A stretch of 64,000 bases of DNA from Streptacidiphilus albus JL83 (lineage in GTDB: Bacteria; Actinomycetota; Actinomycetes; Streptomycetales; Streptomycetaceae), in NCBI RefSeq assembly GCF_000744705.1, contig NZ_JQML01000001.1:1054001-1118000 (forward strand). The letters run 5' to 3'. Positions 1 to 64,000 of this stretch are shown piece by piece (position 1 is the first letter of the stretch; the number at the start of each line of letters is the position of its first letter). The position numbers and the translations under genes are program-made. The notes beneath the pieces were generated by a model. It was not told the DNA's origin. It saw only the letters and a program-made list of their open reading frames with translations, and did no database searches.

Positions 1-347
1 TCGGCTTCGCGGTCGCGACCCATCCGCGCCGTGCCAACACCGCCTACGTCTTCCCGCTCGTCGCCGACGTCGAGCGGCTGCCGCCCAACCACCGCTGCCG
101 GGTCTACCGCACCGAGGACGCCGGCGAGACCTGGCAGCCACTGGACAAGGGCCTGCCCGAGAGCCCGCACTACGGCGTGGTCCTGCGCGACGCCCTCTGC
201 ACCGACGACGCCGACCCGGTCGGCGTCTACTTCGGCAACCGCAACGGCGAGGTCTACGGCAGCAGCGACGAGGGCGACAGCTGGCGCCTGCTGACGGAGC
301 ACCTGCCCAGCGTGCTCTGCGTCCGCGCAGCCCAACTGCCGATCTGA
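1..347 (+). CDS. C-terminal end of a BNR/sialidase-type beta-propeller protein (5' partial)
   Basis: The frame is open from base 3 to the TGA at 345-347 and gives the last 114 residues of a protein that starts outside the window. Two Asp-box (BNR) repeats are visible: TEDAGETWQPL and SSDEGDSWRLL, each with the S/T-x-D-x-G-x-x-W pattern that closes a blade of a beta-propeller. This matches the WD40/YVTN/BNR-like or exo-alpha-sialidase-like proteins common in actinomycetes. Catalytic residues of true sialidases cannot be judged from this end, so hydrolase activity is not claimed. No signal sequence can be seen because the N-terminus is missing. Confidence 0.75.
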   Translation, partial: GFAVATHPRRANTAYVFPLVADVERLPPNHRCRVYRTEDAGETWQPLDKGLPESPHYGVVLRDALCTDDADPVGVYFGNRNGEVYGSSDEGDSWRLLTEHLPSVLCVRAAQLPI

Positions 348-420
348 GTACGCGTACTCAGGCGGAGGCTCCGCCCCCTTGGACAAACTACTCACTCCAA
401 GGTCAACAAGGAGCGTACGC

Positions 421-1269
421 GTGGATCAGCGGTCACCGGTACTGGCACACCCCCGCCCACCCGCTCCGCCGAATCGTGCGCCCCGGTACAGGGGTGGCTG
501 CGCCGCCGTCGCCCTCGTCGCCTGCCTCGCTCTCGTCCTGGGCGCGCTGTACCTCTGGCACACCGTGCACGACTACCTCGATCCTCCGGCGCCGGATGTC
601 ACCGCCGCCAGGTCATCCGTCGTCAACGACGCGGACCTCGGCGCGACGAACAGCCTCAATGACGAGGCCGCGCGCCTCCAGCAGATCCTCCCGTGGATCC
701 ACCCGGTGGCCCGGGGGGTGGACGACGGGTGCAGCGCCCAGGTGGAGGGGGAAGCGGTCACCATCGGCGGCCGCCCCACCTGGGGGCCGGTCAGCTGCGA
801 CCGCGAGCTGGACTGGTTCGGCAGCCTCGACGGCCCACTGCCGCCCCAGCTGACCCGGATGAACTCGGCGCTGGTCAAAGCGGGGCTGACGCCCCAGGGA
901 TCACCGCTGAACGCGCCCTATGCCTTCGGCTCGGTCTCCAGCACCTACGGCGACGGAAACATCACCGTCAATGTCGTGGTGGCCCCCTCCGACGACCTCG
1001 GGCAGATCAGTCTCACCGACGGTGGCGTGCTGGTCCCCACCGGCGGCTCCGGTCCCTCGTCCCCCGAGCAGACCGATACGGCAGTCCGCACCCTCACCCG
1101 GGTGAAATCCGCCCAACTGGCCTCCGCTGCCGGCCCGCAGGGCTACGTCGTCAGCCTGAACTTCACCACGACGTACTACACGGCGCCGGCCGACAGCGCC
1201 GGTGCCTCCCCCACACCCCCGGAGAGCGGCGGCGGCTGCGTCACCGGCGCGTACTGCGTCGGCGGCTGA
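421..1269 (+). CDS. Membrane-anchored hypothetical protein with one N-terminal TM helix
   Basis: 282 residues starting at GTG 421, chosen because AAGGAG lies about 6 nt upstream; an in-frame ATG at 379 has no such site. After a short Pro-rich cytoplasmic tail there is one hydrophobic helix at about residues 22-42 (AAVALVACLALVLGALYLW), followed by an extracellular domain. Two Cys in that domain (GCSAQ, VSCDRE) and a C-terminal GGGCVTGAYC could form disulfides. This topology is common for actinomycete cell-envelope lipoprotein-like or sensor proteins, but I recognise no family. It stands alone on the + strand, facing a minus-strand glycosyltransferase operon. Confidence 0.6.
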   Translation: MDQRSPVLAHPRPPAPPNRAPRYRGGCAAVALVACLALVLGALYLWHTVHDYLDPPAPDVTAARSSVVNDADLGATNSLNDEAARLQQILPWIHPVARGVDDGCSAQVEGEAVTIGGRPTWGPVSCDRELDWFGSLDGPLPPQLTRMNSALVKAGLTPQGSPLNAPYAFGSVSSTYGDGNITVNVVVAPSDDLGQISLTDGGVLVPTGGSGPSSPEQTDTAVRTLTRVKSAQLASAAGPQGYVVSLNFTTTYYTAPADSAGASPTPPESGGGCVTGAYCVGG

Positions 1270-1492
1270 GCCCCGCCCACCCTGTTCCCGGACGAAGGGC
1301 TCACCGACGGGCCGGCGGAGTCCGGCACGCTGCTGCACGGCCGGGTGCGCTTCCGCCTCGGCAAGTCGGACCGGGGCATCGGCTCGGCCCGGGTCGCCCC
1401 CGCCCCCGCCGTCCACTGACCCCCCGGGCCCGGGCCGGACCACGTCCCTGCAGACCGCCGCTCCGACCAACGGCCAGCCAGCCCCGCCCCGC
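1270..1492 (+). other. Intergenic stretch with a coding-like tail in the preceding frame
   Basis: After the TGA at 1267-1269 the same frame stays open for 49 more codons to a TGA at 1417-1419 and reads like real protein (DEGLTDGPAESGTLLHG, then VRFRLGKSDRGIGSARV). It has no start codon or ribosome site of its own. It may be the remnant of a gene end left by a deletion, or an extension lost through a new stop. Nothing else is visible before the convergent SGNH hydrolase stop at 1493. Confidence 0.3.
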
Positions 1493-2416
1493 TCAGCCCA
1501 CCGCGCGGAGCCGCTGGTGGTCCGGCTGCTGGGCGTGCGGCAGGGCGCGGAGCGCGGCGGCGGTCTCGGCGGCGGCCCGGCGGTCCAGCAGGTCGGTCTC
1601 GCCGCGACGGCGCTGCCGGGTCTCGGCGACGGCCAGCCGCAGCAGGTCGGGCAGCAGGTCGGTGCAGCGGTCGAGGACCCAGCGGGTGCCCCGGGTGGCC
1701 ATCCACCAGGTCTGGCCGCCTCGGGTGGGCGGCGCACCGAGGGGTTCGGCGCCGGGCGGCGGGGCGAGCGCGTTGCCGTCGGCGCGGAGCAGCGCATGGA
1801 ACTCTCGGGCCAGCACCCGGTGTCCGCGCTCGGAGGGGTGCAGCCGGTCGACGCTCCACATCCTCGGGTCGTGGACCCAGTCGCTGCCGGCGATGTGGAC
1901 GTGGTGGGCGCCGTGGCGGGCGGAGAGCACGTGCACCACCTCGTTGACGCTCCGCATCCGGCGGCCCAGCGGCCGGGCGAGCGGGGCGGGCAGGCCGAGC
2001 ATCCGGCCGGGGTCCGGCAGGCAGGCAGTGAGCAGCAACGCTCCCCCGCCGGCGAGGCTGCCGAGGGTGGCGTCGAGGTTGCGGGCGACGGCGTGGATGT
2101 CGTAGCCGGCCCGCAGGGTGTCGTTGCCGCCGACGACCACGGCGGCGACCTGCGGCCGGTGGGCCAGCGCGGGCGGGAGCTGACGGTGCAGCACATCGGC
2201 GGTCTGCGCGCCGCTGACCGCGAGGTTGCGCAGGTCGACGGCGTTGGCGGCGCGGCCGCCGGGGCGCAGCCCGTCGGCGAGCAGCGCGGCCCAGCCGCGC
2301 CAGTCGGAGTCCTGGCCGGAGTCCTGACCGGGGTCCTCGTCGGGGCACGGGTCGCCGAGGCCCTCGGTGAGCGAGTCGCCGAGGGCGACCATCCGCAGTG
2401 GCGGGGTACTGGTCAT
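1493..2416 (-). CDS. SGNH/GDSL-family esterase or lipase
   Basis: 307 residues. Block I is VALGDSLTEGLGD (nucleophile Ser in GDSL), block III is VVGGNDT (oxyanion Asn) and block V is DRLHPSERGH with the catalytic Asp and His. The domain fills the first ~220 residues; the rest is a helical Arg-rich tail. There is no signal peptide, so it probably acts in the cytoplasm. The ATG overlaps the stop of the upstream glycosyltransferase gene as ATGA, so the two are translationally coupled. The context suggests removal of an acyl or acetyl group from a glycoconjugate made by the two glycosyltransferases; that substrate is inference. Confidence 0.85.
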   Translation of the reverse strand: MTSTPPLRMVALGDSLTEGLGDPCPDEDPGQDSGQDSDWRGWAALLADGLRPGGRAANAVDLRNLAVSGAQTADVLHRQLPPALAHRPQVAAVVVGGNDTLRAGYDIHAVARNLDATLGSLAGGGALLLTACLPDPGRMLGLPAPLARPLGRRMRSVNEVVHVLSARHGAHHVHIAGSDWVHDPRMWSVDRLHPSERGHRVLAREFHALLRADGNALAPPPGAEPLGAPPTRGGQTWWMATRGTRWVLDRCTDLLPDLLRLAVAETRQRRRGETDLLDRRAAAETAAALRALPHAQQPDHQRLRAVG

Positions 2417-3612
2417 GGCTGCTGGGCTCCCCGGGGTGCGGTGGCACGGTGGGCGGCGAGGAAGGCGGTGACGGCGCGGTCCCAGCCGTACTGCTCGGCG
2501 CGGGCGCGGGCGGCGGCACGGCGCTCGGCCTCGGGGCGGGCGAGCAACTGCTCGACCGCGTCGGCGAAACCGGGGCCGGTGTCGGCGGCGGCCTGGCCGG
2601 CCGGACCGACGATCTGCGGCAGGGCGGAGGAGGTGCTGACGGCGACCGGGGTGCCGCAGGCGAGGGCTTCGAGGGCGGCCAGCCCGAAGGTCTCGATCGG
2701 CCCGGGGGCGAGCGCGATGTCGGCGCCGGCCAGCAGCGCCGACAGGTCGTCGGCGGAGGCGAGGTGCCCCAGCAGGTGCGCGGGCAGCCGTTCCTGGGCG
2801 ATCCGGGCGGCGAGGCGACCGCGCAGCGGGCCGTCGCCGGCCACGGCCAGGACGGCGGGCACCCCCCGGCGGCGGAGTTCGGCGAGGGCGTCCAGCGCCC
2901 GGTCGGGGCACTTCTCCGAGGAGAGCCGGGAGCAGAGGACGAGCAGGACCTCGTCGGGACCGGCGTAGTGGGCCCGGGCGGCCGAGTTGCGGTGCCGGGG
3001 ATGGCGCTGGTCCAGGTCGACGCCGAGGGGCGCGCGGACGACGTTGCGCGCCCCGATCCGGTGGAACTCGGCGGCGGCCCAGGCGGTGGTGCAGATGACC
3101 GCCTGGTGGTCGCGGGCGGTGGCGGCGTTCAGCCGGTCGGCGGCGCGCCGGGCCAGGCCCTCGGACAGGCCCCAGGTGCGCAGCAGGCCGTCCAGGCTCT
3201 CGTGGGAGACCATCGCGGCGGGCACGCCGTGGCGCCGGCCCCAGTCCCCGGTCCAGCGCAGGGTGGAGCGGTCGGAGATCTCCAGCCGGTCCGGGCGCAG
3301 CGCGGCCAGCAGCGCGGCCAGCGCGGGCCGGTCGAGCAGCACCCGGTAGCCGCCGGTGCCGGGGACGGTCCGGCCGGGCAGGCTGATCACCAGGCCCTGG
3401 TCGGTCTCCTGTTCGGTACGGAGTGAGTTGGGCGGTCCGGGGACGATCAGGACCGGGTCGTGCCCGGCGGCGAGGTAGCCCGCGCCGAGGTGCCGCAGCG
3501 CGGTGCGCAGGCCGCCGGAGACCGGGGTGACGAAGTTGGCGAGCCGGACGATCCGCAGCCCCCCGCCGGTGGCGCGGGCGGCCGGGGCGCGGCTGAGCGC
3601 GGTGGCGTTCAT
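2413..3612 (-). CDS. Glycosyltransferase family 4 (second GT of the operon)
   Basis: 399 residues with GT-B fold features. The N-terminal half has the acceptor-side Gly-rich loop (VTPVSGGLRTALRHL). The C-terminal half has the nucleotide-sugar signature: LCSRLSSEKCPDRALDA, VAGDGPLRG and the E-x7-E motif PIETFGLAALEALACGTPV that binds the donor sugar. GT4 enzymes of this kind, such as PimB-like mannosyltransferases, are retaining enzymes using NDP-sugars. The start overlaps the preceding GT stop and the stop overlaps the SGNH start, both as ATGA. No transmembrane segments; likely a peripheral membrane or cytoplasmic enzyme. Donor and acceptor are unknown. Confidence 0.85.
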   Translation of the reverse strand: MNATALSRAPAARATGGGLRIVRLANFVTPVSGGLRTALRHLGAGYLAAGHDPVLIVPGPPNSLRTEQETDQGLVISLPGRTVPGTGGYRVLLDRPALAALLAALRPDRLEISDRSTLRWTGDWGRRHGVPAAMVSHESLDGLLRTWGLSEGLARRAADRLNAATARDHQAVICTTAWAAAEFHRIGARNVVRAPLGVDLDQRHPRHRNSAARAHYAGPDEVLLVLCSRLSSEKCPDRALDALAELRRRGVPAVLAVAGDGPLRGRLAARIAQERLPAHLLGHLASADDLSALLAGADIALAPGPIETFGLAALEALACGTPVAVSTSSALPQIVGPAGQAAADTGPGFADAVEQLLARPEAERRAAARARAEQYGWDRAVTAFLAAHRATAPRGAQQP

Positions 3613-4784
3613 GCGGCGGTCCCGGTCTTGGCGAGGTATCCGGCGGCCGGACGGACGGTCCGGCCGTAGGCCCGGTCGTCGAGGATCTCCCGGTAGTGCC
3701 CCAGCAGTTGGTCGCCGACCGACTCCCAGGTGCGGCCGGCCACCTCGGTCCGGGCCTCCGCGCCGTACCGGGCGCGGGTGGCCGGGTCGGCCGCGAGCAC
3801 CGCGACCGCGCGTGCCACCGCGCCCGCGTCACAGGCCGGGACCAGCAGGCCGGTGCGGTGGTGGTCGATCAGGTCGAGCGGTCCGCCGACGGCGGGGCCG
3901 ACCACCGCGACGCCGCTGGCCATGGCCTCCTGGATGGTCTGGCAGAAGGTCTCCATCGGCCCGGTGTGCACGAAGACGTCCAGCGAGGCGTAGAGGGCGG
4001 CGAGCTCGTCGCCCTCGCGGCGGCCGAGGAAGACCGCGTGCGGGAGCGCCTGCCGCAGCGCGGGCTCGCTGGGGCCGTCGCCGATCACCACCAGGGTCAC
4101 CCCGGGCAGCTCGGCGACCTGCTCCAGCAGGTCGACCCGCTTCTCCGGGGCGAGCCGGCCGACATAGCCGACCAGCACGTCCCCGGGCCGGACGGCGAGG
4201 CTGCGGCGCAGCTCCTCGTCGCGGTGGCGCGGGTCGAAGCGGACCGAGTCGACGCCGCGCCGCCACAGCCTGACCCTCGGCACGCCGTGGGCGGTGAGGT
4301 CCTGGGCGGCGGGGGTGGACGGGGCGAGGGTCCGGTCGGCGGCGCAGTGGACGGTGCGGATCCGCCGCCAGGCCGCCGCCTCGCCGATGCTGCTGCCGGC
4401 CCGGTAGGCGCGGGCGTAGCCGGCCAGGTCGGTCTGGTAGACGGCGACGGCGGGCAGCCCGAGGCGTTCGGCGGCGGCCATGGCGCGGGCGCCGAGGACG
4501 AAGGGGCTGGCGAGGTGGACCAGGTCGGGGCGGTGGTCGGCGATCAGCTGTTCCAGGCGGCGGCTGGGGAGGGCGAGCCGCACCTGCGGGTAGCCGGGCA
4601 GCGAGAGCGCGGGGACCCGGATGACGGGGCAGGGGTCGGCGGCGGTGGGCGGTGTGGCCGGGGCAGGGGCGATCACGAGCGGTTCGTGGCCTCGCCGCAC
4701 CAGGTGCTCGGCCGTGCGGAGGACGGAGTGGGCGACGCCGTTGATGTCCGGCGGAAAGGATTCTGTGACGATGGCGACACGCAT
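3609..4784 (-). CDS. Glycosyltransferase family 4, MgtA/PimB-like (first gene of the operon)
   Basis: 391 residues beginning MRVAIVTESFPPDINGVAHS, the typical N-terminus of actinobacterial GDP-mannose-dependent alpha-mannosyltransferases. The donor-binding half shows GYVGRLAPEKRVDLLEQ, VIGDGPSEPALRQ and GPMETFCQTIQEAMASGV (E-x7-E). It heads a three-gene operon (GT, GT, SGNH hydrolase) in which each stop and start overlap by 4 bp. Related enzymes act in phosphatidylinositol mannoside and lipomannan synthesis or make mannosylated glycolipids; the precise acceptor here is not determinable. A 315-bp GC-rich gap lies upstream. Confidence 0.85.
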   Translation of the reverse strand: MRVAIVTESFPPDINGVAHSVLRTAEHLVRRGHEPLVIAPAPATPPTAADPCPVIRVPALSLPGYPQVRLALPSRRLEQLIADHRPDLVHLASPFVLGARAMAAAERLGLPAVAVYQTDLAGYARAYRAGSSIGEAAAWRRIRTVHCAADRTLAPSTPAAQDLTAHGVPRVRLWRRGVDSVRFDPRHRDEELRRSLAVRPGDVLVGYVGRLAPEKRVDLLEQVAELPGVTLVVIGDGPSEPALRQALPHAVFLGRREGDELAALYASLDVFVHTGPMETFCQTIQEAMASGVAVVGPAVGGPLDLIDHHRTGLLVPACDAGAVARAVAVLAADPATRARYGAEARTEVAGRTWESVGDQLLGHYREILDDRAYGRTVRPAAGYLAKTGTAA

Positions 4785-5099
4785 GATGGGGTTATTCCGA
4801 GAGCAGGGGTGTACCCGGCCACCGGAATCTGTCGAACGGACGAACGCCTACCGAACCCTCACCAGCCGTCCCCGGCAGAGCCCCGGAGCTGCGCTCCGGG
4901 CCTGCAACGGGTGGGGCGGGCGGGGTGGCCAAGAGCAGCGGTGCGGGCGGGGCGGCCAGGACGGAAGCGCCCCCGAGGGGCGCCTGTGCCCGCCGCGCCC
5001 AGTGGGCGCTCGACCCCGCGCCCGACCCGCGCCCGATCCGGGCCCGATCCGCGCGCAGCAGGCGCTCGACCCCGCGCTCGGCCAGAGCGCAGCCCGCGC
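4785..5099. other. GC-rich spacer with imperfect internal repeats, no gene seen
   Basis: The 315 bp between the GT operon start and the HEAT-repeat gene stop has no convincing gene. It holds short imperfect repeats: GGCGCTCGACCCCGCGC occurs near 5007 and again near 5065, CCCGATCCG twice and GCCCGCGCTCA twice. A promoter for the GT operon should lie near 4790-4860, where the DNA is less GC-rich, but I cannot pick a convincing -10/-35 pair. Confidence 0.4.
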
Positions 5100-6512
5100 T
5101 CAGCCCGCGCTCAACCGGCCGCGGACCGCGGCGTGGACCTCGGCCTCCTCGCCCGGATCGGCCGCCAGCCGGCGGAGCCGGTCCAGCACCCGTACATCGC
5201 CCTTGGTGAGCACATGCCGTGCGGCGAGCTCGCGGGTGGACTCCTCGCAGTCCCACAGGCACTCGACGGCCGCGCCGGTCGGGAAGTGGGCGTCGGTGGC
5301 GGCCAGGCTGCGGGCCGCGCCGCCCCGCAGCTGGGAGCTGCTGGTCTCGGCGTAGATATGGCGCAGTACCGGCACCGCCGCCGTCGCCGCGAACCTTCCG
5401 GCGGCCTCGACCAGGACCGGCAGGCCCTCGTGGTCGGCGCCGCCGTCGGAGACGCCCCGGCGCAGTGCCGCGACGATCAACGGGGCGTCCTCGGGGCCGC
5501 CGGCGGCGGCCAGCAGCCGGGCGGCGGCGTCGGCCAGTGGGCCGCCGTCCGGGTCGGCGGCCCAGACCCGGGCGCGGGCGGTGATCCTCGGACCGCGCAT
5601 CCGGGGCAGGCTGCCCAGGGCGAAGTCGGCCGTGCGCCGGGAGGCGTCGGCGGCAGCCAGCTCGAACAGGGCCGGGGCCTGCTCGTCGTCGTGGTCGCTG
5701 AGGTGGCGCAGGGCGGCGCAGCGGGCGCCGTCCTGGGCGGTGGTCGCGGCCTCCAGCAGCAGCGTCCGGTCGGCGGGGCCGGCCACTGCGGCGAGGCAGC
5801 GGGCGGCGGCGGCCACCCGCCGCTCGAAGTCCTCCTGGCCCACGCCGACCTGGGCGTCGGCCCAGGCCAGGACGGCCGCCGTGCTCCAGGCGGGCGCGCC
5901 GGCGGCGCGGTCCAGCTGGCGCTGCCAGAGGTCGAACGGGGCCTGCTCGGTGGCGGCGGCGACCCGCGGGTGGGTCTGCGCCCACAGGTGCCAGGGCCGG
6001 GGCTCGTACGCGCCGCGGATGGTGGCGCGCAGCTCGGCGTCGCCCTCGGGGCCGTCCGGGAAGCGCTCCAGGACCGGTCCGGCGAGGGCCAGCAGGGCGT
6101 CGTCCTCGTCCCAGAGGGCGAGTTCGTCCAGGGCCCAGGCCCAGTTGCTGCCGACCGCGGCGTAGCGGCGGAGCAGCAGCAGGGCGTCCCGACGGCCGTA
6201 GCCGGCGAGTCTGCCGAGGACGGAGAGCGCGAGCCCGGTGCGGGACTCGTGCTCGTCCAACAGGTCCTCGACGTGGAACAGGTGGTCCGCCAACCCCTGG
6301 AGCGGAGCTTCCAGCTCCATGTAGAGGCGGGCGTAGTAGAGGGAACGGTTCTCGACCTGCCAGTCGAGGCGGGGGTCTCGGGTGACGCACTCCTCCAGCG
6401 CGGCGAGAGCATCAGCGCGCTCTGCCGCCAGAGCGTGCAGGGTGCCGTCCCCCCGGCCCCGCTGAAGCAGGCCGAGGAGGGAGGCGCTGGGCGCTATCGC
6501 GGGCTCGAACAT
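5100..6512 (-). CDS. HEAT-repeat domain protein
   Basis: 470 residues starting at ATG 6512 (MFEPAIAPSASLLGLLQRG), the N-terminus shared by a conserved Streptomyces family; in-frame codons upstream (to 6695) read as non-native Arg/His-rich sequence. The protein is built of repeated two-helix units such as AALRHLSDHDDEQAPALFELAA and AARSLAATDAHFPTGAAVECL, forming a helical solenoid. Such proteins usually act as scaffolds or adaptors, and no catalytic motif is visible. It lacks a signal peptide and membrane segments. Biological role unknown. Confidence 0.75.
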   Translation of the reverse strand: MFEPAIAPSASLLGLLQRGRGDGTLHALAAERADALAALEECVTRDPRLDWQVENRSLYYARLYMELEAPLQGLADHLFHVEDLLDEHESRTGLALSVLGRLAGYGRRDALLLLRRYAAVGSNWAWALDELALWDEDDALLALAGPVLERFPDGPEGDAELRATIRGAYEPRPWHLWAQTHPRVAAATEQAPFDLWQRQLDRAAGAPAWSTAAVLAWADAQVGVGQEDFERRVAAAARCLAAVAGPADRTLLLEAATTAQDGARCAALRHLSDHDDEQAPALFELAAADASRRTADFALGSLPRMRGPRITARARVWAADPDGGPLADAAARLLAAAGGPEDAPLIVAALRRGVSDGGADHEGLPVLVEAAGRFAATAAVPVLRHIYAETSSSQLRGGAARSLAATDAHFPTGAAVECLWDCEESTRELAARHVLTKGDVRVLDRLRRLAADPGEEAEVHAAVRGRLSAG

Positions 6513-6762
6513 GAGGTCAGCATCCGTTGCGGCGGTCCTGGTGGCAAAGGGATTTCCGTGCAGCCGGTGCAGCGGGGCCTCCCGATGGGGGTGCCGTCGC
6601 CGACTGGCGGAGTCCGCGACGGTGGCCGCGAACGGATTGTGGCACCGGCCGGCGGTCGCCCGCCAGCCGGAAGCACGGAATCCTACCGTCCACACGTATG
6701 CCGGTGCACCTTGTTCCTGGTGGGACGCCTGGTACCAGGGGTGCGTACGGCCTGCCCGCGGC

Positions 6763-8241
6763 TCAGACCACCGACGGCGGCGGGCTCTGCGGGAGCGCCT
6801 TCCGGATCTCCGCGCGGAGATCCCGCACCTCCCCGATCTGCTCGTAGCGGCCGGCCAGCCGGTACATCTCGCGGAGCCGCACCCAGGTGCGGTGCGAGGA
6901 CATCTGCTGGGTCGACCGCAGGGCCATCCGGGCGAAGACCTGCGCCTCGTCCGGCTGGTTGGCCAGGTAGCAGGCAGAGGCCATGGACAGGTGGTCGAAG
7001 AGCGCGGAGCGGTCGTGGCCGCCGCCGCGCAGCGCTATCGCCTGCTGGGCGTGGAACTGGGCCAGCGGCGCCGCGGCCGAGTCGTGGTCGGCGAGGGTGC
7101 GGTAGGCCAGCGCCTCCATCCCGTGGAGGTCGGCCCGGTCGAAGAACTGGAGCCAGCTGGGCCCGGGCTCGCCCCGGTCCTGGGCGAAGAGGTCCTCGGC
7201 CTCGCCCAGGGTCCGCCGGGTGGCCTGGCTGTGCCCCATCGAGGCGTGCGCCCAGGCCTCGACCGTGCGCAGCATGGCCCGGGTCCGGGGCAGGGTGGGC
7301 TCTCCGGTGCTGCTGTCGGCGACCCGGACCAGGTCCAGCGCCTCGCCGGGACGGCCCAGGTGGACCATCTGCCGGGCGGCCCGGGACAGCGCCTCCCCGG
7401 CCCTGGGCCGGTCGCCGGCCTGCCGGGCGGCGTTGACCGCCTCGACGAAGTAGCGCTGGGCGGTGGGCTCCAGGCCGACGTCGTGGGACATCCAGCCGGC
7501 CAGGACGGCGAGGTTGGCGGCGACGCTCCACAGCCGCCGGGAGAGCGCCGGGGGGTGCGGGTAGGTCAGCATCCCGCCGACCTCGTTGAGCTGGCCGACA
7601 ACCGCCTTGCGCTGGAGGCCGCCGCCGCGCCGGGCGTCCCAGGCCCGGAAGACGTCCACCGACGTCTCCAGCGCCTCGACCTCGTCCAGGCCGACGGGGC
7701 CGGCCTCGTAGAAGTCGCTGGCCGGCAGGGCCGCCGCGCCGGGGCTGCGCACGAGGGCGACGGAGTCCTGGCCCGTCGCCGCGTTCTTCTCGGTCATCCA
7801 TTGGTAGAGGGGTTCGGCGATGGCGGAGCCCGCCACGAGCAGGGTGCTCGCGCCCATCAGTCCGCGTCTATTGAGCATGAGGTCCATTCCCGTGAACTCG
7901 GTGAGGGCCTCGGCGGCGCGCGACGGTTCCAGGGAGCCAGTACTGGGCGCAGGGTCTGACGTCCCGCCCGAACCTGTCTGCCGGTGTCGCTGGAACCCGA
8001 GGTCCTCAGTGGTGACAACACGGCCGAGCCGCTCGGTGAACAGGGCGGCCAGCACCCTCGGCACCGGATCGCGCGGGATCTCGCCCCGCTCTATCCAGCG
8101 CCTCACCCGCGTGGTGTCGGTGGAGAGCTGCTGCTCCCCGGCTGCGGCACCACGTCGGTTGACCATCCTCGCCAGTTCGCCCTTCGACCAGCCCGTGAGG
8201 GCGAAGAGATCGGCGAATCGGGTGTTGGGTCCTCTGCTCAC
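6763..8241 (-). CDS. NsdA/NsdB-like regulator with N-terminal HTH and TPR-like repeats
   Basis: 492 residues from GTG 8241. The N-terminus (FADLFALTGWSKGELARMVN followed by TRVRRWIERGEIPRDPVPRV) is the helix-turn-helix region typical of the Streptomyces NsdA family, negative regulators of sporulation and antibiotic production. A long alpha-helical part with TPR-like repeats follows (AVNAARQAGDRPRAGEALSRA; FDHLSMASACYLANQPDEAQ). The upstream region holds tandem 10-bp repeats (8304-8333) that could be an operator. The family assignment rests on my recognition of the N-terminus; whether it is the NsdA orthologue or a paralogue cannot be decided here. Confidence 0.65.
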   Translation of the reverse strand: MSRGPNTRFADLFALTGWSKGELARMVNRRGAAAGEQQLSTDTTRVRRWIERGEIPRDPVPRVLAALFTERLGRVVTTEDLGFQRHRQTGSGGTSDPAPSTGSLEPSRAAEALTEFTGMDLMLNRRGLMGASTLLVAGSAIAEPLYQWMTEKNAATGQDSVALVRSPGAAALPASDFYEAGPVGLDEVEALETSVDVFRAWDARRGGGLQRKAVVGQLNEVGGMLTYPHPPALSRRLWSVAANLAVLAGWMSHDVGLEPTAQRYFVEAVNAARQAGDRPRAGEALSRAARQMVHLGRPGEALDLVRVADSSTGEPTLPRTRAMLRTVEAWAHASMGHSQATRRTLGEAEDLFAQDRGEPGPSWLQFFDRADLHGMEALAYRTLADHDSAAAPLAQFHAQQAIALRGGGHDRSALFDHLSMASACYLANQPDEAQVFARMALRSTQQMSSHRTWVRLREMYRLAGRYEQIGEVRDLRAEIRKALPQSPPPSVV

Positions 8242-8606
8242 GTCAAGCCCCCAGGTTCCTCGGCATTTCCGAGGCTATCCACGCGTCATGTGCCAGGCGA
8301 GCATTCGCCAGGGTTCGCCAGGGTCCGCCAACTGATGCGCCACGAGATTCCGGGTGTCAGGTAGGAATGCGCCACCTCGACCCCTGGTTCGCCCAGCGAT
8401 CACCGTCGGGTCGCAGAGGTGGCGCAAGGGGTGGCGCGGGACCTGCGAGGCACCGGTGAACTCCGGTGGACGCACTCCCCAGGGCGCGCCGACCGGAGGC
8501 CGCGAGGCGCCGTCGGTGCCGGACGGGGTCGCGCCACCCCCACCAAGGCGGCGGGTCACCAGGCCCCGCCGGCGGCAGAACGTCAGGAAGGGATCAGGAA
8601 CACCCC
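8242..8606. other. Divergent promoter region
   Basis: 365 bp between the minus-strand NsdA-like gene and the + strand APH-like kinase. It contains the 10-bp tandem repeats listed separately. Frame 3 on the + strand is open from a GTG at 8354, but the stretch reads as Arg/Pro-rich noise and the next good ribosome site is at 8586-8593. Confidence 0.4.
8304..8333. repeat. Tandem 10-bp repeat upstream of the NsdA-like gene
   Basis: TTCGCCAGGG at 8304-8313, TTCGCCAGGG at 8314-8323 and TCCGCCAACT at 8324-8333, with further GCGCCAC/TGCGCCA copies at about 8336-8343 and 8368-8374. The cluster sits 60-90 bp upstream of the GTG of the NsdA-like gene and before the + strand kinase gene, so it could bind a regulator of either. 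This is inference from position and repetition only. Confidence 0.45.
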
Positions 8607-8851
8607 ATGTACTCTCCCTCAATCAGCCCCGTCACCGCGCCTGCCGGACGGACCGGCACCCCCTACCGCCGCCCGGCGCCCGGGACCGAGCCGCGCAGCG
8701 ACCCCCGGGGCGCCGCCGCCCACGCCACCCCCACGCCACCCCCCGGACCGAGGGGCGGCCCGAGGCCCGGCCGCGCGAGTCCTACGGCCAGCCGCTGCGC
8801 CAGTTGCCGGCCCGGCCGGTCGCTCAGCCGGGGCAGCCCGCAGCCCGCCGG

Positions 8852-9820
8852 ATGGTGCTGCCGCAGGGCGCCGGCGTCCACGGCGGACCGGTCATCGACG
8901 GACCGGCGGAGCGCTCCCCCGCGCTGCGGGCCGCGCTGGCCAACATCACGCGGATATGCCCCGCGTTCACCCCGCGCCAGCTGATCCAGGAGGACGAGCG
9001 CCACATCCTGGTGGCCGGCACCGCCGGGCGGACCCCGGTGGTCGCCAAGTGCCTGGCCCAGCCCGGCGGCCAGGCCCGCCAGGCGACCCGCACCGCGCTG
9101 CAGAACGCCGATCTCTTCCGCCGCGAGGTCGCGGCCTACCGGGCCTTCGTCCGGACCCGCCCGCCGGCCCGGCTGCCGAAACTGGTCGCGGCCGACACCG
9201 AGCGCTGCGTGCTGTTGATGGAGCGGGTGCCGGGGCGTCCGGCGGCGCGCGAGCGACACCCCGTCAACACCCCGGCCCCGGGCGAGGTCCGGGCGATCCT
9301 GGGTGCGGTGCGCTCGCTCAACCTGTGGCGTCCCCCGGTGGGGACCTTCGACGCCCCGGTCAACAGCGTCCGTGAGGTGGCCCGCTACCACGCGCTCGGG
9401 CTGCTGACCGACCGGGACGCCAGCGACCTGCAGCAGTTGCTGCACGGACTGGCGACCACCCCGCTGCAGTTCTGTCACGGGGACGCGCTGCTGACCAATG
9501 TGATGCTGGCGCCCTCGGGCCCGGTCCTGGTCGACTGGGAGCACGCCGGCTGGTACCTGCCCGGCTACGACCTGGCGCTGCTGTGGACCGTGCTGTCCGG
9601 CGACACCGCCGCGCGGCGGCAGATCAGCCAGGTCGCCCAGGCGTCCGGGACGCTGCCCCGGGACGCCTTCCTGGTCAACCTGCTGCTGGTGCTGATGCGC
9701 GAGATCCGCACCCACGACCACCCCGGCGCCGGGGAGGAGCAGCGGATACTGGTCCGCCGACTCCACGAGGACGCGGCCATGGCCCGACGCGCGGTCCGCG
9801 CGGCCGTGGGGACGCGCTGA
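8852..9820 (+). CDS. APH-family phosphotransferase (N-terminal frame apparently broken)
   Basis: The kinase body is in one frame ending at TGA 9818-9820. It shows the aminoglycoside phosphotransferase/choline kinase fold: VVAKCL (ATP-binding Lys), [11 protein letters not shown] (hinge), [16 protein letters not shown] (Brenner motif HxDxxxxN) and [20 protein letters not shown] (Mg-binding Asp). It is a conserved Streptomyces protein, not a proven resistance enzyme. The natural start is probably ATG 8607 ([14 protein letters not shown]), behind GAAGGGA and matching the MYTS-type N-terminus of homologues, but that ATG is in another frame. A missing base in the Pro-rich linker, perhaps in the C6 run at 8737-8742, would join them. 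ATG 8852 is the first good in-frame start after the linker. Confidence 0.7.
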
Positions 9821-9936
9821 CGCGCGCCTCCCGGAGGGAGAGGGCCTGAACGTACGGCCCTGGGCCCGACCGGGGACCGAGCAGACCGGGGGGTCGCTCG
9901 GAAAGCCGGGCTCAGGTACGGCTCGATGCCGTCGCC

Positions 9937-10026
9937 GGTACGAAAATCGCTGGTACGAAAGTCCCAGGTACGGAAGCCTCAGGCAGAGAAGCCTCAGGTA
10001 CACAAGCCTCAGGTACGGAACATGTC
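9937..10026. repeat. Six 15-bp tandem repeats running over the stop codon of a minus-strand gene
   Basis: Units begin at 9937, 9952, 9967, 9982, 9997 and 10012. The best-conserved form is GGTACGGAAGCCTCA; the last unit is the gene's own terminal codons (..MFRT on the minus strand). Because the unit is 15 bp, each duplicated GCCTCA places another in-frame TGA on the minus strand, so the protein end is unaffected. This looks like replication slippage duplicating a gene end. Confidence 0.85.
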
Positions 10027-10503
10027 CGCGGGAAGCGGCTTGAGCAGCTGGTAGAGGTCCTCGGTGATGGGCCGGTCCCAGGTGGCCACGGTGACCTGGA
10101 TGTCGTCGCTGCTCCCGAACTGCACGCAGGCCACGCGGCTCTCCGAGAGCTTGACCTTCTTCACGATCAGCAGGTCGTCGCGCAGCATCACCGGAAAGTC
10201 CTCGGTGTCGACGACCCCCACCGGTTCGTCGTTGCCGATGGCCGCCAGCAGCTGGCGGACCTCGAAGGGCACGCCGTCGTCGGGGGTGCGGGCCGGTGAG
10301 CCCGCCCGCAGGTTTCCGATCAGCATCGACGGGCCGCGCCCGCCGAGCAGGTCGTAGCGCAGGAAGATCCCCTGGCAGCTGCCGTCCTCCGGATCGGCCA
10401 GCAGGGCCGCCCCGAAGTCGCCGGGCCAGTCGCCCGGGTCCATCGCGAGTACGTCGAAGTCCGGACCTGTGGGTGTGCCGGAGCGGCGGCGAAGAAAGGC
10501 CAT
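10009..10503 (-). CDS. Conserved actinomycete hypothetical protein
   Basis: 164 residues from ATG 10503 (MAFLRRRSGTP). The sequence has a mixed alpha/beta composition with no signal peptide or TM helix (GDWPGDFGAALLADPEDGS; WDRPITEDLYQLLKPLPADM). It resembles a widespread Streptomyces hypothetical protein whose function is unknown to me. A longer in-frame extension to 10602 is Arg-rich and lacks a ribosome site, so the shorter start is preferred. The 3' end lies inside the 15-bp tandem repeat. Confidence 0.6.
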   Translation of the reverse strand: MAFLRRRSGTPTGPDFDVLAMDPGDWPGDFGAALLADPEDGSCQGIFLRYDLLGGRGPSMLIGNLRAGSPARTPDDGVPFEVRQLLAAIGNDEPVGVVDTEDFPVMLRDDLLIVKKVKLSESRVACVQFGSSDDIQVTVATWDRPITEDLYQLLKPLPADMFRT

Positions 10504-11295
10504 GCGCACATCGTACGTGGCCCCTCGCGCGCGTCTGCGCGCCGCCGTCGGCGGCGGACGGTGTGTCCACCCTGCGAGACGGCGAGTTGACGGGCTCATC
10601 ACGTTCCGAATACGGTCGGCGACATGGAGAGATCAACGCGGCTCACGAGCAGAGGTCACATCGACCTGCAGCACGTGGCTTCCGCCGTCTGTCGCTGACA
10701 CCATTCTCACTGCGCGGCTGTGCACTGTTCCGGCGCGCTCATTCCCCTTTTGTACGTAACCTAATGGCACGCTCACGGGACCACCGCTGGACGGTCCTGC
10801 GGGCGGGTCCGCTTATCTTCGCCGCGTGGGGGCGTGTGAAGGTGCGGACCGAACGGCGGCGCCGTGTCGACCCCGTGGGGGTGGTCGACGCGGCGCTCGC
10901 TGCTTTTCGGGGCCACTGGGCCCACCACCGGGGCTCCGGGCGAGGTGATCTCGCCCACATTCGCCGGACCCGACGTCCCTCGCCAACTCCCTTTGTTCAT
11001 CTGCCATCTGCCCGGCCGTCAGCCACCGGCGGCGCCGCGCCGCTCGGCGAACCGGCGGATGAGCGTGGTCGGGTGGGTGATCGCGCGACCGACGTCAACG
11101 AGAGCAAGGCGATCCAGCGCGGCACCGGCACGGTCACCCAGGTCATGCGCGGCACCAACGACGGCACGACCTCCCGGGTGAACCCGACCGTCCGGCTGAG
11201 CACCGACGACGGCGCCAGCTGGCCCGACTCGGCGCTGCTGGTGCCGGGCACGGCCGGCTACTCGACCACTGCGGCCGGGGCATCGCCGTCACGGC
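10504..11295. other. Long intergenic region with a decayed gene
   Basis: 792 bp without an intact gene. A possible + strand promoter is TTGACG (about 10576) followed after 18 nt by TACGGT. Base use is less GC-rich around 10600-10790. From about 11075 a sialidase-like reading frame appears (listed separately). The rest shows no recognisable coding signal. Confidence 0.4.
11075..11270 (+). pseudogene. Fragment of a BNR/sialidase-like gene
   Basis: One + strand frame reads as protein for about 65 codons: DVNESKAIQRGTGTVTQVMR, then NPTVRLSTDDGASWPDSALL and VPGTAGYSTTA. It includes an Asp-box (STDDGASW) and the GYS..A segment that in sialidases precedes the next blade. No start codon or domain lies upstream, and the frame dissolves into unrelated sequence after 11270, just before the Fic gene end. 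I read it as the remnant of a longer exo-alpha-sialidase-like gene removed by deletion. Confidence 0.45.
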
Positions 11296-12435
11296 TCACC
11301 CTGCGTAGGGCTCACGGTAGAGGGCGGCGTGGACGGCGGTGTCGACCTCGGCGCGGACCCGGCGGAGGGCAGGACCGCCGACATAACGCTGGGTGCGGGC
11401 GTGGCCCACCGGTTCGATGAGCTCCAGCCGCCGCAGGCTCCGCAAGTCGGCCAGGGCCTGGTCGCGGGTGAGCACTTCCTCGGCCTGGTAGCCGGTACGG
11501 CGCAGGTGCCCGTGGGCCGCAGCGTAGAGGGCGGAGACGGTCCGCTCGTCGAGGCGGTGCTGTCCTGCGATGCCCTCAAGTGCGAACCAGAGCCGGGATG
11601 CGGCCTCGAAACGGCGCTGCACCTCCTGGGCCTGGAGATGGTGTGCGGTCAGACAGAACCTGATCCAGGCATGCGCCTCCCGCTGCGGCTGCCAGGAGCC
11701 CGCCTGAACCCCACGCAGCGCGGCGTAGTACTCGCGGGTGTTGAAGTCGTCCGCACCCAGCCACTCCTCAATGCTGGAGAACTCGGGCGCGAGGACGCCC
11801 TCCCGGGCGAGGACAAGGGTGTGGATCGCCCTGGACATCCGGCCGTTGCCGTCCCGCCAGGGGTGGATGGAGACGAGGTTCAGATGAGCCATGGAGGCAC
11901 GGATCAGCGCTGGCGACTCACGGTCCCCCTCGGCCAGCCACTGGACCAACTCCCCCATCAGCGCCGGCACCTGCTCGGGGTCCGGGGCGCTGTAGACCGG
12001 GGGCCGGTTCGGACCGCCCGACACCCACACTCCTTGGGTGCGGTACTCACCTGGATGGACCGTGTCGTCCGCCCGCACCATCATGAAGTGCAGCGCGGAC
12101 AACAGGGTGTGGTCCCAGGAGAAGATCCGGAAACCCGCCGCCCGCTCGATGTAGCTGAGTGCGTCCCGGTAGCCGGTGACCGCGTCGCGGGTCGCATCGT
12201 CGGTGTCGGCGGAGACATCACCGCCGGTCATCAGGGCTTCGGCATCCTCCGCGCTGATGCTGTACCCCTCGATACGCGTCGAACCGCGTACCGCCGCAGC
12301 CGTCAGGGACCGGCGCAGCTGTCCTTCCCATCGACGCGGTTCGGAGAGGAGGTGGCGGAGCTCGGTACGCAGCGCCTCGATCTCCTCGATGACGCGGAGG
12401 TCGGCGGACGCCAGATCCGGGGTCGTGAACAGCAT
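11296..12435 (-). CDS. Fic-domain protein (AMP-transferase type) with N-terminal inhibitory motif and C-terminal wHTH-like part
   Basis: 379 residues. The Fic active-site loop is HPWRDGNGRMSR (about residues 191-202), matching HxFx(D/E)GNGRxxR with Trp in place of Phe; the catalytic His and the GNGR anion-binding loop are intact. STRIEG at about residues 52-57 matches the (S/T)xxxE(G/N) inhibitory helix, so this is a class II (self-inhibited) Fic enzyme. The N-terminal Fic_N-like helices and a C-terminal winged-helix-like region (VSALYAAAHGHLRRTGYQAE) give the usual Fic/DUF4172-like layout. Fic proteins generally transfer AMP to a protein hydroxyl. No separate antitoxin gene is adjacent, which fits the built-in inhibitor. 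Target unknown. Confidence 0.85.
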   Translation of the reverse strand: MLFTTPDLASADLRVIEEIEALRTELRHLLSEPRRWEGQLRRSLTAAAVRGSTRIEGYSISAEDAEALMTGGDVSADTDDATRDAVTGYRDALSYIERAAGFRIFSWDHTLLSALHFMMVRADDTVHPGEYRTQGVWVSGGPNRPPVYSAPDPEQVPALMGELVQWLAEGDRESPALIRASMAHLNLVSIHPWRDGNGRMSRAIHTLVLAREGVLAPEFSSIEEWLGADDFNTREYYAALRGVQAGSWQPQREAHAWIRFCLTAHHLQAQEVQRRFEAASRLWFALEGIAGQHRLDERTVSALYAAAHGHLRRTGYQAEEVLTRDQALADLRSLRRLELIEPVGHARTQRYVGGPALRRVRAEVDTAVHAALYREPYAG

Positions 12436-12527
12436 CCCTCGACCCTACGACACATGTAGGGCCGAGGGGCAGCCCGTGCCGCCGAATGCCGGTGCTGTGT
12501 CGGCCGACGCGGGCGCACGAGACCCCG

Positions 12528-13310
12528 TCACGGCATCCGGGGGCCGAGGAACATGCCGCCGCTGGCGTCCAGCAGGTGGCCGGTGACCCAGCGGGCGTCG
12601 TCGGAGGCCAGGAACGCGACCACGTCGGCGATGTCCTCGGGCCGACCGACCCGATCCAGCGCGGTGGCCGCGTTGGTCGCGGCCAGCAGCTCCGGACCGC
12701 CCTGCAGCCAGCCCAGCTTGCCGGTGTCGGTGACGCCCGGCGCGACCGTGTTCACCGTGATCCCGCGCACCCCGACGGCATTGGCCAGCGTCCGGCCCAT
12801 GGCGTTGAGCGCGCCCTTGGTCATGGTGTAGGCCAGCTCGGAGCTGATGGCGATCCGGGTGTCGGCGGAGGAGATGTTGACGATCCGACCGCCCTCGGGC
12901 AGCAGCGGCAGCGCGCGCTGGACGATGAAGAACGGCGCGCGGACGTTGACCGCGAAGACCCGGTCGAACTCGGCCGGCGTGGCCGTGTCGATCGCCCCCG
13001 CCCGACCCCCGATCGCCGCGTTGTTGACGACGATGTCGAGCCGCAGCTCACCGACCCGCTCGCGCAGGTCCACCGCCAGCGCGGCGAAGAGGGTGTCCAC
13101 ACCGTCGTCCGCGCCCAGGTCCGCTCCGACCGCGAAGGCCCGGCCGCCGGCCTGTCCGATCTCCGCGACCACGGCGAGCGCGGCGTCCCGGTCGCTCCCG
13201 TAGTGCACGGCGACCAGCGCCCCGTCCGCCGCCAGCCGCCGGGCGATCGCCCGGCCGATCCCCCGCGACGCCCCCGTCACCAGCGCGGTCCTGCCCGTCA
13301 GTCCAGCCAT
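12528..13310 (-). CDS. Short-chain dehydrogenase/reductase (SDR)
   Basis: 260 residues, classical SDR length. The cofactor loop is TGASRGIG, the NNAA motif is at VVNNAAIG, and the catalytic residues are Ser in VNISSADT and Tyr/Lys in AYTMTKGAL. The sequence after TGASRGIG and the Arg/His pattern suggest NADP(H). It ends with the typical SDR tail (VTGHLLDASGGMF). GGGAG lies about 7 nt before the ATG. It probably acts as a cytosolic ketoreductase or alcohol dehydrogenase; substrate unknown. It sits alone between the Fic gene and a divergent GNAT gene. Confidence 0.9.
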   Translation of the reverse strand: MAGLTGRTALVTGASRGIGRAIARRLAADGALVAVHYGSDRDAALAVVAEIGQAGGRAFAVGADLGADDGVDTLFAALAVDLRERVGELRLDIVVNNAAIGGRAGAIDTATPAEFDRVFAVNVRAPFFIVQRALPLLPEGGRIVNISSADTRIAISSELAYTMTKGALNAMGRTLANAVGVRGITVNTVAPGVTDTGKLGWLQGGPELLAATNAATALDRVGRPEDIADVVAFLASDDARWVTGHLLDASGGMFLGPRMP

Positions 13311-13466
13311 CTCGGTCTCCCAAGGTCGAAGCAGGCCCCGCTCTCGGCGCCGGACCCGTCACTCATGACCCTGGCCGCACCCGCTGACCACCCACGCACC
13401 GCCCGCGCACCGCCCGAGCACCGACGGCGCACCATGATCCGACCGAGCCTTCAGCCACCGCGTCGA

Positions 13467-13481
13467 TAGACTCACCTTGTG
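13467..13481 (+). promoter_or_regulatory. Leaderless -10 box of the GNAT gene
   Basis: TAGACT at 13467-13472 ends exactly 6 nt before GTG 13479, so transcription should start at or next to the start codon. There is no Shine-Dalgarno sequence. The same geometry recurs at 15055, 22247, 37059, 50304 and 59980. Confidence 0.6.
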
Positions 13482-13931
13482 AGGATCAGCCAGGCGCAGG
13501 CCGACGACGTTGCAGTTCTGGCCCGGCTGCTGTGGCTGGACACCCACAAAGAGGAGCCGACCCAGCAGTCCGTTGACGCCTTCGCAGCGGAGCTCGCCGA
13601 GTGGTGGGCTCCCCACCAGCACTCGCACCTGGCCTTCGTGGCCCGACTCCTCCCACCCGAGATCGTCGGCATGGCCTGGGTCGCGCTCGTCCCACGCGTG
13701 GCGAGGCCGGGAGCGACAGGTCGGCTGTCTGCCGACATCCAGAGCGTCTTCGTCATGCCGGAACAGCGGGGCCGGGGAATCGGCTCAGCCCTGGTGGAGG
13801 CAGCTTCACAGCATGCGGAACACCTCGGATCCCTTCGCGTGACGGTCCACTCCGGCCGTAGGGCGGTGCCGGTGTACCAGCGGCTGGGATTCGAGTCGTC
13901 CCGGCAGCTCCTCCAGCGACCGCCCGGTTAG
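13479..13931 (+). CDS. GNAT-family N-acetyltransferase
   Basis: 150 residues from GTG 13479. The acetyl-CoA site is QSVFVMPEQRGRGIGSALVEAA, giving the R/Q-x-x-G-x-G/A motif as QRGRGIG; the C-terminal VPVYQRLGFES is the usual motif B. It is a single-domain cytosolic acetyltransferase with unknown substrate. Transcription looks leaderless. It converges on a VOC-family gene 12 bp away. Confidence 0.85.
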   Translation: MRISQAQADDVAVLARLLWLDTHKEEPTQQSVDAFAAELAEWWAPHQHSHLAFVARLLPPEIVGMAWVALVPRVARPGATGRLSADIQSVFVMPEQRGRGIGSALVEAASQHAEHLGSLRVTVHSGRRAVPVYQRLGFESSRQLLQRPPG

Positions 13932-13943
13932 TCGGAGGGGCCG

Positions 13944-14660
13944 TCAGGTCCGGGCGAGCTGGAAGGCGTTGCCCTCGGGGTCGGTGAGCAGCAGCTGCTC
14001 CTGGGACCCGTCCGGCTCGTGAGCCGGCCCGGTTGCGCCGGCCGCCAGCAGCCGGGCCCTTTCGATCGCGGGATCGTCGCCCGCACCAGCCGCGGAGACG
14101 GCGAAGCGCAGCCGGTTGCGGCCCGGACCGGACGCCACCGGCGGGCCCATGACCAGCTGCGGACCGCTGCCGGACGGGTGCCGCAACGCGATCCCCCAGG
14201 CCCCGCGGTCGGTGACCTGCCATCCCGTCGCCGCCTGCCAGAACGCACCCTGGACGGCCACGTCGGCGGCGTCCTGGCAGATCGCGGCAAGGTGCTCCTC
14301 GGCGTCCGGACGTGGCAGGACGCAGAGCTCGTTCCCCTCGGGGTCGGCCAGCACCTCCCACGGCACCGCGCCCTGGCCGATGTCCGCACGGACCGCGCCG
14401 AGGGCGAGCAGCCGGGCCACCTCGGCCGCCTGGTCCGGGCCGGAGGCCAGGTCCAGGTGCAGCCGGTTCTTGTCGGCCTTCGGCACGGTCGTCTGCACGA
14501 ACAGCAGCCGGACACCGTCCGGATCCCCGGGGCCGATGGCCAACGCACCCCCCGGCAGCCCAGGTTCAGCCAGGCTCCAGTCCAGCGCCGCCGCCCAGAA
14601 CTCCGCCTGAGCGGCCGGATCCAGCGCCTCGACCACCACCGCGCTCAGCCTCGTCGACAC
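13944..14660 (-). CDS. Two-domain VOC (glyoxalase/bleomycin-resistance fold) protein
   Basis: 238 residues from GTG 14660, which has GGGAG 8 nt upstream. Two VOC modules are repeated: VVVEALDPAAQAEFWAAALD with LADPEGNELCVLPRP, and a second QGAFWQAATGW with LTDPEGNAFQLART. Each ends in the characteristic DPEGN strand. Such double VOC proteins act as lyases, dioxygenases or drug-sequestering proteins; metal ligands cannot be assigned confidently. A longer upstream frame to 15047 is an artefact of GC bias. Confidence 0.8.
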   Translation of the reverse strand: MSTRLSAVVVEALDPAAQAEFWAAALDWSLAEPGLPGGALAIGPGDPDGVRLLFVQTTVPKADKNRLHLDLASGPDQAAEVARLLALGAVRADIGQGAVPWEVLADPEGNELCVLPRPDAEEHLAAICQDAADVAVQGAFWQAATGWQVTDRGAWGIALRHPSGSGPQLVMGPPVASGPGRNRLRFAVSAAGAGDDPAIERARLLAAGATGPAHEPDGSQEQLLLTDPEGNAFQLART

Positions 14661-15066
14661 GTCCGACTCCCTTTGTACAACCCGGCGTCCACCGCACCAT
14701 CGCGCGCGGCGCGCGGCGCGCCCACAGCGTAGACCGCCCACCCGAGGCAGGTACGGTCCACGGCGGGAGCCGCCGAGCAGTGGATCAGGGAGCGCGTCGT
14801 CGCCGTCCGGCAGTGCGAGGGCGGCCCGGCAAGCTTCCTGCCTTTCGGCTGGTACGGGGCGCGCGAGGTCTCCGCGCGCGTCCGGGCCGAGTTCGGCCCG
14901 TGGGACGTGTTCCCGGCCGACTCGCCGCTGCACCAGCGGGACCGGCGCAGCCGATGAGCCGGCCAGTGCCCCGACGAGCCTCACCGGTCGAGGTCGAGGG
15001 ACGGGTAGTCGGGGTTGGCCGAAGCGGGTCACCGGTCGGCCGAGCAAGCGCCGCTATGGTGCGGTG
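14661..15066. other. Intergenic region with a small orphan reading frame
   Basis: 406 bp between the VOC gene and the HAD gene. On the + strand the frame ending at TGA 14956-14958 reads as plausible protein for about 60 codons (EQWIRERVVAVRQCEGGP, then FLPFGWYGAREVSARVRAEF) but has no start codon or ribosome site. It is probably a remnant. The leaderless promoter of the HAD gene (TATGGT, 15055-15060) is at the right end. Confidence 0.4.
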
Positions 15067-15612
15067 ATGACCGGTACTGCGCAGCTTCCGATCCTGTTCC
15101 TCGATGTCGACGGACCGCTCATCCCCTTCGGGGCCACGTCGGAAGAGCTTCCGGACGGGTACCCGACCCATCCCCAAGGGGCCGAGAGGACCCAGGGGGC
15201 CGAGGCGAATCCGCTGCTGGCGCGGATCAACCCCGACCACGGGCGCCGGTTGGCGGCGCTGCCGTGCGAACTGGTGTGGGCCACGACCTGGATGGCCGAC
15301 GCCAACGAGTGCATCGCACCGCTGCTCGGCCTGGAGCAGTTGGCCGTGGTGGACTGGCCGGAGCCGTCGGACCGGGATGAACGGGACGAGCCGGACGCGC
15401 GGGACGGCCTGCACTGGAAGACCCGCGCGCTGGTGGAGTGGGCCGCCGGCCGCGCCTTCGCCTGGGTCGACGACGAGATCTCGGACACCGATCGCGCCTG
15501 GGTGGCTGCGCACCACGGCGGTCGGGCGCTGCTGCACCGGGTCGATCCGCGCCGGGGCCTCACCGACACTGACTTCGCCGCCCTCGGCGCATGGCTGCGC
15601 GCAGGCGGGTAG
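15067..15612 (+). CDS. HAD-like hydrolase-domain protein
   Basis: 181 residues. Motif I is LFLDVDGPLIPFG (DxDG, nucleophile and acid Asp), WATTWMADANE resembles motif II (WxTxW) and FAWVDDEISDTDRAW carries the acidic motif IV. This pattern is found in a family of actinomycete HAD-domain proteins. I choose ATG 15067 because TATGGT (15055-15060) ends exactly 6 nt before it, giving a leaderless mRNA; GTG 15064 is the alternative. Substrate unknown. Confidence 0.75.
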   Translation: MTGTAQLPILFLDVDGPLIPFGATSEELPDGYPTHPQGAERTQGAEANPLLARINPDHGRRLAALPCELVWATTWMADANECIAPLLGLEQLAVVDWPEPSDRDERDEPDARDGLHWKTRALVEWAAGRAFAWVDDEISDTDRAWVAAHHGGRALLHRVDPRRGLTDTDFAALGAWLRAGG

Positions 15613-15620
15613 CGGGTAGC

Positions 15621-15684
15621 GCATGCCCCGATCCGGCCCCGGCGCCGCTGCTGTGAGCGGTGCCGGGTCCGGATCGGGGCATGC
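15621..15684. terminator. Strong bidirectional hairpin between convergent genes
   Basis: GCATGCCCCGATCCGG (from 15621) pairs with CCGGATCGGGGCATGC (to 15684), extending into GCCCCGGC/GCCGGGTC. The stem of over 20 bp lies between the convergent HAD and DUF397 genes and should stop transcription from both sides. Confidence 0.8.
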
Positions 15685-15692
15685 GGGTGGGG

Positions 15693-15986
15693 TCAGGTCA
15701 GGTCGAACTCGCCGTCACGGGCGCCGAGGACGAAGGCGCGCCACTCCGCCGGGGTGAAGATCAGCGCCGGTCCGTCCGGGCTGCGCCCGTCCCGCATCGC
15801 GATGTAGCCCTCCACGAAGGCGATCTGCACGTCGCCGACCCCCTGGCTGCTGGACAGCCATTCGGCCTCGGTCAGGTCGAGTTGCGGTTTCTTGCCGTCG
15901 AATCCCTGCTCCAGCGGGCCGCGCTGGGTGAGCACACCGCCCCCGGGGCCGTTACCGAAGTCACCAAAGAATGCGTCGCTAGCCAC
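15693..15986 (-). CDS. DUF397-domain protein
   Basis: 97 residues from GTG 15986, preceded by GGGAGGAG at ideal distance. The C-terminal half matches DUF397: AEWLSSSQGVGDVQIAFVEG, AMRDGRSPDGPALIFTPAEW, RAFVLGARDGEFDL. DUF397 proteins usually pair with a XRE/HTH regulator in Streptomyces (BldB-like and WhiJ-like systems). No such regulator is adjacent, so this one is an orphan. Confidence 0.8.
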   Translation of the reverse strand: MASDAFFGDFGNGPGGGVLTQRGPLEQGFDGKKPQLDLTEAEWLSSSQGVGDVQIAFVEGYIAMRDGRSPDGPALIFTPAEWRAFVLGARDGEFDLT

Positions 15987-16048
15987 GTCGAACTCCTCCC
16001 GTCCTGTGATCCGACTGTAACGTCCCGGGCCGGGCCCGGAGGAGTGGT

Positions 16049-16077
16049 TTGACAGGATGCACTGCGACGAGTAAATC
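16049..16077 (+). promoter_or_regulatory. Consensus-like promoter reading into the 3' end of the ltp3-like gene
   Basis: TTGACA at 16049-16054, a 17-nt spacer, then TAAATC at 16072-16077 on the + strand. Transcription would start near 16084 and run antisense into the 3' end of the minus-strand thiolase-like gene. It may be fortuitous, but TTGACA with 17-nt spacing is rare in DNA of this GC content. Confidence 0.4.
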
Positions 16078-16089
16078 GTGCGCCCCCCG

Positions 16090-17265
16090 TCACCGGTCCG
16101 GACGGTCCGCGCCGACCAGCCACATCGAGAAGAACTGCGCCCCACCGCCGTAGGCGTGACCCAGCGCCAGCCGCGCCCCGTCCACCTGGTGCTCACCGGC
16201 GCGCCCCCGCACCTGGAGCGCCGCCTCGGCGAAGCGGAGCATGCCGGAAGCCCCGATCGGGTTGCTGGACAGCACGCCGCCCGAGGGGTTGACCGGCAGG
16301 TCGCCGTCCATCTCGGTGACCCCGGACTCCACCAGCTTCCAGCCCTCGCCCTCGGCCGCGAAGCCCAGGTTCTCCAGCCACATCGGCTCGTACCAGGAGA
16401 AGGGCACGTACATCTCGACCACGTCGATCCGCCGGCGCGGATCGGTGACGCCGGCCTGGTGGTAGACGTCGGCGGCACAGTCCTTCCCGGCCTGCGGACT
16501 GACGTAGTCCTTCCCGGCGAAGATGGTCGGCTCGCTGCGCATCGCGCCGCCGTGCATCCAGGCCGGCCGGTGCGGGGCCCGCGCCGCGCCGGCCGTGCCG
16601 GTGAGCACCATGGCGCAGGCACCGTCCGAGGAGGGGCAGGTCTCCGAGTAGCGGATCGGGTCCCAGAGCATCGGCGCGGAGCGCACCTGCTCCAGCGTCA
16701 GCCCGTGCTCGTGGAGGTGGGCGTACGGGTTGCGCAGCGCATTGCGCCGGTCCTTGAACGCGACCAGCGAACCGATGTGGTCCGGCGCGCCGGTCCGGCG
16801 CATGTAGGCGCGGACATGGGGTGCGAAGAATCCTCCCGCCCCCGCCGTCAGCGGGGCCTGGAACGGCACCGGCAGTGACAGTCCCCACATCGCGTTGGAC
16901 TCCGACTGCTTCTCGAAGGCGACGGTGAGCACCGTCCCGTGCACCCGGGCGGCGACCAGGTTGGCGGCGACCAGCGCGGTCGAGCCGCCGACCGACCCGG
17001 CGGTGTGCACCCGCAGCATCGGCTTGCCGACCGCGCCCAGGGCCTCGGCGAGGTACAGCTCGGGCATCATCACGCCCTCGAAGAAGTCCGGGGCCTTGCC
17101 CAGGACCACGGCGTCGATGTCGGCCCAGTCCAGTTCGGCGTCGGCCAGGGCACGGGCGGCTGCCTCGCGCACCAGCCCGGCGATGGAGACGTCCTTGCGC
17201 GCCGAGACGTGCTTGGTCTGACCGATGCCGACGACCGCGACCGGCTCCTGCCCGGTTCTGCTCAC
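16090..17265 (-). CDS. ltp3: SCP2-thiolase-like aldolase, Ltp3-like
   Basis: 391 residues from GTG 17265 (GGAGGGAG upstream; 4-bp overlap with the preceding gene). The thiolase fold is clear: VAVVGIGQTKH at the N-terminus, HTAGSVGGSTALVAANLVA, NPSGGVLSSNPIGASGM and GHAYGGGAQFFSMW near the end. The active-site Cys of true thiolases is absent, as in lipid-transfer-protein (Ltp) aldolases. Length and position match mycobacterial Ltp3 (394 aa). In mycobacteria and rhodococci Ltp3/Ltp4 are linked to cleavage of the C24-branched sterol side chain by a retro-aldol reaction. Function here is inferred from family and gene order. Confidence 0.75.
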   Translation of the reverse strand: MSRTGQEPVAVVGIGQTKHVSARKDVSIAGLVREAAARALADAELDWADIDAVVLGKAPDFFEGVMMPELYLAEALGAVGKPMLRVHTAGSVGGSTALVAANLVAARVHGTVLTVAFEKQSESNAMWGLSLPVPFQAPLTAGAGGFFAPHVRAYMRRTGAPDHIGSLVAFKDRRNALRNPYAHLHEHGLTLEQVRSAPMLWDPIRYSETCPSSDGACAMVLTGTAGAARAPHRPAWMHGGAMRSEPTIFAGKDYVSPQAGKDCAADVYHQAGVTDPRRRIDVVEMYVPFSWYEPMWLENLGFAAEGEGWKLVESGVTEMDGDLPVNPSGGVLSSNPIGASGMLRFAEAALQVRGRAGEHQVDGARLALGHAYGGGAQFFSMWLVGADRPDR

Positions 17266-18359
17266 TGGTCTCCCTCCAGTACCGCCACCAGGTTCTGCTG
17301 GAGGCACGGGCCCGAGGTGGCGTGGGCCAGTGCCCGCCGGGACTCGCCCCGGTGGATCCGGGCGGCGGCCTCGCCGATCCGGAGCAGCCCGGCCGCCATC
17401 ACCGGGTTGGCGGCGAGCGCGCCGCCGGACGGGTTGACCGCGACCCCGCTGTTCAGGTCCAGCGCCCGGCGCAGGATCAGCTCCTGCGGGCCGAAGGGCG
17501 CGTGCAGTTCGGCGGTGTCGATCGGCGCGCCGGACGCCCCGGCCTCGAAGGCCCCGGCGTGGATCGCCGCCAGCCGGGTGGACGGCGACTCGGTCAGATC
17601 CCGCGAGCCGGGCTGGTGCGCCTCGATCCGGTGGTCGATGCCCCGGATCCAGGCCGGACGCGGGTGCAGCGCGCGGGCCGCGTCGCCGACCGCGAGGATC
17701 ACCGCGGCGGCCCCGTCGCTGATCGGCGGACAGTCGTGCCGGCGCAGCGGCTGCAGCTCGTAGGGCTGCCGCAGCAGTTCCTCCGCCCCGGCGCTGCCTC
17801 GCAGTTGGGCATGCGGGTTGTCGGCGGCGGCGCGGCGGCTGCGGACCGCCGTGTCGGCGAAGTCGCGCTCGTCGGCGAGGCCGGCCTCCACCAGTGCCTG
17901 GGCCTGCAGCGCGGCCAGAGCGATCGCGTCCGGCCAGAGCGGGGCGAGGGTGTAGGGGTCCAGCTGCCGGGTCAGCACGTCGCGGACGCTGCCGGGCGAG
18001 GACTTGCCGTAGGAGTAGACGAGGGCGGTGTCGGCCTGCCCGGTGCGCAGTTTGACCCACGCCTCGTACAGCGCCCAGGCACCGTCCATCTCGACGTGGG
18101 ACTCGGAGATCGGCGGCCAGGCGCCGACGCCGTCCAGCGCCATGGTGAAGGAGAAGGCGCGTCCGGCCAGGTAGTCGCTGCTGCCGGAGCAGGTGAAGCC
18201 GATCCGGTCGGCGGTCAGCCCGGTCTGCTTGAGCACGTCCTGGACGACCGGCATGACCAGCTCGACCTCGGAGAGCCGGTCGGTGCTGCGGCGGTGGACG
18301 GTCTGGGCGAAGGCGACGACGGCGATGTCGCGGCCTGCGGGCCCCGGTCGGGTGGTCAC
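17262..18359 (-). CDS. ltp4: SCP2-thiolase-like aldolase, Ltp4-like
   Basis: 365 residues; GTG 18359 overlaps the upstream stop as GTGA. Thiolase-type segments are FTCSGSSDYLAGRAFSF, CPPISDGAAAVILAVGD, ELHAPFGPQELI and NPSGGALAANPVMAAGL. Length is close to mycobacterial Ltp4 (about 354 aa), and it lies directly before the Ltp3-like gene as in those genomes. DUF35 proteins are known partners of Ltp2-type aldolases, and two DUF35 genes lie just upstream in the same operon, so a hetero-oligomeric aldolase complex is likely. Confidence 0.75.
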   Translation of the reverse strand: MTTRPGPAGRDIAVVAFAQTVHRRSTDRLSEVELVMPVVQDVLKQTGLTADRIGFTCSGSSDYLAGRAFSFTMALDGVGAWPPISESHVEMDGAWALYEAWVKLRTGQADTALVYSYGKSSPGSVRDVLTRQLDPYTLAPLWPDAIALAALQAQALVEAGLADERDFADTAVRSRRAAADNPHAQLRGSAGAEELLRQPYELQPLRRHDCPPISDGAAAVILAVGDAARALHPRPAWIRGIDHRIEAHQPGSRDLTESPSTRLAAIHAGAFEAGASGAPIDTAELHAPFGPQELILRRALDLNSGVAVNPSGGALAANPVMAAGLLRIGEAAARIHRGESRRALAHATSGPCLQQNLVAVLEGDQ

Positions 18360-18913
18360 ATCCACCTCCGGTAGGTCTCGGGGTCGGCGTCGGGTTCGCC
18401 GGTGGGCGTGAAGTGGCTGATGGCGGCCAGGCTGGGGGCGGGCGGCTCGCCCTCCGGGTGCTCCGGCGCGGCCTGCTCGTTCCACACCACCCGGACCCGC
18501 TGGCCGACGTGGACCCGGTCGTGCGGCAGGCCGCCGATGCGGGCGTGCAGGCCGACATGCGCACCGTCGAGCAGGACGTAGGCGTAGCAGTAGGGGACCT
18601 CGACATCGAGGCCGCGCGCGGCGATGTTGACGATGCAGAAGGTGGTGATGGTGCCGGTGGGCGGGAGTTCCAGGCGGTCGGTGGTGGCCTGCCCGCAGGT
18701 CGGGCAGACGCCCCTGGGCGGGATGTACACCCGGGTGCAGACGGGGCAGCGCTCGGCCACCAGCCGGCGCCGGGTGAGCGCGCGCAGGAATCGGGTCTGG
18801 GCCGCGCCGGGGCTGTAGCTGTACTCCAGCCGGGCCGGGACGACGACCCGGGTGACGGGTTCCGCATCGGCCAGTTCGGGTACGGCGGCGAGGAGTTCGG
18901 TGATGGTCTTCAC
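18356..18913 (-). CDS. DUF35 protein with zinc ribbon and OB fold
   Basis: 185 residues from GTG 18913 (GTGA overlap with the previous stop). It contains a rubredoxin-like zinc ribbon CPVCTRVYIPPRGVCPTC, followed by an OB-fold strand set (PTGTITTFCIVNIAARG; YAYVLLDGAHVGLHARIGG; VGQRVRVVW). DUF35 proteins bind acyl-CoA and act as obligate partners of thiolase-like aldolases. It lies between a second DUF35-like gene and the Ltp4-like gene, all coupled by 4-bp overlaps. Confidence 0.85.
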   Translation of the reverse strand: MKTITELLAAVPELADAEPVTRVVVPARLEYSYSPGAAQTRFLRALTRRRLVAERCPVCTRVYIPPRGVCPTCGQATTDRLELPPTGTITTFCIVNIAARGLDVEVPYCYAYVLLDGAHVGLHARIGGLPHDRVHVGQRVRVVWNEQAAPEHPEGEPPAPSLAAISHFTPTGEPDADPETYRRWM

Positions 18914-19473
18914 GCGTTCGGCCCTCCGTCCTGCTCGGGCCGAGGCCCGGTCTGGGCCCCGACCTGCGCCCCGGCCTGGGCCTCGGGCTGGGGCAGCGCC
19001 TCGAAGCAGGCGATGTCGGTGATCGCGCCGCTGCGCTGCTCCGCCCAGCGGACGCGGACCCGCAGCCCGGTGCGGGTGGCCCGGGGGTCGGCGGATCCCG
19101 GCGGCGGCGCGTCGAGCGCGTGCAGCAGCGCGGTGTCGGCGCCGTCGAAGCGGACCAGGGCCCAGGCGAAGGGGGTGTCCAGCGGCTGCTGCGGACGCGG
19201 ATGCGCGTTCCACGCCCAGGCGGTGACGGTGCCGGTGTCGGGCAGCCGGACGAGCTCGCTCAACTCGGCGGCGGTGACCGGGTCGTACTCGGCCGGCGGG
19301 CAGAGCACGCGTCCCCCGCTGCCCCGGATGCCGAGGACGACGCGCTCGCGCAGCCCGGTCAGGAAGGCGCCGATGACGGGACCGGTGGAACGGGTGAACG
19401 GGAACTCGACGATCAGCGGCCCGCTCAGCACCTCGTCGGTCGCGGGTGGTTCGGGGTCCGGAACAGTGGTCAC
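18910..19473 (-). CDS. DUF35-like OB-fold protein lacking the zinc-ribbon cysteines
   Basis: 187 residues from GTG 19473. The order of strands resembles its downstream neighbour (GTVTAWAWNAHPRP; FAWALVRFDGADTALLHAL; GLRVRVRWAEQ), so it is a second DUF35/OB-fold protein. It has only one Cys in the ribbon region (VLCPPAEYDP), so the zinc site is lost. The pair may form a heteromeric partner for the two Ltp proteins. First gene of the run of 4-bp overlaps; a 55-bp gap separates it from the enoyl-CoA hydratase. Confidence 0.7.
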   Translation of the reverse strand: MTTVPDPEPPATDEVLSGPLIVEFPFTRSTGPVIGAFLTGLRERVVLGIRGSGGRVLCPPAEYDPVTAAELSELVRLPDTGTVTAWAWNAHPRPQQPLDTPFAWALVRFDGADTALLHALDAPPPGSADPRATRTGLRVRVRWAEQRSGAITDIACFEALPQPEAQAGAQVGAQTGPRPEQDGGPNA

Positions 19474-19528
19474 TCTGGGTCCTCGTCTCGGTGACGGCGG
19501 CTCGGTCGGAACGATCGCTCACAACCGG

Positions 19529-20338
19529 TCAGCGACGGTGGAAGACCGGCGCTCGGCGCTCGGCGAAGGCGCGCGGGCCCTCCTTGGCGTCCTCGGTGGC
19601 GAAGACCGGCCAGCCGATCTCCAGCTCCCGGGCCAGGCCCTCCGTCTCGCCGAGTTCCGCGCACTCGTAGACCGAGCGCTTGACCGCCTCGACGGCCAGC
19701 GGCGCGGCCTCGTTGACCGCCTCGGCCAGCTCCAGTGCCCGCTTGAGCGCGGTCCCGTCCGGGACCACGCTGCCGACCAGGCCGATGTCGCGGGCCTCGG
19801 CCGCACTGTAGCGGCGGCCGGTGAGCAGCATCTCCAGTGCGTGGGTGCGCGGGATCTGCCGGGGCAGCCGGACGGTGGAGCCGCCGACCGGGAACAGCCC
19901 GCGCCGCACCTCGAACAGGCCGAAGCTGGCGGACTCGGCGGCCACCCGGATGTCCGTGGCCTGGAGGATCTCGGTCCCTCCGGCGACGCAGACGCCCTCG
20001 ACGGCGGCGATCACCGGCTTGCGCGGCCGGTGGTGCCGCAGCATCGCCTTCCAGTGCAGGTCCGGATCGGCCGCGAGGCGCTCCCGGTAGGGATCGGTCT
20101 CGGCGAATCCGCCGGAGGCGCCCGCCAGCGCCTTGAGGTCCATTCCGGCACAGAACGCCCCACCCGCACCGGTGAGCACGATGGACCGGACGGCATCGTC
20201 GGCGTCGGCCTCGATCCAGGCGTCGTGGAGGCCGACGAGCATGGGAATCGAGAACGCGTTCTTGGCCTCGGGGCGGTTGAGGGTGAGGACCAGCGTGGCC
20301 CCCTGCCGCTCGACACCCAGGTGCTCCGTACCGCCCAT
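19529..20338 (-). CDS. echA19: Enoyl-CoA hydratase/isomerase (crotonase), EchA19-like
   Basis: 269 residues. The oxyanion-hole segments are LTGAGGAFCAGMDLKALAGA and AAVEGVCVAGGTEILQATDI; the second carries a Glu at the usual catalytic position of hydratases. FEVRRGLFPVGGSTVRLPRQ and the C-terminal KEGPRAFAERRAPVF are typical of the family. It is the first gene of a minus-strand operon (crotonase, two DUF35, Ltp4, Ltp3) and is divergent from the FadD19-like ligase. In mycobacteria echA19 neighbours fadD19, and the enzyme hydrates a steroid enoyl-CoA; the same role is inferred here. Confidence 0.8.
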   Translation of the reverse strand: MGGTEHLGVERQGATLVLTLNRPEAKNAFSIPMLVGLHDAWIEADADDAVRSIVLTGAGGAFCAGMDLKALAGASGGFAETDPYRERLAADPDLHWKAMLRHHRPRKPVIAAVEGVCVAGGTEILQATDIRVAAESASFGLFEVRRGLFPVGGSTVRLPRQIPRTHALEMLLTGRRYSAAEARDIGLVGSVVPDGTALKRALELAEAVNEAAPLAVEAVKRSVYECAELGETEGLARELEIGWPVFATEDAKEGPRAFAERRAPVFHRR

Positions 20339-20367
20339 GCTGCTGTCCTCCCGCGACCGGCGCCACT

Positions 20368-20380
20368 TGACGAACCGTCA
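20368..20380. promoter_or_regulatory. Palindrome TGACGAACCGTCA
   Basis: Perfect 5-3-5 inverted repeat in the divergent promoter between the crotonase and the acyl-CoA synthetase, 4 bp from the KstR-like box. Possible second operator, for example for a TetR-type regulator. Confidence 0.4.
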
Positions 20381-20384
20381 GATC

Positions 20385-20398
20385 TAGAACAGGTTGCA
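20385..20398. promoter_or_regulatory. KstR-like operator
   Basis: TAGAACAGGTTGCA matches the KstR consensus TnnAACnnGTTnnA at every fixed position. KstR is the TetR-family repressor of the cholesterol regulon in mycobacteria and rhodococci. The box lies in the divergent promoter of genes that in Mycobacterium tuberculosis belong to that regulon. Confidence 0.6.
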
Positions 20399-20491
20399 GT
20401 CTTGGGGGTGGGTTGACAAGGGAGGTTTCAAGAACAATTTCCCCGGGTGAGATGTATGGAGTTCTCCGCCGCCCGCTCCTACTCTCCGCCC

Positions 20492-22138
20492 ATGGAATTC
20501 AACCTGGCCGATCTGTTCGAGCACGCGGTTGACACCTTTCCGGAGCGCGAGGCGATCACCTGCGCGCGCGCCGACGCCCCCGCCGTGCAGCGACGCACCT
20601 TCGCCGAGCTCGACGAACGGGCCAACCGGCTGGCCCACCACCTCCAGGAGGCCGGGATCGGCCCCGGCGACCCGGTCGGCGTCTACGCCCTGAACTGCGC
20701 CGAGTGGGTCGAGTCGCTGCTCGCGATCTGCAAGCTCCGCGCGGTCTGCGTCAATGTCAACTACCGCTATGTGACGCATGAGTTGACCTACCTCCTGGGC
20801 ATGGCCGCACCGGTGGCGCTGGTCTACCAGGAGCGCTGGGCGCAGCAGGTGGCCGAGGTCGTCCCGGGCCTGCCGGGCCTGCGCCACCTGATCGTGATCG
20901 AGGACGGCGGCGCGGCGGACGGCGGCGCGGAGGAGACGCCTGCGGCCCCCGCCCTGGCCGCCGTCCCCTACGAGAAGGCGGTCGCCTCCGGCGGACCCCG
21001 GCGGGACTTCGCGCCGCGCTCCCCCGACGACCACTACCTGCTGTTCACCGGCGGCACGACCGGCCTGCCCAAGGGCGTGGTCTGGCGCCAGGAGGACGTC
21101 TTCTTCGCACTCGGCGGCGGCATCGACGTCACCAACGGGCACCGGATGGCGACGCCCGAGGAGATCGCGACCACCGGCTACGACCACGCGGTCACCTTCT
21201 TCCCGATCGCCCCGCTGATGCACGGCGCGACCCAGTGGGGGCTGATGCAGCAGCTGTTCAAGGGCAACCGGGCGATCCTGCTGGACCGCTTCGACCCGGC
21301 CCGGGTCTGGCAGCTGGTGGCCCAGGAGCAGGCGAACGTGGTGATGATCACCGGGGACGCGATGGGCCGCCCGCTGGTCGAGGCGCTGGACGCGCCCGGC
21401 GCCGACTACGACCTGCACGGCTTCTTCGGCCTGGTGAGCAGCGCCGCGCTGTTCTCCGCCCCGGTCAAGCAGCGCTTCCTGGAGCGTTTCCCGACCCTCT
21501 ATCTCAGCGACGCGATCGGCTCCTCCGAGGGCGGCGCGGGCGGGATCAGCCAGGGCGACGGCAGCGCGGGCACCGCCGGCGGCAGCGTCACCACCCGGGC
21601 GATCGAGGACTCCGAGGTGGTCGACGAGGACCTCAACCCGCTGCCGCCGGGCGTCGTCGGACGGCTGGCCCGGCGCGGCAACGTCCCGCTCCGCTACCTG
21701 GGCGACCCGGTGAAGAGCGCCGAGGTCTTCCGCACCGGCCCGGACGGCCGCCGCTACGCGGTGCCCGGCGACTGGGCGCGGCGCGAGGAGGACGGGCGGA
21801 TCACCCTGCTGGGACGGGGCTCGTCCTGCATCAACTCCGGCGGGGAGAAGATCTTCCCGGAGGAGGTCGAGTCCGCCATCAAGGCGCACCCGGACGTCTA
21901 CGACACGGTCGTGGTCGGCGCACCCGACGAGACCTGGGGTCAGACGGTCGCCGCCATCGTCCAACTCAGGCCCGGAACCGACCGGCTGACATTGCCGCAG
22001 ATCCAGGACCACTGCCGGACCCGGATCGCCGGCTACAAGCTGCCGCGCCGACTGCACCTGGTCCCCGAGGTCCACCGCACCCCGACCGGCAAGCCCGACA
22101 TGCGCTGGGCGGAGACCGTGGCCGGCCAGGCCGGGTAG
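20492..22138 (+). CDS. fadD19: FadD19-like (steroid) acyl-CoA synthetase
   Basis: 548 residues from ATG 20492 (MEFNLADLFEHAVD), the same length as mycobacterial FadD19. The ATP/AMP motif is LLFTGGTTGLPKG (about residues 184-196). ITGDAMGRPLVEAL, LSDAIGSSEGG and GRGSSCINSGGEKIFPEEVE follow in order, with the catalytic Lys in TPTGKPDMRW. FadD19 activates 3-oxo-cholestenoic-type C26 acids and is needed for C24-branched sterols. The gene is divergent from the echA19-DUF35-ltp operon across a region with a KstR-type box. It activates a carboxylate with ATP and CoA in the cytosol; the steroid substrate is inferred from family and synteny. Confidence 0.8.
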   Translation: MEFNLADLFEHAVDTFPEREAITCARADAPAVQRRTFAELDERANRLAHHLQEAGIGPGDPVGVYALNCAEWVESLLAICKLRAVCVNVNYRYVTHELTYLLGMAAPVALVYQERWAQQVAEVVPGLPGLRHLIVIEDGGAADGGAEETPAAPALAAVPYEKAVASGGPRRDFAPRSPDDHYLLFTGGTTGLPKGVVWRQEDVFFALGGGIDVTNGHRMATPEEIATTGYDHAVTFFPIAPLMHGATQWGLMQQLFKGNRAILLDRFDPARVWQLVAQEQANVVMITGDAMGRPLVEALDAPGADYDLHGFFGLVSSAALFSAPVKQRFLERFPTLYLSDAIGSSEGGAGGISQGDGSAGTAGGSVTTRAIEDSEVVDEDLNPLPPGVVGRLARRGNVPLRYLGDPVKSAEVFRTGPDGRRYAVPGDWARREEDGRITLLGRGSSCINSGGEKIFPEEVESAIKAHPDVYDTVVVGAPDETWGQTVAAIVQLRPGTDRLTLPQIQDHCRTRIAGYKLPRRLHLVPEVHRTPTGKPDMRWAETVAGQAG

Positions 22139-22246
22139 CACGGCCGCGAGAACCGGCCGGACGTCGTCGCGCTCGGCCTCCCGACCCTGAGCCGCGGGCC
22201 CACCGGCCCCCCGGTAATTGCCCGGCGCCCCATGATCACCGCTCAC

Positions 22247-22261
22247 TAGACTGCCGGGATG
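22247..22261 (+). promoter_or_regulatory. Leaderless -10 box of the ABC exporter genes
   Basis: TAGACT at 22247-22252 ends 6 nt before ATG 22259; no ribosome site is present. Confidence 0.6.
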
Positions 22262-23974
22262 GCCGACACCTTCGAGCCGCCGCAGGCGGTGCACATCCGC
22301 AGCCCGCTCCGGTTCCTGTGGTGGCTGGTGGTGAGCCAGCCCCGGCGGATCGCGGCCGGGGCGACGCTGGGCAGCCTGTGGATGGTGAGCCTGGCGGCAC
22401 CGCCCTACCTGCTCTCCCGAGCCATTGACGACGGGCTGCGGCCCAGGCACGCCGGTGTGCTGCTCGGCTGGGTGGCCGTGCTGTTCGCCGTGGGCGTGCT
22501 CACCGCCTGGCTCGGCATCATGCGGCACCGGACGATGACCCGGATCCGGATGGACGCCTCCTTCCGTACCGTCCGGGTGACGATGCGTCAGGCGACCCGG
22601 CTCGGAGCCGCGCTGACCCGGCTGGTGACCGCCGGTGAGGTGGTCGCGATCGGGATGAGCGACGTGCAGACCATCGCGCTCTCGCTGACGGTGGTCGGCC
22701 CCGGCTTCGGCGCCGTCGTCGCCTATCTGGTGGTGGCCGCGCTGCTGCTGGCCATCTCGCCGCTGCTGGCCGCCGTGGTGTTGGCCGGGGTGCCGTTGAT
22801 CGGGCTCACCGTCGGTCCGCTGCTGCGGCAGGTCCAGCGGATCGACACCGGCTACCGCGAGCGGCAGGGCGCGCTGACCGCGCGGCTGGTGGACGTGGTG
22901 TCGGGGCTGCGGGTGCTCGGCGGACTCGGTGGCAAGGAGGTGCACGCGGCCCGCTACCACCGCGACTCCCGGGCGCTGCGCGACCAGGGCTACCGGGTCG
23001 GCGCGATGACCAGCTGGGTCGACGCGATCGGTCCCGGGATGCCGGCGCTGTTCCTGGCCGTGGTGACCTGGCTGGCCGCGCGGATGGCGGCCGAGGGCGC
23101 CATCAGCATCGGCGACCTGGTCGCCGTCTACGGTTACGTGGCCATCCTGGTGGTGCCGGTCTTCTTCCTCATCCAGGGCGGCTCCGACCTGGCCAAGGCG
23201 CTGGTCTCGGCCCGCCGGGTGGTCGACTTCCTGGTCCTGGAGCCCGAACACCGGGACGGCCCCGAACCGGTGGACGCCCCGCCGCCCGGGGCCGCGCTGC
23301 ACGACCCGCTCTCCGGCGTCGGGATACCCGCCGGCCTGCTGACCGCGCTGGTCTCCGCCCGGCCCGCCGACTGCGCGGCGGTGGTCGACCGGCTCGGCCG
23401 CTTCACCCGCTCCGAGGCGACCTGGGGCGGGCTGAGGTTGGACTCGGTCGCGCTGGACCAGGTCCGCGCCCGGATCCTGGTCGCCGACAACGACGCGGAC
23501 CTCTTCGCCGGCAGCGTCCGCGAACTGGTCGCCGGGGGCGGCGCCGCGGACGACGAGGCCGTCGACGCGGCGATCCGCGCCGCCGCCGCGACCGACATCG
23601 TGGACGCACTGCCGGACGGGCTGGACTCCGCGATCGCCCCGGACGCGCGCAACCTCTCCGGCGGCCAGCGCCAGCGGCTCCGACTGGCCCGGGCCCTGTG
23701 CGCGGCACCGGAGTTCCTCCTCGCCGTGGAGCCGACCTCCGCCGTCGACGCCCACACCGAGGCCGCGATGGCGGCCGGGCTGCGCGCCGCGCGGACCGGG
23801 CGGACCACCGTCGTCAGCACCGGCTCGCCGCTGCTGCTGGACCGGGCGGACCTGGTGCTGCACCTGGTCGACGGCCGGGTCTCGGCCACCGGCACCCACC
23901 GTGACCTGCTCCGCACCGACCCCGGCTACCGGGCGCTGGTGGCGCGCGACGCCGACCAGGAGGCCGAACGATGA
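22259..23974 (+). CDS. ABC exporter half-transporter with degenerate Walker A and B
   Basis: 571 residues: six TM helices over about residues 20-320, then a nucleotide-binding domain. The region where GxxGxGKS/T should stand reads GLLTALVSARPADCA, so the P-loop is lost. The Walker B segment is FLLAVEPTSAVD, with Val in place of the Asp. The signature LSGGQRQRLRLARAL (about residue 465) is intact. This subunit cannot bind ATP normally at its own site but supplies a good signature motif to its partner, the next gene, with which it overlaps by ATGA. The pair is a heterodimeric multidrug- or peptide-type exporter; substrate unknown. Confidence 0.9.
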   Translation: MADTFEPPQAVHIRSPLRFLWWLVVSQPRRIAAGATLGSLWMVSLAAPPYLLSRAIDDGLRPRHAGVLLGWVAVLFAVGVLTAWLGIMRHRTMTRIRMDASFRTVRVTMRQATRLGAALTRLVTAGEVVAIGMSDVQTIALSLTVVGPGFGAVVAYLVVAALLLAISPLLAAVVLAGVPLIGLTVGPLLRQVQRIDTGYRERQGALTARLVDVVSGLRVLGGLGGKEVHAARYHRDSRALRDQGYRVGAMTSWVDAIGPGMPALFLAVVTWLAARMAAEGAISIGDLVAVYGYVAILVVPVFFLIQGGSDLAKALVSARRVVDFLVLEPEHRDGPEPVDAPPPGAALHDPLSGVGIPAGLLTALVSARPADCAAVVDRLGRFTRSEATWGGLRLDSVALDQVRARILVADNDADLFAGSVRELVAGGGAADDEAVDAAIRAAAATDIVDALPDGLDSAIAPDARNLSGGQRQRLRLARALCAAPEFLLAVEPTSAVDAHTEAAMAAGLRAARTGRTTVVSTGSPLLLDRADLVLHLVDGRVSATGTHRDLLRTDPGYRALVARDADQEAER

Positions 23975-25716
23975 CCGCCGCCCTGCCCGTCGCCGGGCCC
24001 GCCCTGGTCCGCCGGGCCGTACTCGGCGAGATCCGCGCGGACCGGCCCGTCTTCGCGGTGATCCTGCTGCTCAACGCACTCGCGGCGGGCGCGGGACTGG
24101 TCGGCCCGTGGCTGCTCGGCTCGATCGTCGACACCGTCAAGAACGCACCGGGCCACGCCGCCGTGGCGACCGTGGACCGGCTGGCCCTGGTCATCGTCGG
24201 CTGCACGCTGGCCCAGGTGGTGCTGAGCCGCTACGCCCTGTACGTCGGCTCCCGCTTCGGCGAGCGCACCGCCGCGCGGATCCGCGAGCGGTTCCTCGAC
24301 CGCACCCTGGCGCTGCCGGCCGCCACCGTGGAGCAGGCCGTCGGCGGCGACCTGGTCACCCGGGGCACCACCGACGTCACCACGGTCGCGTCGACGCTGC
24401 GCGACGCCGTGCCGGAGGTGGTCATCGCCCTGGTGCAGATCCTGTTCATCATCGCCGCGGTGCTGGTGATCGACCCGCTGCTCGGCCTCTGCGTGCTGTC
24501 CTCACTGGTCGTCATCTCGGTCGTGCTGCGCTGGTACCTGCGCCGGGCCCGGGCCGGCTACCTCGCCGTGAGCGCGGCCAACTCGGTACTCGCCGAGGTC
24601 CTGACCACCACCGCGAGCGGCGCGCGGACGGTCGAGGCGCTCGGGCTGCAGCAGCGCCGGACCGAGGCGTCCGAGGCGGCGATCGCCACGGCCGTCCGGA
24701 CCCGGCTGCACACCCTGTGGCTGCGCACGGTGCTGTTCCCGACCGTCGAGATCTCGTACATCCTGCCGGTCGTCTGCGTCCTGCTGGTCGGCGGGTACCT
24801 CTACGACGACGGACTGGTCTCGCTCGGCGCGGTCATCGCCTGCGCGCTCTACCTGCGGCAGGTGGTCAGTCCCCTGGACACGATCCTGACCTGGGTCGAG
24901 GACCTGCAGAGCAGCAGCGCCTCCTACGCCCGGATCGAGGGCCTGGCCGCCGCGCCGCAGGCCGGGGAGCCGAGCCGGGTCGAACCCGCCGACGACCGGA
25001 TCGAGGTGGCCGGCGTCCGCTACGCCTACGGCACGGGCCGCGAGGTACTGCACGGCGTCGACCTGGACATCCGGCCGGGCGAGCGGCTCGCCGTGGTCGG
25101 TCCCTCGGGCGCGGGCAAGTCCACCCTGGGCCGGCTGCTGGCCGGGGTCGACCGGCCGGGGGCGGGCGCGGTCACCGTGGGCCGGGTCCCGGTCGCGGAC
25201 CTGGCGCCGGAGCGGCTGCGCCGCCAGGTGGTGCTGGTCACCCAGGAGCACCACGTCTTCCACGACACCGTGCGGGACAACCTGCTGATCGCCCGCCCGG
25301 ACGCCGCCGACGCGGAGCTGCACGCCGCCCTGGCCGCCGTCGGCGCCGACTGGGTCGACGAACTGTCGGCGGGCCTCTCCACCCTGGTCGGCGGTGACGC
25401 CCACCCGCTGGACGGCGCGCAGGCCCAGCAGCTGGCGCTGGCCCGGGTGGTGCTGGCCGACCCGCACACGCTGATCCTGGACGAGGCCACCGCCCTGCTC
25501 GACCCGGCGACGGCCCGCAGCGCGGAACGCGCGCTGGCCGCCGTGCTCAAGGGCCGTACGGTGATCGCGATCGCGCACCGGCTGCAGACCGCCCATGACG
25601 CGGACCGGGTCGCGGTGATGGAGGCGGGGCTGGTGGCCGAGCTCGGCAGCCATGACGAGCTGGTCGCCGCCGACGGCGCCTATGCGGCGCTCTGGCGCTC
25701 CTGGCACGGCGGCTGA
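23971..25716 (+). CDS. ABC exporter half-transporter with intact ATP site
   Basis: 581 residues: six TM helices, then an NBD with Walker A GPSGAGKST (about residue 376), Q-loop VTQEHHVF, Walker B LILDEATALLD and H-loop IAIAHRLQTA. Its signature reads LDGAQAQQLALARVV instead of LSGGQ. Together with the preceding subunit it makes one canonical ATP site (its Walker motifs with the partner's LSGGQ) and one degenerate site. This is the asymmetric arrangement known from heterodimeric exporters such as TM287/288. Coupled to the first gene by a 4-bp overlap. Confidence 0.9.
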   Translation: MTAALPVAGPALVRRAVLGEIRADRPVFAVILLLNALAAGAGLVGPWLLGSIVDTVKNAPGHAAVATVDRLALVIVGCTLAQVVLSRYALYVGSRFGERTAARIRERFLDRTLALPAATVEQAVGGDLVTRGTTDVTTVASTLRDAVPEVVIALVQILFIIAAVLVIDPLLGLCVLSSLVVISVVLRWYLRRARAGYLAVSAANSVLAEVLTTTASGARTVEALGLQQRRTEASEAAIATAVRTRLHTLWLRTVLFPTVEISYILPVVCVLLVGGYLYDDGLVSLGAVIACALYLRQVVSPLDTILTWVEDLQSSSASYARIEGLAAAPQAGEPSRVEPADDRIEVAGVRYAYGTGREVLHGVDLDIRPGERLAVVGPSGAGKSTLGRLLAGVDRPGAGAVTVGRVPVADLAPERLRRQVVLVTQEHHVFHDTVRDNLLIARPDAADAELHAALAAVGADWVDELSAGLSTLVGGDAHPLDGAQAQQLALARVVLADPHTLILDEATALLDPATARSAERALAAVLKGRTVIAIAHRLQTAHDADRVAVMEAGLVAELGSHDELVAADGAYAALWRSWHGG

Positions 25717-25754
25717 CGGCCCCCCGGGCCTGGCCTGTCCGTGCCTCCTCCGCC

Positions 25755-25789
25755 CCTCAGGCCTCAGGCCTCAGGCCTCAGGCCTCAAG
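25755..25789. repeat. Tandem heptamer CCTCAGG (4 perfect copies plus CCTCAAG)
   Basis: Copies start at 25755, 25762, 25769, 25776 and 25783. The last copy contains the stop codon (TCA on the + strand) of the minus-strand permease, so the repeat spreads outward from a gene end, as at 9937-10026. Confidence 0.85.
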
Positions 25790-27008
25790 CCCCGACCAGG
25801 TGCAGCATCGCCCAGAGCGCGGCGGTGGCGGCGACCAGCGCGGCCGGCACCGACAGCGCGCCGAGCCGGGTGAACTCGCCGAGGTCGGGCTCGGCGTCGT
25901 GCTCGCGCAGCACCCGCCGCCACAACAGGGTGGCCAACGAGCCGACATAGGTGAGGTTCGGGCCGATGTTCACGCCGATGAGCGCGGCCAGCACCGGTCC
26001 GGGGCCGCCGGAGGCGAGCACCGGCAGCAGCGCCAGGATCGCGGGCAGGTTGTTGATCACATTGGCCAGCAGCGCGGCGACCGCCGCGACCGCCAGCAGC
26101 GCGGGCAGGCCGTCGCCGTGCGGCAGCAGCCGGCCGACGGCGCCGCCCATGCCGTTGTCGACCACGGCCTTGACCACGATGCCGAGTGCCAGCACGAAGA
26201 GGCAGAACAGCGGCCCGGACGCGGCCACCAGCCGGGCCGGGGTGGTCCGCCGCAGCCGCAGCGCCCGCGCCCCGAGCACCAGGGCACCGGCCAGCGCGGC
26301 CCAGGCCGGGTTGAGCCCGGCCAGTGAGCTGACCCCGAAGCCGGCCAGGGTACCGCCCAGCACCAGCAGGGTGAACAGCGGCAGCGGAGGCCGTTCGGTC
26401 GCCGGGCGGGGGACGGCCGGGGCCGAGAGGTCGGCCCGGAAGAAGCGGCGCAGCACGACGTACTCCACCCCGATCGCCAGCAGCCAGGCCGGGGCCATCA
26501 GCAGCGCGAACCGGGTGAAGCTCAGCCCGGCGGCGGTGAAGGCCAGCAGGTTGGTCAGGTTGGAGACCGGCAGCAGCAGCGAGGCGGAGTTGGCGAGGTG
26601 CGCGGTGGCGTAGACGTGCGGCCGGGGGCGCGCGCCGGTCCGGGCGGCGGTGACGAAGACCACCGGTGTCAGCAGCACCACCGTGGCGTCCAGGCTGAGG
26701 ACGGCGGTGGTGAGCGCGGCGACCGCGAACACGCCGCCCAGCAGCCGGACCGGGGTGCCGCCGCAGGTCCGCGCGACCAGATCGCCGGCGGCGGTGAAGA
26801 GCCCGTCGTCCGCACACAGCTCGGCCAGTACCAGCACCGCCGCCAGGAACCCGACGACCGGCAGCAGGGTCCGGGTCTGCGCCCAGGCCGCGCCCGGCGA
26901 CACCGCGCCGAACGCCACCAGCAGACCGGCCGCCGGAACCGCCGCCACGGCCTCCGGCCAGCCGCGCGGCCTGGCGACGGCGAACACCAGCACCATCAGC
27001 AGCAGCAC
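25785..27008 (-). CDS. ArsB/NhaD-like permease (SLC13 superfamily)
   Basis: 407 residues with about eleven hydrophobic helices. Family-typical segments are [16 protein letters not shown] in the first half and [17 protein letters not shown] followed by [19 protein letters not shown] in the second; these two inverted repeats form the transport core of arsenite/Na+ permeases. GTG 27008 is the first usable start; the frame is open a little further upstream without a better start. No arsenate reductase or ArsR gene is adjacent, so arsenite export is only one possibility among anion or cation/H+ exchange. Confidence 0.8.
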
Positions 27009-27138
27009 GACGGAGACGATCTCGGCGACGACGGCGTCCAGGACGGAACCTTCCCATGGGTGGGTGCGGCCCTGCGGCGACCACTCCCCCCCAGCATCCC
27101 ATCCCGCCCCGCGGCCCGGACCGGCGGGCCTGCGGACC

Positions 27139-28242
27139 TCAGCTGGGCGTCGCCGGTATCCCGTGCCCGGAGGCCTCCGCGAGCCGGACCCGGACGCCGG
27201 AACCGACCCGGACGCTCAGCCGGAACGGGAACCGTCCGCCGACCCGCTCGGGCTCGAAGGCGATGTGGGCGAAGGCCGCCCCGGGGGTGCTCGCGGCCGC
27301 CAGCCGGTCGAGCTCCGCCTCCACCCGGGCCCACTCCTCCGCCGGGACGTACTGCTGCATCACCGAGTGCCAGAGCACCGTCAGCGTCCCCGGACGCAGG
27401 TCGATCCCGGCGAGGAAGTCGCCGGCGCCGGTCGGCTCCACCCTCGCCGGGTGGTCGGCCGCGAGCCGCAGCGCGCCCGCCAGCCGGTCGAGCCGGTCCG
27501 ACTGGTCCGGCCAGACGTAGGCGCGCAGGGCGAGCGCACCCGCCTCGGACAGCGGGTCGATCGGGGTCAGGTCGCAGCCCCGGCGCTCGACCACGTCCAG
27601 CTTCGGGTGCGCGGCGGCGGCCTCGACCAGCCAGCCCGGCGCCCCGCCGGTCCAGCCGTCGGCGAGCCGGACCGGTGAGTCGACCGGCCCCCAGGCAAAG
27701 CCGCCGGCCGTGTAGCGGTGCTGCTCGGGACGCAGGTTGAGGCCCGCGCTGGACCCCAGTTCGAAGAGCCGGACCGGCAGCGGCGCGGCAGTGACCGCGT
27801 ACAGCAGTCCGGCGATCAGCAGATTGGACCGGCCGACCTCGTTGGTCTGCGGCGGTCGGGTCATCCAGGACCGCACCCACGGCAGTTCGGCGGCGACGGT
27901 CGCCCGGAACGCCGACCAGCACTCCTCGGCCACCTCCGGCGACCAGGCCCCGCCGGCGCTGGGGTAGTACCCGGCCAGCTCCGGCGCGCGACCGCTGAGC
28001 ACCAGCGCGTGCACCGCTCCGGCGAGGCGCAGCGCGACCGCGTCCGGCCCCGGGGCGTCCTCGTGGCCGGCGACGGCCTCGGCGCACGGGCCGCCGGCCC
28101 GGATGTCGTCGGCGGCCCGGCGCAGCAGCAGGCCGTAGAGGCCCGCCCCGTAGGCCGCGCAGCCCGCAGCCTGGATCTCGAACATCCGCGCGATCCGCTC
28201 ACGTGACTGCGGTACGGTCCGCCGGCCTGTCGCCCCGTCCAT
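27139..28242 (-). CDS. DUF2332 family protein
   Basis: 367 residues from ATG 28242, which has AAGGAG at ideal spacing. Conserved DUF2332 segments are visible: [63 protein letters not shown] and [13 protein letters not shown]. The [10 protein letters not shown] motif resembles a SAM-binding loop and the family has a methyltransferase-like fold, but activity is not established. Cytosolic. Divergent from the transglutaminase-like gene. Confidence 0.85.
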
Positions 28243-28420
28243 CTGCTGCTCCTTACTGATCGACTCTTGCTGATCATGTACCCGTCCCAGGACCGCTGTC
28301 GGCAGGTCGGCGCCGTGACCTCGATCACTGACCCCCGTCCCGGCCCCGGGCTCTCCCTGCTCGGGGGGCAGGGTGAAGACTGGCCCGCATGACCGAGAAC
28401 GACACGAAGGGAAGTCTCGG

Positions 28421-29325
28421 ATGACCGACCTCCGCGCCTGGACCTGCCAGTCCGCCTCGACCGACCCCGGTCCGCACGCCGCGCTGCTGGACGCGCTCCC
28501 CACCGACCTCCGGGAACTCACGGCCGTCGTGCGCAACCTGGTGGTGCACTACCGCGCCGGCGGCGTCGAACTCGACGCCGAGCGGCTGGCCGAGGTGGAC
28601 CTCCGCCGGCTCGACCGGCGGCTCGACGCCGACCAGCGGCGCTTCGGCGCGCCCCTCGCGGCCCGCGGCCGCGGGCCGGGCGGGTCGCCGGCTGTTGCCG
28701 CGACTTCACCCTGCTCACGGTGGCGGCGCTGCGGCACCGCGGCGTACCGGCCCGCAGCCGGGTCGGCTTCGTGGGCTACTTCGACCCGGGCTTCCACAGC
28801 GACCATGTGGTGGCCGAGTACTGGGACGGCGGGCGCTGGGTCCTGGTCGACGCCGAACTGGACCCGGCCACGGACCGGCCGTTCGATCCCGTCGACGTGC
28901 CGCAGTCCGTCGGCGGCTTCCGCTCGGCGGCCCGGGTCTGGACGGACCACCGCCGGGGCCTGATCGACGGGGCACGGATCGAGCGCTACGGCCTGGCCCC
29001 GGAGACCCCCTTCCGCGGTGCCTGGTACGTCCACAACTACGTGCTGCTGGAGCTCGCCCACCGCCGCCGTGACGAGCTGCTGCTCTGGGACAGCTGGGGC
29101 GCGATGGCCCAGGGGCCGGACGGCGTACCGGCTCCCGAGCTGGTGGACGAGGTGGCCGGGCTGCTGCTCGCCGCCGACTCGGGCGACGCCGCCGCCGAGC
29201 GGGAGCTGGCCGACCGCTACGCGGCCGACCCCCGGTTGCACCCCGGACCGCGTGTCCGCAGCTTTTCCCCCACCGGTATCTTTGGCTGGACGGACCTGGA
29301 CCCCGCGCCCGACCGGACGCGCTGA
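28421..29325 (+). pseudogene. Transglutaminase-like gene interrupted by a frameshift
   Basis: Two frames together make one typical actinomycete transglutaminase-core protein. The N-terminal part starts at ATG 28421 (MTDLRAWTCQSASTDPGPH.., GAAGGGAA upstream) and is in frame to about 28650. The C-terminal part in the -1 frame contains the catalytic Cys (GCCRDFTLLTVAAL), His (FHSDHVVAEYW) and Asp (VLVDAELDP) and runs to 29325. The break lies in GC-rich sequence at about 28655-28695. One missing base restores a protein of about 300 residues. It may be a sequencing or assembly error rather than a real pseudogene. Confidence 0.65.
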
Positions 29326-29450
29326 CCGGACCGGGCGGACACGCCGGGCCGGGCACCGGGCAACCGCAACGCAGCGGGCGGCGTCCTCCCTCCCGATGGC
29401 CCGGGAGTCCCCCGCCCGGCGCCGCACCGCACAGAGAGCCGAAGGACCGA

Positions 29451-29783
29451 GTGAAGACCGCGTTCCGGATCGCCGGAATCCTGATCGTCGTTTCCGCTCT
29501 CGGCTTCTGCGTCCAGCAGTGCCGCATCGGTGTGCGCAGCCCCAGCGAGATCGGCAACGGCTTCTCCTGCGGCCCCGCGATCGTCGCCATGTTCCTGGGC
29601 GCGTACCGCGCCCCGCACGAGGTCGACCGGGACCTGGAGTACTCCAGGTGCCAGTCGGCCGGTCAGCGCCAGTCCCTGCCCGGCATCGAGGTCGGCTTCG
29701 CCGGTGTGGTCGCCGGGGGTGTGCTGTACCGGATCGGCCGACGCGAACGGTCCTCGGTCGGTCGGGCGAGCACCTCCCGGTGA
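29451..29783 (+). CDS. Small membrane-anchored hypothetical protein
   Basis: 110 residues from GTG 29451 (GAAGGA upstream). One N-terminal hydrophobic segment (FRIAGILIVVSALGFCV) acts as signal anchor, then a short Cys-containing region (QQCRIG, FSCGPAIVAMFLGAY) and a basic tail. A second weak hydrophobic stretch (VGFAGVVAGGVLYRIG) may also insert. No family recognised. Confidence 0.5.
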   Translation: MKTAFRIAGILIVVSALGFCVQQCRIGVRSPSEIGNGFSCGPAIVAMFLGAYRAPHEVDRDLEYSRCQSAGQRQSLPGIEVGFAGVVAGGVLYRIGRRERSSVGRASTSR

Positions 29784-29898
29784 CCGGGGCCCGGTGACCT
29801 TCCCGGCCGGTTGTCAGTGGTGCCCGCTAGCGTCGTTCGGTGTCGGAAACATCGGACGACGGCGTTGAGGTGACGGAGCCTCACCGGACGGAGGAACC

Positions 29899-30639
29899 AT
29901 GACGCTCCCCGAGATCGTGTCCCGCGAACAGTGGCTCGCCGCACGCAAGGAGCTGCTGCTCAGGGAGAAGGAACTGACCCGGCAGCGGGACGCCCTCAAC
30001 GCCGACCGGCGCCGGCTGCCGATGGTGCGGGTCGAGCAGGAGTACGCCTTCGCGGGCGAAGAGGGCACGGCCACCCTGCGGGAGCTGTTCGGCGACAGCA
30101 GCCAGCTGATCGTCCAGCATGTGATGTTCGCTCCGGACTGGGCGGACCCCTGCCCCGGGTGCAGCGCGGACCTCGACGAGTCCACCCCGGCCCTGCTGGC
30201 CCACATCCGGGCCCGCGACACCGCGTTCGTCCGGGTCTCCCGCGCGCCGTGGGCGAAGCTCGCCGCGACCCGGGCGGCCCGTTCCTGGACCTTCCCCTGG
30301 TACTCCTCCTACGGCAGCGACTTCAACTACGACTTCCACGTGACCATCGACAACGCCGTGGCCCCGCCGTTCTTCAACTACCGCGATCCACTCGAACTGG
30401 CCGACGCCGGCCAGGGCTGGCTGGGGCAGGGCTCGCACGAGCAGCCCGGCTACAGCTGCTTCCTCCGCGACGGCGACGCCGTCTTCCACACCTACTCGAC
30501 CTATGCCCGGGGCACCGAGAACGCGGCCCCGGGCGCCTACGCCCTGCTCGACCTGACCGCGCTGGGCCGCCAGGAGGAGTGGGAGGAGCCCAAGGGCCGC
30601 GTCGCCAGCCCCGGCGCCGCCGATCCCAGCTTCAGCTGA
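29899..30639 (+). CDS. DUF899 (thioredoxin-like) protein
   Basis: 246 residues; GGAGGAACC precedes ATG 29899. Family hallmarks are SREQWLAARKELLLREKELT, LPMVRVEQEYAF, FGDSSQLIVQHVMFAPDW, CPGCSADLDE, FPWYSSYGSDFNYDFHV and FHTYSTYARG. DUF899 proteins have a thioredoxin-like fold and the CPGC pair suits a redox role, though none has been shown here. Stand-alone gene, convergent with the reductase gene 10 bp downstream. Confidence 0.9.
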   Translation: MTLPEIVSREQWLAARKELLLREKELTRQRDALNADRRRLPMVRVEQEYAFAGEEGTATLRELFGDSSQLIVQHVMFAPDWADPCPGCSADLDESTPALLAHIRARDTAFVRVSRAPWAKLAATRAARSWTFPWYSSYGSDFNYDFHVTIDNAVAPPFFNYRDPLELADAGQGWLGQGSHEQPGYSCFLRDGDAVFHTYSTYARGTENAAPGAYALLDLTALGRQEEWEEPKGRVASPGAADPSFS

Positions 30640-30648
30640 GGCCCCGGC

Positions 30649-31656
30649 TCACTCCGGCAGGGCGGCGGCCAGGGCCTCCAGCTCGGCCGTGGTCATGCTG
30701 CCCGGCGCGCGGCGCTCGCGGGCGAAGCGGACGGCGATCCGCTGCAGCAGGTCGTTCACCGGCGTGGGGACGCCGAACCGGCGTCCCAGCAGCGCGATCT
30801 CGCCGTTGAGGTAGTCCGCCTCGGTCGCGCCGGTGCCCCGGGCCAGGCTCTGCCAGGTGGAGCCGCCGGCCCGGAGCACGCCCTCCACCGGGACCACGTC
30901 CATCCGGTCGCGCTGCACCGCGCGGCGCTCGTCCTCGTCGGTGAAGGCGATCCCGGCCGCCGCCAGTGCCGCCTCGCCCTCGGCCCGGGCGCGCCGGTAG
31001 AGCAGGTCGAGCAGTTGGTCCTTGTCCGGATCCCGGCCGAGGACCGCGTCCAGGGCGTTGCCGAGGTTGTTCAGCAGCTTGCCGTACTTCCAGCGCATCA
31101 CGTCCGGGACGACCGGGGCCGCGAAGACGCTCGCGGCCAGGTCCGCCGCGATCTGCTCGATCAGCGGGTCGGTGCCGTGCGGATAGCGGCCGACGGTGAG
31201 GATGCCGCTGAGCGGGGCGGTGTGGGCGGCCACCACGCCCGGCTCCAGGTGGCTGGCCGGCAGCCAGACGCAGAGTCCGTAGACCCGGCGGAAGGTGCGC
31301 AGCGCCACGCGCTCGTTCTCCACCCCGTTCTGGGCGCAGACCAGCGGCAGCAGGTCCGCGGCGATGCCGTCGCCGACCGGGGCCTGGCCCCACTGCTCCA
31401 GCACGGCCGCCGTGTCCTGGGACTTCACCGCGAGGACGAGCACGTCGTCGGCGCGGAGCCGCAGCGCGTCCGGGCCGTCCGCGGCCGGGATGTCGAGGGT
31501 CCGCGCGCCCTCGGGGGTGACCAGCCGCAGTCCGCGGTCGCGCAGCGCGGCGTAGTGCGCGCCCCGGGCCACCAGCACCACCTGCTGCCCGCTCTCGTAC
31601 AGCCGTCCGCCGATGGTGCCGCCCACGGCACCCGCCCCGATGATGATGTAGCGCAT
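30649..31656 (-). CDS. Ketopantoate reductase family protein (PanE/ApbA-like)
   Basis: 335 residues. The N-terminal NADPH-binding loop is IIIGAGAVGGTIGGRL. VLAVKSQDTAAVLEQW, CAQNGVENE (Asn/Gly core) and WKYGKLLNNLGNALDAVLG (catalytic Lys and Asn) follow, and the C-terminal helical domain is complete. True PanE reduces 2-dehydropantoate for CoA synthesis. Streptomycetes carry several paralogues with unknown substrates, so I keep the family name. Confidence 0.85.
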   Translation of the reverse strand: MRYIIIGAGAVGGTIGGRLYESGQQVVLVARGAHYAALRDRGLRLVTPEGARTLDIPAADGPDALRLRADDVLVLAVKSQDTAAVLEQWGQAPVGDGIAADLLPLVCAQNGVENERVALRTFRRVYGLCVWLPASHLEPGVVAAHTAPLSGILTVGRYPHGTDPLIEQIAADLAASVFAAPVVPDVMRWKYGKLLNNLGNALDAVLGRDPDKDQLLDLLYRRARAEGEAALAAAGIAFTDEDERRAVQRDRMDVVPVEGVLRAGGSTWQSLARGTGATEADYLNGEIALLGRRFGVPTPVNDLLQRIAVRFARERRAPGSMTTAELEALAAALPE

Positions 31657-31801
31657 GCCGGGATCATCCCAGTCCCGGCGGTTCCACCACCACTCCGGGT
31701 AACGACTGGAACACGGTTTCCTGGGAAACGTGAAGATGATGTATTCGGACCGTCAAAACGGCAACTACCTTGATGCCCCACATAGTTGGAAGGGGGCAAG
31801 G

Positions 31802-32140
31802 TTGACCGGCATGTCCCGTCTGACCGTACTCGTCCTGGACGGACCGGGTACGGCGCACCTCATGCTCGCCGGTGAGCTCGACCGGACCACGGCTGCGGAG
31901 TTGGATTCCGCTGTCACCACCGCCCTGGCCCACCCCGCCGTCGAGCGCATCGTCGTCGATGTCGCGCTGCTCGGGTTCTGCGACTCCGGCGGCCTCAGCG
32001 CACTGATCGCAGCCGCCCTGCACGCCGCCGACCAGCACGTCCTGCTGCACCTCGACCAGATCCGGCCGCCGTTGGAGCGGATCCTGCGGGTCGCCAAGCT
32101 CGACCGGCTGCTCTGCCCGCCGGGCCGCTCCGCCCAGTGA
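31802..32140 (+). CDS. STAS-domain anti-sigma factor antagonist
   Basis: 112 residues. The STAS fold is clear, with the phosphorylatable Ser in the conserved loop GFCDSGGLSAL (family D-S-x-G). The start is uncertain: TTG 31802 has GGAAGGGGG at good spacing, while ATG 31811 is 3 codons downstream; I use TTG. Such proteins bind a cognate anti-sigma kinase. No kinase is adjacent, though the conservon next door signals through a related GTPase module. Confidence 0.8.
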   Translation: MTGMSRLTVLVLDGPGTAHLMLAGELDRTTAAELDSAVTTALAHPAVERIVVDVALLGFCDSGGLSALIAAALHAADQHVLLHLDQIRPPLERILRVAKLDRLLCPPGRSAQ

Positions 32141-32177
32141 CGGCGGCGGTCCCCGGAGGGAACCACGGACGCACCGC

Positions 32178-32220
32178 GACGGCGGGGTCCGGATCCGTTA
32201 CCGGTCCGGAGCCCGCCGTC
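32178..32220. terminator. Hairpin between STAS gene and conservon
   Basis: GACGGCGGGGTCCGGA (32178-32193) pairs with TCCGGAGCCCGCCGTC (32205-32220) with one mismatch and an 11-nt loop. It separates the convergent STAS and cvnD genes. Confidence 0.7.
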
Positions 32221-32239
32221 GGCGGTGCCGGACGATCGG

Positions 32240-32899
32240 CTAGGCCATCGCCCCCACCCGCTGCTGCTTCTGCAGGTGCCGGTTGATCACCTGGTCCATC
32301 AGCGCGACCAGCACCCCCTTCACCGACGAGCGCTCCCGCGCGTCGCAGTAGACGACCGGGACGTCGTCGCTCAGCCCCAGCGCCTCGCGGACCTCCTCCA
32401 GCTCGAAGGTGTCGGCCCCCTCGAAGTGGTTGACCGCCAGCACGAACGGGGCGGCGCGCTCCTCGAAGTAGTCGACGGCCGGGAAGGAGTCCTCGATCCG
32501 CCGGGTGTCCGCCAGCACCACGGTGCCCAGCGCCCCCTCCACCAGGTCGTCCCAGAGGAAGGAGAATCGGTCCTGCCCGGGCGTTCCGAACAGGTACAGC
32601 ACCAGCGAGGCGTCGAGGGTGATCCGGCCGAAGTCGAGCGCGACCGTGGTCGTGGTCTTGCCCTCGACCCCGGCCAGCGAGTCCACGCCCACCGAGACCT
32701 CGGTGATGGCGGCCTCGGTGTCCAGCGGCTCGATCTCGGAGATCGTGCCGACGAACGTGGTCTTGCCGACGCCCAGCCCGCCGCTGACGACGATCTTGGC
32801 TGCCGTCGGCACCACCTCGGGGGACGGCTCCCGGGTCTGGCTCCCGTGGTGTCCCCGGTTGCGGTCCCGGTTGTTGCGGTTCTCAAAGCGCCCGGACAT
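32240..32899 (-). CDS. cvnD: Conservon GTPase CvnD (Ras-like ATP/GTP-binding protein)
   Basis: 219 residues. P-loop GGLGVGKTTF, switch region VALDFGRITL, FGTPGQDRFSFLW (DxxG-equivalent) and the base-binding motif AVNHFEGAD. It is the last of the four conservon genes; its ATG lies inside cvnC (17-bp overlap). In Streptomyces, conservons are G-protein-like signalling modules in which CvnD is the membrane-associated GTPase acting with CvnA, B and C. Confidence 0.9.
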   Translation of the reverse strand: MSGRFENRNNRDRNRGHHGSQTREPSPEVVPTAAKIVVSGGLGVGKTTFVGTISEIEPLDTEAAITEVSVGVDSLAGVEGKTTTTVALDFGRITLDASLVLYLFGTPGQDRFSFLWDDLVEGALGTVVLADTRRIEDSFPAVDYFEERAAPFVLAVNHFEGADTFELEEVREALGLSDDVPVVYCDARERSSVKGVLVALMDQVINRHLQKQQRVGAMA

Positions 32900-33251
32900 G
32901 GTCCCTGATCCTTTCCATCACAGCGAGCGGGACTTCCCTGGGCTGGTGGCAGGCCAGCAGGTCGGCCGCGACCAGGTCGCCGATCAGCACCCTGGCCACG
33001 CCGAGCGGTACGCCGATGCCGGCGGCCACCTCGGCGACGGACTGCGCTGTCTGGCACAGGGTGACGATCCGCCGCCGCTCGAACTCCAGTGGCGCGAAGA
33101 GCGCCCCGGGGACCGCCGTGACCAGGGTCTCCAGCCGAAGGTCGTCCTGCATCGGGCGGACCCGCCCGCCGGTCATGATGAAGGGGCGGACGAACATCTC
33201 GTCCAGCTCCCGCTCGGCACCGCCGCCGCCGTACCGCTCCTCCTCGTTCAT
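32883..33251 (-). CDS. cvnC: Conservon DUF742 protein CvnC
   Basis: 122 residues. The DUF742 domain is recognisable from FVRPFIMTGGRVRPMQDDLR, LETLVTAV, FERRRIVTLCQTAQSVAEVA and VARVLIGDLVAADLL, a winged-helix-like fold. ATG 33251 overlaps the cvnB stop by 4 bp. Its usual role is an adaptor in the CvnABCD complex. Confidence 0.9.
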   Translation of the reverse strand: MNEEERYGGGGAERELDEMFVRPFIMTGGRVRPMQDDLRLETLVTAVPGALFAPLEFERRRIVTLCQTAQSVAEVAAGIGVPLGVARVLIGDLVAADLLACHQPREVPLAVMERIRDHVRAL

Positions 33252-33682
33252 CGCGGCAGGGCCTGCCTCAGGTCGGCGATCAGGGAGGGCGTCAGCAGGT
33301 CGCCGGCGCGCTCGGCGAGCACGGCGATCTCGTAGCCGATGAGCCCGAGTTCGGCCTTGCTGTCCGCCAGCACGCCCACGCAACTGCCGTCCCGGACGGC
33401 CGAGACCAGCAGGAAGCCCCGCCGCATCTCGATCATCAGCAGCTTCATCCCGTCGAAGTCGTAGCGCCGGGAGGCACTGCGGGCCAGGCTGGCCAGGCCG
33501 GAGACGACGGCCGACAGGTGGTCGGCGTCGGTGCGGCCCAGCCCCTCGGAGACCGCGATCAGCAGCCCGTCGGAGGAGACCGCGATGGCGTCCCTGACCC
33601 CGTCCGTGTTCCGGACGAAGTTGGCGAGCAGCCAGTTGAAGGTCTGGGTCCCGGAGGAGTGGGTGCTGGTGGGCACACTCAT
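33248..33682 (-). CDS. cvnB: Conservon roadblock/LC7 protein CvnB
   Basis: 144 residues. Roadblock/LC7 features are FNWLLANFVRNTDGVRDAIA, VSSDGLLIAVSEGL, ADHLSAVVSGLASLARSA and GFLLVSAV. Roadblock proteins dimerise and act as activators or scaffolds for Ras-like GTPases, here CvnD. Coupled by ATGA to cvnA and by 4 bp to cvnC. Confidence 0.92.
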   Translation of the reverse strand: MSVPTSTHSSGTQTFNWLLANFVRNTDGVRDAIAVSSDGLLIAVSEGLGRTDADHLSAVVSGLASLARSASRRYDFDGMKLLMIEMRRGFLLVSAVRDGSCVGVLADSKAELGLIGYEIAVLAERAGDLLTPSLIADLRQALPR

Positions 33683-36216
33683 GGTGTTGCCTTTCCGTCG
33701 GTGGCGGGCGGGGTCTCGCTCTCGATCGGGGACACGGCCTCGGTCTCGCTCCGGGCCTCGGTCTCACCGCGCGGCTCGGCGGGGACCGACAGCATCGGCG
33801 CGGCCGATCCGACGATCTGCTCGCCGCGCTGGTGCGCGGAGTGGAAGGAGGAGAGCATCGACCGGACGTCCTCCGGGCTGCGCTCCGGGGTCCGCTCCTC
33901 GCCGGCCTGCCAGCGGCCGGAGGCCTCGGTGACCGCGGACGGGATCGAGGTCCGCTTGGGCCGCTTGACCAGTCCGTTGCGGGTCCGGGCGGCCGAGGCG
34001 CCGCGCGCGCCGGCGCCGACCATGTCCTCGTAGGCGCCGCGCGGCGGGACGACCGACGCGGCCTTCCCGGCTGCGGCGGCGGGCGCCAGGTCCGGGTCGG
34101 GCCGGCCGATGCTGTACTCGCTGCCGAGCCTGGCGGAGGTGCGGATCGGCGGCAGCGTGCCGGTGTCGATCTCCCGCTGGAGCTCGGGGGCGTCGTCCGC
34201 CGGCAGTGGCCGACCGGCCCAGTCGGGCACCGAGTCACGCGCACTGTCCACGGTGGACCCCTCTGCGAGCAGGGCGTTGGGGAGCAGTACCCGGGCCACC
34301 ACACCGGCGGCCGGGGCGTCTCCCAGGCGGACCTCGATGCCGTGCCGGCGCGCCAGCGCACCGCACACGTAGTGACCCAGGAAGCGGGTCGGTTCGGCCA
34401 TGAAGCTGGCCGTGCCGGAGAGCCGGACATTGGCCTCGGCGATCGCCTCGGTGCCCATGCCCAGACCGTGGTCGACGATGGCGATCAGGTACCCGGCACT
34501 GGTGCGCCGGCCCTCGATCTCGACGTCGACGTCGGGCGGGGAGAAGCTGAGCGCGTTCTCGACCAGCTCGGCCAGCAGGTGCGCGACCTCGGCCACGACC
34601 GCACCGGTGACCTTCACCGGGTCGACCCGGCGGAGCGTCACCCGGCGGTACTCCTCCACCTCGGACAGCGCGGCCCGGATCACGTCGGTGACGGTCAGCG
34701 CGGTCGCCCACGGACGCGGGCTCGTCTCTCCTGCCAGCACCAGGAGGGACTCGGCGTTGCGTCGCATGCGGGTGGCCAGGTGGTCCAGCTCGAAGAGGTT
34801 GGCGAGCTGCGCCGGATCGGCGTCCTCGTGCTCCAGCTTGTTGATGAAGCCGATCTGGCGGCGGACCAGGTTCTGGTTCCGGCGGCCGAGGTTGACCAGC
34901 GAGTCGGTGGTGTTGCGGCGCAGCACGGTCTGCTCGGTGGCCAGGTCGAAGGCGACCCGCTGCACCTGGTCGAAGGCCTCGGCGACCAGCCGGACCTCGA
35001 CCCCGGCGCGCCTGGGCACCGCGACCGGCTGCGGCGGTTGCTGCTCGCCGCCGCCCTCCTGCACCCGGGCGACCGCCCCGGGCAGCCGTCCGGTGGCGAT
35101 CTCCCCGGCCTCCTGGGCGAGTTGGGCCAGCGGACCGGAGATGGACCGGATGCAGGCCACGGCCAGGGTGCCGAGCAGCGCGAAGACGAACAGCGCGAGC
35201 AGGCCGTAGAGCACCAGCGTCCGCCGGGCGTCCGCCTGCAGCACCTGGGCCCGCGCGGTGATCTCGTTGCCGAAGGCGACCTGGACGGTACGCATGTCGT
35301 TGACGGTCAGCGTGAGGGCGTTGTACCAGGCCTGGCTGGGGATGGCCTTCTCGCTCAGCCTGCCGCCGCCCTGGGTGGCCATCAGGTCCCAGAGCGCCAT
35401 CTGCTGGGCGTAGGGCCGGCCCCAGATGGCGTCGACCTGGGCCTCCTGCGCGGGCGTGGCCCACAGCCGGACCTGGTCCAGGCCGGACAGCCGGTTGGCC
35501 CGGGCCTCGGTGAACTCGGTGTACCAGTCGCTGGGGAAGTGCCCGAGCGGCAGCGAACCGGTCATCAGCGCGCGTTCCTCACCGGTGGCCTCCTTGGCGT
35601 TGCCGAGGGCCAGCAGCGCCTGGATGCCGTTGCGCAGCGCCGGGTCCTGGGCCTGCTCCAGCCCCAGGGTGAGTCCGGTCAGCGACTTGTTGGTGGTGGT
35701 GAAGTAGTTGTACGTGGTGATCACGTCGGCATTGCCGTCGTCGAGGGCCTGCCGGATCGGGTACAGCCCCTGCACCTGGAGCAGCCCCTGGCGCGCCTGG
35801 TCGGAGGCGGCGTCGTGCCGACCGGCGATCAGTGCCTGCACCGCCGCCAGCTTGGCGTCGGTGGCCTTGCGCTGGACCCGCAGCTGGGGCCAGAAGGAGG
35901 TGGTCCCGCTGGCGACGCCGTTGCTGAGTCCGCGCTCCTTCTGCATCTCGTGGACGAAGCTCTGGAGCGAGATGAGGACCTTGACCTCCTGCACCGTCGA
36001 GGACGCCTGCCGGTCGGTCGAGAGCTGCTGTGCCGCGACCACTCCCGTCAACGACATCACCAGGGCGAGCGCGATCAGCAGAATGCGAATGAGTTTCGCC
36101 CTGATGGTGACCGGCGCGACCACCGAATTCCAAATACGGCCCCGTCTGCGCGGCGGCCCATGCTTGATTTCACCTGCCGGCTCACGTACTTTTAACGCCT
36201 GCCTGGTCACATTCAC
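33679..36216 (-). CDS. cvnA: Conservon sensor histidine kinase-like protein CvnA (NIT domain)
   Basis: About 845 residues. GTG 36216 follows GGAGG by 4 nt; GTG 36210 at 10 nt is the alternative. Order of domains: TM1 (LIRILLIALALVMSLTGVV), a large extracellular nitrate/sulfate-sensing (NIT) domain (FVHEMQKERGLSNGV, GEERALMTGSL), TM2 (LVLYGLLALFVFALLGTLAV), HAMP-like linker, dimer helices (VNLGRRNQNLVRRQIGFINK), then an ATPase domain (AELVENALSFSPPDV, VDHGLGMG, FLGHYVCGALARRHGIEVRL). A long disordered Ser/Pro/Glu-rich tail follows. It probably senses a small ligand outside the cell and controls the CvnB/C/D module. Confidence 0.9.
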   Translation of the reverse strand: MNVTRQALKVREPAGEIKHGPPRRRGRIWNSVVAPVTIRAKLIRILLIALALVMSLTGVVAAQQLSTDRQASSTVQEVKVLISLQSFVHEMQKERGLSNGVASGTTSFWPQLRVQRKATDAKLAAVQALIAGRHDAASDQARQGLLQVQGLYPIRQALDDGNADVITTYNYFTTTNKSLTGLTLGLEQAQDPALRNGIQALLALGNAKEATGEERALMTGSLPLGHFPSDWYTEFTEARANRLSGLDQVRLWATPAQEAQVDAIWGRPYAQQMALWDLMATQGGGRLSEKAIPSQAWYNALTLTVNDMRTVQVAFGNEITARAQVLQADARRTLVLYGLLALFVFALLGTLAVACIRSISGPLAQLAQEAGEIATGRLPGAVARVQEGGGEQQPPQPVAVPRRAGVEVRLVAEAFDQVQRVAFDLATEQTVLRRNTTDSLVNLGRRNQNLVRRQIGFINKLEHEDADPAQLANLFELDHLATRMRRNAESLLVLAGETSPRPWATALTVTDVIRAALSEVEEYRRVTLRRVDPVKVTGAVVAEVAHLLAELVENALSFSPPDVDVEIEGRRTSAGYLIAIVDHGLGMGTEAIAEANVRLSGTASFMAEPTRFLGHYVCGALARRHGIEVRLGDAPAAGVVARVLLPNALLAEGSTVDSARDSVPDWAGRPLPADDAPELQREIDTGTLPPIRTSARLGSEYSIGRPDPDLAPAAAAGKAASVVPPRGAYEDMVGAGARGASAARTRNGLVKRPKRTSIPSAVTEASGRWQAGEERTPERSPEDVRSMLSSFHSAHQRGEQIVGSAAPMLSVPAEPRGETEARSETEAVSPIESETPPATDGKATP

Positions 36217-36557
36217 TTTTCCTCCGGCGGGTCTGTTGCCGTCGCCGGACCCTGCTTGCGGGAACGCCCGCCCCTTCGGTCCCGCAGGGCCCGAAAAATC
36301 AACAGACCACACCCTACCCACGCATTCGCGCTGTCCGAGCGGTGTTCGACCGATATCAATTCTTTCCAGTGAACGTCAATCGGGGGCGAACGTTTCGCCG
36401 CCGTTCGCGCAGGCCTTCGACCGTGGCATTTGACCGGCATATTCGGCCGCCCGGGAACGGAAAAGGCCGGAGCGGCTCGGACATCCGTCCGTTCCGCCCC
36501 GGCCCGGCCCCGGGGGGCGGCCGCCGCGCGCTTCGTTGACGCGCCGCCCGACGACGA
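36217..36557. other. Intergenic region upstream of the conservon
   Basis: 341 bp. The right part holds an imperfect GC-rich hairpin (GGCCGGAGCGG about 36463 with CCGCCCCGGCC about 36493) that may terminate ohr transcription. The middle part (36300-36390) is relatively AT-rich and is the likely cvnABCD promoter, but no clear -35/-10 pair is seen. Confidence 0.4.
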
Positions 36558-36971
36558 CTACTCGACGACGAGCTCGACCTCGATGTTGCCGCGGGTGGCG
36601 TTGGAGTACGGGCACACCTGGTGCGCCTGCTCGACCAGGGCGCGGCCGGACTCGCCCTGGAGCTCGACCGGGAGCTCGACCCGCAGCACGACGGCCAGGC
36701 CGTAGCCGCCCCGGCCGTTGCCGCCGATGCTCACCTCGGCCGTGACCGAGGCCTCGCTGGTGTCGACCTTCGCCGCCCGGCCGACCACGCTCAGGGCGCT
36801 GGCGAAGCAGGCCGCGTAGCCGGCGGCGAACAGCTGCTCGGGGTTGGTGCCCTGACCGTTGCCGCCCAGCGACTTCGGCGGGGCGAGGGTGACGTCGAGC
36901 AGGCCGTCGGAGCTGACGGCACGGCCCTCACGTCCATTGGCGGTGGCGACAGCGGTGTAGAGCACGTCCAT
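36558..36971 (-). CDS. ohr: Organic hydroperoxide resistance protein Ohr (OsmC family)
   Basis: 137 residues. The two redox Cys are in AAGYAACFASALSVV and HQVCPYSNATRGN; the Arg/Glu partners and the dimer-forming N-terminal strand (YTAVATANGREGRA) are present. Ohr reduces organic and fatty-acid hydroperoxides with lipoyl thiols. It is divergent from ohrR, the classic regulatory arrangement. Confidence 0.92.
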   Translation of the reverse strand: MDVLYTAVATANGREGRAVSSDGLLDVTLAPPKSLGGNGQGTNPEQLFAAGYAACFASALSVVGRAAKVDTSEASVTAEVSIGGNGRGGYGLAVVLRVELPVELQGESGRALVEQAHQVCPYSNATRGNIEVELVVE

Positions 36972-37024
36972 GGTGATCCCCTTCTCGTGGGCCGGTCGTG
37001 GGCGCCGGGTTCTCCTTCACACTA

Positions 37025-37064
37025 GCAGCACACAACTCAATTGCACACAACTCAGTAGTAGACT
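37025..37064. promoter_or_regulatory. ohr/ohrR divergent regulatory region
   Basis: CACACAACTCA occurs twice, at about 37030 and 37044, separated by ATTG; this is a candidate OhrR operator. TAGACT at 37059-37064 ends 6 nt before the ohrR ATG, giving a leaderless ohrR mRNA whose promoter overlaps the repeats. Confidence 0.5.
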
Positions 37065-37070
37065 GAAAGC

Positions 37071-37601
37071 ATGACGATCGCCACAGACCCGACCACAGAC
37101 GGACCCGGTGACGGAGTCGGAGCGGGAGCCGGGGACGCGACCGGGGACGCGGAGGACCTGCTCCGGCTGGAGCACCAGGTCTGCTTCGCCCTGCACAGCG
37201 CCTCCCGTGCCTTCGGCGCGGTCTACCGCGAAGCGCTGCGCGATCTGGACCTGACGTACCCGCAGTACCTGGCCATGCTCACGCTCTGGGAGCACGGCGA
37301 ACTGCCGGTCAAACGGATGGGTGAACTGCTGCGACTGGACTCCGGCACGCTCTCGCCGCTGCTGAAGCGGCTGGAGGCGGCGGGGCTGGTCCGGCGCGAG
37401 CGCAGCTCCGCCGACGAGCGTTCGGTCATCGTCCGGCCGACCGCCGCGGGCGCGGCGCTGCGGCTGCGCGCCCGCGACGTGCCCCGGCAGATCGCCGCCG
37501 GCACCGGTCTCGACCCCCAGGATCTGCGCAGCCTGCACACGATGCTGCTGAACCTCACCGAACGGCTGGACGGCGCGGTCCGGCCGACCGGCGGGGAATG
37601 A
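37071..37601 (+). CDS. ohrR: MarR-family peroxide sensor OhrR
   Basis: 176 residues with an N-terminal Gly/Asp-rich extension. The reactive Cys is in LEHQVCFALHSASRAF, followed by LDLTYPQYLAMLTLW and the winged helix MGELLRLDSGTLSPLLKRLE with wing RRERSSADERSVIVRPT. OhrR represses ohr until its Cys is oxidised by organic peroxide. The leaderless promoter and repeated operator candidate just upstream suggest autoregulation. Confidence 0.9.
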   Translation: MTIATDPTTDGPGDGVGAGAGDATGDAEDLLRLEHQVCFALHSASRAFGAVYREALRDLDLTYPQYLAMLTLWEHGELPVKRMGELLRLDSGTLSPLLKRLEAAGLVRRERSSADERSVIVRPTAAGAALRLRARDVPRQIAAGTGLDPQDLRSLHTMLLNLTERLDGAVRPTGGE

Positions 37602-37664
37602 TCGATCGGGGTACCCGAACCCGTGTCAGACTGTGCCTGCAATCGCCAGACACAGGAGGTCCCC

Positions 37665-37892
37665 ATGGCCGATGACGCAGCCGACGCCGCCGAGAACACC
37701 GAGGCAACCGACGCCCCCGAGCACCAGAGCCCTCAGGACGACCTGAAGCGCAAGTTCCGTGAGGCCCTGGACCGCAAGCGCGGTCCGCAGGGCGACGCCG
37801 CGGCCGGCGCGGGCGGCACGGACCAGTCCAAGGTCCATGGCACCCACGCCAAGTCCGGCGGGCAGCGCGACTTCCGGCGCAAGAGCGGCTGA
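37665..37892 (+). CDS. DUF5302 small acidic/basic protein
   Basis: 75 residues; ATG 37665 has a perfect AGGAGGT. Acidic N-terminus ([15 protein letters not shown]), then [15 protein letters not shown] and a C-terminal [18 protein letters not shown], the typical DUF5302 pattern of actinobacteria. No enzymatic motif; probably disordered. Function unknown. Confidence 0.75.
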
Positions 37893-37944
37893 TCCCGAGG
37901 CGGGCCGTCCTCGACGCCGACGGCCGACCGTCACCGGTCCGCTG

Positions 37945-39072
37945 TCACCGGTCGAAGTCGACGACGGCCTGCTCCGACAGCAGTTCGGTCTGGCAGGTGA
38001 GCAGGTAGCCCGCTGCCAGCTCCTCCTTCTCCAGGGCGAAGTTGCGCCGCATCCGGGCCTCGCCGTCGACCAGCAGCGCCCGGCAGGTGCCGCAGACCCC
38101 GCCCTTGCAGGCGAACGGCAGGTCCGGGCGGACCCGCTGCGCCCCCTCCAGCACGGTGGTGCCGCTCGGCAGGTCGAGCGTGGTCTCCCGGCCGTCCAGC
38201 CGCACCGTCAACCGGGCCGAGGGCCCGGTCGGCTCCGGCTCCAGGTGACGCAGCGTCGGCAGCGCGCCCCCGGCGGCGTCCTCGTCGGCGTAGAAGAGCT
38301 CGCGGTGGACCCGGTCGGCCGGCACCCCCGCGCCGTCCAGCGCCGCGCAGGCGTCCTCGACCAGGCCGAGCGGCCCGCAGAGCCACCAGCCGTCCACGTC
38401 GCCGACCTCCACCAGCGCGCCGATCAGCGCGGTCAGCCGGTCGCGGTCCAGCCGTCCGCTGAACAGCTCCGCCTCGCGCGGCTCCCTCGAGAGCACGTGG
38501 ACCAGCTGGAAGCGGTCGAGGTGACGGTCCTTCAGATCGGCCAGCTCGTCCGCGAACATGACCGTGTCGCTGCGCCGGTTGCCGTAGAACAGGGTGACCC
38601 GCGAGCCGGGCACGTCGAGTGCGGACGCGGCGATCGACAGCACCGGGGTGATCCCGGAGCCGGCCGCGACCAGCGCGTGGTGCGCCGGGCGGCTCAGGTC
38701 CGGGGTGAACCGGCCGAGCGGCGGCAGCACCTCCACCGTGTCGCCGACCTGCAGCCCGTGCAGCAGCCAGTTGGAGAACAGCCCGCCGGGCACCTCCCTG
38801 ACCCCGATCCGCAGCGCCCCGCCCAGCGGCGCGCAGATCGAGTACGAGCGCCGCTCGTCCCGCCCGTCGACCTCGCGGCGCAGGGTCAGCGACTGTCCGG
38901 GACGGAACGCGAACTCCGCGGCCAGCTCCTCGGGGACGTCGAAGGCCACCGCCGCGGCGTCCGCGCACAGCGGCTCGATCGCGGCGACCCGCAGCGTGTG
39001 CCAGCGGTGCTTGGCCGCCCGGGCGCCGGGCTCCACCGACGTGGTGGTGCGGGACTCGGTCGTGCCTGCCAT
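37945..39072 (-). CDS. paaE: 1,2-phenylacetyl-CoA epoxidase reductase subunit PaaE
   Basis: 375 residues. N-terminal FAD-binding domain (FRPGQSLTL, RRSYSICAP), NAD-binding part (VAAGSGITPVLSIA, LFYGNRRSDTVMF, WWLCGPLGLVEDA) and a C-terminal plant-type [2Fe-2S] ferredoxin with CKGGVCGTCRALL and a distal Cys in YLLTCQTEL. It passes electrons from NADPH to the PaaABCD oxygenase. The ATG shares one base with the paaD stop. Last gene of the paa operon. Confidence 0.93.
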   Translation of the reverse strand: MAGTTESRTTTSVEPGARAAKHRWHTLRVAAIEPLCADAAAVAFDVPEELAAEFAFRPGQSLTLRREVDGRDERRSYSICAPLGGALRIGVREVPGGLFSNWLLHGLQVGDTVEVLPPLGRFTPDLSRPAHHALVAAGSGITPVLSIAASALDVPGSRVTLFYGNRRSDTVMFADELADLKDRHLDRFQLVHVLSREPREAELFSGRLDRDRLTALIGALVEVGDVDGWWLCGPLGLVEDACAALDGAGVPADRVHRELFYADEDAAGGALPTLRHLEPEPTGPSARLTVRLDGRETTLDLPSGTTVLEGAQRVRPDLPFACKGGVCGTCRALLVDGEARMRRNFALEKEELAAGYLLTCQTELLSEQAVVDFDR

Positions 39073-39578
39073 CACAGCTCCTTGACCTGTTCGAACGGCT
39101 CCAGGCAGCTGCGGCAGCGGCGCAGCGCCTTGCAGGCCGTGCCGGAGAAACGGCTGGTCTCCTCGGTGTCCGCGGAACCGCAGCGGGGACAGCTGACCAG
39201 GGTCCGGGTGGGCGTCAGCGCCAGCGGGACCGGGGCGCCGGGCGCGCGCCGGGGCGCGGCACCGGGCGGGGCGATGCCGTGGGCGGCCAGCTTGGCCCGG
39301 CCCTCGGGGGTGATCCAGTCCGTGGTCCACGGCGGGTCGAGCACGGTGCGGACCGCGACCCGGGTGAACCCGGCCGCCCGCAGCGCGGCGTCGACGTCGG
39401 CGCGCATCTCGGCCAGCGCCGGGCAGCCGCTGTAGGTGGGCGCCAGGCCGACGGTGACTCCGCCGTCGGCGGCCACGTCCACCTCGCGCAGCACGCCGAG
39501 TTCGGCGAGGCTGACCATGGGCAGCTCCGGGTCCACCACCTGGGCGGCGGTGTCGCGGGCGAGTTCCTGCAGGGTCAC
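39072..39578 (-). CDS. paaD: Phenylacetyl-CoA epoxidase assembly protein PaaD (MIP18 family plus zinc-ribbon tail)
   Basis: 168 residues from GTG 39578 (GTGA overlap with paaC). MIP18/DUF59-like segment DPELPMVSLAELGVLREVDV, LAPTYSGCPALAEM and VLDPPWTTDWITPEGRAKL, then a C-terminal Cys tail CPRCGSAD..FSGTACKALRRC..C. PaaD is thought to help insert or protect the di-iron or Fe-S centre of the epoxidase. Confidence 0.92.
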   Translation of the reverse strand: MTLQELARDTAAQVVDPELPMVSLAELGVLREVDVAADGGVTVGLAPTYSGCPALAEMRADVDAALRAAGFTRVAVRTVLDPPWTTDWITPEGRAKLAAHGIAPPGAAPRRAPGAPVPLALTPTRTLVSCPRCGSADTEETSRFSGTACKALRRCRSCLEPFEQVKEL

Positions 39579-40432
39579 CACGTCGCCTCCGGGTCGGCCC
39601 GGGCCACGGACTGGAGTTCGGCGAGCAGTCCGGCCAGGTGCGGGGTGTGCTGCCCGTCCCGTCCCGAGCCGGCCTCCACGGCCGCATCGGCCTCGGCGGG
39701 CAGGTCGAGCCCGGCCGCCTCCAGCACCCGCAGCAGCGTCTGTTCGACCTCGGCCCGCGCCCCGGCCCCGGCCGACTGCTCCAGTTCGGTCAGCAGTTCC
39801 TGCCGGTGGGGCCAGACCTGCGCCAGCGCCTGCCGCATCCGCCGGCGCGACTCCTCGGTGCCGTCGCCCAGCCGCACCGTCCACTGCGCGGCGTGGTCGC
39901 GGTGGTAGGCGAGTTCACTGACGCCCTTGGCCGCGACGGCGGCCAGCACCGGGTCGGGGTGTGCCGTCAGCGCCTGGAACCGCGCGAGCCGCCAGCTGGA
40001 GAAGAGCAGCAGCCGGGCGACGCACTCGGCGAAGTCGCCGTTGGGCAGCTCGACCAGGTGGACGTTGCGGAACTCCGCGGGCTCGCGGAAGTAGGCCAGG
40101 GCGTCCTCGTCCCGGCCCCGGCCCTCGGCCTGGCCGGCCCGGGCCAGCAGCAGCCGGGCCTGGCCGAGGAGGTCCAGGCCGATGTTGGCGAGGGCCACCT
40201 CCTCCTCCAGCTCCGGGGCGCGGGTGCACCATTCGGCGAGCCGCTGGGCGGCGACGAGGGCGTCGTCGCCGAGGGCCAGGCAGAGCGCCGCGACCGCCGC
40301 CGGGTCGATGCCGGGCGGCAGCGCGGTGTCGACGCCGTGCAGCGGGTCCTCGAAGCCGGTCCCGAAGGCCCAGCGGGTGTCGCCCTCGGCCGGAGCCTCG
40401 GCGAGGGAGAGGTAGACGTGGTCGTCGGTCAT
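39575..40432 (-). CDS. paaC: 1,2-phenylacetyl-CoA epoxidase structural subunit PaaC
   Basis: 285 residues, ferritin-like helical bundle. Typical segments are EWCTRAPELEEEVALANIGL, DLLGQARLLL, FRNVHLVELPNGDFAECVAR and ELAYHRDHAAQWTVRLGDGT. PaaC is catalytically inactive but forms the PaaA-PaaC heterodimer core. Lies 13 bp after paaB and overlaps paaD. Confidence 0.93.
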   Translation of the reverse strand: MTDDHVYLSLAEAPAEGDTRWAFGTGFEDPLHGVDTALPPGIDPAAVAALCLALGDDALVAAQRLAEWCTRAPELEEEVALANIGLDLLGQARLLLARAGQAEGRGRDEDALAYFREPAEFRNVHLVELPNGDFAECVARLLLFSSWRLARFQALTAHPDPVLAAVAAKGVSELAYHRDHAAQWTVRLGDGTEESRRRMRQALAQVWPHRQELLTELEQSAGAGARAEVEQTLLRVLEAAGLDLPAEADAAVEAGSGRDGQHTPHLAGLLAELQSVARADPEATW

Positions 40433-40445
40433 GGCCGCCTGCTCG

Positions 40446-40736
40446 TCAGATGTGCGGGATGTCGTCGGGGATGGCGTAGAAGGTGGGGTGGCGGTAGACC
40501 TTGTCGCCGCTGGGGTCGAAGAAGGAGTCGCGCTCGTCCGGGGTGGAGGCGGTGATGGCCTCGGAGCGGACGACCCAGATGCTGACGCCCTCGTTGCGAC
40601 GGGTGTAGAGGTCGCGGGCGTTGGTGAGCGCCATCCGCTCGTCGGGGGCGTGCAGCGAGCCGACGTGGACGTGGTTGAGTCCGCGCTTGCCGCGCACGAA
40701 CACCTCGTAGAGCGGCCACTCGGAGCGGGCGGTCAT
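40446..40736 (-). CDS. paaB: 1,2-phenylacetyl-CoA epoxidase subunit PaaB
   Basis: 96 residues: [40 protein letters not shown] and [13 protein letters not shown] are diagnostic of PaaB. It bridges PaaAC heterodimers and is needed for activity. The ATG overlaps the paaA stop by 4 bp. Confidence 0.95.
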
Positions 40737-41749
40737 GGCGTTGCCTCTCGTGTCGCAGTGCTGCCTTCGGCGGGCGTTTCCGGTGACGCCGCCCGCGCGC
40801 GGCGCGCGGCGTGCGCCGCTGCGGCCTCGCGCACCCACGCGCCCTCCTCGTGGGCCTGCCGCCGGCGTTCGACCCGGGCGGTGTTGCAGGGCCCGTCGCC
40901 GGTGATCACCCGCTGCAGCTCGCTCCAGTCGGGGGTGCCGAAGTCCCAGCTCTCGCGCTGCTCGTTCCACTGGAGTTCCGGGTCCGGCAGCTGCACGCCC
41001 AGGCGCTGGGCCTGCGGGACGGTCATGTCGACGAAGCGCTGCCGCAGTTCGTCGTTGCTGTGGCGCTTGATCCGCCAGGCCATGGACCGGGCGCTGTTGG
41101 GCGAGTCGCCGTCCGGCGGCCCGAACATCATCAGCGAGGGCCACCACCAGCGGTCCACCGCGTCCTGGACGGCCGCCCGCTGGCCGGCGCTGCCGCTCAT
41201 CATGGTCAGCAGCAGCTCGTAGCCCTGCCGCTGGTGGAAGGACTCCTCCTTGCAGATCCGGACCATGGCCCTGGCATAGGGACCGTAGGAGCTGCGGCAG
41301 AGCGGCACCTGGTTGCAGATGGCGGCGCCGTCGACGAACCAGCCGATGACGCCGACGTCGGCGAAGCTCAGGGTCGGGTAGTTGAAGATCGAGGAGTACT
41401 TCTGCCGGCCGCTGATCAGCCGCTCGGTCAGGTCCCCCCGGTCCGCGCCCAGGGTCTCGGCGGCGGAGTAGAGGTAGAGGCCGTGTCCGGCCTCGTCCTG
41501 GACCTTGGCGAAGAGGATGGCCTTGCGGCGCAGTGAGGGGGCCCGGGTGATCCACTCCCCCTCCGGCTGCATCCCGATGATCTCGGAGTGGGCGTGCTGG
41601 GCGATCTGCCGGACCAGCGTGGCCCGGTAGCCCTCGGGCATCCAGTCCCGGGGCTCGATGCGCTGGTCACGGGCGAGGAGGTCGTCGAAGCGCGCTTCGC
41701 CGTCCGGCTCTGCGGCGCGGGTCGCCGCCGGTGTCTCCGCTGCGGGCAT
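40733..41749 (-). CDS. paaA: 1,2-phenylacetyl-CoA epoxidase catalytic subunit PaaA
   Basis: 338 residues from ATG 41749 (GGGAG 8 nt upstream; GTG 41758 would be too close to it). Di-iron ligands lie in the ferritin-like bundle: [33 protein letters not shown] and [34 protein letters not shown] is a family marker near the end. PaaA epoxidises phenylacetyl-CoA. First gene of paaABCDE; a PaaR-like palindrome lies 39 bp upstream. The later paa genes (paaG, H, J, K, Z) are not in the window. Confidence 0.95.
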
Positions 41750-41787
41750 GGGTGTCACTCCCTGGGCAGGCTGTCTGACTCAAGACT

Positions 41788-41801
41788 ACCGAACGGTCGG
41801 T
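41788..41801. promoter_or_regulatory. PaaR-like (TetR family) operator upstream of paaA
   Basis: ACCGAACGGTCGGT matches the core ACCGnnCGnnCGGT of the palindrome reported for the corynebacterial phenylacetate repressor PaaR. It lies 39 bp before the paaA ATG, where a repressor would block transcription. No paaR gene is in the window. Confidence 0.55.
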
Positions 41802-41833
41802 CGGTACTCAAGAGCCGGCCGGCCCGGCGCAGC

Positions 41834-43188
41834 TCAGACCCCCCGGACATCACCCCCGCGGACCCGCAGCACGGTGGCGACGGCCTCCGCCAGACCGGGC
41901 AGGTCGGCCTCGGCCAGGGTGGAGACGGTCACCCGCACCCCCGGCGGCGAGCCCAGCCGGAACCGGGCCCCGGCGCCACCGCCCAGCCGCGCTGGAGCAG
42001 CCCCGCCACGACGGCGGTCTCGTCCGGGACCGGGATCCAGACGTTCAGCCCGCTGCGCCCGTACGCCCGCACCCCGCGCGCGGCCAGCTCCGCGAGCAGC
42101 CCGTCGCGCCGGGCCCGGTACGCGGCGGCGGCCGGGGCGGTGTCCTCGGCGGCCCAGAGCGCCGCGACCGTGCGCTGCAGCAGGTGGCTCACCCAGCCGG
42201 CGCCGAGCCGCTGGCGCCCGCGCACCCGGTCCAGCGTCTCCGGGTCACCGGTCAGCACGGCGACCCGCAGGTCCGGGCCCAGGGACTTGGCGGCCGACCG
42301 GAGCAGCGCCCAGTGGGCGGTGGTCGGCCGGCCGTCCGGCCCCGCGCAGAGCAGGTGGCAGGGCAGGTCGACGATGCCGTGGCCGTGGTCGTCCTCGATC
42401 AGCAGGACGCCGGGGTGCGCGGCGAGCAACTCCCGCAGTTCGGCCGCGCGGCGGGCGGTGACCGCCGCGCCGGTGGGGTTCTGCGCCCGGCTGGTGACCA
42501 CCACGGCCCGCACACCGGCCTCCAGTGCGGCGGCCAGGTCGGCCGGGAGCGGGCCCTCGTCGTCGACGGCCATCGGCAGCGGTTTCAGTCCGAGCGCCGG
42601 CAGCAGGTCGAGCAGGCTGCCCCAGCCCGGGTCCTCGACGGCGACCAGGTCGCCGGGGCGCAGCCGGGCGAGGAAGAGCCGTTCGATGGCGTCGAGCGAG
42701 CCCGAGGCCACCGCGATCGGCCGGCCGCCCGGCACCGGCGGCAGGTCGGCCGCGAAGGAGCGCGCGGCCAGGTCGCCGAGCCCGGGGTCGAGGGCCGGCC
42801 CCCCGTAGAGCACCGGGTGGGCCGCGTGGGCCAGGGCGGCCTGGTGGACCGCGCTCTCCAGGTCGGGCAGCAGGGCGGTGTCGGGGTTGCCGCCGGCGAG
42901 GTCGCGGGCCCCCTCGGGCACCGCCAGCCGGACCGCGTCGCGGGGGGTGAGCGCGAGCCGGGGACGGATCCGGCTGCCGCGCCGTCCGGCGGTCTCGATC
43001 ACTCCCCGGTCCCGCAGCGTCCGGTAGGCGGCGGCGACGGTGTTGGGGTTGACGCCGAGTTCGGCCGCCAGGTCGCGGAGCGCGGGCAGCGCCTCCCCCG
43101 GCTGCAACGCGCCGCTCTCGACGGCCTGTTCGATGTCGGCGGTGATCTCTGTGGCACGCCGCCCGCTGATCCGATATTCTCCTAGCAC
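41834..43188 (-). pseudogene. MocR-type regulator (GntR wHTH plus aminotransferase-like domain), C-terminus frameshifted
   Basis: The frame from 43188 gives a GntR winged helix (ALPALRDLAAELGVNPNTVA) and a fold-type I PLP domain (LYGGPALDPGLGDLAARSF; SRAQNPTGAAVTARRAAEL; SAAKSLGPDLRVAVLTGD, the PLP Lys in AAKSLG). It then ends abruptly at 41929 after VAPGPGSG. Moving to the next frame at about 41960-41975 restores the normal end (FRLGSPPGVRVTVSTLAEAD) to a TGA at 41834-41836. One missing G in the run that reads CCGGGGCCCGG explains this. Full length would be about 451 residues. MocR proteins use PLP as effector and control a divergent gene, here a PaiB-like protein. Confidence 0.75.
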
Positions 43189-43195
43189 AAACGAG

Positions 43196-43215
43196 ACTAT
43201 GAACTAGTACATAGT
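43196..43215. promoter_or_regulatory. 20-bp palindrome between the MocR and PaiB-like genes
   Basis: ACTATGAACTAGTACATAGT is self-complementary at 18 of 20 positions. It lies 8 bp before the MocR ATG and 42 bp before the divergent start, so it is the likely MocR operator and probably overlaps both promoters. Confidence 0.65.
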
Positions 43216-43256
43216 GGCTGTCAAATACCGGACGCCGAACACCGAGAGGAGTCCCC

Positions 43257-43895
43257 GTGCTGATCAACCCCTGGGACCGGGGAGCCGACCAGGAGTGGCG
43301 CGACTGGCTGTCGACCCGCGACTTCGGCCTGCTCGCCGCCAACGGTACCGACGGCGGCGCGCCCGTCCTCGTCCCCACGCCCTTCCTCTACACCGGCGGC
43401 GACGAGGTGCTGCTCCACCTCGCCCGCCCCAACCCGGTCTGGGCCGCGATCGAGGCGAACCCGCGGCTCACCCTGGCGGTGACCGACGACGACGCGTTCG
43501 TCCCCGGCCCCTGGCGGCCCCCGGCCGACACCCCGCCCGAGCACGGCGTGCCCACCGCCTACTACGCCTCGGTCCACCTGGTCGGCACCGCCACCGTCAT
43601 CGACGACCCGGCGGAGAAGGCGGCCCTGCTGGACCTGCAGCTCGCCCGCTTCCAGCCGGAGACCCCGCTGGCCCCGATCGTGCCGGGACAGGCGCCCTTC
43701 GGACGGATGCTCTCCGGAATCCGCGGCCTGCGCCTCGCCCTGACCGAGGTACGGCCGAAGTTCAAGTACGACGACAAGAAGGACACCGGGACGCAGACCT
43801 CCGTCGCCGAGCGGCTGGCCGAGCGCGGACGCCCGCGCGACGGCGGCGCCCGCGAGCAGCTGCTGCGCCGCCGGGACGCCCGCTCCGGCTCCTGA
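43257..43895 (+). CDS. PaiB-like FMN-binding protein (pyridoxamine-phosphate-oxidase fold)
   Basis: 212 residues from GTG 43257 with GAGGAG 5 nt upstream. Segments match the FMN_bind_2/PaiB family: MLINPWDRG, VLVPTPFLYTGGDEVLLHLA, RPNPVWAAIEANPRLTLAV, FVPGPWRPP, PTAYYASVHLVGTATVIDD and GIRGLRLALTEVRPKFKYDDK. Family members bind FMN and include repressor-like PaiB; enzyme activity is unproven. Divergent from a MocR regulator that probably controls it. Confidence 0.8.
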   Translation: MLINPWDRGADQEWRDWLSTRDFGLLAANGTDGGAPVLVPTPFLYTGGDEVLLHLARPNPVWAAIEANPRLTLAVTDDDAFVPGPWRPPADTPPEHGVPTAYYASVHLVGTATVIDDPAEKAALLDLQLARFQPETPLAPIVPGQAPFGRMLSGIRGLRLALTEVRPKFKYDDKKDTGTQTSVAERLAERGRPRDGGAREQLLRRRDARSGS

Positions 43896-44035
43896 CGGTG
43901 CGTCGGCAGTGGCGCGGCGGGCCGACGGTGCGTCAGTCCACCGGCGGGAGGTGTGCGCTGGACCGTCCGGGGCAGGCGGTCCCTCGGACGGCCCAGCCCA
44001 CGGTCGCGCCGCAGGCCCTTCGGACCCGGCGTTCC

Positions 44036-44041
44036 TAGGCT
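44036..44041 (+). promoter_or_regulatory. -10 box of the sugar porter gene
   Basis: TAGGCT at 44036-44041 would start transcription near 44048, leaving a leader long enough for the GGGAG ribosome site at 44100-44104. Confidence 0.4.
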
Positions 44042-44065
44042 GGCCGGACGGACCACACCAGTCCG

Positions 44066-45523
44066 GTGCCGCTGCCACCGGCGGCCCGCAGCACACCCCG
44101 GGAGCCTCCACTGTCCAGTACGACGAAGACCCCACCGGCCGGAGAGGCCAATCTCGGGCACATCATCTTCATCGCAGCCGCCGCCGCCATGGGCGGCTTC
44201 CTCTTCGGCTACGACAGCTCGGTGATCAGCGGTGCCGTGACCGGCATCCAGCACCACTTCAAGGTCGGCAACGGCGAGACCGCACTGGTCGTCTCCTCCG
44301 CCCTGCTCGGCTCGGCGGTCGGCGCGGCCTGCGCCGGGACCATGGCCGACCGGATCGGCCGGATCAAGGTCATGCAGATCGCCGGCATCCTCTTCGCCAT
44401 CAGCGGCGCCGGGTCGATGTTCCCGCCGAACATGTGGGTCCTCGGCACCTGGCGCGTGATCGGCGGCCTCGCCATCGGCATGGCCTCGGTGATCGCCCCC
44501 GCCTACATCGCCGAGGTCGCCCCGGCCGCGGTGCGCGGACGGCTCGCCTCCTTCCAGCAGGCCGCGATCGTGCTCGGGATCTTCATCTCCCAGCTGGTCA
44601 ACTACGCGCTCAACGAGGGCGCCGGCGGCAGCCCCAACGACCACATCGCCGGCATCCAGGCCTGGCAGTGGATGCTCGGGGTGGAGACCATCCCGGCGCT
44701 CATCTACTTCCTGATGTCCTTCGCCATCCCGGAGTCCCCCCGCTTCCTGATCTCCGCGGGCAAGCCGGACCGCGCCCGCGCGATCCTGGCCGACCTGGAG
44801 GACCCGGGCACCGACCTCGACGCCCGGATCGACGAGATCCGCACCGTCATCCACTCGGAGCACAAGAGCACCCTGCGGGACCTCCTCGGCGGCCGGTTCG
44901 GCCTGATGCCCATCGTCTGGATCGGCATCGGCGCCTCGGTGTTCCAGCAGTTCGTCGGCATCAACGTGATCTTCTACTACTCCTCGCTGCTCTGGCAGTC
45001 GGTCGGCATCAACGCCAGCAACTCGCTGCTGATCAGCGTCTCCACCTCGCTGGTCAACATCGTCGGCACGGTCATCGCGGTGGTCCTGGTCGACCGGGTC
45101 GGCCGCCGCCCGCTGGCACTGGCCGGCTCGGCCGGGATGGCCGTCGCCCTCGGCGTCGCCGCCTGGGCCTTCTCCTACCGCCACGGCACCGGGACGACGG
45201 CGACCCTGCCGAACCTCCAGGCGACGGTGGCGCTGGTCGCCGCCCACGTCTTCGTCCTCTGCTTCGCCTTCTCCTGGGGCGTGGTGGTCTGGGTCCTGCT
45301 CGGCGAGATGTTCCCCAACAGGATCCGGGCGCTGGCGCTCTCGGTCGCGGCCTCCGCCCAGTGGATCGCCAACTGGGCCATCACCGTCAGCTTCCCGACC
45401 ATGTCGGACTGGAACCTCTCGGCCACCTACGTCATCTACGCCTGCTTCGCCCTGCTGTCGATCCCGTTCGTCTACTTCTTCGTCCGCGAGACCAAGGGCC
45501 GGACCCTGGAGTCGATGGGCTGA
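44066..45523 (+). CDS. Sugar porter (MFS superfamily)
   Basis: 470-485 residues, 12 TM helices. Signatures: GGFLFGYDSSVISGAV (TM1), ADRIGRIKVM, RVIGGLAIGMASVIAPAYIAE, PESPRFLISAG, QQFVGINVIFYYSSLLW, DRVGRRPLAL and FVRETKGRTLESMG. It imports a hexose or similar sugar, probably by H+ symport. The usual N-terminus (M-SST-type) corresponds to CTG 44111, preceded by GGGAG at 6 nt; the upstream GTG 44066 has no ribosome site. I give the GTG coordinate but think CTG may be the real start. Confidence 0.92.
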   Translation: MPLPPAARSTPREPPLSSTTKTPPAGEANLGHIIFIAAAAAMGGFLFGYDSSVISGAVTGIQHHFKVGNGETALVVSSALLGSAVGAACAGTMADRIGRIKVMQIAGILFAISGAGSMFPPNMWVLGTWRVIGGLAIGMASVIAPAYIAEVAPAAVRGRLASFQQAAIVLGIFISQLVNYALNEGAGGSPNDHIAGIQAWQWMLGVETIPALIYFLMSFAIPESPRFLISAGKPDRARAILADLEDPGTDLDARIDEIRTVIHSEHKSTLRDLLGGRFGLMPIVWIGIGASVFQQFVGINVIFYYSSLLWQSVGINASNSLLISVSTSLVNIVGTVIAVVLVDRVGRRPLALAGSAGMAVALGVAAWAFSYRHGTGTTATLPNLQATVALVAAHVFVLCFAFSWGVVVWVLLGEMFPNRIRALALSVAASAQWIANWAITVSFPTMSDWNLSATYVIYACFALLSIPFVYFFVRETKGRTLESMG

Positions 45524-45643
45524 GCTCGGCGGAACCGGGCCGCCGGGGCACGGCGTCCCCCGGCGGCAACCCGTTCCGGGGACGCCGCAGCAGCCGGTCC
45601 CGTCCCGGTCGCGCAGCCGTGCGGGCACGTGCAGGCTGGAGGC

Positions 45644-45862
45644 ATGGACGATGACAAGTGGTTCAGCGCCACCGTGTACTTCCGCAGCGCGGTCGAGCTC
45701 GGGCTGGGCAGCCCCCGGCTGAACGTCGCGAGCGAGCGGGTCCGGGTGGTCCCGGGCTGGGTCGCGATCGAGCTGCCCAGCGGGCAGCTGCCGCAGGACA
45801 GCGCCGTGCGCCACGTCCCGGCCGACCTGGTGTCCTCGGTCGTCGAGGCCACCGCCCCGTAG
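45644..45862 (+). CDS. Small hypothetical protein
   Basis: 72 residues from ATG 45644 (MDDDKWFSATVYFRSAVELG). It reads as a compact beta-rich domain (VVPGWVAIELPSGQLPQDSA). CAGGCT ends 6 nt before the ATG, a leaderless-type arrangement. Family not recognised. Confidence 0.5.
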   Translation: MDDDKWFSATVYFRSAVELGLGSPRLNVASERVRVVPGWVAIELPSGQLPQDSAVRHVPADLVSSVVEATAP

Positions 45863-45876
45863 CCGGGCGGCTGCGG

Positions 45877-46119
45877 CTAGCTCCGCTGGGAGGCCGCGGA
45901 GTTCCGGTCCAGGATCTGCCCCAGCTCCTCCGAGACTCCGCAGCTGTCCTCCGGGACGTCGTGCTCCCGCATCACGGTCTGCAGCTCCGCCCACGTCACC
46001 ACCGGCACCGACGCCAGCTCGCCGAGCCCGGGGCCCTCGTAGACGTCGGCGATCAGATCCTCGCCGCCCCCGTCCGACGCCAGCCGTACCTGCACCGACC
46101 TGCCCTCGTGAACACTCAT
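45877..46119 (-). CDS. Small acidic hypothetical protein
   Basis: 80 residues from ATG 46119 (MSVHEGRSVQVRLASDG). The middle reads EDLIADVYEGPGLGELA and the end EELGQILDRNSAAS. No family recognised. It converges with the preceding small gene 14 bp away. Confidence 0.5.
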   Translation of the reverse strand: MSVHEGRSVQVRLASDGGGEDLIADVYEGPGLGELASVPVVTWAELQTVMREHDVPEDSCGVSEELGQILDRNSAASQRS

Positions 46120-46182
46120 GCCTCCAGGATCCTGCCCCGGCTCCGCCCCGGCATCCCGGAGCGGCACCCGGCAGCCGGGGAC

Positions 46183-46229
46183 GACGAGGCCCTGCGGGTC
46201 CGGTCCACCCGGACCCGCAGGGCCTCGTC
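46183..46229. terminator. Strong hairpin terminator
   Basis: Arms of 21 bp, perfectly complementary: GACGAGGCCCTGCGGGTCC.. from 46183 and ..GGACCCGCAGGGCCTCGTC to 46229, with a 5-nt loop, followed by CTTCT. It lies just after the Clp-N gene (stop at 46251). Confidence 0.85.
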
Positions 46230-46250
46230 CTTCTCGTGCAGGTACGCCGC

Positions 46251-46811
46251 TCAGCCCGCCTCGGAACGGACCTCGGCGTCCAGCTCGCCCTCCGGCTCGC
46301 CCGCGACCGCGGTGCGGACGCGGGCAGCCACGGCCTCCGGGTCCACCCCGGCGCCGCGCATGATCTCGGTGGCCCGGCTCCGCGGGTCCTCCGCCAGCGC
46401 GGCGAGCAGGTCCAGCGCATCCGCCTCCGCCGTGCCCGGGCGCACCAGCGCGGCTCTGGCCGCCTGCTGCAGCGCGTCCTCGGCCGGGGTGCTCCAGCGC
46501 AGGGTGGCGTGGTCGCCGAGCCGACGGAGCTCGACCCCTTCGTCCGACTTCCAGGCACGGCCGAAGCCGATGCTCCGCTGGACGAGGTAGCCCATCAGCC
46601 GGGTGGCCTGCGCGGGCAGTGGCGCGGCGAGGCCGAGCACCCGGTCGTCCGATTCGAGCAGTGCGTGCAGCAGATGGCCGGTGTCCACCTCGCCGTCCCC
46701 CGCGCGCACCGCGCGGCGTCGGGCCCTGGCGGCGACTCGGCTGAGCGTACCGGCGTCGACGTGGGCCGTGACCGGCTCACGCAGTTCGATCAGGTGCAGG
46801 TCTGGTGACAC
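46251..46811 (-). CDS. Clp N-terminal-domain protein (without ATPase)
   Basis: 186 residues from GTG 46811. Two Clp-N repeats are visible: RAVRAGDGEVDTGHLLHALLES and LVRPGTAEADALDLLAALAEDP with GAGVDPEAVAARV. The AAA+ modules of ClpA/ClpC are absent, so it probably acts as an adaptor or substrate-binding protein for a Clp protease. TTGACT (46935-46930) and CAGACT (46911-46906) with an 18-nt spacer form a good upstream promoter. Transcription would then start near 46899, which excludes the ATG at 46901. Confidence 0.75.
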   Translation of the reverse strand: MSPDLHLIELREPVTAHVDAGTLSRVAARARRRAVRAGDGEVDTGHLLHALLESDDRVLGLAAPLPAQATRLMGYLVQRSIGFGRAWKSDEGVELRRLGDHATLRWSTPAEDALQQAARAALVRPGTAEADALDLLAALAEDPRSRATEIMRGAGVDPEAVAARVRTAVAGEPEGELDAEVRSEAG

Positions 46812-47159
46812 GTGATCCACCACATCGTCAAGGGACAAGGAGGGGGAAGCTGAAAAGTGGAGAAGGTGGGAGGAAGCGACACCCTTGGGGCCCGCTGCCA
46901 CCGGTAGTCTGCTGCGCAGGGTGAGCGACAGTCAACCCACAGATACGATCTTCCCACCGTCCGCGTGAGCGGTCGTCAGTTCGCGTGTTCTGGTATCGGC
47001 TTGCCACCCGGAGCCGACCAGCCGGAACAGAGTCCCGGCCGGCCCCTCCGCCATGATTCGCCACCCCCGCGCACGAACGCACGCCCAGGCGCACGCCCCC
47101 ACCTGCACGCCCTCCCCCCGGCCTCCGACGACATCGCAGACATCGGACCGATCCGTTCC
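46812..47159. other. Intergenic region between the Clp-N and PadR genes
   Basis: 348 bp. Contains the minus-strand promoter TTGACT-18-CAGACT (46935-46906) for the Clp-N gene. No gene seen; a minus-strand frame to 47094 lacks coding character. Confidence 0.45.
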
Positions 47160-47834
47160 TCAGACCTCTTCGGCGAGGATCAGGTAGAGCTTCTTGCGGG
47201 CGTCGGCCAGCACCGCGAGCGCCTTGGCCCGCTGCTCCGGCGTCCCGGTCGTGACGACCTGGCGCAGGGCGTCGCGGACGGCGCCCTCGGCCTGGGCGAA
47301 CTCGCGGACGACGCCCCAGTGCTCGCCCTGTCCGGCCTCCTCCCAGGGGGCGTCCGGGCCGGCCTCGGCCTCGGTACGGCCCGTCTCGGTGAGGCTGAAC
47401 AGCCGCTTGCCACCGGTCTCCTCGCCACTCACGAGGCCCTCCTCCTCCAGCATCTGGAGGGTGGGGTAGACCGAGCCCGGACTGGGCCGCCAGCTGCCGC
47501 CGGAGCGCTCCGCGATCTCGCGGATCATCTCGTAGCCGTGCATGGGGCGGTCCTTCAGCAGGGCCAGGATGGAGGCGCGCACGTCGCCGCGGCGCGCCCG
47601 GCCACCGTGACGGCCACCGCGCCCGCGCGGTCCGCCGCCGTGGCCGAAGGGTCCGAAGCCGGGCCCGAAGGGGCCGGGGCCAGGACCGAAGCCGCCCCCG
47701 GGGGGCGGTCCGAAGCCACCGAAGGCCTCGCGGTACTCCGGGCGGGGGCCACGGCCCCGGTGCCCGCGTTCTCCACGCCCGCCACGGCCGGTCCGGCCGG
47801 GCTGAGCTGCATCAAAGGGGATTCCCGATCGCAT
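47160..47834 (-). CDS. PadR-family transcriptional regulator with Gly/Arg/Pro-rich N-terminus
   Basis: 224 residues. After a low-complexity N-terminal tail of about 80 residues (Gly/Pro/Phe repeats), the PadR winged helix reads DVRASILALLKDRPMHGYEM, IREIAERSGGSWRPSPGSVY, PTLQMLEEEGLVSGEETGGK, and is followed by a dimerisation coiled coil. PadR proteins usually repress a divergent or co-transcribed transporter or stress gene. Here the upstream neighbour has been displaced by a 13-kb transposon inserted 104 bp before the start. CGATATATCG (47890-47899) is a candidate operator. Confidence 0.85.
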   Translation of the reverse strand: MRSGIPFDAAQPGRTGRGGRGERGHRGRGPRPEYREAFGGFGPPPGGGFGPGPGPFGPGFGPFGHGGGPRGRGGRHGGRARRGDVRASILALLKDRPMHGYEMIREIAERSGGSWRPSPGSVYPTLQMLEEEGLVSGEETGGKRLFSLTETGRTEAEAGPDAPWEEAGQGEHWGVVREFAQAEGAVRDALRQVVTTGTPEQRAKALAVLADARKKLYLILAEEV

Positions 47835-47889
47835 GATTTCGTTCCTTTCATGAACGACACCCGGGACACGTACTGTCCCGATGCCTCAA

Positions 47890-47899
47890 CGATATATCG
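47890..47899. promoter_or_regulatory. Palindrome CGATATATCG upstream of padR
   Basis: Perfect 10-bp palindrome 56 bp before the PadR start and 40 bp from the transposon end; AT-rich for this genome. Candidate autoregulatory operator. Confidence 0.4.
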
Positions 47900-47933
47900 G
47901 TAGTACTCGTTCGGCAAGCCCTCTCTCCGGTTC

Positions 47934-47938
47934 GCCGA
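47934..47938. repeat. Left copy of the 5-bp target-site duplication (GCCGA)
   Basis: GCCGA directly before the TGTCC left end; the same GCCGA stands at 61235-61239 directly after the right end. Confidence 0.85.
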
Positions 47939-47944
47939 TGTCCC

Positions 47945-48056
47945 GTCCCGGTTGATGTGGTCCACGTCCCAGTCGATCTGGTTCGATCCGCTCGCAGTAC
48001 CACTCGATCTGGTCCATCCGTACGTTCGATAGCCCCCTTCCGCTCGATCTGGTGAA
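47945..48056. repeat. Left-end array of four TnsB-type binding sites
   Basis: 19-bp sites at 47945-47963, 47966-47984, 47997-48015 and 48038-48056, for example GTCCCAGTCGATCTGGTTC, all in one orientation. The conserved core is TCGATCTGGT. Irregular spacing (2, 12 and 22 bp between sites) resembles the protected and spread sites of Tn7-type left ends. Confidence 0.85.
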
Positions 48057-48128
48057 GGTCCCTTCGTTTGACCGGCGGCAGGCGGTCGCGAAGCTTCAAG
48101 CTCGCAGCAGCAGGCTGAGGGTGCGGAG

Positions 48129-48893
48129 GTGTTCGTGGGCGAGCCCCTGAGAGTCCCCCAGGTCGGGGGTGACGTGTCGGATGTCGGCATCTCGTTCGTC
48201 GACGCCGAAGGCGCCGTCCGGTCGGGTTCGCTCGCGGGCTTGTGGAACGAGCCCTTCGAGATGGCTCGCCCAGCGAGAAGGTTCGTTGCGTTCAAGGGGC
48301 AGCGGAACTTCACGGGCGAGTACTGGGCTGCGACGTCGAGGGCTCTGGTGGGCTACGAGTCCTGGGTGGAGCGGGATGCGGTGATGGCGTTGGACTTCGA
48401 GCCGTCGGTCGAAGGGATGGCGTCGCAGCCCTTCCGGCTCGCGTGGAATCAGGACGGGCGGGAGCACGGGCATACCCCGGACTACTTCGCGCGCCTGGCC
48501 GATGGCAGCGGGGTGGTCGTCGATGTCCGCCCGGGGGCATTGGTGGACGAGGAGTCGGCGACGGTCTTCGCGTTCACAGGGCGGGTCTGTGAGGCGGTGG
48601 GCTGGCAGTTTCGACTGGTCGGGGAGCTGGGTGAGCCCTTTCGGTCGAACCTGCGCTGGCTGGCGCGGTACCGGCACTCCCGTTGTCATCGGGTGGAGCC
48701 GGCTGAGGCCCTGCGGGAGGTGTTCGCGGTCCCGCGGGCGCTGTTTGCCGGTGCAGAGCTGGTCGGGGACCGGATCGCGGTCCTGCCCGTGCTCTACCAC
48801 CTTTTGTGGCGGCAGGAACTGATGGTGGATCTGGCATCGGCCCCGCTGGGGGCCGGCAGCTTGGTCTGCGTCACTGGAAGGCGGCGGACGTGA
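48129..48893 (+). CDS. tnsA: TnsA-like transposase endonuclease subunit
   Basis: Up to 254 residues. The nuclease-type residues are in GYESWVERD (Glu), TPDYFARLADGSG (PD) and VVVDVRPG (Asp/Arg), the TnsA-N PD-(D/E)xK-like arrangement. The C-terminal part (DRIAVLPVLYHLLWRQEL) is typical of streptomycete TnsA-like heteromeric transposase subunits. It should cut the 5' ends of the element while TnsB cuts the 3' ends, giving cut-and-paste movement. GTG 48129 is the longest start; GTG 48174, behind GGGGG, is also plausible. The stop overlaps the tnsB GTG by 4 bp. Confidence 0.85.
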   Translation: MFVGEPLRVPQVGGDVSDVGISFVDAEGAVRSGSLAGLWNEPFEMARPARRFVAFKGQRNFTGEYWAATSRALVGYESWVERDAVMALDFEPSVEGMASQPFRLAWNQDGREHGHTPDYFARLADGSGVVVDVRPGALVDEESATVFAFTGRVCEAVGWQFRLVGELGEPFRSNLRWLARYRHSRCHRVEPAEALREVFAVPRALFAGAELVGDRIAVLPVLYHLLWRQELMVDLASAPLGAGSLVCVTGRRRT

Positions 48894-49755
48894 GGTCGGC
48901 AAGGCCGGGGAGGCTCCGGCTGGGGGACCGGATCCGGTTCGAGGGCAGCGTTCACACGGTGGTCGGACTGACCGGAATGAGGGTCCGCCTGGCCGACGAG
49001 CACGGCGGCGGCATGCTGGTCGACCAGGTGCATCTGCAGTCGGCAGTGGACTTCGCGGTGCTGGAGAGCCGGGGGCCGGTCCGGCTGGGCTCATCCGCAC
49101 TCGTTGGGCACCTGCCGAAGGAGGTGGCGGAGCGGGCGCTCTGGTGGCAGCGGCACATGGTCGAGGTGCTGACCGGGCTGGTTCCGGACGCACCCGCAGG
49201 TGTCCGGCCCCGGCCCGAGTACGACCCGTCCTGCCGGTCGCTGGCGGAACGCGAGCGGGCGAAGGCGGTCGAACTGGTCGCGCTGGGCGAAGAGGTCAGC
49301 CCGCGGACGGTCAAGCGGATGCGGCAACGCTACGAGAGCGGCGGCGTCGAGGCCCTGGCGGATCATCGCCTGGTCCCGCACACGACCGTGGCAGGGAAGG
49401 TGGATCAACGGGTCGTGGAGGCGGTGCGGCAGGCCATCGCCGAGAGCGTGAACGCCTCCACCCGCACGATCGAGCACGCCCGGTGGCGGACGGAGCGGAT
49501 CCTGGCCGCCGAGCACGGCGAGGGCGTGGTGGCGATGCCGGCGCGGACCACGTTCTACCGGCTGTTCGGCAAGTTGTCGGGCGGGGTCCACGTGACCGGG
49601 TCTGCCCGCACCCGCCGGTCGCTGGCCGACCAGCCGGAGGGTCCGTTCCGCTACGAGCAGGTCACGGCGCCGGGCGAGCTGATGCAGATCGACTCGACCC
49701 CGCTGGACGTGCTGGTGCGGCTGGACGAGGGGGTGCCGGGCCGGGTCGAGCTATG
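48890..49755 (+). pseudogene. tnsB: 5' part of split tnsB (DDE transposase), with the first catalytic Asp
   Basis: GTG 48890 overlaps the tnsA stop. The frame encodes the DNA-binding N-terminus (LAERERAKAVELVALGEEVS, then TVKRMRQRYESGGVEALADH, HTH domains) and the start of the DDE core: APGELMQIDSTPLDVLVRLD, with the first catalytic Asp at 49691-49693. After GRVEL (about 49750) the frame runs into unrelated sequence. The missing part resumes at about 56843. About 289 residues of intact tnsB sequence lie here. Confidence 0.85.
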
Positions 49756-49773
49756 CGGTCTTTGTGTGCGCTT

Positions 49774-49784
49774 GGTCAGTGACC
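49774..49784. promoter_or_regulatory. Palindrome GGTCAGTGACC near the left end of the inner element
   Basis: Perfect inverted repeat around one central base. Its complement form, GGTCACTGACC, stands at 50290-50300 in the promoter of the first recombinase gene. Possible shared operator or recombinase-binding site. Confidence 0.45.
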
Positions 49785-49839
49785 GGGCTGTCGGTGGGTC
49801 CTGGCACGATGCCTGGACATCGACATCAGGAGAACCATC

Positions 49840-50283
49840 ATGGGCACCTGGGACATCGGCCCCTTCGACAACGACACCGCCGCGGACTTCTCCTACACCT
49901 TGGGCAAGACCGCAGGCGACGAATGTGAGGGCTTCGTCCGCAGCGCACTGATGCGCGCAACTGACACCAAGGCCTACCTCGATGGCAGCGAAGGAGCCGA
50001 AGCCGTAGCCGCGGCTGCTCTGATCGCCGCGCAGTGCTCCGGAGGCGAGCCTGTCAGCCCAGGTTACGGTGCCAAGGATCCCGTCTCGGCTTTCCCTGCC
50101 GATCTGCGGATGCTCGCAGTCGAGGCCCTGAATCGAGTCCTCGCGGAGCACTCCGAACTTGCGGAGCTCTGGGCCGAGGCCAGCGATGGTCTGCGATGGC
50201 GGCAGAGCATCGACCGCCTCCGAGAGATCCTTGATCCTCAGATTCAGCCGCCCGAAGACGTGCTGTTCGAGTCTAAATTGTGA
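49840..50283 (+). CDS. DUF4259 protein (cargo)
   Basis: 147 residues; CAGGAGA precedes ATG 49840. It starts MGTWDIGPFDNDTAADFSYT, the diagnostic N-terminus of DUF4259, with AEALNRVL-type helices after it. DUF4259 proteins are found scattered in bacterial genomes, often beside mobile or defence genes; function unknown. It is the first gene inside the inner element. Confidence 0.8.
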   Translation: MGTWDIGPFDNDTAADFSYTLGKTAGDECEGFVRSALMRATDTKAYLDGSEGAEAVAAAALIAAQCSGGEPVSPGYGAKDPVSAFPADLRMLAVEALNRVLAEHSELAELWAEASDGLRWRQSIDRLREILDPQIQPPEDVLFESKL

Positions 50284-50289
50284 GCGGTC

Positions 50290-50318
50290 GGTCACTGACC
50301 GCGTATGTTGCGCCAGTG
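50290..50318 (+). promoter_or_regulatory. Operator-promoter of the recombinase operon
   Basis: Palindrome GGTCACTGACC (50290-50300), then TATGTT (50304-50309), then 6 nt to GTG 50316. This is a leaderless promoter with a palindrome immediately upstream of the -10 box, suggesting autorepression of the recombinase operon. Confidence 0.5.
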
Positions 50319-51833
50319 AAGCAGAGATCTGCGTGGACGGTGCACTACACCAGCCGCGATGTCGCCCGGCCCGCTGCAATGCTGCCCTGGCTTCGTGACC
50401 TGCCCGAAGAGCTGACACCGTGGCTCGACGAGGCCGGGCTGCCCGATGGGCTGCCGTTCCTGCTGTCGCCTCGATACGAGTACGACGTGGTGCTCAACTC
50501 GTACTTCCATCGGGTGAACCTGATCGACGCGCCGTGGAACAGCAACGCCAACCGGGCCCGGGCACTGGCGGGGTTCTTGAACTTCCTGCACGGCGCGCGG
50601 GGCGGGAAGTCGTGGCGGCACGCCACTGAGGGCGACCATCTGGCGTTCCATCAGTGGCGGCGCCGGGACCCGGCCGGGCCCAGGGTGGCGGGCGGGACGT
50701 GGAGCCAGGAGGTCTCGCACGTCAACCAGTTCTTCGAGTGGGCCGTGCGGCAGGGCCAGATCGGAGCGGTCCCGATCCCGCACCGCTCCCGCAGGCCGGC
50801 GCCGCTGGGCACACTGCAGGCAGCCCGCGCCGAGGGCACGGTTCCGGCGACCTACGCGCACGACGAGGGCGGCGAGCGCATCGAGTGGCTCCCGCCGGCG
50901 TCCTACCGGCTCTGGCGGGACGTGGGCCTGCGCGGCTACGGGCCCGACGGCCTGCCCTCGGGCCGGTTCAAGGGCCGCTGGTCGGCGCGCAATGCGACGT
51001 TCACCGACCTGATGGCCCGCACCGGGATGCGGTTGTCCGAGCAGGCGAGTCTGACCGCGACGGAGATGCAGTTGCAGGTGGGGGCGGGTGGCTACCAGCG
51101 GTTCTGGTTGCCGGGGGCGATCGCGAAGTACTTCTCCGCGCGCTGGGTCTACGTCCCGCACAGCGTGGTGCGCGACCTGGCGGCCTACGCGGACCTGGAC
51201 CGGGCCGAGGTCGTCCAGGACGCCCGTGCCGCCGGGCGCTACGACCGCTGGCGCAGACCACTGGTGGTCGACGACCCGTCACGACCCCACCTGGTGCGGA
51301 CCGTGGGAAGTGTCGAGCGGCGGAGGGTGAACCTGCGCGAGCTCAAGCCGATGGAACGGCGACGGCTGCTGGTGGAGAGCGCGGACGGCCTGGAGCCGGC
51401 GATGTTCTGGCTCGGCGAGGACGGGCAGCCGCTGGCGGTGTCGACCTGGAAGAGCGTCTTCGCGGACGCCAACCAGCGCTGCCGCGACCACGGGGTGGCG
51501 CTGACCTGCCACGCCCACCTGCTGCGTCACGGGTTCGCCGTGGTGACCCTCGAACAGCTGCAGCGCGGCCACATCGCGGCGCTGGCCAGCCTTGACCCGG
51601 CCCAGCGCGGCCACTACACCCGGATCTTCGGGGACCCGTTGGACTGGGTCCGCCGCAGATTGGGCCACCGGTCAGTCCTGACCACGGCCATTTACCTACA
51701 CGCCCTGCAAGAACTGGAGATGGAGACCCGGATGGCGCTGGTCCCCGACACCTGGGAGGACCCCAGGGACACCCCGATCCAGCGGATCGGCGACGACACA
51801 CCGCCGGTCAGCGTGGTCGGGGCGGCCGGATGA
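50316..51833 (+). CDS. Tyrosine recombinase (first of the trio)
   Basis: 505 residues from GTG 50316 (leaderless promoter). The catalytic set is complete: Arg in ARTGMRLSEQASL (residue 239), HLLRH (about 401-405), GHRS (about 450) and the nucleophile Tyr in TTAIYLHAL (residue 460). An N-terminal SAM-like core-binding domain is present (WNSNANRARALAGFLNFLHG). It cuts and rejoins DNA through a 3'-phosphotyrosine. The stop overlaps the next start by ATGA. Corresponds to TnpA/RitA-type proteins. Confidence 0.85.
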   Translation: MKQRSAWTVHYTSRDVARPAAMLPWLRDLPEELTPWLDEAGLPDGLPFLLSPRYEYDVVLNSYFHRVNLIDAPWNSNANRARALAGFLNFLHGARGGKSWRHATEGDHLAFHQWRRRDPAGPRVAGGTWSQEVSHVNQFFEWAVRQGQIGAVPIPHRSRRPAPLGTLQAARAEGTVPATYAHDEGGERIEWLPPASYRLWRDVGLRGYGPDGLPSGRFKGRWSARNATFTDLMARTGMRLSEQASLTATEMQLQVGAGGYQRFWLPGAIAKYFSARWVYVPHSVVRDLAAYADLDRAEVVQDARAAGRYDRWRRPLVVDDPSRPHLVRTVGSVERRRVNLRELKPMERRRLLVESADGLEPAMFWLGEDGQPLAVSTWKSVFADANQRCRDHGVALTCHAHLLRHGFAVVTLEQLQRGHIAALASLDPAQRGHYTRIFGDPLDWVRRRLGHRSVLTTAIYLHALQELEMETRMALVPDTWEDPRDTPIQRIGDDTPPVSVVGAAG

Positions 51834-53803
51834 ACCGGCAGGGACGCGGCAGCACCGGCCCCGGCCGGCCCTCCGCTCTGCCGGAGCACGGCTACGAGCC
51901 GCCAGCGCCGGTGCGCGAACTGCCGGACGGGCGACTGCTGGTGGCCTTCCACGGCGACGACGACCGCCGCCGGGTCTTCGACGTCTCCAAGCTGCCGCTG
52001 CCCGGCTGGCATCAGACCCTGGCCGCAGCGGTTGCCCAGCGCACCGGGCCCGACGGCGGCCTTCGCACCTTCTCCGCCGCGACCACCGGCTGGGGATCAC
52101 TGGGCCGCCTGGTGCGGTTTCTGGGATCACTGCCGCAGCCCCCGCTCGACCCGGCCCAGCTCACTCCCGCGCATCTGCAAGCCTTCTACGACCACCGGGC
52201 CAAGACCACGCCGACCACGGCCCTGCACGACATGAACGAGGTCAGGCTGCTGTTCGCCCTGCCCGCGTTGCGCGACCGGGTCTCCACCGAGGTCCTGGAC
52301 CACATCCAGCGGCGCCTGCCCGCGCCCCGTGACGCGAAGGCCCCGGCCACCGGCACCGGCCCCTCGCCGTCCGGGATCGGCACCAAGCGGCTGACCACGG
52401 GTTTCTCCGATGGAGAACTTGCCCGACTCCTGGCCGCGCTGCGGGCGGACGCCGCCAAGATCCGCGACCGCGTCCGGGCGGGCGAGGGCCTGCTCCGGCG
52501 CTATCGGGCCGACCCCGGGGCGCTGAACGAGCAGGACCAGGGGTTGGGGCAGGCACTGGAATGGATGGCCGCCCCCGGACAGCTGCCGCCACCGCCGGGA
52601 GCCGAGCCCCATCCGTTCTCCTCGGACCGCCGGGAGTTGGCGGGGAACCTGTTCCTGACGCTGCGGGACCTGGCGCCGCTGATGATGCTCGCCGCCGCAC
52701 TCTCGGAGCGCAACGGAGAGACGATCAAAGAGCTGCCGGTCCGGCACCGGGTGCTGGAGGACCGTGCGGTCGAGCTGGTCATCGTCAAACGACGCCGCGG
52801 TGCGCGGCGCTGGTTCGAGACCGTGACCTGGGAGATCGGGGCACCGGGTCGTGAACTGCACACCCCGGGCGGGTTCTACCTGCTGATGCTGGAGCTGACC
52901 GCCCGCAGCCGCGAGCGATGCGGCTCGCCGCACCTGTGGTGCGTCTGGCGCGACGGCCAAGCGGCCAGGCTCGGAGCCGCCGACGACTACATCGCCCCGT
53001 TCCAGGACTCGTTGAGCTGCACCGCGATCCTGCCCACCGCCTGGGCGGCGAACCGGCTCCGACCACTGCTGGCCGACCCCCAGCCCGCTGCTGTCGGGCC
53101 TGACAGTCCGTCACCGACGGAGCCCACCGGGGGGCTGCCGCTTCAGGTCAGCTTCAACCGGATCAAGACGAGCATGGAGGTGCGGCGCACGAAGCGAATG
53201 GGCGGTCACCTGCCCTCGGCCGCCAAGTCCAACAGCATGCCGGTCCTGTTCCGGAACTACCTCAGCGGCGACCCGGTGATCACCGCTTGGGCGGAGGAAG
53301 TCCTCGGCGAGGCCCTCCTGGATGCCGAACAGGCCGCACGTCAGGCGCACGAGCGAGCAGTCCAGGCCGCCGGCGGAGGCCCACGCGTCCTGCCCGGACC
53401 CGTCGACACCACAGTCATGGAGACAAGCGGCCTCGATCCCGAAACCGCCCGCCAGGTCGCCGACGGGGAACTGGACACCGGCTGGACGGCCTGCGTCGAC
53501 CTCGACCAGCACCCCCTCACCGGGGAAACGTGCCAGGTCACCTTCCTCGCCTGCTTCCACTGCGGCAACTGCCTGGTCACCCGCGACCACCTGCCGCGCC
53601 TTCTGGCTCTGCTCGACGCGCTGACGCAGCGCCGCCGCGAACTGCCCGAAGACGTCTGGTGGCCACGCTACGGGCCGGCCTGGGTCGCCGTCCGCCAGGA
53701 CATCCTCGCGAAATTCACCCCCGCCGAACTCCAACACGCCCAGGCCGACAAACCGCACGACGCGCTCCTGGACCTGGTCGAGAACCCCTGGGAACTGCCA
53801 TGA
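51830..53803 (+). CDS. Divergent tyrosine-recombinase-family protein (second of the trio)
   Basis: 657 residues, ATG overlapping the previous stop and TGA overlapping the next ATG. A core-binding N-terminal domain (FSAATTGWGSLGRLVRFLG) and a degenerate catalytic part are visible: ALSERNGETIKELPVRHR in place of the R box and RTKRMGGHLPSAAKSNSMPV followed by LFRNYLSGD. I cannot find a clear RHRY set. A C-terminal CFHCGNC-type motif may bind zinc. It resembles the large TnpB/RitB-type partners that work with the other recombinases. Confidence 0.65.
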   Translation: MNRQGRGSTGPGRPSALPEHGYEPPAPVRELPDGRLLVAFHGDDDRRRVFDVSKLPLPGWHQTLAAAVAQRTGPDGGLRTFSAATTGWGSLGRLVRFLGSLPQPPLDPAQLTPAHLQAFYDHRAKTTPTTALHDMNEVRLLFALPALRDRVSTEVLDHIQRRLPAPRDAKAPATGTGPSPSGIGTKRLTTGFSDGELARLLAALRADAAKIRDRVRAGEGLLRRYRADPGALNEQDQGLGQALEWMAAPGQLPPPPGAEPHPFSSDRRELAGNLFLTLRDLAPLMMLAAALSERNGETIKELPVRHRVLEDRAVELVIVKRRRGARRWFETVTWEIGAPGRELHTPGGFYLLMLELTARSRERCGSPHLWCVWRDGQAARLGAADDYIAPFQDSLSCTAILPTAWAANRLRPLLADPQPAAVGPDSPSPTEPTGGLPLQVSFNRIKTSMEVRRTKRMGGHLPSAAKSNSMPVLFRNYLSGDPVITAWAEEVLGEALLDAEQAARQAHERAVQAAGGGPRVLPGPVDTTVMETSGLDPETARQVADGELDTGWTACVDLDQHPLTGETCQVTFLACFHCGNCLVTRDHLPRLLALLDALTQRRRELPEDVWWPRYGPAWVAVRQDILAKFTPAELQHAQADKPHDALLDLVENPWELP

Positions 53804-55884
53804 CCACAGCCCTGCGGGTCCTGCCCGCCCCCGCCTCCCCACAGCCCCGGGCCGACGGAAGCGATCCGTTCGTCTTCCATGGCCGACGTCTGCGCGCGGG
53901 TTGGGCGTTGGAGGAAACCTCGCGCTTCAGCGACGACGTCTGGAACCTGGGCCAGGCGATGCTCAAGAAGCACGAGCGCCGGTTCATCCTCGACTTCACC
54001 CTGATCCCCGCCGCTCACCGGCAGGTCGCCAAGGAACTGTGCTACGCGATGCTCTCGGGAACCGTCCCGGCGGCCGAGACCCGGCCGGCGGTCGGCACCG
54101 TCCGCACCGCCTTCACCCAGTACGTCCGGTTCCTGCGCTGGGCGGCCGACCGCGCTCCGCGCCTGGACGCCCTGACCGGCAACGACCTTGAGGACTTCCA
54201 GCGCTTCCTGGTCAAGACCCTGCCGACTTCCGGCGCCCGGCAGGGCGCCCGCGCCGGAGTGCGCAAATTCTGGCTCTGGCGAGACGTCCTTCCCTCGGGA
54301 GCTCTGCGGTTCGATCCGAAGCACATCGACGGCTGGACCGAGCCGACCCACGGCGCCTACGAGAACGCCACCGCCCGCATCCCGGAAGAAGTCCTCGGTC
54401 CGCTGTTCGTCTGGGCGATGCGATTCATCGACGAGTTCTCCACCGACATCGTCGCCGCGGACCGTCAATGGCGAACCCCGCCCCCGTCATCGACGGAACT
54501 CCACACATACGGCCACCTGCAGATTCTGCTGCGAGCCTGGCTGGACGAGCGCATCGCGGCAGGAGAACCGCTTCCCGCCTGGCGAGGCAAGACCAGCACG
54601 ACCGCGATCGCGGACGCGCTGGGCCGCAACCGGATCTCCCTCGCCCGCTACGGGCACATGATCGACCAGGCCGCCGCCATCGTGGGGACCACTCCCCAGA
54701 CGATCAGCGACGAACCGATCCTCGCCCGGCTCGACGGCGAGCCGTGGATCGCGGTGATCCTGGCCGACCACACCGAACGCGACAGCCTCGCCGCACTCGC
54801 CCGCCTGCTGCAGGACGCCTGCTACCTGGTCCTTGCCTTCCTCTCAGGCGCTCGCGACAGCGAGATCAAGCACCTGAAGCGCGGCAACCTTACAACCGAA
54901 CGCGACGCGGACGGCACCACCTACCGCTGGAAGATGCACAGCCTGGCCTTCAAGGCCGAGGACGACCCCGCCGGCGTCCCGGCCACCTGGAACATCGGCG
55001 AACCCGCAGCCCGGGCCATCGCCATCCTCGAACGGCTGCAACCACCCGGCACCGACTACCTCTTCGCCCGCCTGGAGCACAGCCCCGGCGTCAAGCCCGA
55101 CGCCATCAGCCAGGTCCTGACCAGTGGGACCACCAACGCCCGCCTGAACGCCTTCGCCACCTGGGTCAACGACTACTGCCGCCGCCACAGCCGCACCGAC
55201 GGCATCCCCCTGGTCAACCAGCAGCCCTTCCACCTGAAAAACAGCCAGTTCAGGCGCACATTGGCCTGGTTCATCGCACGCCGTCCCGGCGGCGTCATCG
55301 CCGGCGCCCTGGCCTATCGGCACCACTGCATCCAGGTTTTCGAAGGATACGCAGGCACCAGCGAGTCGGGATTCCGCGCCGAAGTCGAGAGCGAGCAGGC
55401 CCTGGCCCGCGGCGAGCACCTCATGGCCGCGATCGACGCCCACGAGCACACCCAGCTCACCGGCCCCGCAGCCGAGGAGGCCGCCCGCCGCCTGGAGAGC
55501 CTCGGCGAACGCGCCCGCTTCCAGGGCACCGTCGTCCTGGACGACAACCGGCTGCGGCGACTCATGGCCAAGCACGACCCGGCCGTCTATCCCGGCCAGT
55601 ACATCACCTGCGTCCACGACCACGCCAAGGCCCTGTGTGAACGCGCCCGCCACCGCCGCAGCGAAGGACTCCCCGACCACGGCGGCTGCAAGCCCCTGGC
55701 CTGCCGAAACGTCGCCCTCACTCCCGAGAACACCGCCGCCTGGCAACGCGAGATCGACCGCATCACCCGCCGCCTGGCCACCCGCCCGACCCTGCCACCA
55801 CTCCTACGGCACCGACTGGAAGCCCGCCGCACCGAGATCACCGCATTCCTGACGGAGAACACCACCACCCAGGAGTCCGCGTGA
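53800..55884 (+). CDS. Large tyrosine recombinase (third of the trio)
   Basis: 694 residues from ATG 53800 (ATGA overlap). The integrase fold is recognisable from LVLAFLSGARDSEIKHLKRG (Arg 352), the second box QFRRTLAWFIARRP (about 483-496) and AYRHHCIQVFEGYAGTSESG with the probable nucleophile Tyr at 517. N-terminal core-binding domain RTAFTQYVRFLRWAADRAP. A long C-terminal tail with Cys/His (VHDHAKALCERAR; HGGCKPLACRNV) may bind metal or DNA. Matches TnpB/RitC-type large recombinases. Confidence 0.8.
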   Translation: MTTALRVLPAPASPQPRADGSDPFVFHGRRLRAGWALEETSRFSDDVWNLGQAMLKKHERRFILDFTLIPAAHRQVAKELCYAMLSGTVPAAETRPAVGTVRTAFTQYVRFLRWAADRAPRLDALTGNDLEDFQRFLVKTLPTSGARQGARAGVRKFWLWRDVLPSGALRFDPKHIDGWTEPTHGAYENATARIPEEVLGPLFVWAMRFIDEFSTDIVAADRQWRTPPPSSTELHTYGHLQILLRAWLDERIAAGEPLPAWRGKTSTTAIADALGRNRISLARYGHMIDQAAAIVGTTPQTISDEPILARLDGEPWIAVILADHTERDSLAALARLLQDACYLVLAFLSGARDSEIKHLKRGNLTTERDADGTTYRWKMHSLAFKAEDDPAGVPATWNIGEPAARAIAILERLQPPGTDYLFARLEHSPGVKPDAISQVLTSGTTNARLNAFATWVNDYCRRHSRTDGIPLVNQQPFHLKNSQFRRTLAWFIARRPGGVIAGALAYRHHCIQVFEGYAGTSESGFRAEVESEQALARGEHLMAAIDAHEHTQLTGPAAEEAARRLESLGERARFQGTVVLDDNRLRRLMAKHDPAVYPGQYITCVHDHAKALCERARHRRSEGLPDHGGCKPLACRNVALTPENTAAWQREIDRITRRLATRPTLPPLLRHRLEARRTEITAFLTENTTTQESA

Positions 55885-56297
55885 GCCGCCCCGCCGACGT
55901 CCCCGCCGAGCCACACGTCCGCCGCGTCCTGGACCAGTACGTCAACGAGTGCCACGACAACGGCACCCGCCCCAGCGTCCTGGCCCTGGCAGCGAAGTTC
56001 GACCTGAGCAACACCACCTTCCGCCGACACTTCCCCGACCTGGCCAAGGAAGTCTCCGCCGCCCGCTCCAGGCCGTCACCCTGCCCCACGGCCGAGATGC
56101 GGCCCAGCCCCTACGAAGTCCTCGCCGCCCGAAACGCCAAACTCCGCCGCGCCAACCGGATGCTGAACGAAAACCTCCAGTTCGCAGCCGCCCAGATCCA
56201 GCGACTGGCCGTCGACAACGCCCGTCTGCGCGAAGCCCTGGAAGCCATCAGCGACGTCACCCACATCAACCGAGCCAGCCACCCTGGCCACCGATGA
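55881..56297 (+). CDS. TnpC/DUF6262-like accessory protein of the recombinase trio
   Basis: 138 residues; GTG overlaps the previous stop (GTGA). N-terminal helix-turn-helix (SVLALAAKFDLSNTTFRRHF) and a coiled coil (AKLRRANRMLNENLQFAAAQ, IQRLAVDNARLREALEAI). Small proteins of this layout follow the recombinases in Tn554-like elements and affect frequency or orientation of insertion. Function is inferred from layout and position. Confidence 0.7.
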   Translation: MSRPADVPAEPHVRRVLDQYVNECHDNGTRPSVLALAAKFDLSNTTFRRHFPDLAKEVSAARSRPSPCPTAEMRPSPYEVLAARNAKLRRANRMLNENLQFAAAQIQRLAVDNARLREALEAISDVTHINRASHPGHR

Positions 56298-56337
56298 CGA
56301 TCCCCTGTGACGACGACAGGTCCTGCTGAAACTGCCG

Positions 56338-56784
56338 CTACTTGTTGAACCCGCGGGACGGACTGAGGAGTTTACGCGCTTCCACTCGAACGGCATCGTC
56401 CGCGTCCAGTGTCAGCTCCTCCAACTGCGAGACCAGCTGGCTCTCGCCGGTCTCGGTCATCCAGCGGAGATCGCCCATGATCGCCGAGTAGAGATGATCC
56501 ACGGTTGAGGGCTCCGGAAACGACGGCTCCCGGGAACGGGCAAATGCGGCCAGGACCAAGCGCAACCCATAACTGTCCTGACGCTGCAGAAGAGCATTGG
56601 CTGTCCCCTGGGTGACGCCGGTGTCGTGAAGGTCCAGCAGGAGTTGCTGCAGGATCTCAGCCATCCCAGGAGCCTCCGCGTCGACAGCCAGTCGCCGCCC
56701 AGCAGCCACCCTGACGGACCACGACGCGGAGTCGGCATCCTGAACCGCAGTACTCAACTCGTCACTGATCTCGCTGGGGGCCAT
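56338..56784 (-). CDS. HEAT-like hypothetical protein (cargo)
   Basis: 148 residues from ATG 56784 (MAPSEISDELSTAVQDADSA). Helical-repeat composition (SWSVRVAAGRRLAVDAEAPG; QLEELTLDADDAVRVEARKL), similar in style to small Streptomyces HEAT-domain proteins. It is transcribed against the recombinase genes and fills the right end of the inner element. Function unknown. Confidence 0.6.
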   Translation of the reverse strand: MAPSEISDELSTAVQDADSASWSVRVAAGRRLAVDAEAPGMAEILQQLLLDLHDTGVTQGTANALLQRQDSYGLRLVLAAFARSREPSFPEPSTVDHLYSAIMGDLRWMTETGESQLVSQLEELTLDADDAVRVEARKLLSPSRGFNK

Positions 56785-56842
56785 GGCCCCACTGTCGCAC
56801 AGGGCCCTGCGGTCAACGGTCAGCTCAGAACTACGTCCACAA

Positions 56843-58085
56843 CGGCCTGGTCGACATCGCCACCCGGACCATCGTCGCCGCAGTGCTGCGGCCGACGACG
56901 AAGTCGGTGGACGCTTCCCTGCTGCTGGCCCGCGCGCTGACGCCGGAACCGATGCGGCCCGGCTGGGCCGACGCACTGCGGATGTCCCGCTCGGTGCTGC
57001 CGCACCGCAGGCTGCTGACGCTGGACGAGCGGCTGGAGCACGCCGCGGCCCGACCGGTGATCATCCCGGAGATGATCGTCTGCGACCGGGGCAAGGCGTT
57101 CATCTCGGACAACTTCCGGGCCGCCTGCCGAAGTCTGGAGATCACCTTCCAGCCCTGCCACCCCCGCTCACCTGCGGAGAAGCCCCACATCGAGCGGACC
57201 CTGGAATCGGTGGCCACAATGTTCTGCCAGTTCCTGCCCGGCTACCTGGGCCGCACCGCCGAGCACCGGGGCCGCCGGGCCGAGGACGAACCACTGTGGT
57301 CAATGCAAGAGATCCAGGAGTTCCTGGACGAATGGATCATCGCGAAGTGGCAAACACGCCGCCACGACGGTCTGCGGGACCCTGGCACCCCCGGCCGGAC
57401 CTTCTCGCCGAACGAGAAGTACGCGAGGCTCATCGAGAGCGCCGGCTACGTCCCCCTTGCCCTGTCAGGCGACGACTACGTCGAGCTCCTGCCCGCGACC
57501 TGGCGGGCCGTCAACTCCTACGGCATCAAAATCAACCACCGGATCTACGACTGCACCGACCTCGGGCCCCTGCGCCGCCAGCCCTCCGGGATCACCCTCA
57601 AGAGGAACCTGTGGGAAGTCCACCGGGACCCCTATGACGCCAGCTGGATCTGGGTCCGCAGCCACTGGGACGGCAACGGCTGGCTTCCCGTCCCCTGGAA
57701 GCACCTGGGCAGCGTCCCACAGCCGTTCGGCGACCTGGCCTGGGACCACGCCGCTGCCGACCTACGCCGCAGCGGCCTACCCGACCCCACCGAGGCGGAG
57801 ATCGCCCAGGCAGTCTCCTCACTGCTGGTCCGGGCCGCCCAGGGCCCGGACCACGGGAGCAAGGCACGGACGCCCCGGCCGTCGCAGCGGGACCTCCGCG
57901 TTGCCGGCCGGACCCGGGCCGCCGCACAGAACCCGAACCTTGGTCCGCCTCGACCCGAGCCAGCCGCAGCTATCGAGCCGGACCCGGACGGCCAGGGCGA
58001 GCCCGGCCCGCAGGACGAGCCGGTCGCGAAGGTGATCCCGCTCGGCGTCTTCGACCCCTTCAAGGAGGCTGACACCCGATGGTGA
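56843..58085 (+). pseudogene. tnsB: 3' part of split tnsB, with second Asp and Glu of the DDE triad
   Basis: The frame resumes with NGLVDIATRTIVAAVLRPTT and continues the transposase core: MIVCDRGKAFISDNFRAACR (catalytic Asp at 57084-57086) and CHPRSPAEKPHIERTLESVA (catalytic Glu at 57177-57179). A C-terminal beta-barrel (WRAVNSYGIKINHRIYDC; EVHRDPYDASWIWVR) and an acidic tail that would contact the ATPase follow. It has no start of its own except an internal GTG at 56883. Joined to 48890-49755 it gives a TnsB of about 700 residues. The stop overlaps tniB by 7 bp. Confidence 0.85.
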
Positions 58086-59092
58086 CCGCCCACGACCCCG
58101 CACTCGTGACCGACGACCGCCAGCAGCCCGACTGGCGCCAGTCGCTGGACCAGGCGGACCTGCAGCGCTACCTCACCACTCTGGAGGGCTGGCGCGACTT
58201 CACCCGACAAGACCCGGTCCCACCCGAACTGCTGACCGCCGCCATCCTGACCAGCCTTACTCCGGACGAGCAAGCGGACTACGACGACGTGCGGCTGGAC
58301 CACCACACCCGGCTGACCGTCGCCGCGACCTCGACGCTGCGGCAGGTCGTCCTCACCGGCCGGCGGCTGATCCTGCTGAACCGGCATGCGATCAGCGCCC
58401 GCCGGGGCCTGATCCTGTCCGGACCGGCCGGCACCGGCAAGACGACCGCGCTCACCCAGTTCGGCAAGACCATCGAAGCCATCGACCAGCGCCGACACCC
58501 CGGAGTCGCAGGGCGGATCCCGGTCGTCTACGTCACCGTCCCACCTGCCGCTACCTCGCGCGTGGTCGCCGTGGAGTTCGCCCGCTTCCTCGGCCTGCCC
58601 GTCACCGCCCGCGCGAACATCACCGACGTCATCGAGGCCGTCTGCGGGGTGCTGATCGATGCGAGCGTCACCGCGGTCTGCGTCGACGAGCTCCACAACT
58701 TCTCTCTGGCGACCCGCAACGGCGCGGAGGTCTCCGACACGCTCAAGTACTTCTCCGAGCGCATCCCCGCCACCTTCGTCTATGCCGGAATCGATCTGGA
58801 GGCGAACGGCCTGTTCAACGGCACTCGGGGCCGCCAGATCGCCGGGCGCTTCGGGATGATCGAGACCGTCCCCTTCCCCCACACCGACGAATGGACCGGC
58901 CTGGTCGCCACCCTGGAACAGGCCCTGCGATTGCACAAGCACCGGCCCGGCACCCTGGAGGGACTGGCCCACTACCTGCACCAGCGCACCGGCGGCATGA
59001 TCGGCTCGCTCTCCCACCTCATCCGAGGGGCCGCCATCGACGCGATCCTGGACGGCACCGAGAAGATCACCCGCGCCTCGTTGCAAGAGTGA
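58079..59092 (+). CDS. tniB: TniB/TnsC-type AAA+ ATPase of the transposon
   Basis: 337 residues. Walker A GPAGTGKTT (about residue 115), Walker B VCVDELHN (about 200), sensor-type YAGIDLEANGLF and GRQIAGRF. N-terminal region RLDHHTRLTVAATSTLRQVV is typical of TniB. It regulates the transposase and connects it to the TniQ target selector. The ATG lies inside the end of tnsB. Confidence 0.88.
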   Translation: MVTAHDPALVTDDRQQPDWRQSLDQADLQRYLTTLEGWRDFTRQDPVPPELLTAAILTSLTPDEQADYDDVRLDHHTRLTVAATSTLRQVVLTGRRLILLNRHAISARRGLILSGPAGTGKTTALTQFGKTIEAIDQRRHPGVAGRIPVVYVTVPPAATSRVVAVEFARFLGLPVTARANITDVIEAVCGVLIDASVTAVCVDELHNFSLATRNGAEVSDTLKYFSERIPATFVYAGIDLEANGLFNGTRGRQIAGRFGMIETVPFPHTDEWTGLVATLEQALRLHKHRPGTLEGLAHYLHQRTGGMIGSLSHLIRGAAIDAILDGTEKITRASLQE

Positions 59093-59135
59093 AGCTCGAT
59101 CGCGCGGCCCAAGAGCGGAAGCGGAACCCAGACTC

Positions 59136-59633
59136 ATGACCCTCCACGGCGGGACTGTCCGCCAACTGCCTTTCCAGGTCCGGCCGCGAGCCGGTGAGGG
59201 ATTCCGCTCCTTCGCGAGCCGCCTGGCCCAGGCCAATCACCTCCCTTTCCCGCTCCTCATGTCGTTCCTGCGCCAGTGCCCCGGGCGAGAAGTCCTCCCG
59301 TGGACGCCTCTGGCAGCGGTGACCGGCCGCGATCCGGATCTACTCAGGCAGCTGCTGGAGACCGTGAACTGCCGCAAGTGCGGCACCCCGATGCCACCCA
59401 CAGGCGCCCTCGGCCGCAGAGCCGTCTACTGCTCGGCGCGTTGCCTGAGGCTTGTCCGCATGGCCCGCGTTCCCCTCGCCGCTCAGCGCCAGCAGCCCTG
59501 CTGGACCTGCGGGACACCAACCAATGTCCGCCCCGGCCAGCGGCGCATCCTCTGTTCCTCCGACTGCCGACGGACTGCCGGCCTGGAACGACGACGCGAC
59601 GACGGCCAGCCCAGGCAACGGCGGAAACGCTAG
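59136..59633 (+). CDS. Short TniQ-like protein with two zinc knuckles
   Basis: 165 residues. The N-terminal part is TniQ-like: RPRAGEGFRSFASRLAQANH followed by a helix with PLLMSFLRQCPGREVLPW. It then carries two Cys sets, CRKCGTP..YCSARC and CWTCGTP..LCSSDC, each able to bind zinc. The C-terminus is basic (ERRRDDGQPRQRRKR). It is much shorter than ordinary TniQ and looks like a DNA-binding target-selection accessory. Confidence 0.7.
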   Translation: MTLHGGTVRQLPFQVRPRAGEGFRSFASRLAQANHLPFPLLMSFLRQCPGREVLPWTPLAAVTGRDPDLLRQLLETVNCRKCGTPMPPTGALGRRAVYCSARCLRLVRMARVPLAAQRQQPCWTCGTPTNVRPGQRRILCSSDCRRTAGLERRRDDGQPRQRRKR

Positions 59634-59968
59634 TTGTCGCTGAACTCCTCGGCGAGGATCTCCACCTCGCTCGGACCAATGATGGTCAGCCACTGGAGCA
59701 CACAGCGGTTGTTGTGGTGCTGCAGGAGATGGCGAGCCTCGGCTGGCCACGGGCCATGTTGGGGCAGCTCCCGCACGACGACTTCGTCCACGAAATCGCA
59801 ATCCGGGCCGGAGAAGTCGGCTCTCGCATGCAAGACACCCACGAGGCGCAGAGTCGCACCAGCACTCTTCGACCTCAGCTGGATGACCGCCTCGCTGGGC
59901 TGCAGATCGGTCCGGATGACGACCGATTCCAACCAGTGGAAGTGGTCGCGCAGTGCTTCAAGGGTCAC
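59630..59968 (-). CDS. Hypothetical protein (cargo between the two TniQ genes)
   Basis: 112 residues from GTG 59968. TACTGT (59980-59975) ends exactly 6 nt before it, giving a leaderless mRNA. The start reads TLEALRDHFHWLESVVIRTD; the rest is alpha/beta with no known motif (LVGVLHARADFSGPDCDFVD). It overlaps the end of the short TniQ gene by 4 bp on the opposite strand. Unknown function; codon use matches the host. Confidence 0.55.
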   Translation of the reverse strand: MTLEALRDHFHWLESVVIRTDLQPSEAVIQLRSKSAGATLRLVGVLHARADFSGPDCDFVDEVVVRELPQHGPWPAEARHLLQHHNNRCVLQWLTIIGPSEVEILAEEFSDN

Positions 59969-60047
59969 GGCGGAACAGTATCCCGAGCGTCCACAACCGC
60001 CCCGCTCAGAGCAGCGTCCATCCTGAACCGCTATCGGAGCCCTCACC

Positions 60048-61058
60048 ATGCCTCGGTCACACCGACAGTTGCCTTGCTCGGTCCCCCTCTTCCACGACGA
60101 AACCCTGAACTCCCTGATTCGGCGGCTGGCTGCCGCCAACTACCTCAGCGGAGAAGACCTCCGCGCCTACCTCGGAATCGGTAGGAAGACCCCCGTCATC
60201 GAGATCCTCGAACCGCTCGCCCTCGCCATGGGCAAACCGGCCCCCAGCCTGCACCTCGCCCTCCCCGAGTTCATGCAGGTCCCGCTCAGCAGCACGCCAC
60301 CAGACGACCCTCCAGGGCACTTCGGCCGCCCACTTCCAGGAGATTTGCCCCGCTGCTTGAAACGCCCCGCCTGCCGCCGCTGCGTCCAGGCCGCCGGCAT
60401 CAGATCCGAGGTCATCTGCTGGAGCACGCACGAACGCAACGTCTGCCTGCGCCACTACCTCTGGACTGGCGGCGAGTGCCTGCGAGCGGAGGACCAGGTC
60501 GATGTCAGCATCCTGCCGGGCACTGCCCGCGCTCAGCGCCACCACCGCAACCTGATCACTCGTCATGGCCGACGCTGGGTGCGGAATGCCTTTCCCGACG
60601 CCCGCTCCATCTTTCTCCACTGGATCCAGGAGCTGACCGCCGATCCGTTCAACATCATCGCTCGCAGCTCGCAGCACCTGCTCGGGCAGAACGGTGAACC
60701 CGCACCGGCTGAAACGGCGCTGGCGATCCTCTTCCACCCTCAGATCATCACCCTCACCGGCCTCATGGCCAGCTCCTGCTGGGAGCGCAACACCGCACAG
60801 ACCAGCACGATCCTCTACCTGGTCGAGGAGGTCACCTACCGGGATATCCTTCTCGGCTATTTCCCGAAGGACAGGACGGATCCCCTGGTCAAATGGACAG
60901 ATCGGTACGTCTCGGCGCACAAGTTCGCAGCCTCAAGTGGGAGGTGGAGTGTCTTCAGCACCCTCTTCCCCGAAGAGACCGTGCTGCCATCACCTCGCGC
61001 CGGTGCCAAGCGCAAGAGGCAGACCATCCGCTCCGGCCCTCTGCGCTACGGTCCATAG
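60048..61058 (+). CDS. tniQ: TniQ family target-selection protein
   Basis: 336 residues from ATG 60048. TniQ N-terminal domain VPLFHDETLNSLIRRLAAAN, then LPRCLKRPACRRCVQAAGI and CWSTHERNVCLRHYLW (zinc-ribbon Cys/His typical of TniQ/TnsD). The C-terminal half is helical. In Tn7-like elements TniQ/TnsD binds the target DNA and recruits the ATPase. It is the last gene before the right-end sites. Confidence 0.8.
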   Translation: MPRSHRQLPCSVPLFHDETLNSLIRRLAAANYLSGEDLRAYLGIGRKTPVIEILEPLALAMGKPAPSLHLALPEFMQVPLSSTPPDDPPGHFGRPLPGDLPRCLKRPACRRCVQAAGIRSEVICWSTHERNVCLRHYLWTGGECLRAEDQVDVSILPGTARAQRHHRNLITRHGRRWVRNAFPDARSIFLHWIQELTADPFNIIARSSQHLLGQNGEPAPAETALAILFHPQIITLTGLMASSCWERNTAQTSTILYLVEEVTYRDILLGYFPKDRTDPLVKWTDRYVSAHKFAASSGRWSVFSTLFPEETVLPSPRAGAKRKRQTIRSGPLRYGP

Positions 61059-61092
61059 CCCAGCCGCCCAACACCGCGGAGCATCCAGCTCA

Positions 61093-61228
61093 GACCAGAT
61101 CGACCGGGACGAGCACCACCAAACGGACCCGCCGAACCAGATCCAGTGGGATTTCAACCCCGCTGCTGTCCCAGTCGATTTGGTCGCCGCAGGTCAGCAC
61201 ACCCAGCGCGGACCAGATCAACTGGGAC
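61093..61228. repeat. Right-end array of four TnsB-type binding sites
   Basis: Sites at 61093-61110 (GACCAGATCGACCGGGAC), 61134-61152, 61168-61185 and 61211-61228 (GACCAGATCAACTGGGAC). They are inverted relative to the left-end sites, except the third (GTCCCAGTCGATTTGGTC), which faces the other way. Confidence 0.85.
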
Positions 61229-61234
61229 AGGACA

Positions 61235-61239
61235 GCCGA
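61235..61239. repeat. Right copy of the 5-bp target-site duplication (GCCGA)
   Basis: GCCGA directly after the right end ..GGGACAGGACA; identical to 47934-47938. Confidence 0.85.
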
Positions 61240-61272
61240 TGACTGTCCTGTGACAGCGAACCTTCACCGATT

Positions 61273-61318
61273 GCCATCGAAGTTTGATCACCAGTAGGTT
61301 CCTGCCATCGAAGTTTGA
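61273..61318. repeat. Two direct repeats GCCATCGAAGTTTGA of a second transposon
   Basis: Perfect 15-bp copies at 61273-61287 and 61304-61318, 31 bp apart, directly before a tnsA fragment. They have the spacing of transposase-binding sites but a sequence unrelated to the sites of the 13.3-kb element, so they mark the left end of another element, which may begin with TGTCCTGTGACAG near 61244. Confidence 0.7.
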
Positions 61319-61350
61319 CCGGGTGGGGTTGCTGGCGGTCCGGGGGAACG

Positions 61351-61947
61351 GTGGGGGCACCGGCGCATGCGTTCGGCGATGCCGCGTTGTCGGTGTTCGA
61401 GTTGGGGTTCTTCGAGTCGGGTGAGCTTCGGCGGATGCCTCTGGGGCGGGGTTGGAACGTGAGGTTCGAGGCTGCCGAGCCGGTTCGGGAGTTCCATTGG
61501 GCCAAGGGGAATGAGAGCTTCCCCGGCTGGTACTACTCCGTGACGACGGAGGGTCACGTGGGCTACGAGTCGTGGCTGGAGCGGGACCGGTTGACGCTGA
61601 TGGATCGTGATCCGCGCGTGGTGGGGATCTCCTCGCAGCCGTTCTGGCTGCACTGGCATGACGGTGAGAGGGAGCGTCGGCATGCTCCGGACTACTTCGT
61701 GCGGCTGGCCGACGGCCGGGGCCGGGTCGTGGACGTCCGTGCAGATGAGCGTATGGACAAGCGGACGCGGGAGGCTTTCGCGGCAACCGGGCGGGCCTGC
61801 GCGGCTGCGGGTTGGGAGTTCGAGTGGGTGGGCACGCCTGACCCGGTGCTCATGGCGAACGTGCGCTGGTTGAAGCGGTACCGGCGAGCGCGTTCGGGGC
61901 AGCCCACTGAGGTGGCGGCGCGGTTGGTCGAGGTCTTCCAGGACCAT
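61351..61947 (+). pseudogene. tnsA: Truncated second tnsA-like gene
   Basis: The frame from GTG 61351 encodes the N-terminal nuclease domain of a TnsA-like protein: GYYSVTTEG-type strand, GHVGYESWLERDRLTLMDRD, HAPDYFVRLADGRG and VVDVRADERMDKRTREAFA. It follows the TnsA of the first element in order and spacing but is clearly different in sequence. Similarity ends at VEVFQDHCP (about 61947), where the normal IAVLPVLYHLLW part is missing and unrelated sequence begins. No tnsB follows. It is the left-end relic of a second transposon. Confidence 0.75.
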
Positions 61948-62066
61948 TGTCCGTGCGCGAGCAACAACGCCGGGACCTGGACCGGTGGGAGGGCGGGACA
62001 CCGTGCCTGTTCCTCCGCCGACGCGCCCGGGATGCGGCGCGCGGACGGCTCCAGACGGCGCCTGGC

Positions 62067-62113
62067 CGCTGCCTTGCCCGTCCGGTGGTACTGCGCCGGA
62101 CGGGCAAGGCAGC
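62067..62113. terminator. Perfect 19-bp inverted repeat
   Basis: CGCTGCCTTGCCCGTCCGG (62067-62085) and CCGGACGGGCAAGGCAGCG (62095-62113) with a 9-nt loop. It lies after the minus-strand gene ending at 62177 and after the tnsA fragment, so it can terminate either. Confidence 0.8.
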
Positions 62114-62176
62114 GGTGGCATCGAAGCGACCGGCCCGCGTCTCCGTGCTCACGTCAGAGGTGGGGGAGGCGGGCGC

Positions 62177-62374
62177 TCAGCGGCGCGACCGGCCCAGGAC
62201 TTTGCGGATGGTCCAACAGACCAGGCCGATGGCCAGACCGATCCCGGCTCCGGCCGCGAGCCCCTCAGCGGGGTCTGCGATGTGGGTCATCGCGGCTCCC
62301 CCCAGGATTCCGCTGACCACGGCAGCGCCCACGCCCCACCCGGTACCTGTCTGTGATGTGCGTAGCCGTGCCAT
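62177..62374 (-). CDS. Small two-TM membrane protein
   Basis: 65 residues from ATG 62374 (GAAGGAA upstream; ATG 62410 is an alternative). Two hydrophobic Gly/Ala-rich helices: VGAAVVSGILGGAAMTHIAD and GLAAGAGIGLAIGLVCWTI, then a basic end. It lies 29 bp after the secreted protein gene in the same direction, so the two are likely co-transcribed. It may be an immunity or export partner; this is inference from size and position. Confidence 0.55.
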   Translation of the reverse strand: MARLRTSQTGTGWGVGAAVVSGILGGAAMTHIADPAEGLAAGAGIGLAIGLVCWTIRKVLGRSRR

Positions 62375-62403
62375 AGTCCCGGGTTCCTTCCCATCAGATG
62401 AAC

Positions 62404-63261
62404 TCAACATGTCACAGCCCCGTTGGCGGCTCCCCCAAGAGCCCCGATGAAACCACCCGGACCTGCGCCGACCCCACCTGCGAAGGCACCGCCGACGATC
62501 CCCGCTGCGGCCCCGCCCATGCTGTTCTTGGCCACGCACTTGGCGAACTTCGGGACGTGCCAACTGGTCGGCTTCCACCAGGGGTCGGCAACGACGGGGA
62601 ACGCCGTGGCCGCGTTCGCCTCCACGGTCTGAACCAGCGTGGCGCCCTCAAGCCGGTAGGAGGTCGGGACCGGTCTGCCCGCCGCGTCCGTGGCCCACGG
62701 GGCGTCGAAGGACCCCAGTACCTCGTCGCCCCGCGAGACCAGGATGCTGCCGTCGACCTGCAGCTGGGCGGCGGCACCCTCGGGGAGGGCCAGGGGGAAA
62801 CGCCAGGTGGTCGGCGCGCTGGAGTCCTTGAGGGTGACCAAGGTACGGGCGCCGCCCTCCTTCGTGGGCTGGACAGCGAGGTCGGCGTCCTTGGCCGCGT
62901 CCGGGTAGACGACCGTACCGTCTGCCTGCCTGCTACCTGTCACCGCTGCCGTGCCGGGCAGGCCCAGGGACAGGGTCCCACCGGTGGGCAGGCCGGCCGA
63001 TACCGCACCGACGGAGGTGGCGGGAGCCGTCACGGTCGCCGTGCCCGCCGCGGTGGCGGTGAGCGCACGGGCGGGACTGCCGGCGACGGGAGCATCGGGG
63101 GCCAGGTCGGCAGTACCGGTGGCCTTCTCCACCAACTGCGCGGCCCGCTGCGCGCTCGGGCTCCCGGCATCCGCAAATGCACTGGGGGCTGCGGACATCA
63201 TAAGAGCGGAACCGGCAAGCGCAGCTATCGCTGCAGACGTCATGTACTGGCGGCGGAACAT
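62404..63261 (-). CDS. Secreted protein with Gly-rich, Cys-bounded C-terminus
   Basis: 285 residues from ATG 63261 (GAGAGG upstream). A clear signal peptide: MFRRQYMTSAAIAALAGSAL with cleavage after SAFA. A Thr/Ala/Pro-rich region and a beta-rich middle follow (TLVTLKDSSAPTTWRFPLAL; VDGSILVSRGDEVLGSF), then AFPVVADPWWKPTSWHVPKF, a pattern seen before toxin-like ends in streptomycete secreted proteins. The last 44 residues run from a Cys (CVAKNSMGG) through GxxxG-type small-residue repeats to a terminal Cys (NGAVTC). This tail resembles membrane-active peptide domains; activity is speculative. Confidence 0.7.
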   Translation of the reverse strand: MFRRQYMTSAAIAALAGSALMMSAAPSAFADAGSPSAQRAAQLVEKATGTADLAPDAPVAGSPARALTATAAGTATVTAPATSVGAVSAGLPTGGTLSLGLPGTAAVTGSRQADGTVVYPDAAKDADLAVQPTKEGGARTLVTLKDSSAPTTWRFPLALPEGAAAQLQVDGSILVSRGDEVLGSFDAPWATDAAGRPVPTSYRLEGATLVQTVEANAATAFPVVADPWWKPTSWHVPKFAKCVAKNSMGGAAAGIVGGAFAGGVGAGPGGFIGALGGAANGAVTC

Positions 63262-64000
63262 CAAGAACCTCTCGGTGGATATTGCGGATATTTTTGTGCG
63301 GAACGACTGCGACGTGCCGTCTGATCCAGGGGTTGCTGCAAAGCCCCGTTGATCACGTGATGCCGCTGGTCAGGGCCAGGGCAGGTCGGGAAGTGTCCTC
63401 GCCGAAAATCCAGTGTGCTCGCATCCGGGAATTATCTCCACGTCGGATATCCCACCTTTCACGCCACAAGAAGATGGGGCCTCGGCGCGCCCATATCAGC
63501 CGGCAGTTCATTCGGAGCCGGACAGCCCGTGGAATATCAATATGAGAAAACCCCAGAGTTCACTGAGATATCTCCAAGGCCTGTGCCCCAGGGCCTTCAG
63601 GTTGCTGCTGGATCCCGGTGGGCCTGGCCGTGACGGTCTATCAGAAAGGCAAGAAACCGGGGTTAAGCCTGGCGGTCGTGCGAGATCTGCGTACAGACGG
63701 AACTCCTCTGATCGGGATCAACCACCAGTCATGGAACCGAGTTGCGTCGATGCGGTACATGGCGTTTCGTCGGTGCGCCATCACGGGCCAGGAGCGCGGC
63801 CTACGTTGGTAGCCCATGTGCTCGAGTTGAGCGAGCAGGCCCCCTGCGACATTCCTCTCCGGCTCCGCGACCTCGGCACCGGAGGCACCCCGGGTCAGCC
63901 ATAGCGTGCCGCGGACGGCGGGGCGGCCGACCCCTCCGTCGCATCATCGCGCCCGTCGGCACTCACCCCCGCTCAGGCAAACCAACACGAATGGGCGGTT
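63262..64000. other. Right end of window with no convincing gene
   Basis: 739 bp. The part nearest 63262 should hold the promoter of the secreted protein (AT-rich AAAAATATCC on the minus strand about 63290). From 63400 to 63810 base composition is less GC-rich and the short frames (for example + 63618-63812) show no recognisable protein. It may be decayed mobile DNA. No tRNA, CRISPR or attachment site seen. Confidence 0.4.

Follow-up and report, generated by a model that had tools for sequence, protein, structure and literature searches.

What splits the tnsB gene of a Tn7-like transposon in Streptacidiphilus albus JL83 between the codons for its catalytic residues, and why at that point? In the window, the whole 64,000-nucleotide stretch analyzed here, which lies within a single 9.9-Mb contig, the TnsB reading runs up to ...GRVEL (about position 49750) and picks up again at NGLVDIATRT. 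The initial annotation had proposed a nested element, carrying three overlapping recombinase genes, a TnpC-like gene and two cargo genes, that separates the first DDE Asp from the second Asp and the Glu; both the split and the gene content were confirmed. A 7,081-bp element (49762-56842) interrupts tnsB after the first DDE codon (49691) and before the second (57084), with the Glu codon at 57192. This insert is very probably a transposon of the SE/GInt/Tn554 type, with tyrosine recombinases and site-specific insertion, and belongs to an actinobacterial lineage that appears to have as its attachment site the part of tnsB encoding the catalytic core. The features of the outer transposon and the insert are as follows, with other loci given by L numbers.

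47939..61234, plus strand: outer Tn7-like transposon, 13,296 bp including the insert, TGT...ACA ends
47941..48053: four TnsB-binding-like 21-bp repeats at the outer left end, from a repeat search
48129..48893, plus strand: tnsA (PF08722, E 3.7e-4, under the curated cut-off)
48806..49755, plus strand: 5' part of tnsB with the first DDE Asp (GAC, 49691-49693)
49756..49761, plus strand: left 6-bp core, CGGTCT, boundary set from L085 (CTTGGG on both sides)
49762..49785, plus strand: left end of the insert, motif C TTGTGTGCGCTTGGTCAGTGACCG; same motif at the operon in L085, L040, L042, L047 and L088
49840..50283, plus strand: cargo gene, DUF4259 (PF14078, E 1.8e-32)
50278..50301, plus strand: second, internal occurrence of motif C, where the recombinase operon begins
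50280..51833, plus strand: TR1, tyrosine recombinase, IntA-like, 517 aa (PF00589, E 2.3e-8)
51830..53803, plus strand: TR2, degenerate recombinase-like protein, Tfp/GinC-like, 657 aa
53800..55884, plus strand: TR3, large recombinase, IntB/TnpB-like, 694 aa
55881..56297, plus strand: small TnpC/Srap/GinD-like protein, assigned by position and size; weak coiled-coil/HTH matches under the cut-off
56338..56784, minus strand: second cargo ORF, 148 aa, without database match
56818..56842, minus strand: right end of the insert, motif C' TTGTGGACGTAGTTCTGAGCTGACC
56843..56848, plus strand: right 6-bp core, CGGCCT
56849..58085, plus strand: 3' part of tnsB with the second Asp (GAC, 57084) and the Glu (GAG, 57192)
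58079..59092, plus strand: tnsC (TniB ATPase; PF05621, E 1.8e-13)
59136..59633, plus strand: TniQ-like, short (PF06527, E 0.0011, under the cut-off)
60048..61058, plus strand: TniQ-like (PF06527, E 1.7e-4, under the cut-off)
61091..61227: TnsB-binding-like repeats at the outer right end, inverted relative to those at the left end

TGT/ACA ends and a 5-bp target duplication are criteria for Tn7-like elements. The outer element carries tnsA, tnsB, tnsC and tniQ between TGT/ACA ends and is bracketed by the 5-bp duplication GCCGA (47934-47938 and 61235-61239), although its Pfam scores for TnsA, rve and TniQ lie under the curated cut-offs and that for TniB above. Within the stretches scanned, this TGT/ACA pair is the sole one with at least four of five flanking bases equal, and all five are equal. 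Its tnsA is 49-53% identical to those of L007, L008 and L010, and 28-34% identical to those of L011 and L013.

The coordinates first proposed for the insertion, 49756-56848, match exactly the first base of the left core and the last base of the right one; the two cores share five of six bases and differ in one. Deletion of 7,087 bp (the element plus one core) in silico produced a single tnsB frame of 730 codons. The core length was set at 6 bp because CTTGGG borders the 7,341-bp element of L085 at either end and the joined flanks of that locus are in frame. A natural gap in tnsB, one of the outcomes that would have undone the nested-element proposal, was ruled out among the loci compared. The search returned 26 other tnsB loci, of which 23 were aligned (two pairs being near-identical) and three (L011, L012 and L013) were set aside for low similarity; all 23 aligned loci run gap-free through the insertion site, as do L011 and L013 when viewed separately. 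The three bases to the left of the window's core are ATG, a triplet found in none of the 23 intact genes, 17 of which have GAC there, and the joined frame therefore has Cys where most tnsB genes have Thr. This could reflect drift after insertion or a misplaced core boundary.

The insert has imperfect inverted ends (TTGTG...). Patterns built from the window's own ends matched twice (left) and once (right) in the window, and had no match in 100 shuffles each. The insertion is not a chance pattern, because the end patterns are absent from the shuffles and, more tellingly, because the same junction recurs in five other loci. All six tnsB insertions carry the right end ggtca..ggtca....CACAA, as do L040 and L047, two relatives at comM. 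The left motif, TTGTG...GGTCAnTGACC, lies further upstream of the operon in L041 and L087; in the remaining trio-bearing loci scanned, its simple pattern had no match.

The recombinase genes and the tnpC-like gene form a four-gene operon, TR1-TR2-TR3-tnpC, in which successive genes overlap by 4 bp each. TR1 has a full active site (R251, H413, R416, H463 and Y472) that is invariant in 21/21 aligned rows, and it alone of the four proteins is recognized by Pfam as an integrase. TR2 has Asn295 at the expected position of the first Arg in all 21 rows and retains Tyr477. TR3 has R352, R485, H508 and Y517 invariant in 22/22 rows, while its box-II His is not conserved. The sole tie of TR2 to the recombinase fold is its weak profile similarity to TR3 (E 0.0023, probability 12%); hhalign returned no significant match between TR1 and TR2 or between TR1 and TR3. 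In Pfam, NCBIfam and PHROGs, none of the four proteins matched a Tn554, GInt or SE family and neither TR2 nor TR3 matched any recombinase family, though these databases may lack such models; the 148-aa ORF on the minus strand had no match. Of the PDB profile searches, one had no matches and the other had three, the best (E 0.0084) covering a short segment at the N-terminal end of an entry for a phage integrase. The single-sequence structure model of TR2 (mean pLDDT 40.2, pTM 0.27) was uninformative. A phage origin was considered and rejected: of 50,697 phage records, none matched TR3 with E ≤ 1e-5, and viral contigs gave one distant match (29%).

Relatives carrying the same trio of genes were collected by similarity to TR3 or to the TR3-tnpC stretch, not by tnsB; of the 275 TR3-bearing plasmid records, at most six were fetched. 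A class-wide TR3 search of 394 genomes at E ≤ 1e-180 matched the window alone. All six loci of the insert's own clade (the window, L039, L053, L085, L099 and L101, of which L085 and L101 are two Streptomyces plasmids) lie in tnsB at the same point, and the other five show the same junction of right end, 6-bp core and tnsB, with ends that coincide with those in the window. The specificity for the conserved tnsB core suggested in the initial annotation is supported by these five further loci. The left junction is seen in two of the six, the window and L085. Among 32 trio-bearing loci compared with the window by tnpC, five are 62-86% identical, and all five are in tnsB (the value for L101 was measured over 82 residues only); the next best is 53% identical. 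The five tnsB loci with a usable TR3, the window included, form one clade in the TR3 tree with support 100/99, L053 spanning 30% of the columns. L102 and L056 were left out of this clade: they have TR3 tail fragments with 72% and 68% identity, do not lie at tnsB, and their tnpC is 49-50% identical. In L056, a stretch distantly similar to tnsB (26%) occurs on the other strand at a distance of about 7 kb.

Among more distant trios, seven loci lie at comM and one in dprA. In L040, L043, L044, L045 and L047 comM is split at residue 365 and both halves are present. L051 and L054 lie in reverse orientation and adjoin a comM 5' part ending at residue 366, for which the 3' part was not found, and the trio of L062 splits dprA. 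Both comM and dprA are competence, or DNA-uptake, genes. No tns gene was found alongside the trios at comM and in dprA. The insert's clade is therefore a lineage specialized on tnsB as a target, since all six of its loci sit at one point in divergent tnsB genes and the distant trios with an assigned target sit elsewhere, and the insert is apparently a hyperparasite of Tn7-like transposons. Immediately after the core, all six tnsB insertions read TSGAY, the Asp codon in the strand that follows the first catalytic Asp; this codon is widely conserved in tnsB anyway, and TSGAY is therefore no proof of target recognition.

Among known systems, described here from the portions of the sources consulted, the insert recalls the SEs (PMC9345347, PMC10214605) in its gene order (in SEs an ordinary recombinase, a dead recombinase-fold protein, a large recombinase and a small protein, with overlapping genes), its split attB that is kept, its imperfect inverted ends and 6-bp spacer, its few preferred targets and the RHRY residues of the ordinary recombinase, which TR1 has. 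In E. coli, SE-6945 targets yjjNt or a transposase gene, insJ of IS3 (PMC9345347, PMC10214605). SEs differ in being reported, in these portions, from Gammaproteobacteria only, and the insert differs in that its large recombinase has no box-II His; SEs are characterized by an RHRY motif in that protein too, and TR3 keeps R352, R485, H508 and Y517 of it. The main text of PMC10214605 does not mention tnsB. GInts (ginABCD; PMC5385486) resemble the insert, in a comparison of layout only, in having three recombinases and a TnpC-like protein, site specificity, cargo and, as predicted for the insert, a circular form. The first Arg is missing from the third GInt protein (PMC5385486), whereas in the insert it is missing from TR2 and kept in TR3 (R352, 22/22), and the insert has cargo on both sides of the operon. 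When the insert was compared with the 10-11 nt imperfect direct border repeats typical of GInts, five of six core bases matched and little beyond them; tnsB is absent from the main text of PMC5385486.

Tn554 and related actinobacterial elements, which occur in Streptomyces and Rhodococcus, share one shorter and one very long recombinase and often TnpC, but theirs is a recombinase pair (TnpA and TnpB, with no Tfp counterpart) with a shorter member of about 350 aa, while the insert has a degenerate protein in between and a TR1 of 517 aa (PMC3414803). Some of these elements may be of the same kind as the insert, their middle gene having gone unrecognized. Tsy elements are recombinase transposons with a second, target-selecting recombinase, and insert in comM as the related trios do; they differ in encoding a recombinase, an HTH protein and a TnsF-like protein, some with a GIY-YIG nuclease, and the portion of PMC10293859 consulted does not mention tnsB as a Tsy target. 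RITs likewise have three overlapping recombinase genes, but their proteins measure 315-410 aa and all have the catalytic Tyr (PMC10214605), whereas those of the insert measure 517, 657 and 694 aa, one is degenerate, and tnpC is added. Among the papers listed by searches of an open-access library, none mentions insertion into tnsB in its title or in the opening of its abstract. Since SE and GInt reference proteins were compared by description only, the kinship to SEs rests on layout, residues and ends: the insert appears to work like an SE and is not a proven SE. The SE-type layout is reported for Gammaproteobacteria, and the comparison suggests its presence in Actinomycetota.

In published SEs, the target supplies the left 6 bp, and the right 6 bp are carried over from the site occupied before (PMC10214605, PMC9345347, in the portions consulted). 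By the same scheme, the recombinases of the insert would circularize the element, its ends joined through a 6-bp spacer, and the circle would recombine with tnsB across the 6-bp core; afterwards the left core would be that of the target and the right core that of the donor. The tnsB arm beside the core would be read by TR2 and/or TR3; TR2 as the reader is a guess by analogy with the inactive TnsF of Tn6022 (PMC10293859, likewise in part). The element would thus spread from tnsB to tnsB, and each recipient transposon would be sterilized and then decay. Both cores of the window, one base apart, fit tnsB coding sequence, so the previous site of its element was probably also a tnsB. The right cores of the six tnsB insertions all differ, except that CATCGC is common to L039 and L099. 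In the comM relative L047 the left and right cores are unequal (GGTCGG and GCTCGC), in keeping with this fingerprint/footprint logic. Whether the lineage makes its living from insertion into transposase genes of other transposons is, in our estimate, an even call: Tn7-like transposons would serve as landing pads that are sterilized and used for onward copying, the right 6 bp would record the last tnsB, and, with relatives at comM and in dprA, the family may exploit genes for DNA movement or uptake in general. The system offers a natural example of a mobile element specialized on the transposase gene of another, and its precisely defined ends and recurrence at a single site make target choice directly testable. 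The tnsB- and comM-targeting lineages are a ready pair for finding the recombinase that sets the target.

Other origins of the arrangement are far less probable than such repeated targeting. That a single ancient insertion was inherited with diverging tnsB genes is very unlikely. The trios do form one clade, and L085 and L101, sisters in the tnsB tree, could share one event. However, interrupted tnsB genes are nested among intact ones: the tree of five interrupted and 23 intact rows, which excludes L099 with its 38 residues of tnsB, needs four label changes, all forced by well-supported branches (an earlier tree without L101 also needed four, two of them forced). These changes were read as gains because 23 of the 28 rows are intact, although they may in principle include losses. 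Moreover, L085 and the window are 80% identical in TR3 where their tnsB genes are 26% identical, and the cores differ among L039, L053 and L085. It is equally doubtful that the recombinases belong to the Tn7-like transposon itself, as a TnsF-like target selector or a resolvase, and lie within tnsB by chance. The target selector TnsF of Tn6022 is indeed an inactive tyrosine recombinase with a homologue in Tsy elements (PMC10293859, in the portion consulted), but the insert is delimited by ends and cores of its own and is missing from intact tnsB genes. Trios with the same ends occur outside Tn7-like transposons, and no tns neighbors were found for the related trios at comM and in dprA. An assembly artefact is hardly credible, given the single 9.9-Mb contig and the same junction in other genomes and two plasmids.

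The initial annotation further suggested a genetic switch, in which reversible, precise excision of the inner element restores tnsB and reactivates the outer transposon. Such a switch is improbable, though somewhat less so than the origins just considered. It would agree with the joined frame, open across 730 codons, with an outer transposon that otherwise looks intact, ends and target duplication included, and with the empty attB that GInts leave in some strains, though not in others (PMC5385486, in the portion consulted). SEs, which have the same gene order and end type, circularize without leaving an empty site, as described in the portions consulted of PMC9345347 and PMC10214605; a circle made from one strand is characteristic of them. 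In addition, tnsB is truncated in L053 and L085 and frameshifted in L039 and L101, where sequencing error is possible, and the contig of L099 ends inside the gene. With tnsB broken in 4/4 other judgeable loci, one-way inactivation is favored over a switch, and one-way loss looks like the usual outcome for the host tnsB. The window's insertion is probably recent, as its outer transposon is in better condition than any other that can be judged. The accompanying claim that the outer transposon is immobile unless the inner element excises omits possible help in trans: about 6 kb beyond the outer transposon lies a second, uninterrupted tnsB, though it is only 51% identical to the split one and would have to act across that distance in sequence.

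In the window, the three bases (49753-49755) ahead of the left core, the 6-bp sequence CGGTCT at the edge of the element inserted in tnsB, read ATG. Among 23 intact tnsB genes, these bases are GAC in 17 and ATG in none. When the insert is removed in silico and tnsB is read through, the ATG results in a CTA codon, and in Cys in place of Thr, in the joined frame.

At the left end of the inner element, the left-end motif is present twice (49762-49785 and 50278-50301), with the DUF4259 cargo gene (49840..50283, forward strand) between the two copies and its stop codon falling within the inner copy. Two loci from elsewhere, L087 and L041, likewise carry an outer left-end motif; in both, different genes precede the operon and the inner copy is partial. 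Cargo may therefore be acquired by tandem insertion followed by deletion. A further DUF4259 gene, 50% identical to that of the window, lies close to an uninterrupted Tn7-like transposon in a genome of the same genus (L065, 13806-14219).

Related trios of recombinase-type genes (TR1, TR2 and TR3) are also found in other targets: seven at a single point in comM (L040, L043, L044, L045, L047, L051 and L054) and one in dprA (L062). The comM point lies approximately 40 residues past the LFLDE (Walker B) motif, as counted on the L089 protein. In L047, the TR3 gene is itself interrupted (6504-13362) directly after the catalytic Arg motif LSGMRDSE, and the insert of ~6.9 kb, judged by eye, seems to encode a further recombinase-like protein.

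A short way past the outer transposon, a tnsA-like stretch (43% identity) begins at 61315, and an additional tnsABC set is located a few kb past the window on the same contig (L060, G000:C1:1121597-1122718), its tnsB being uninterrupted (51% identity).
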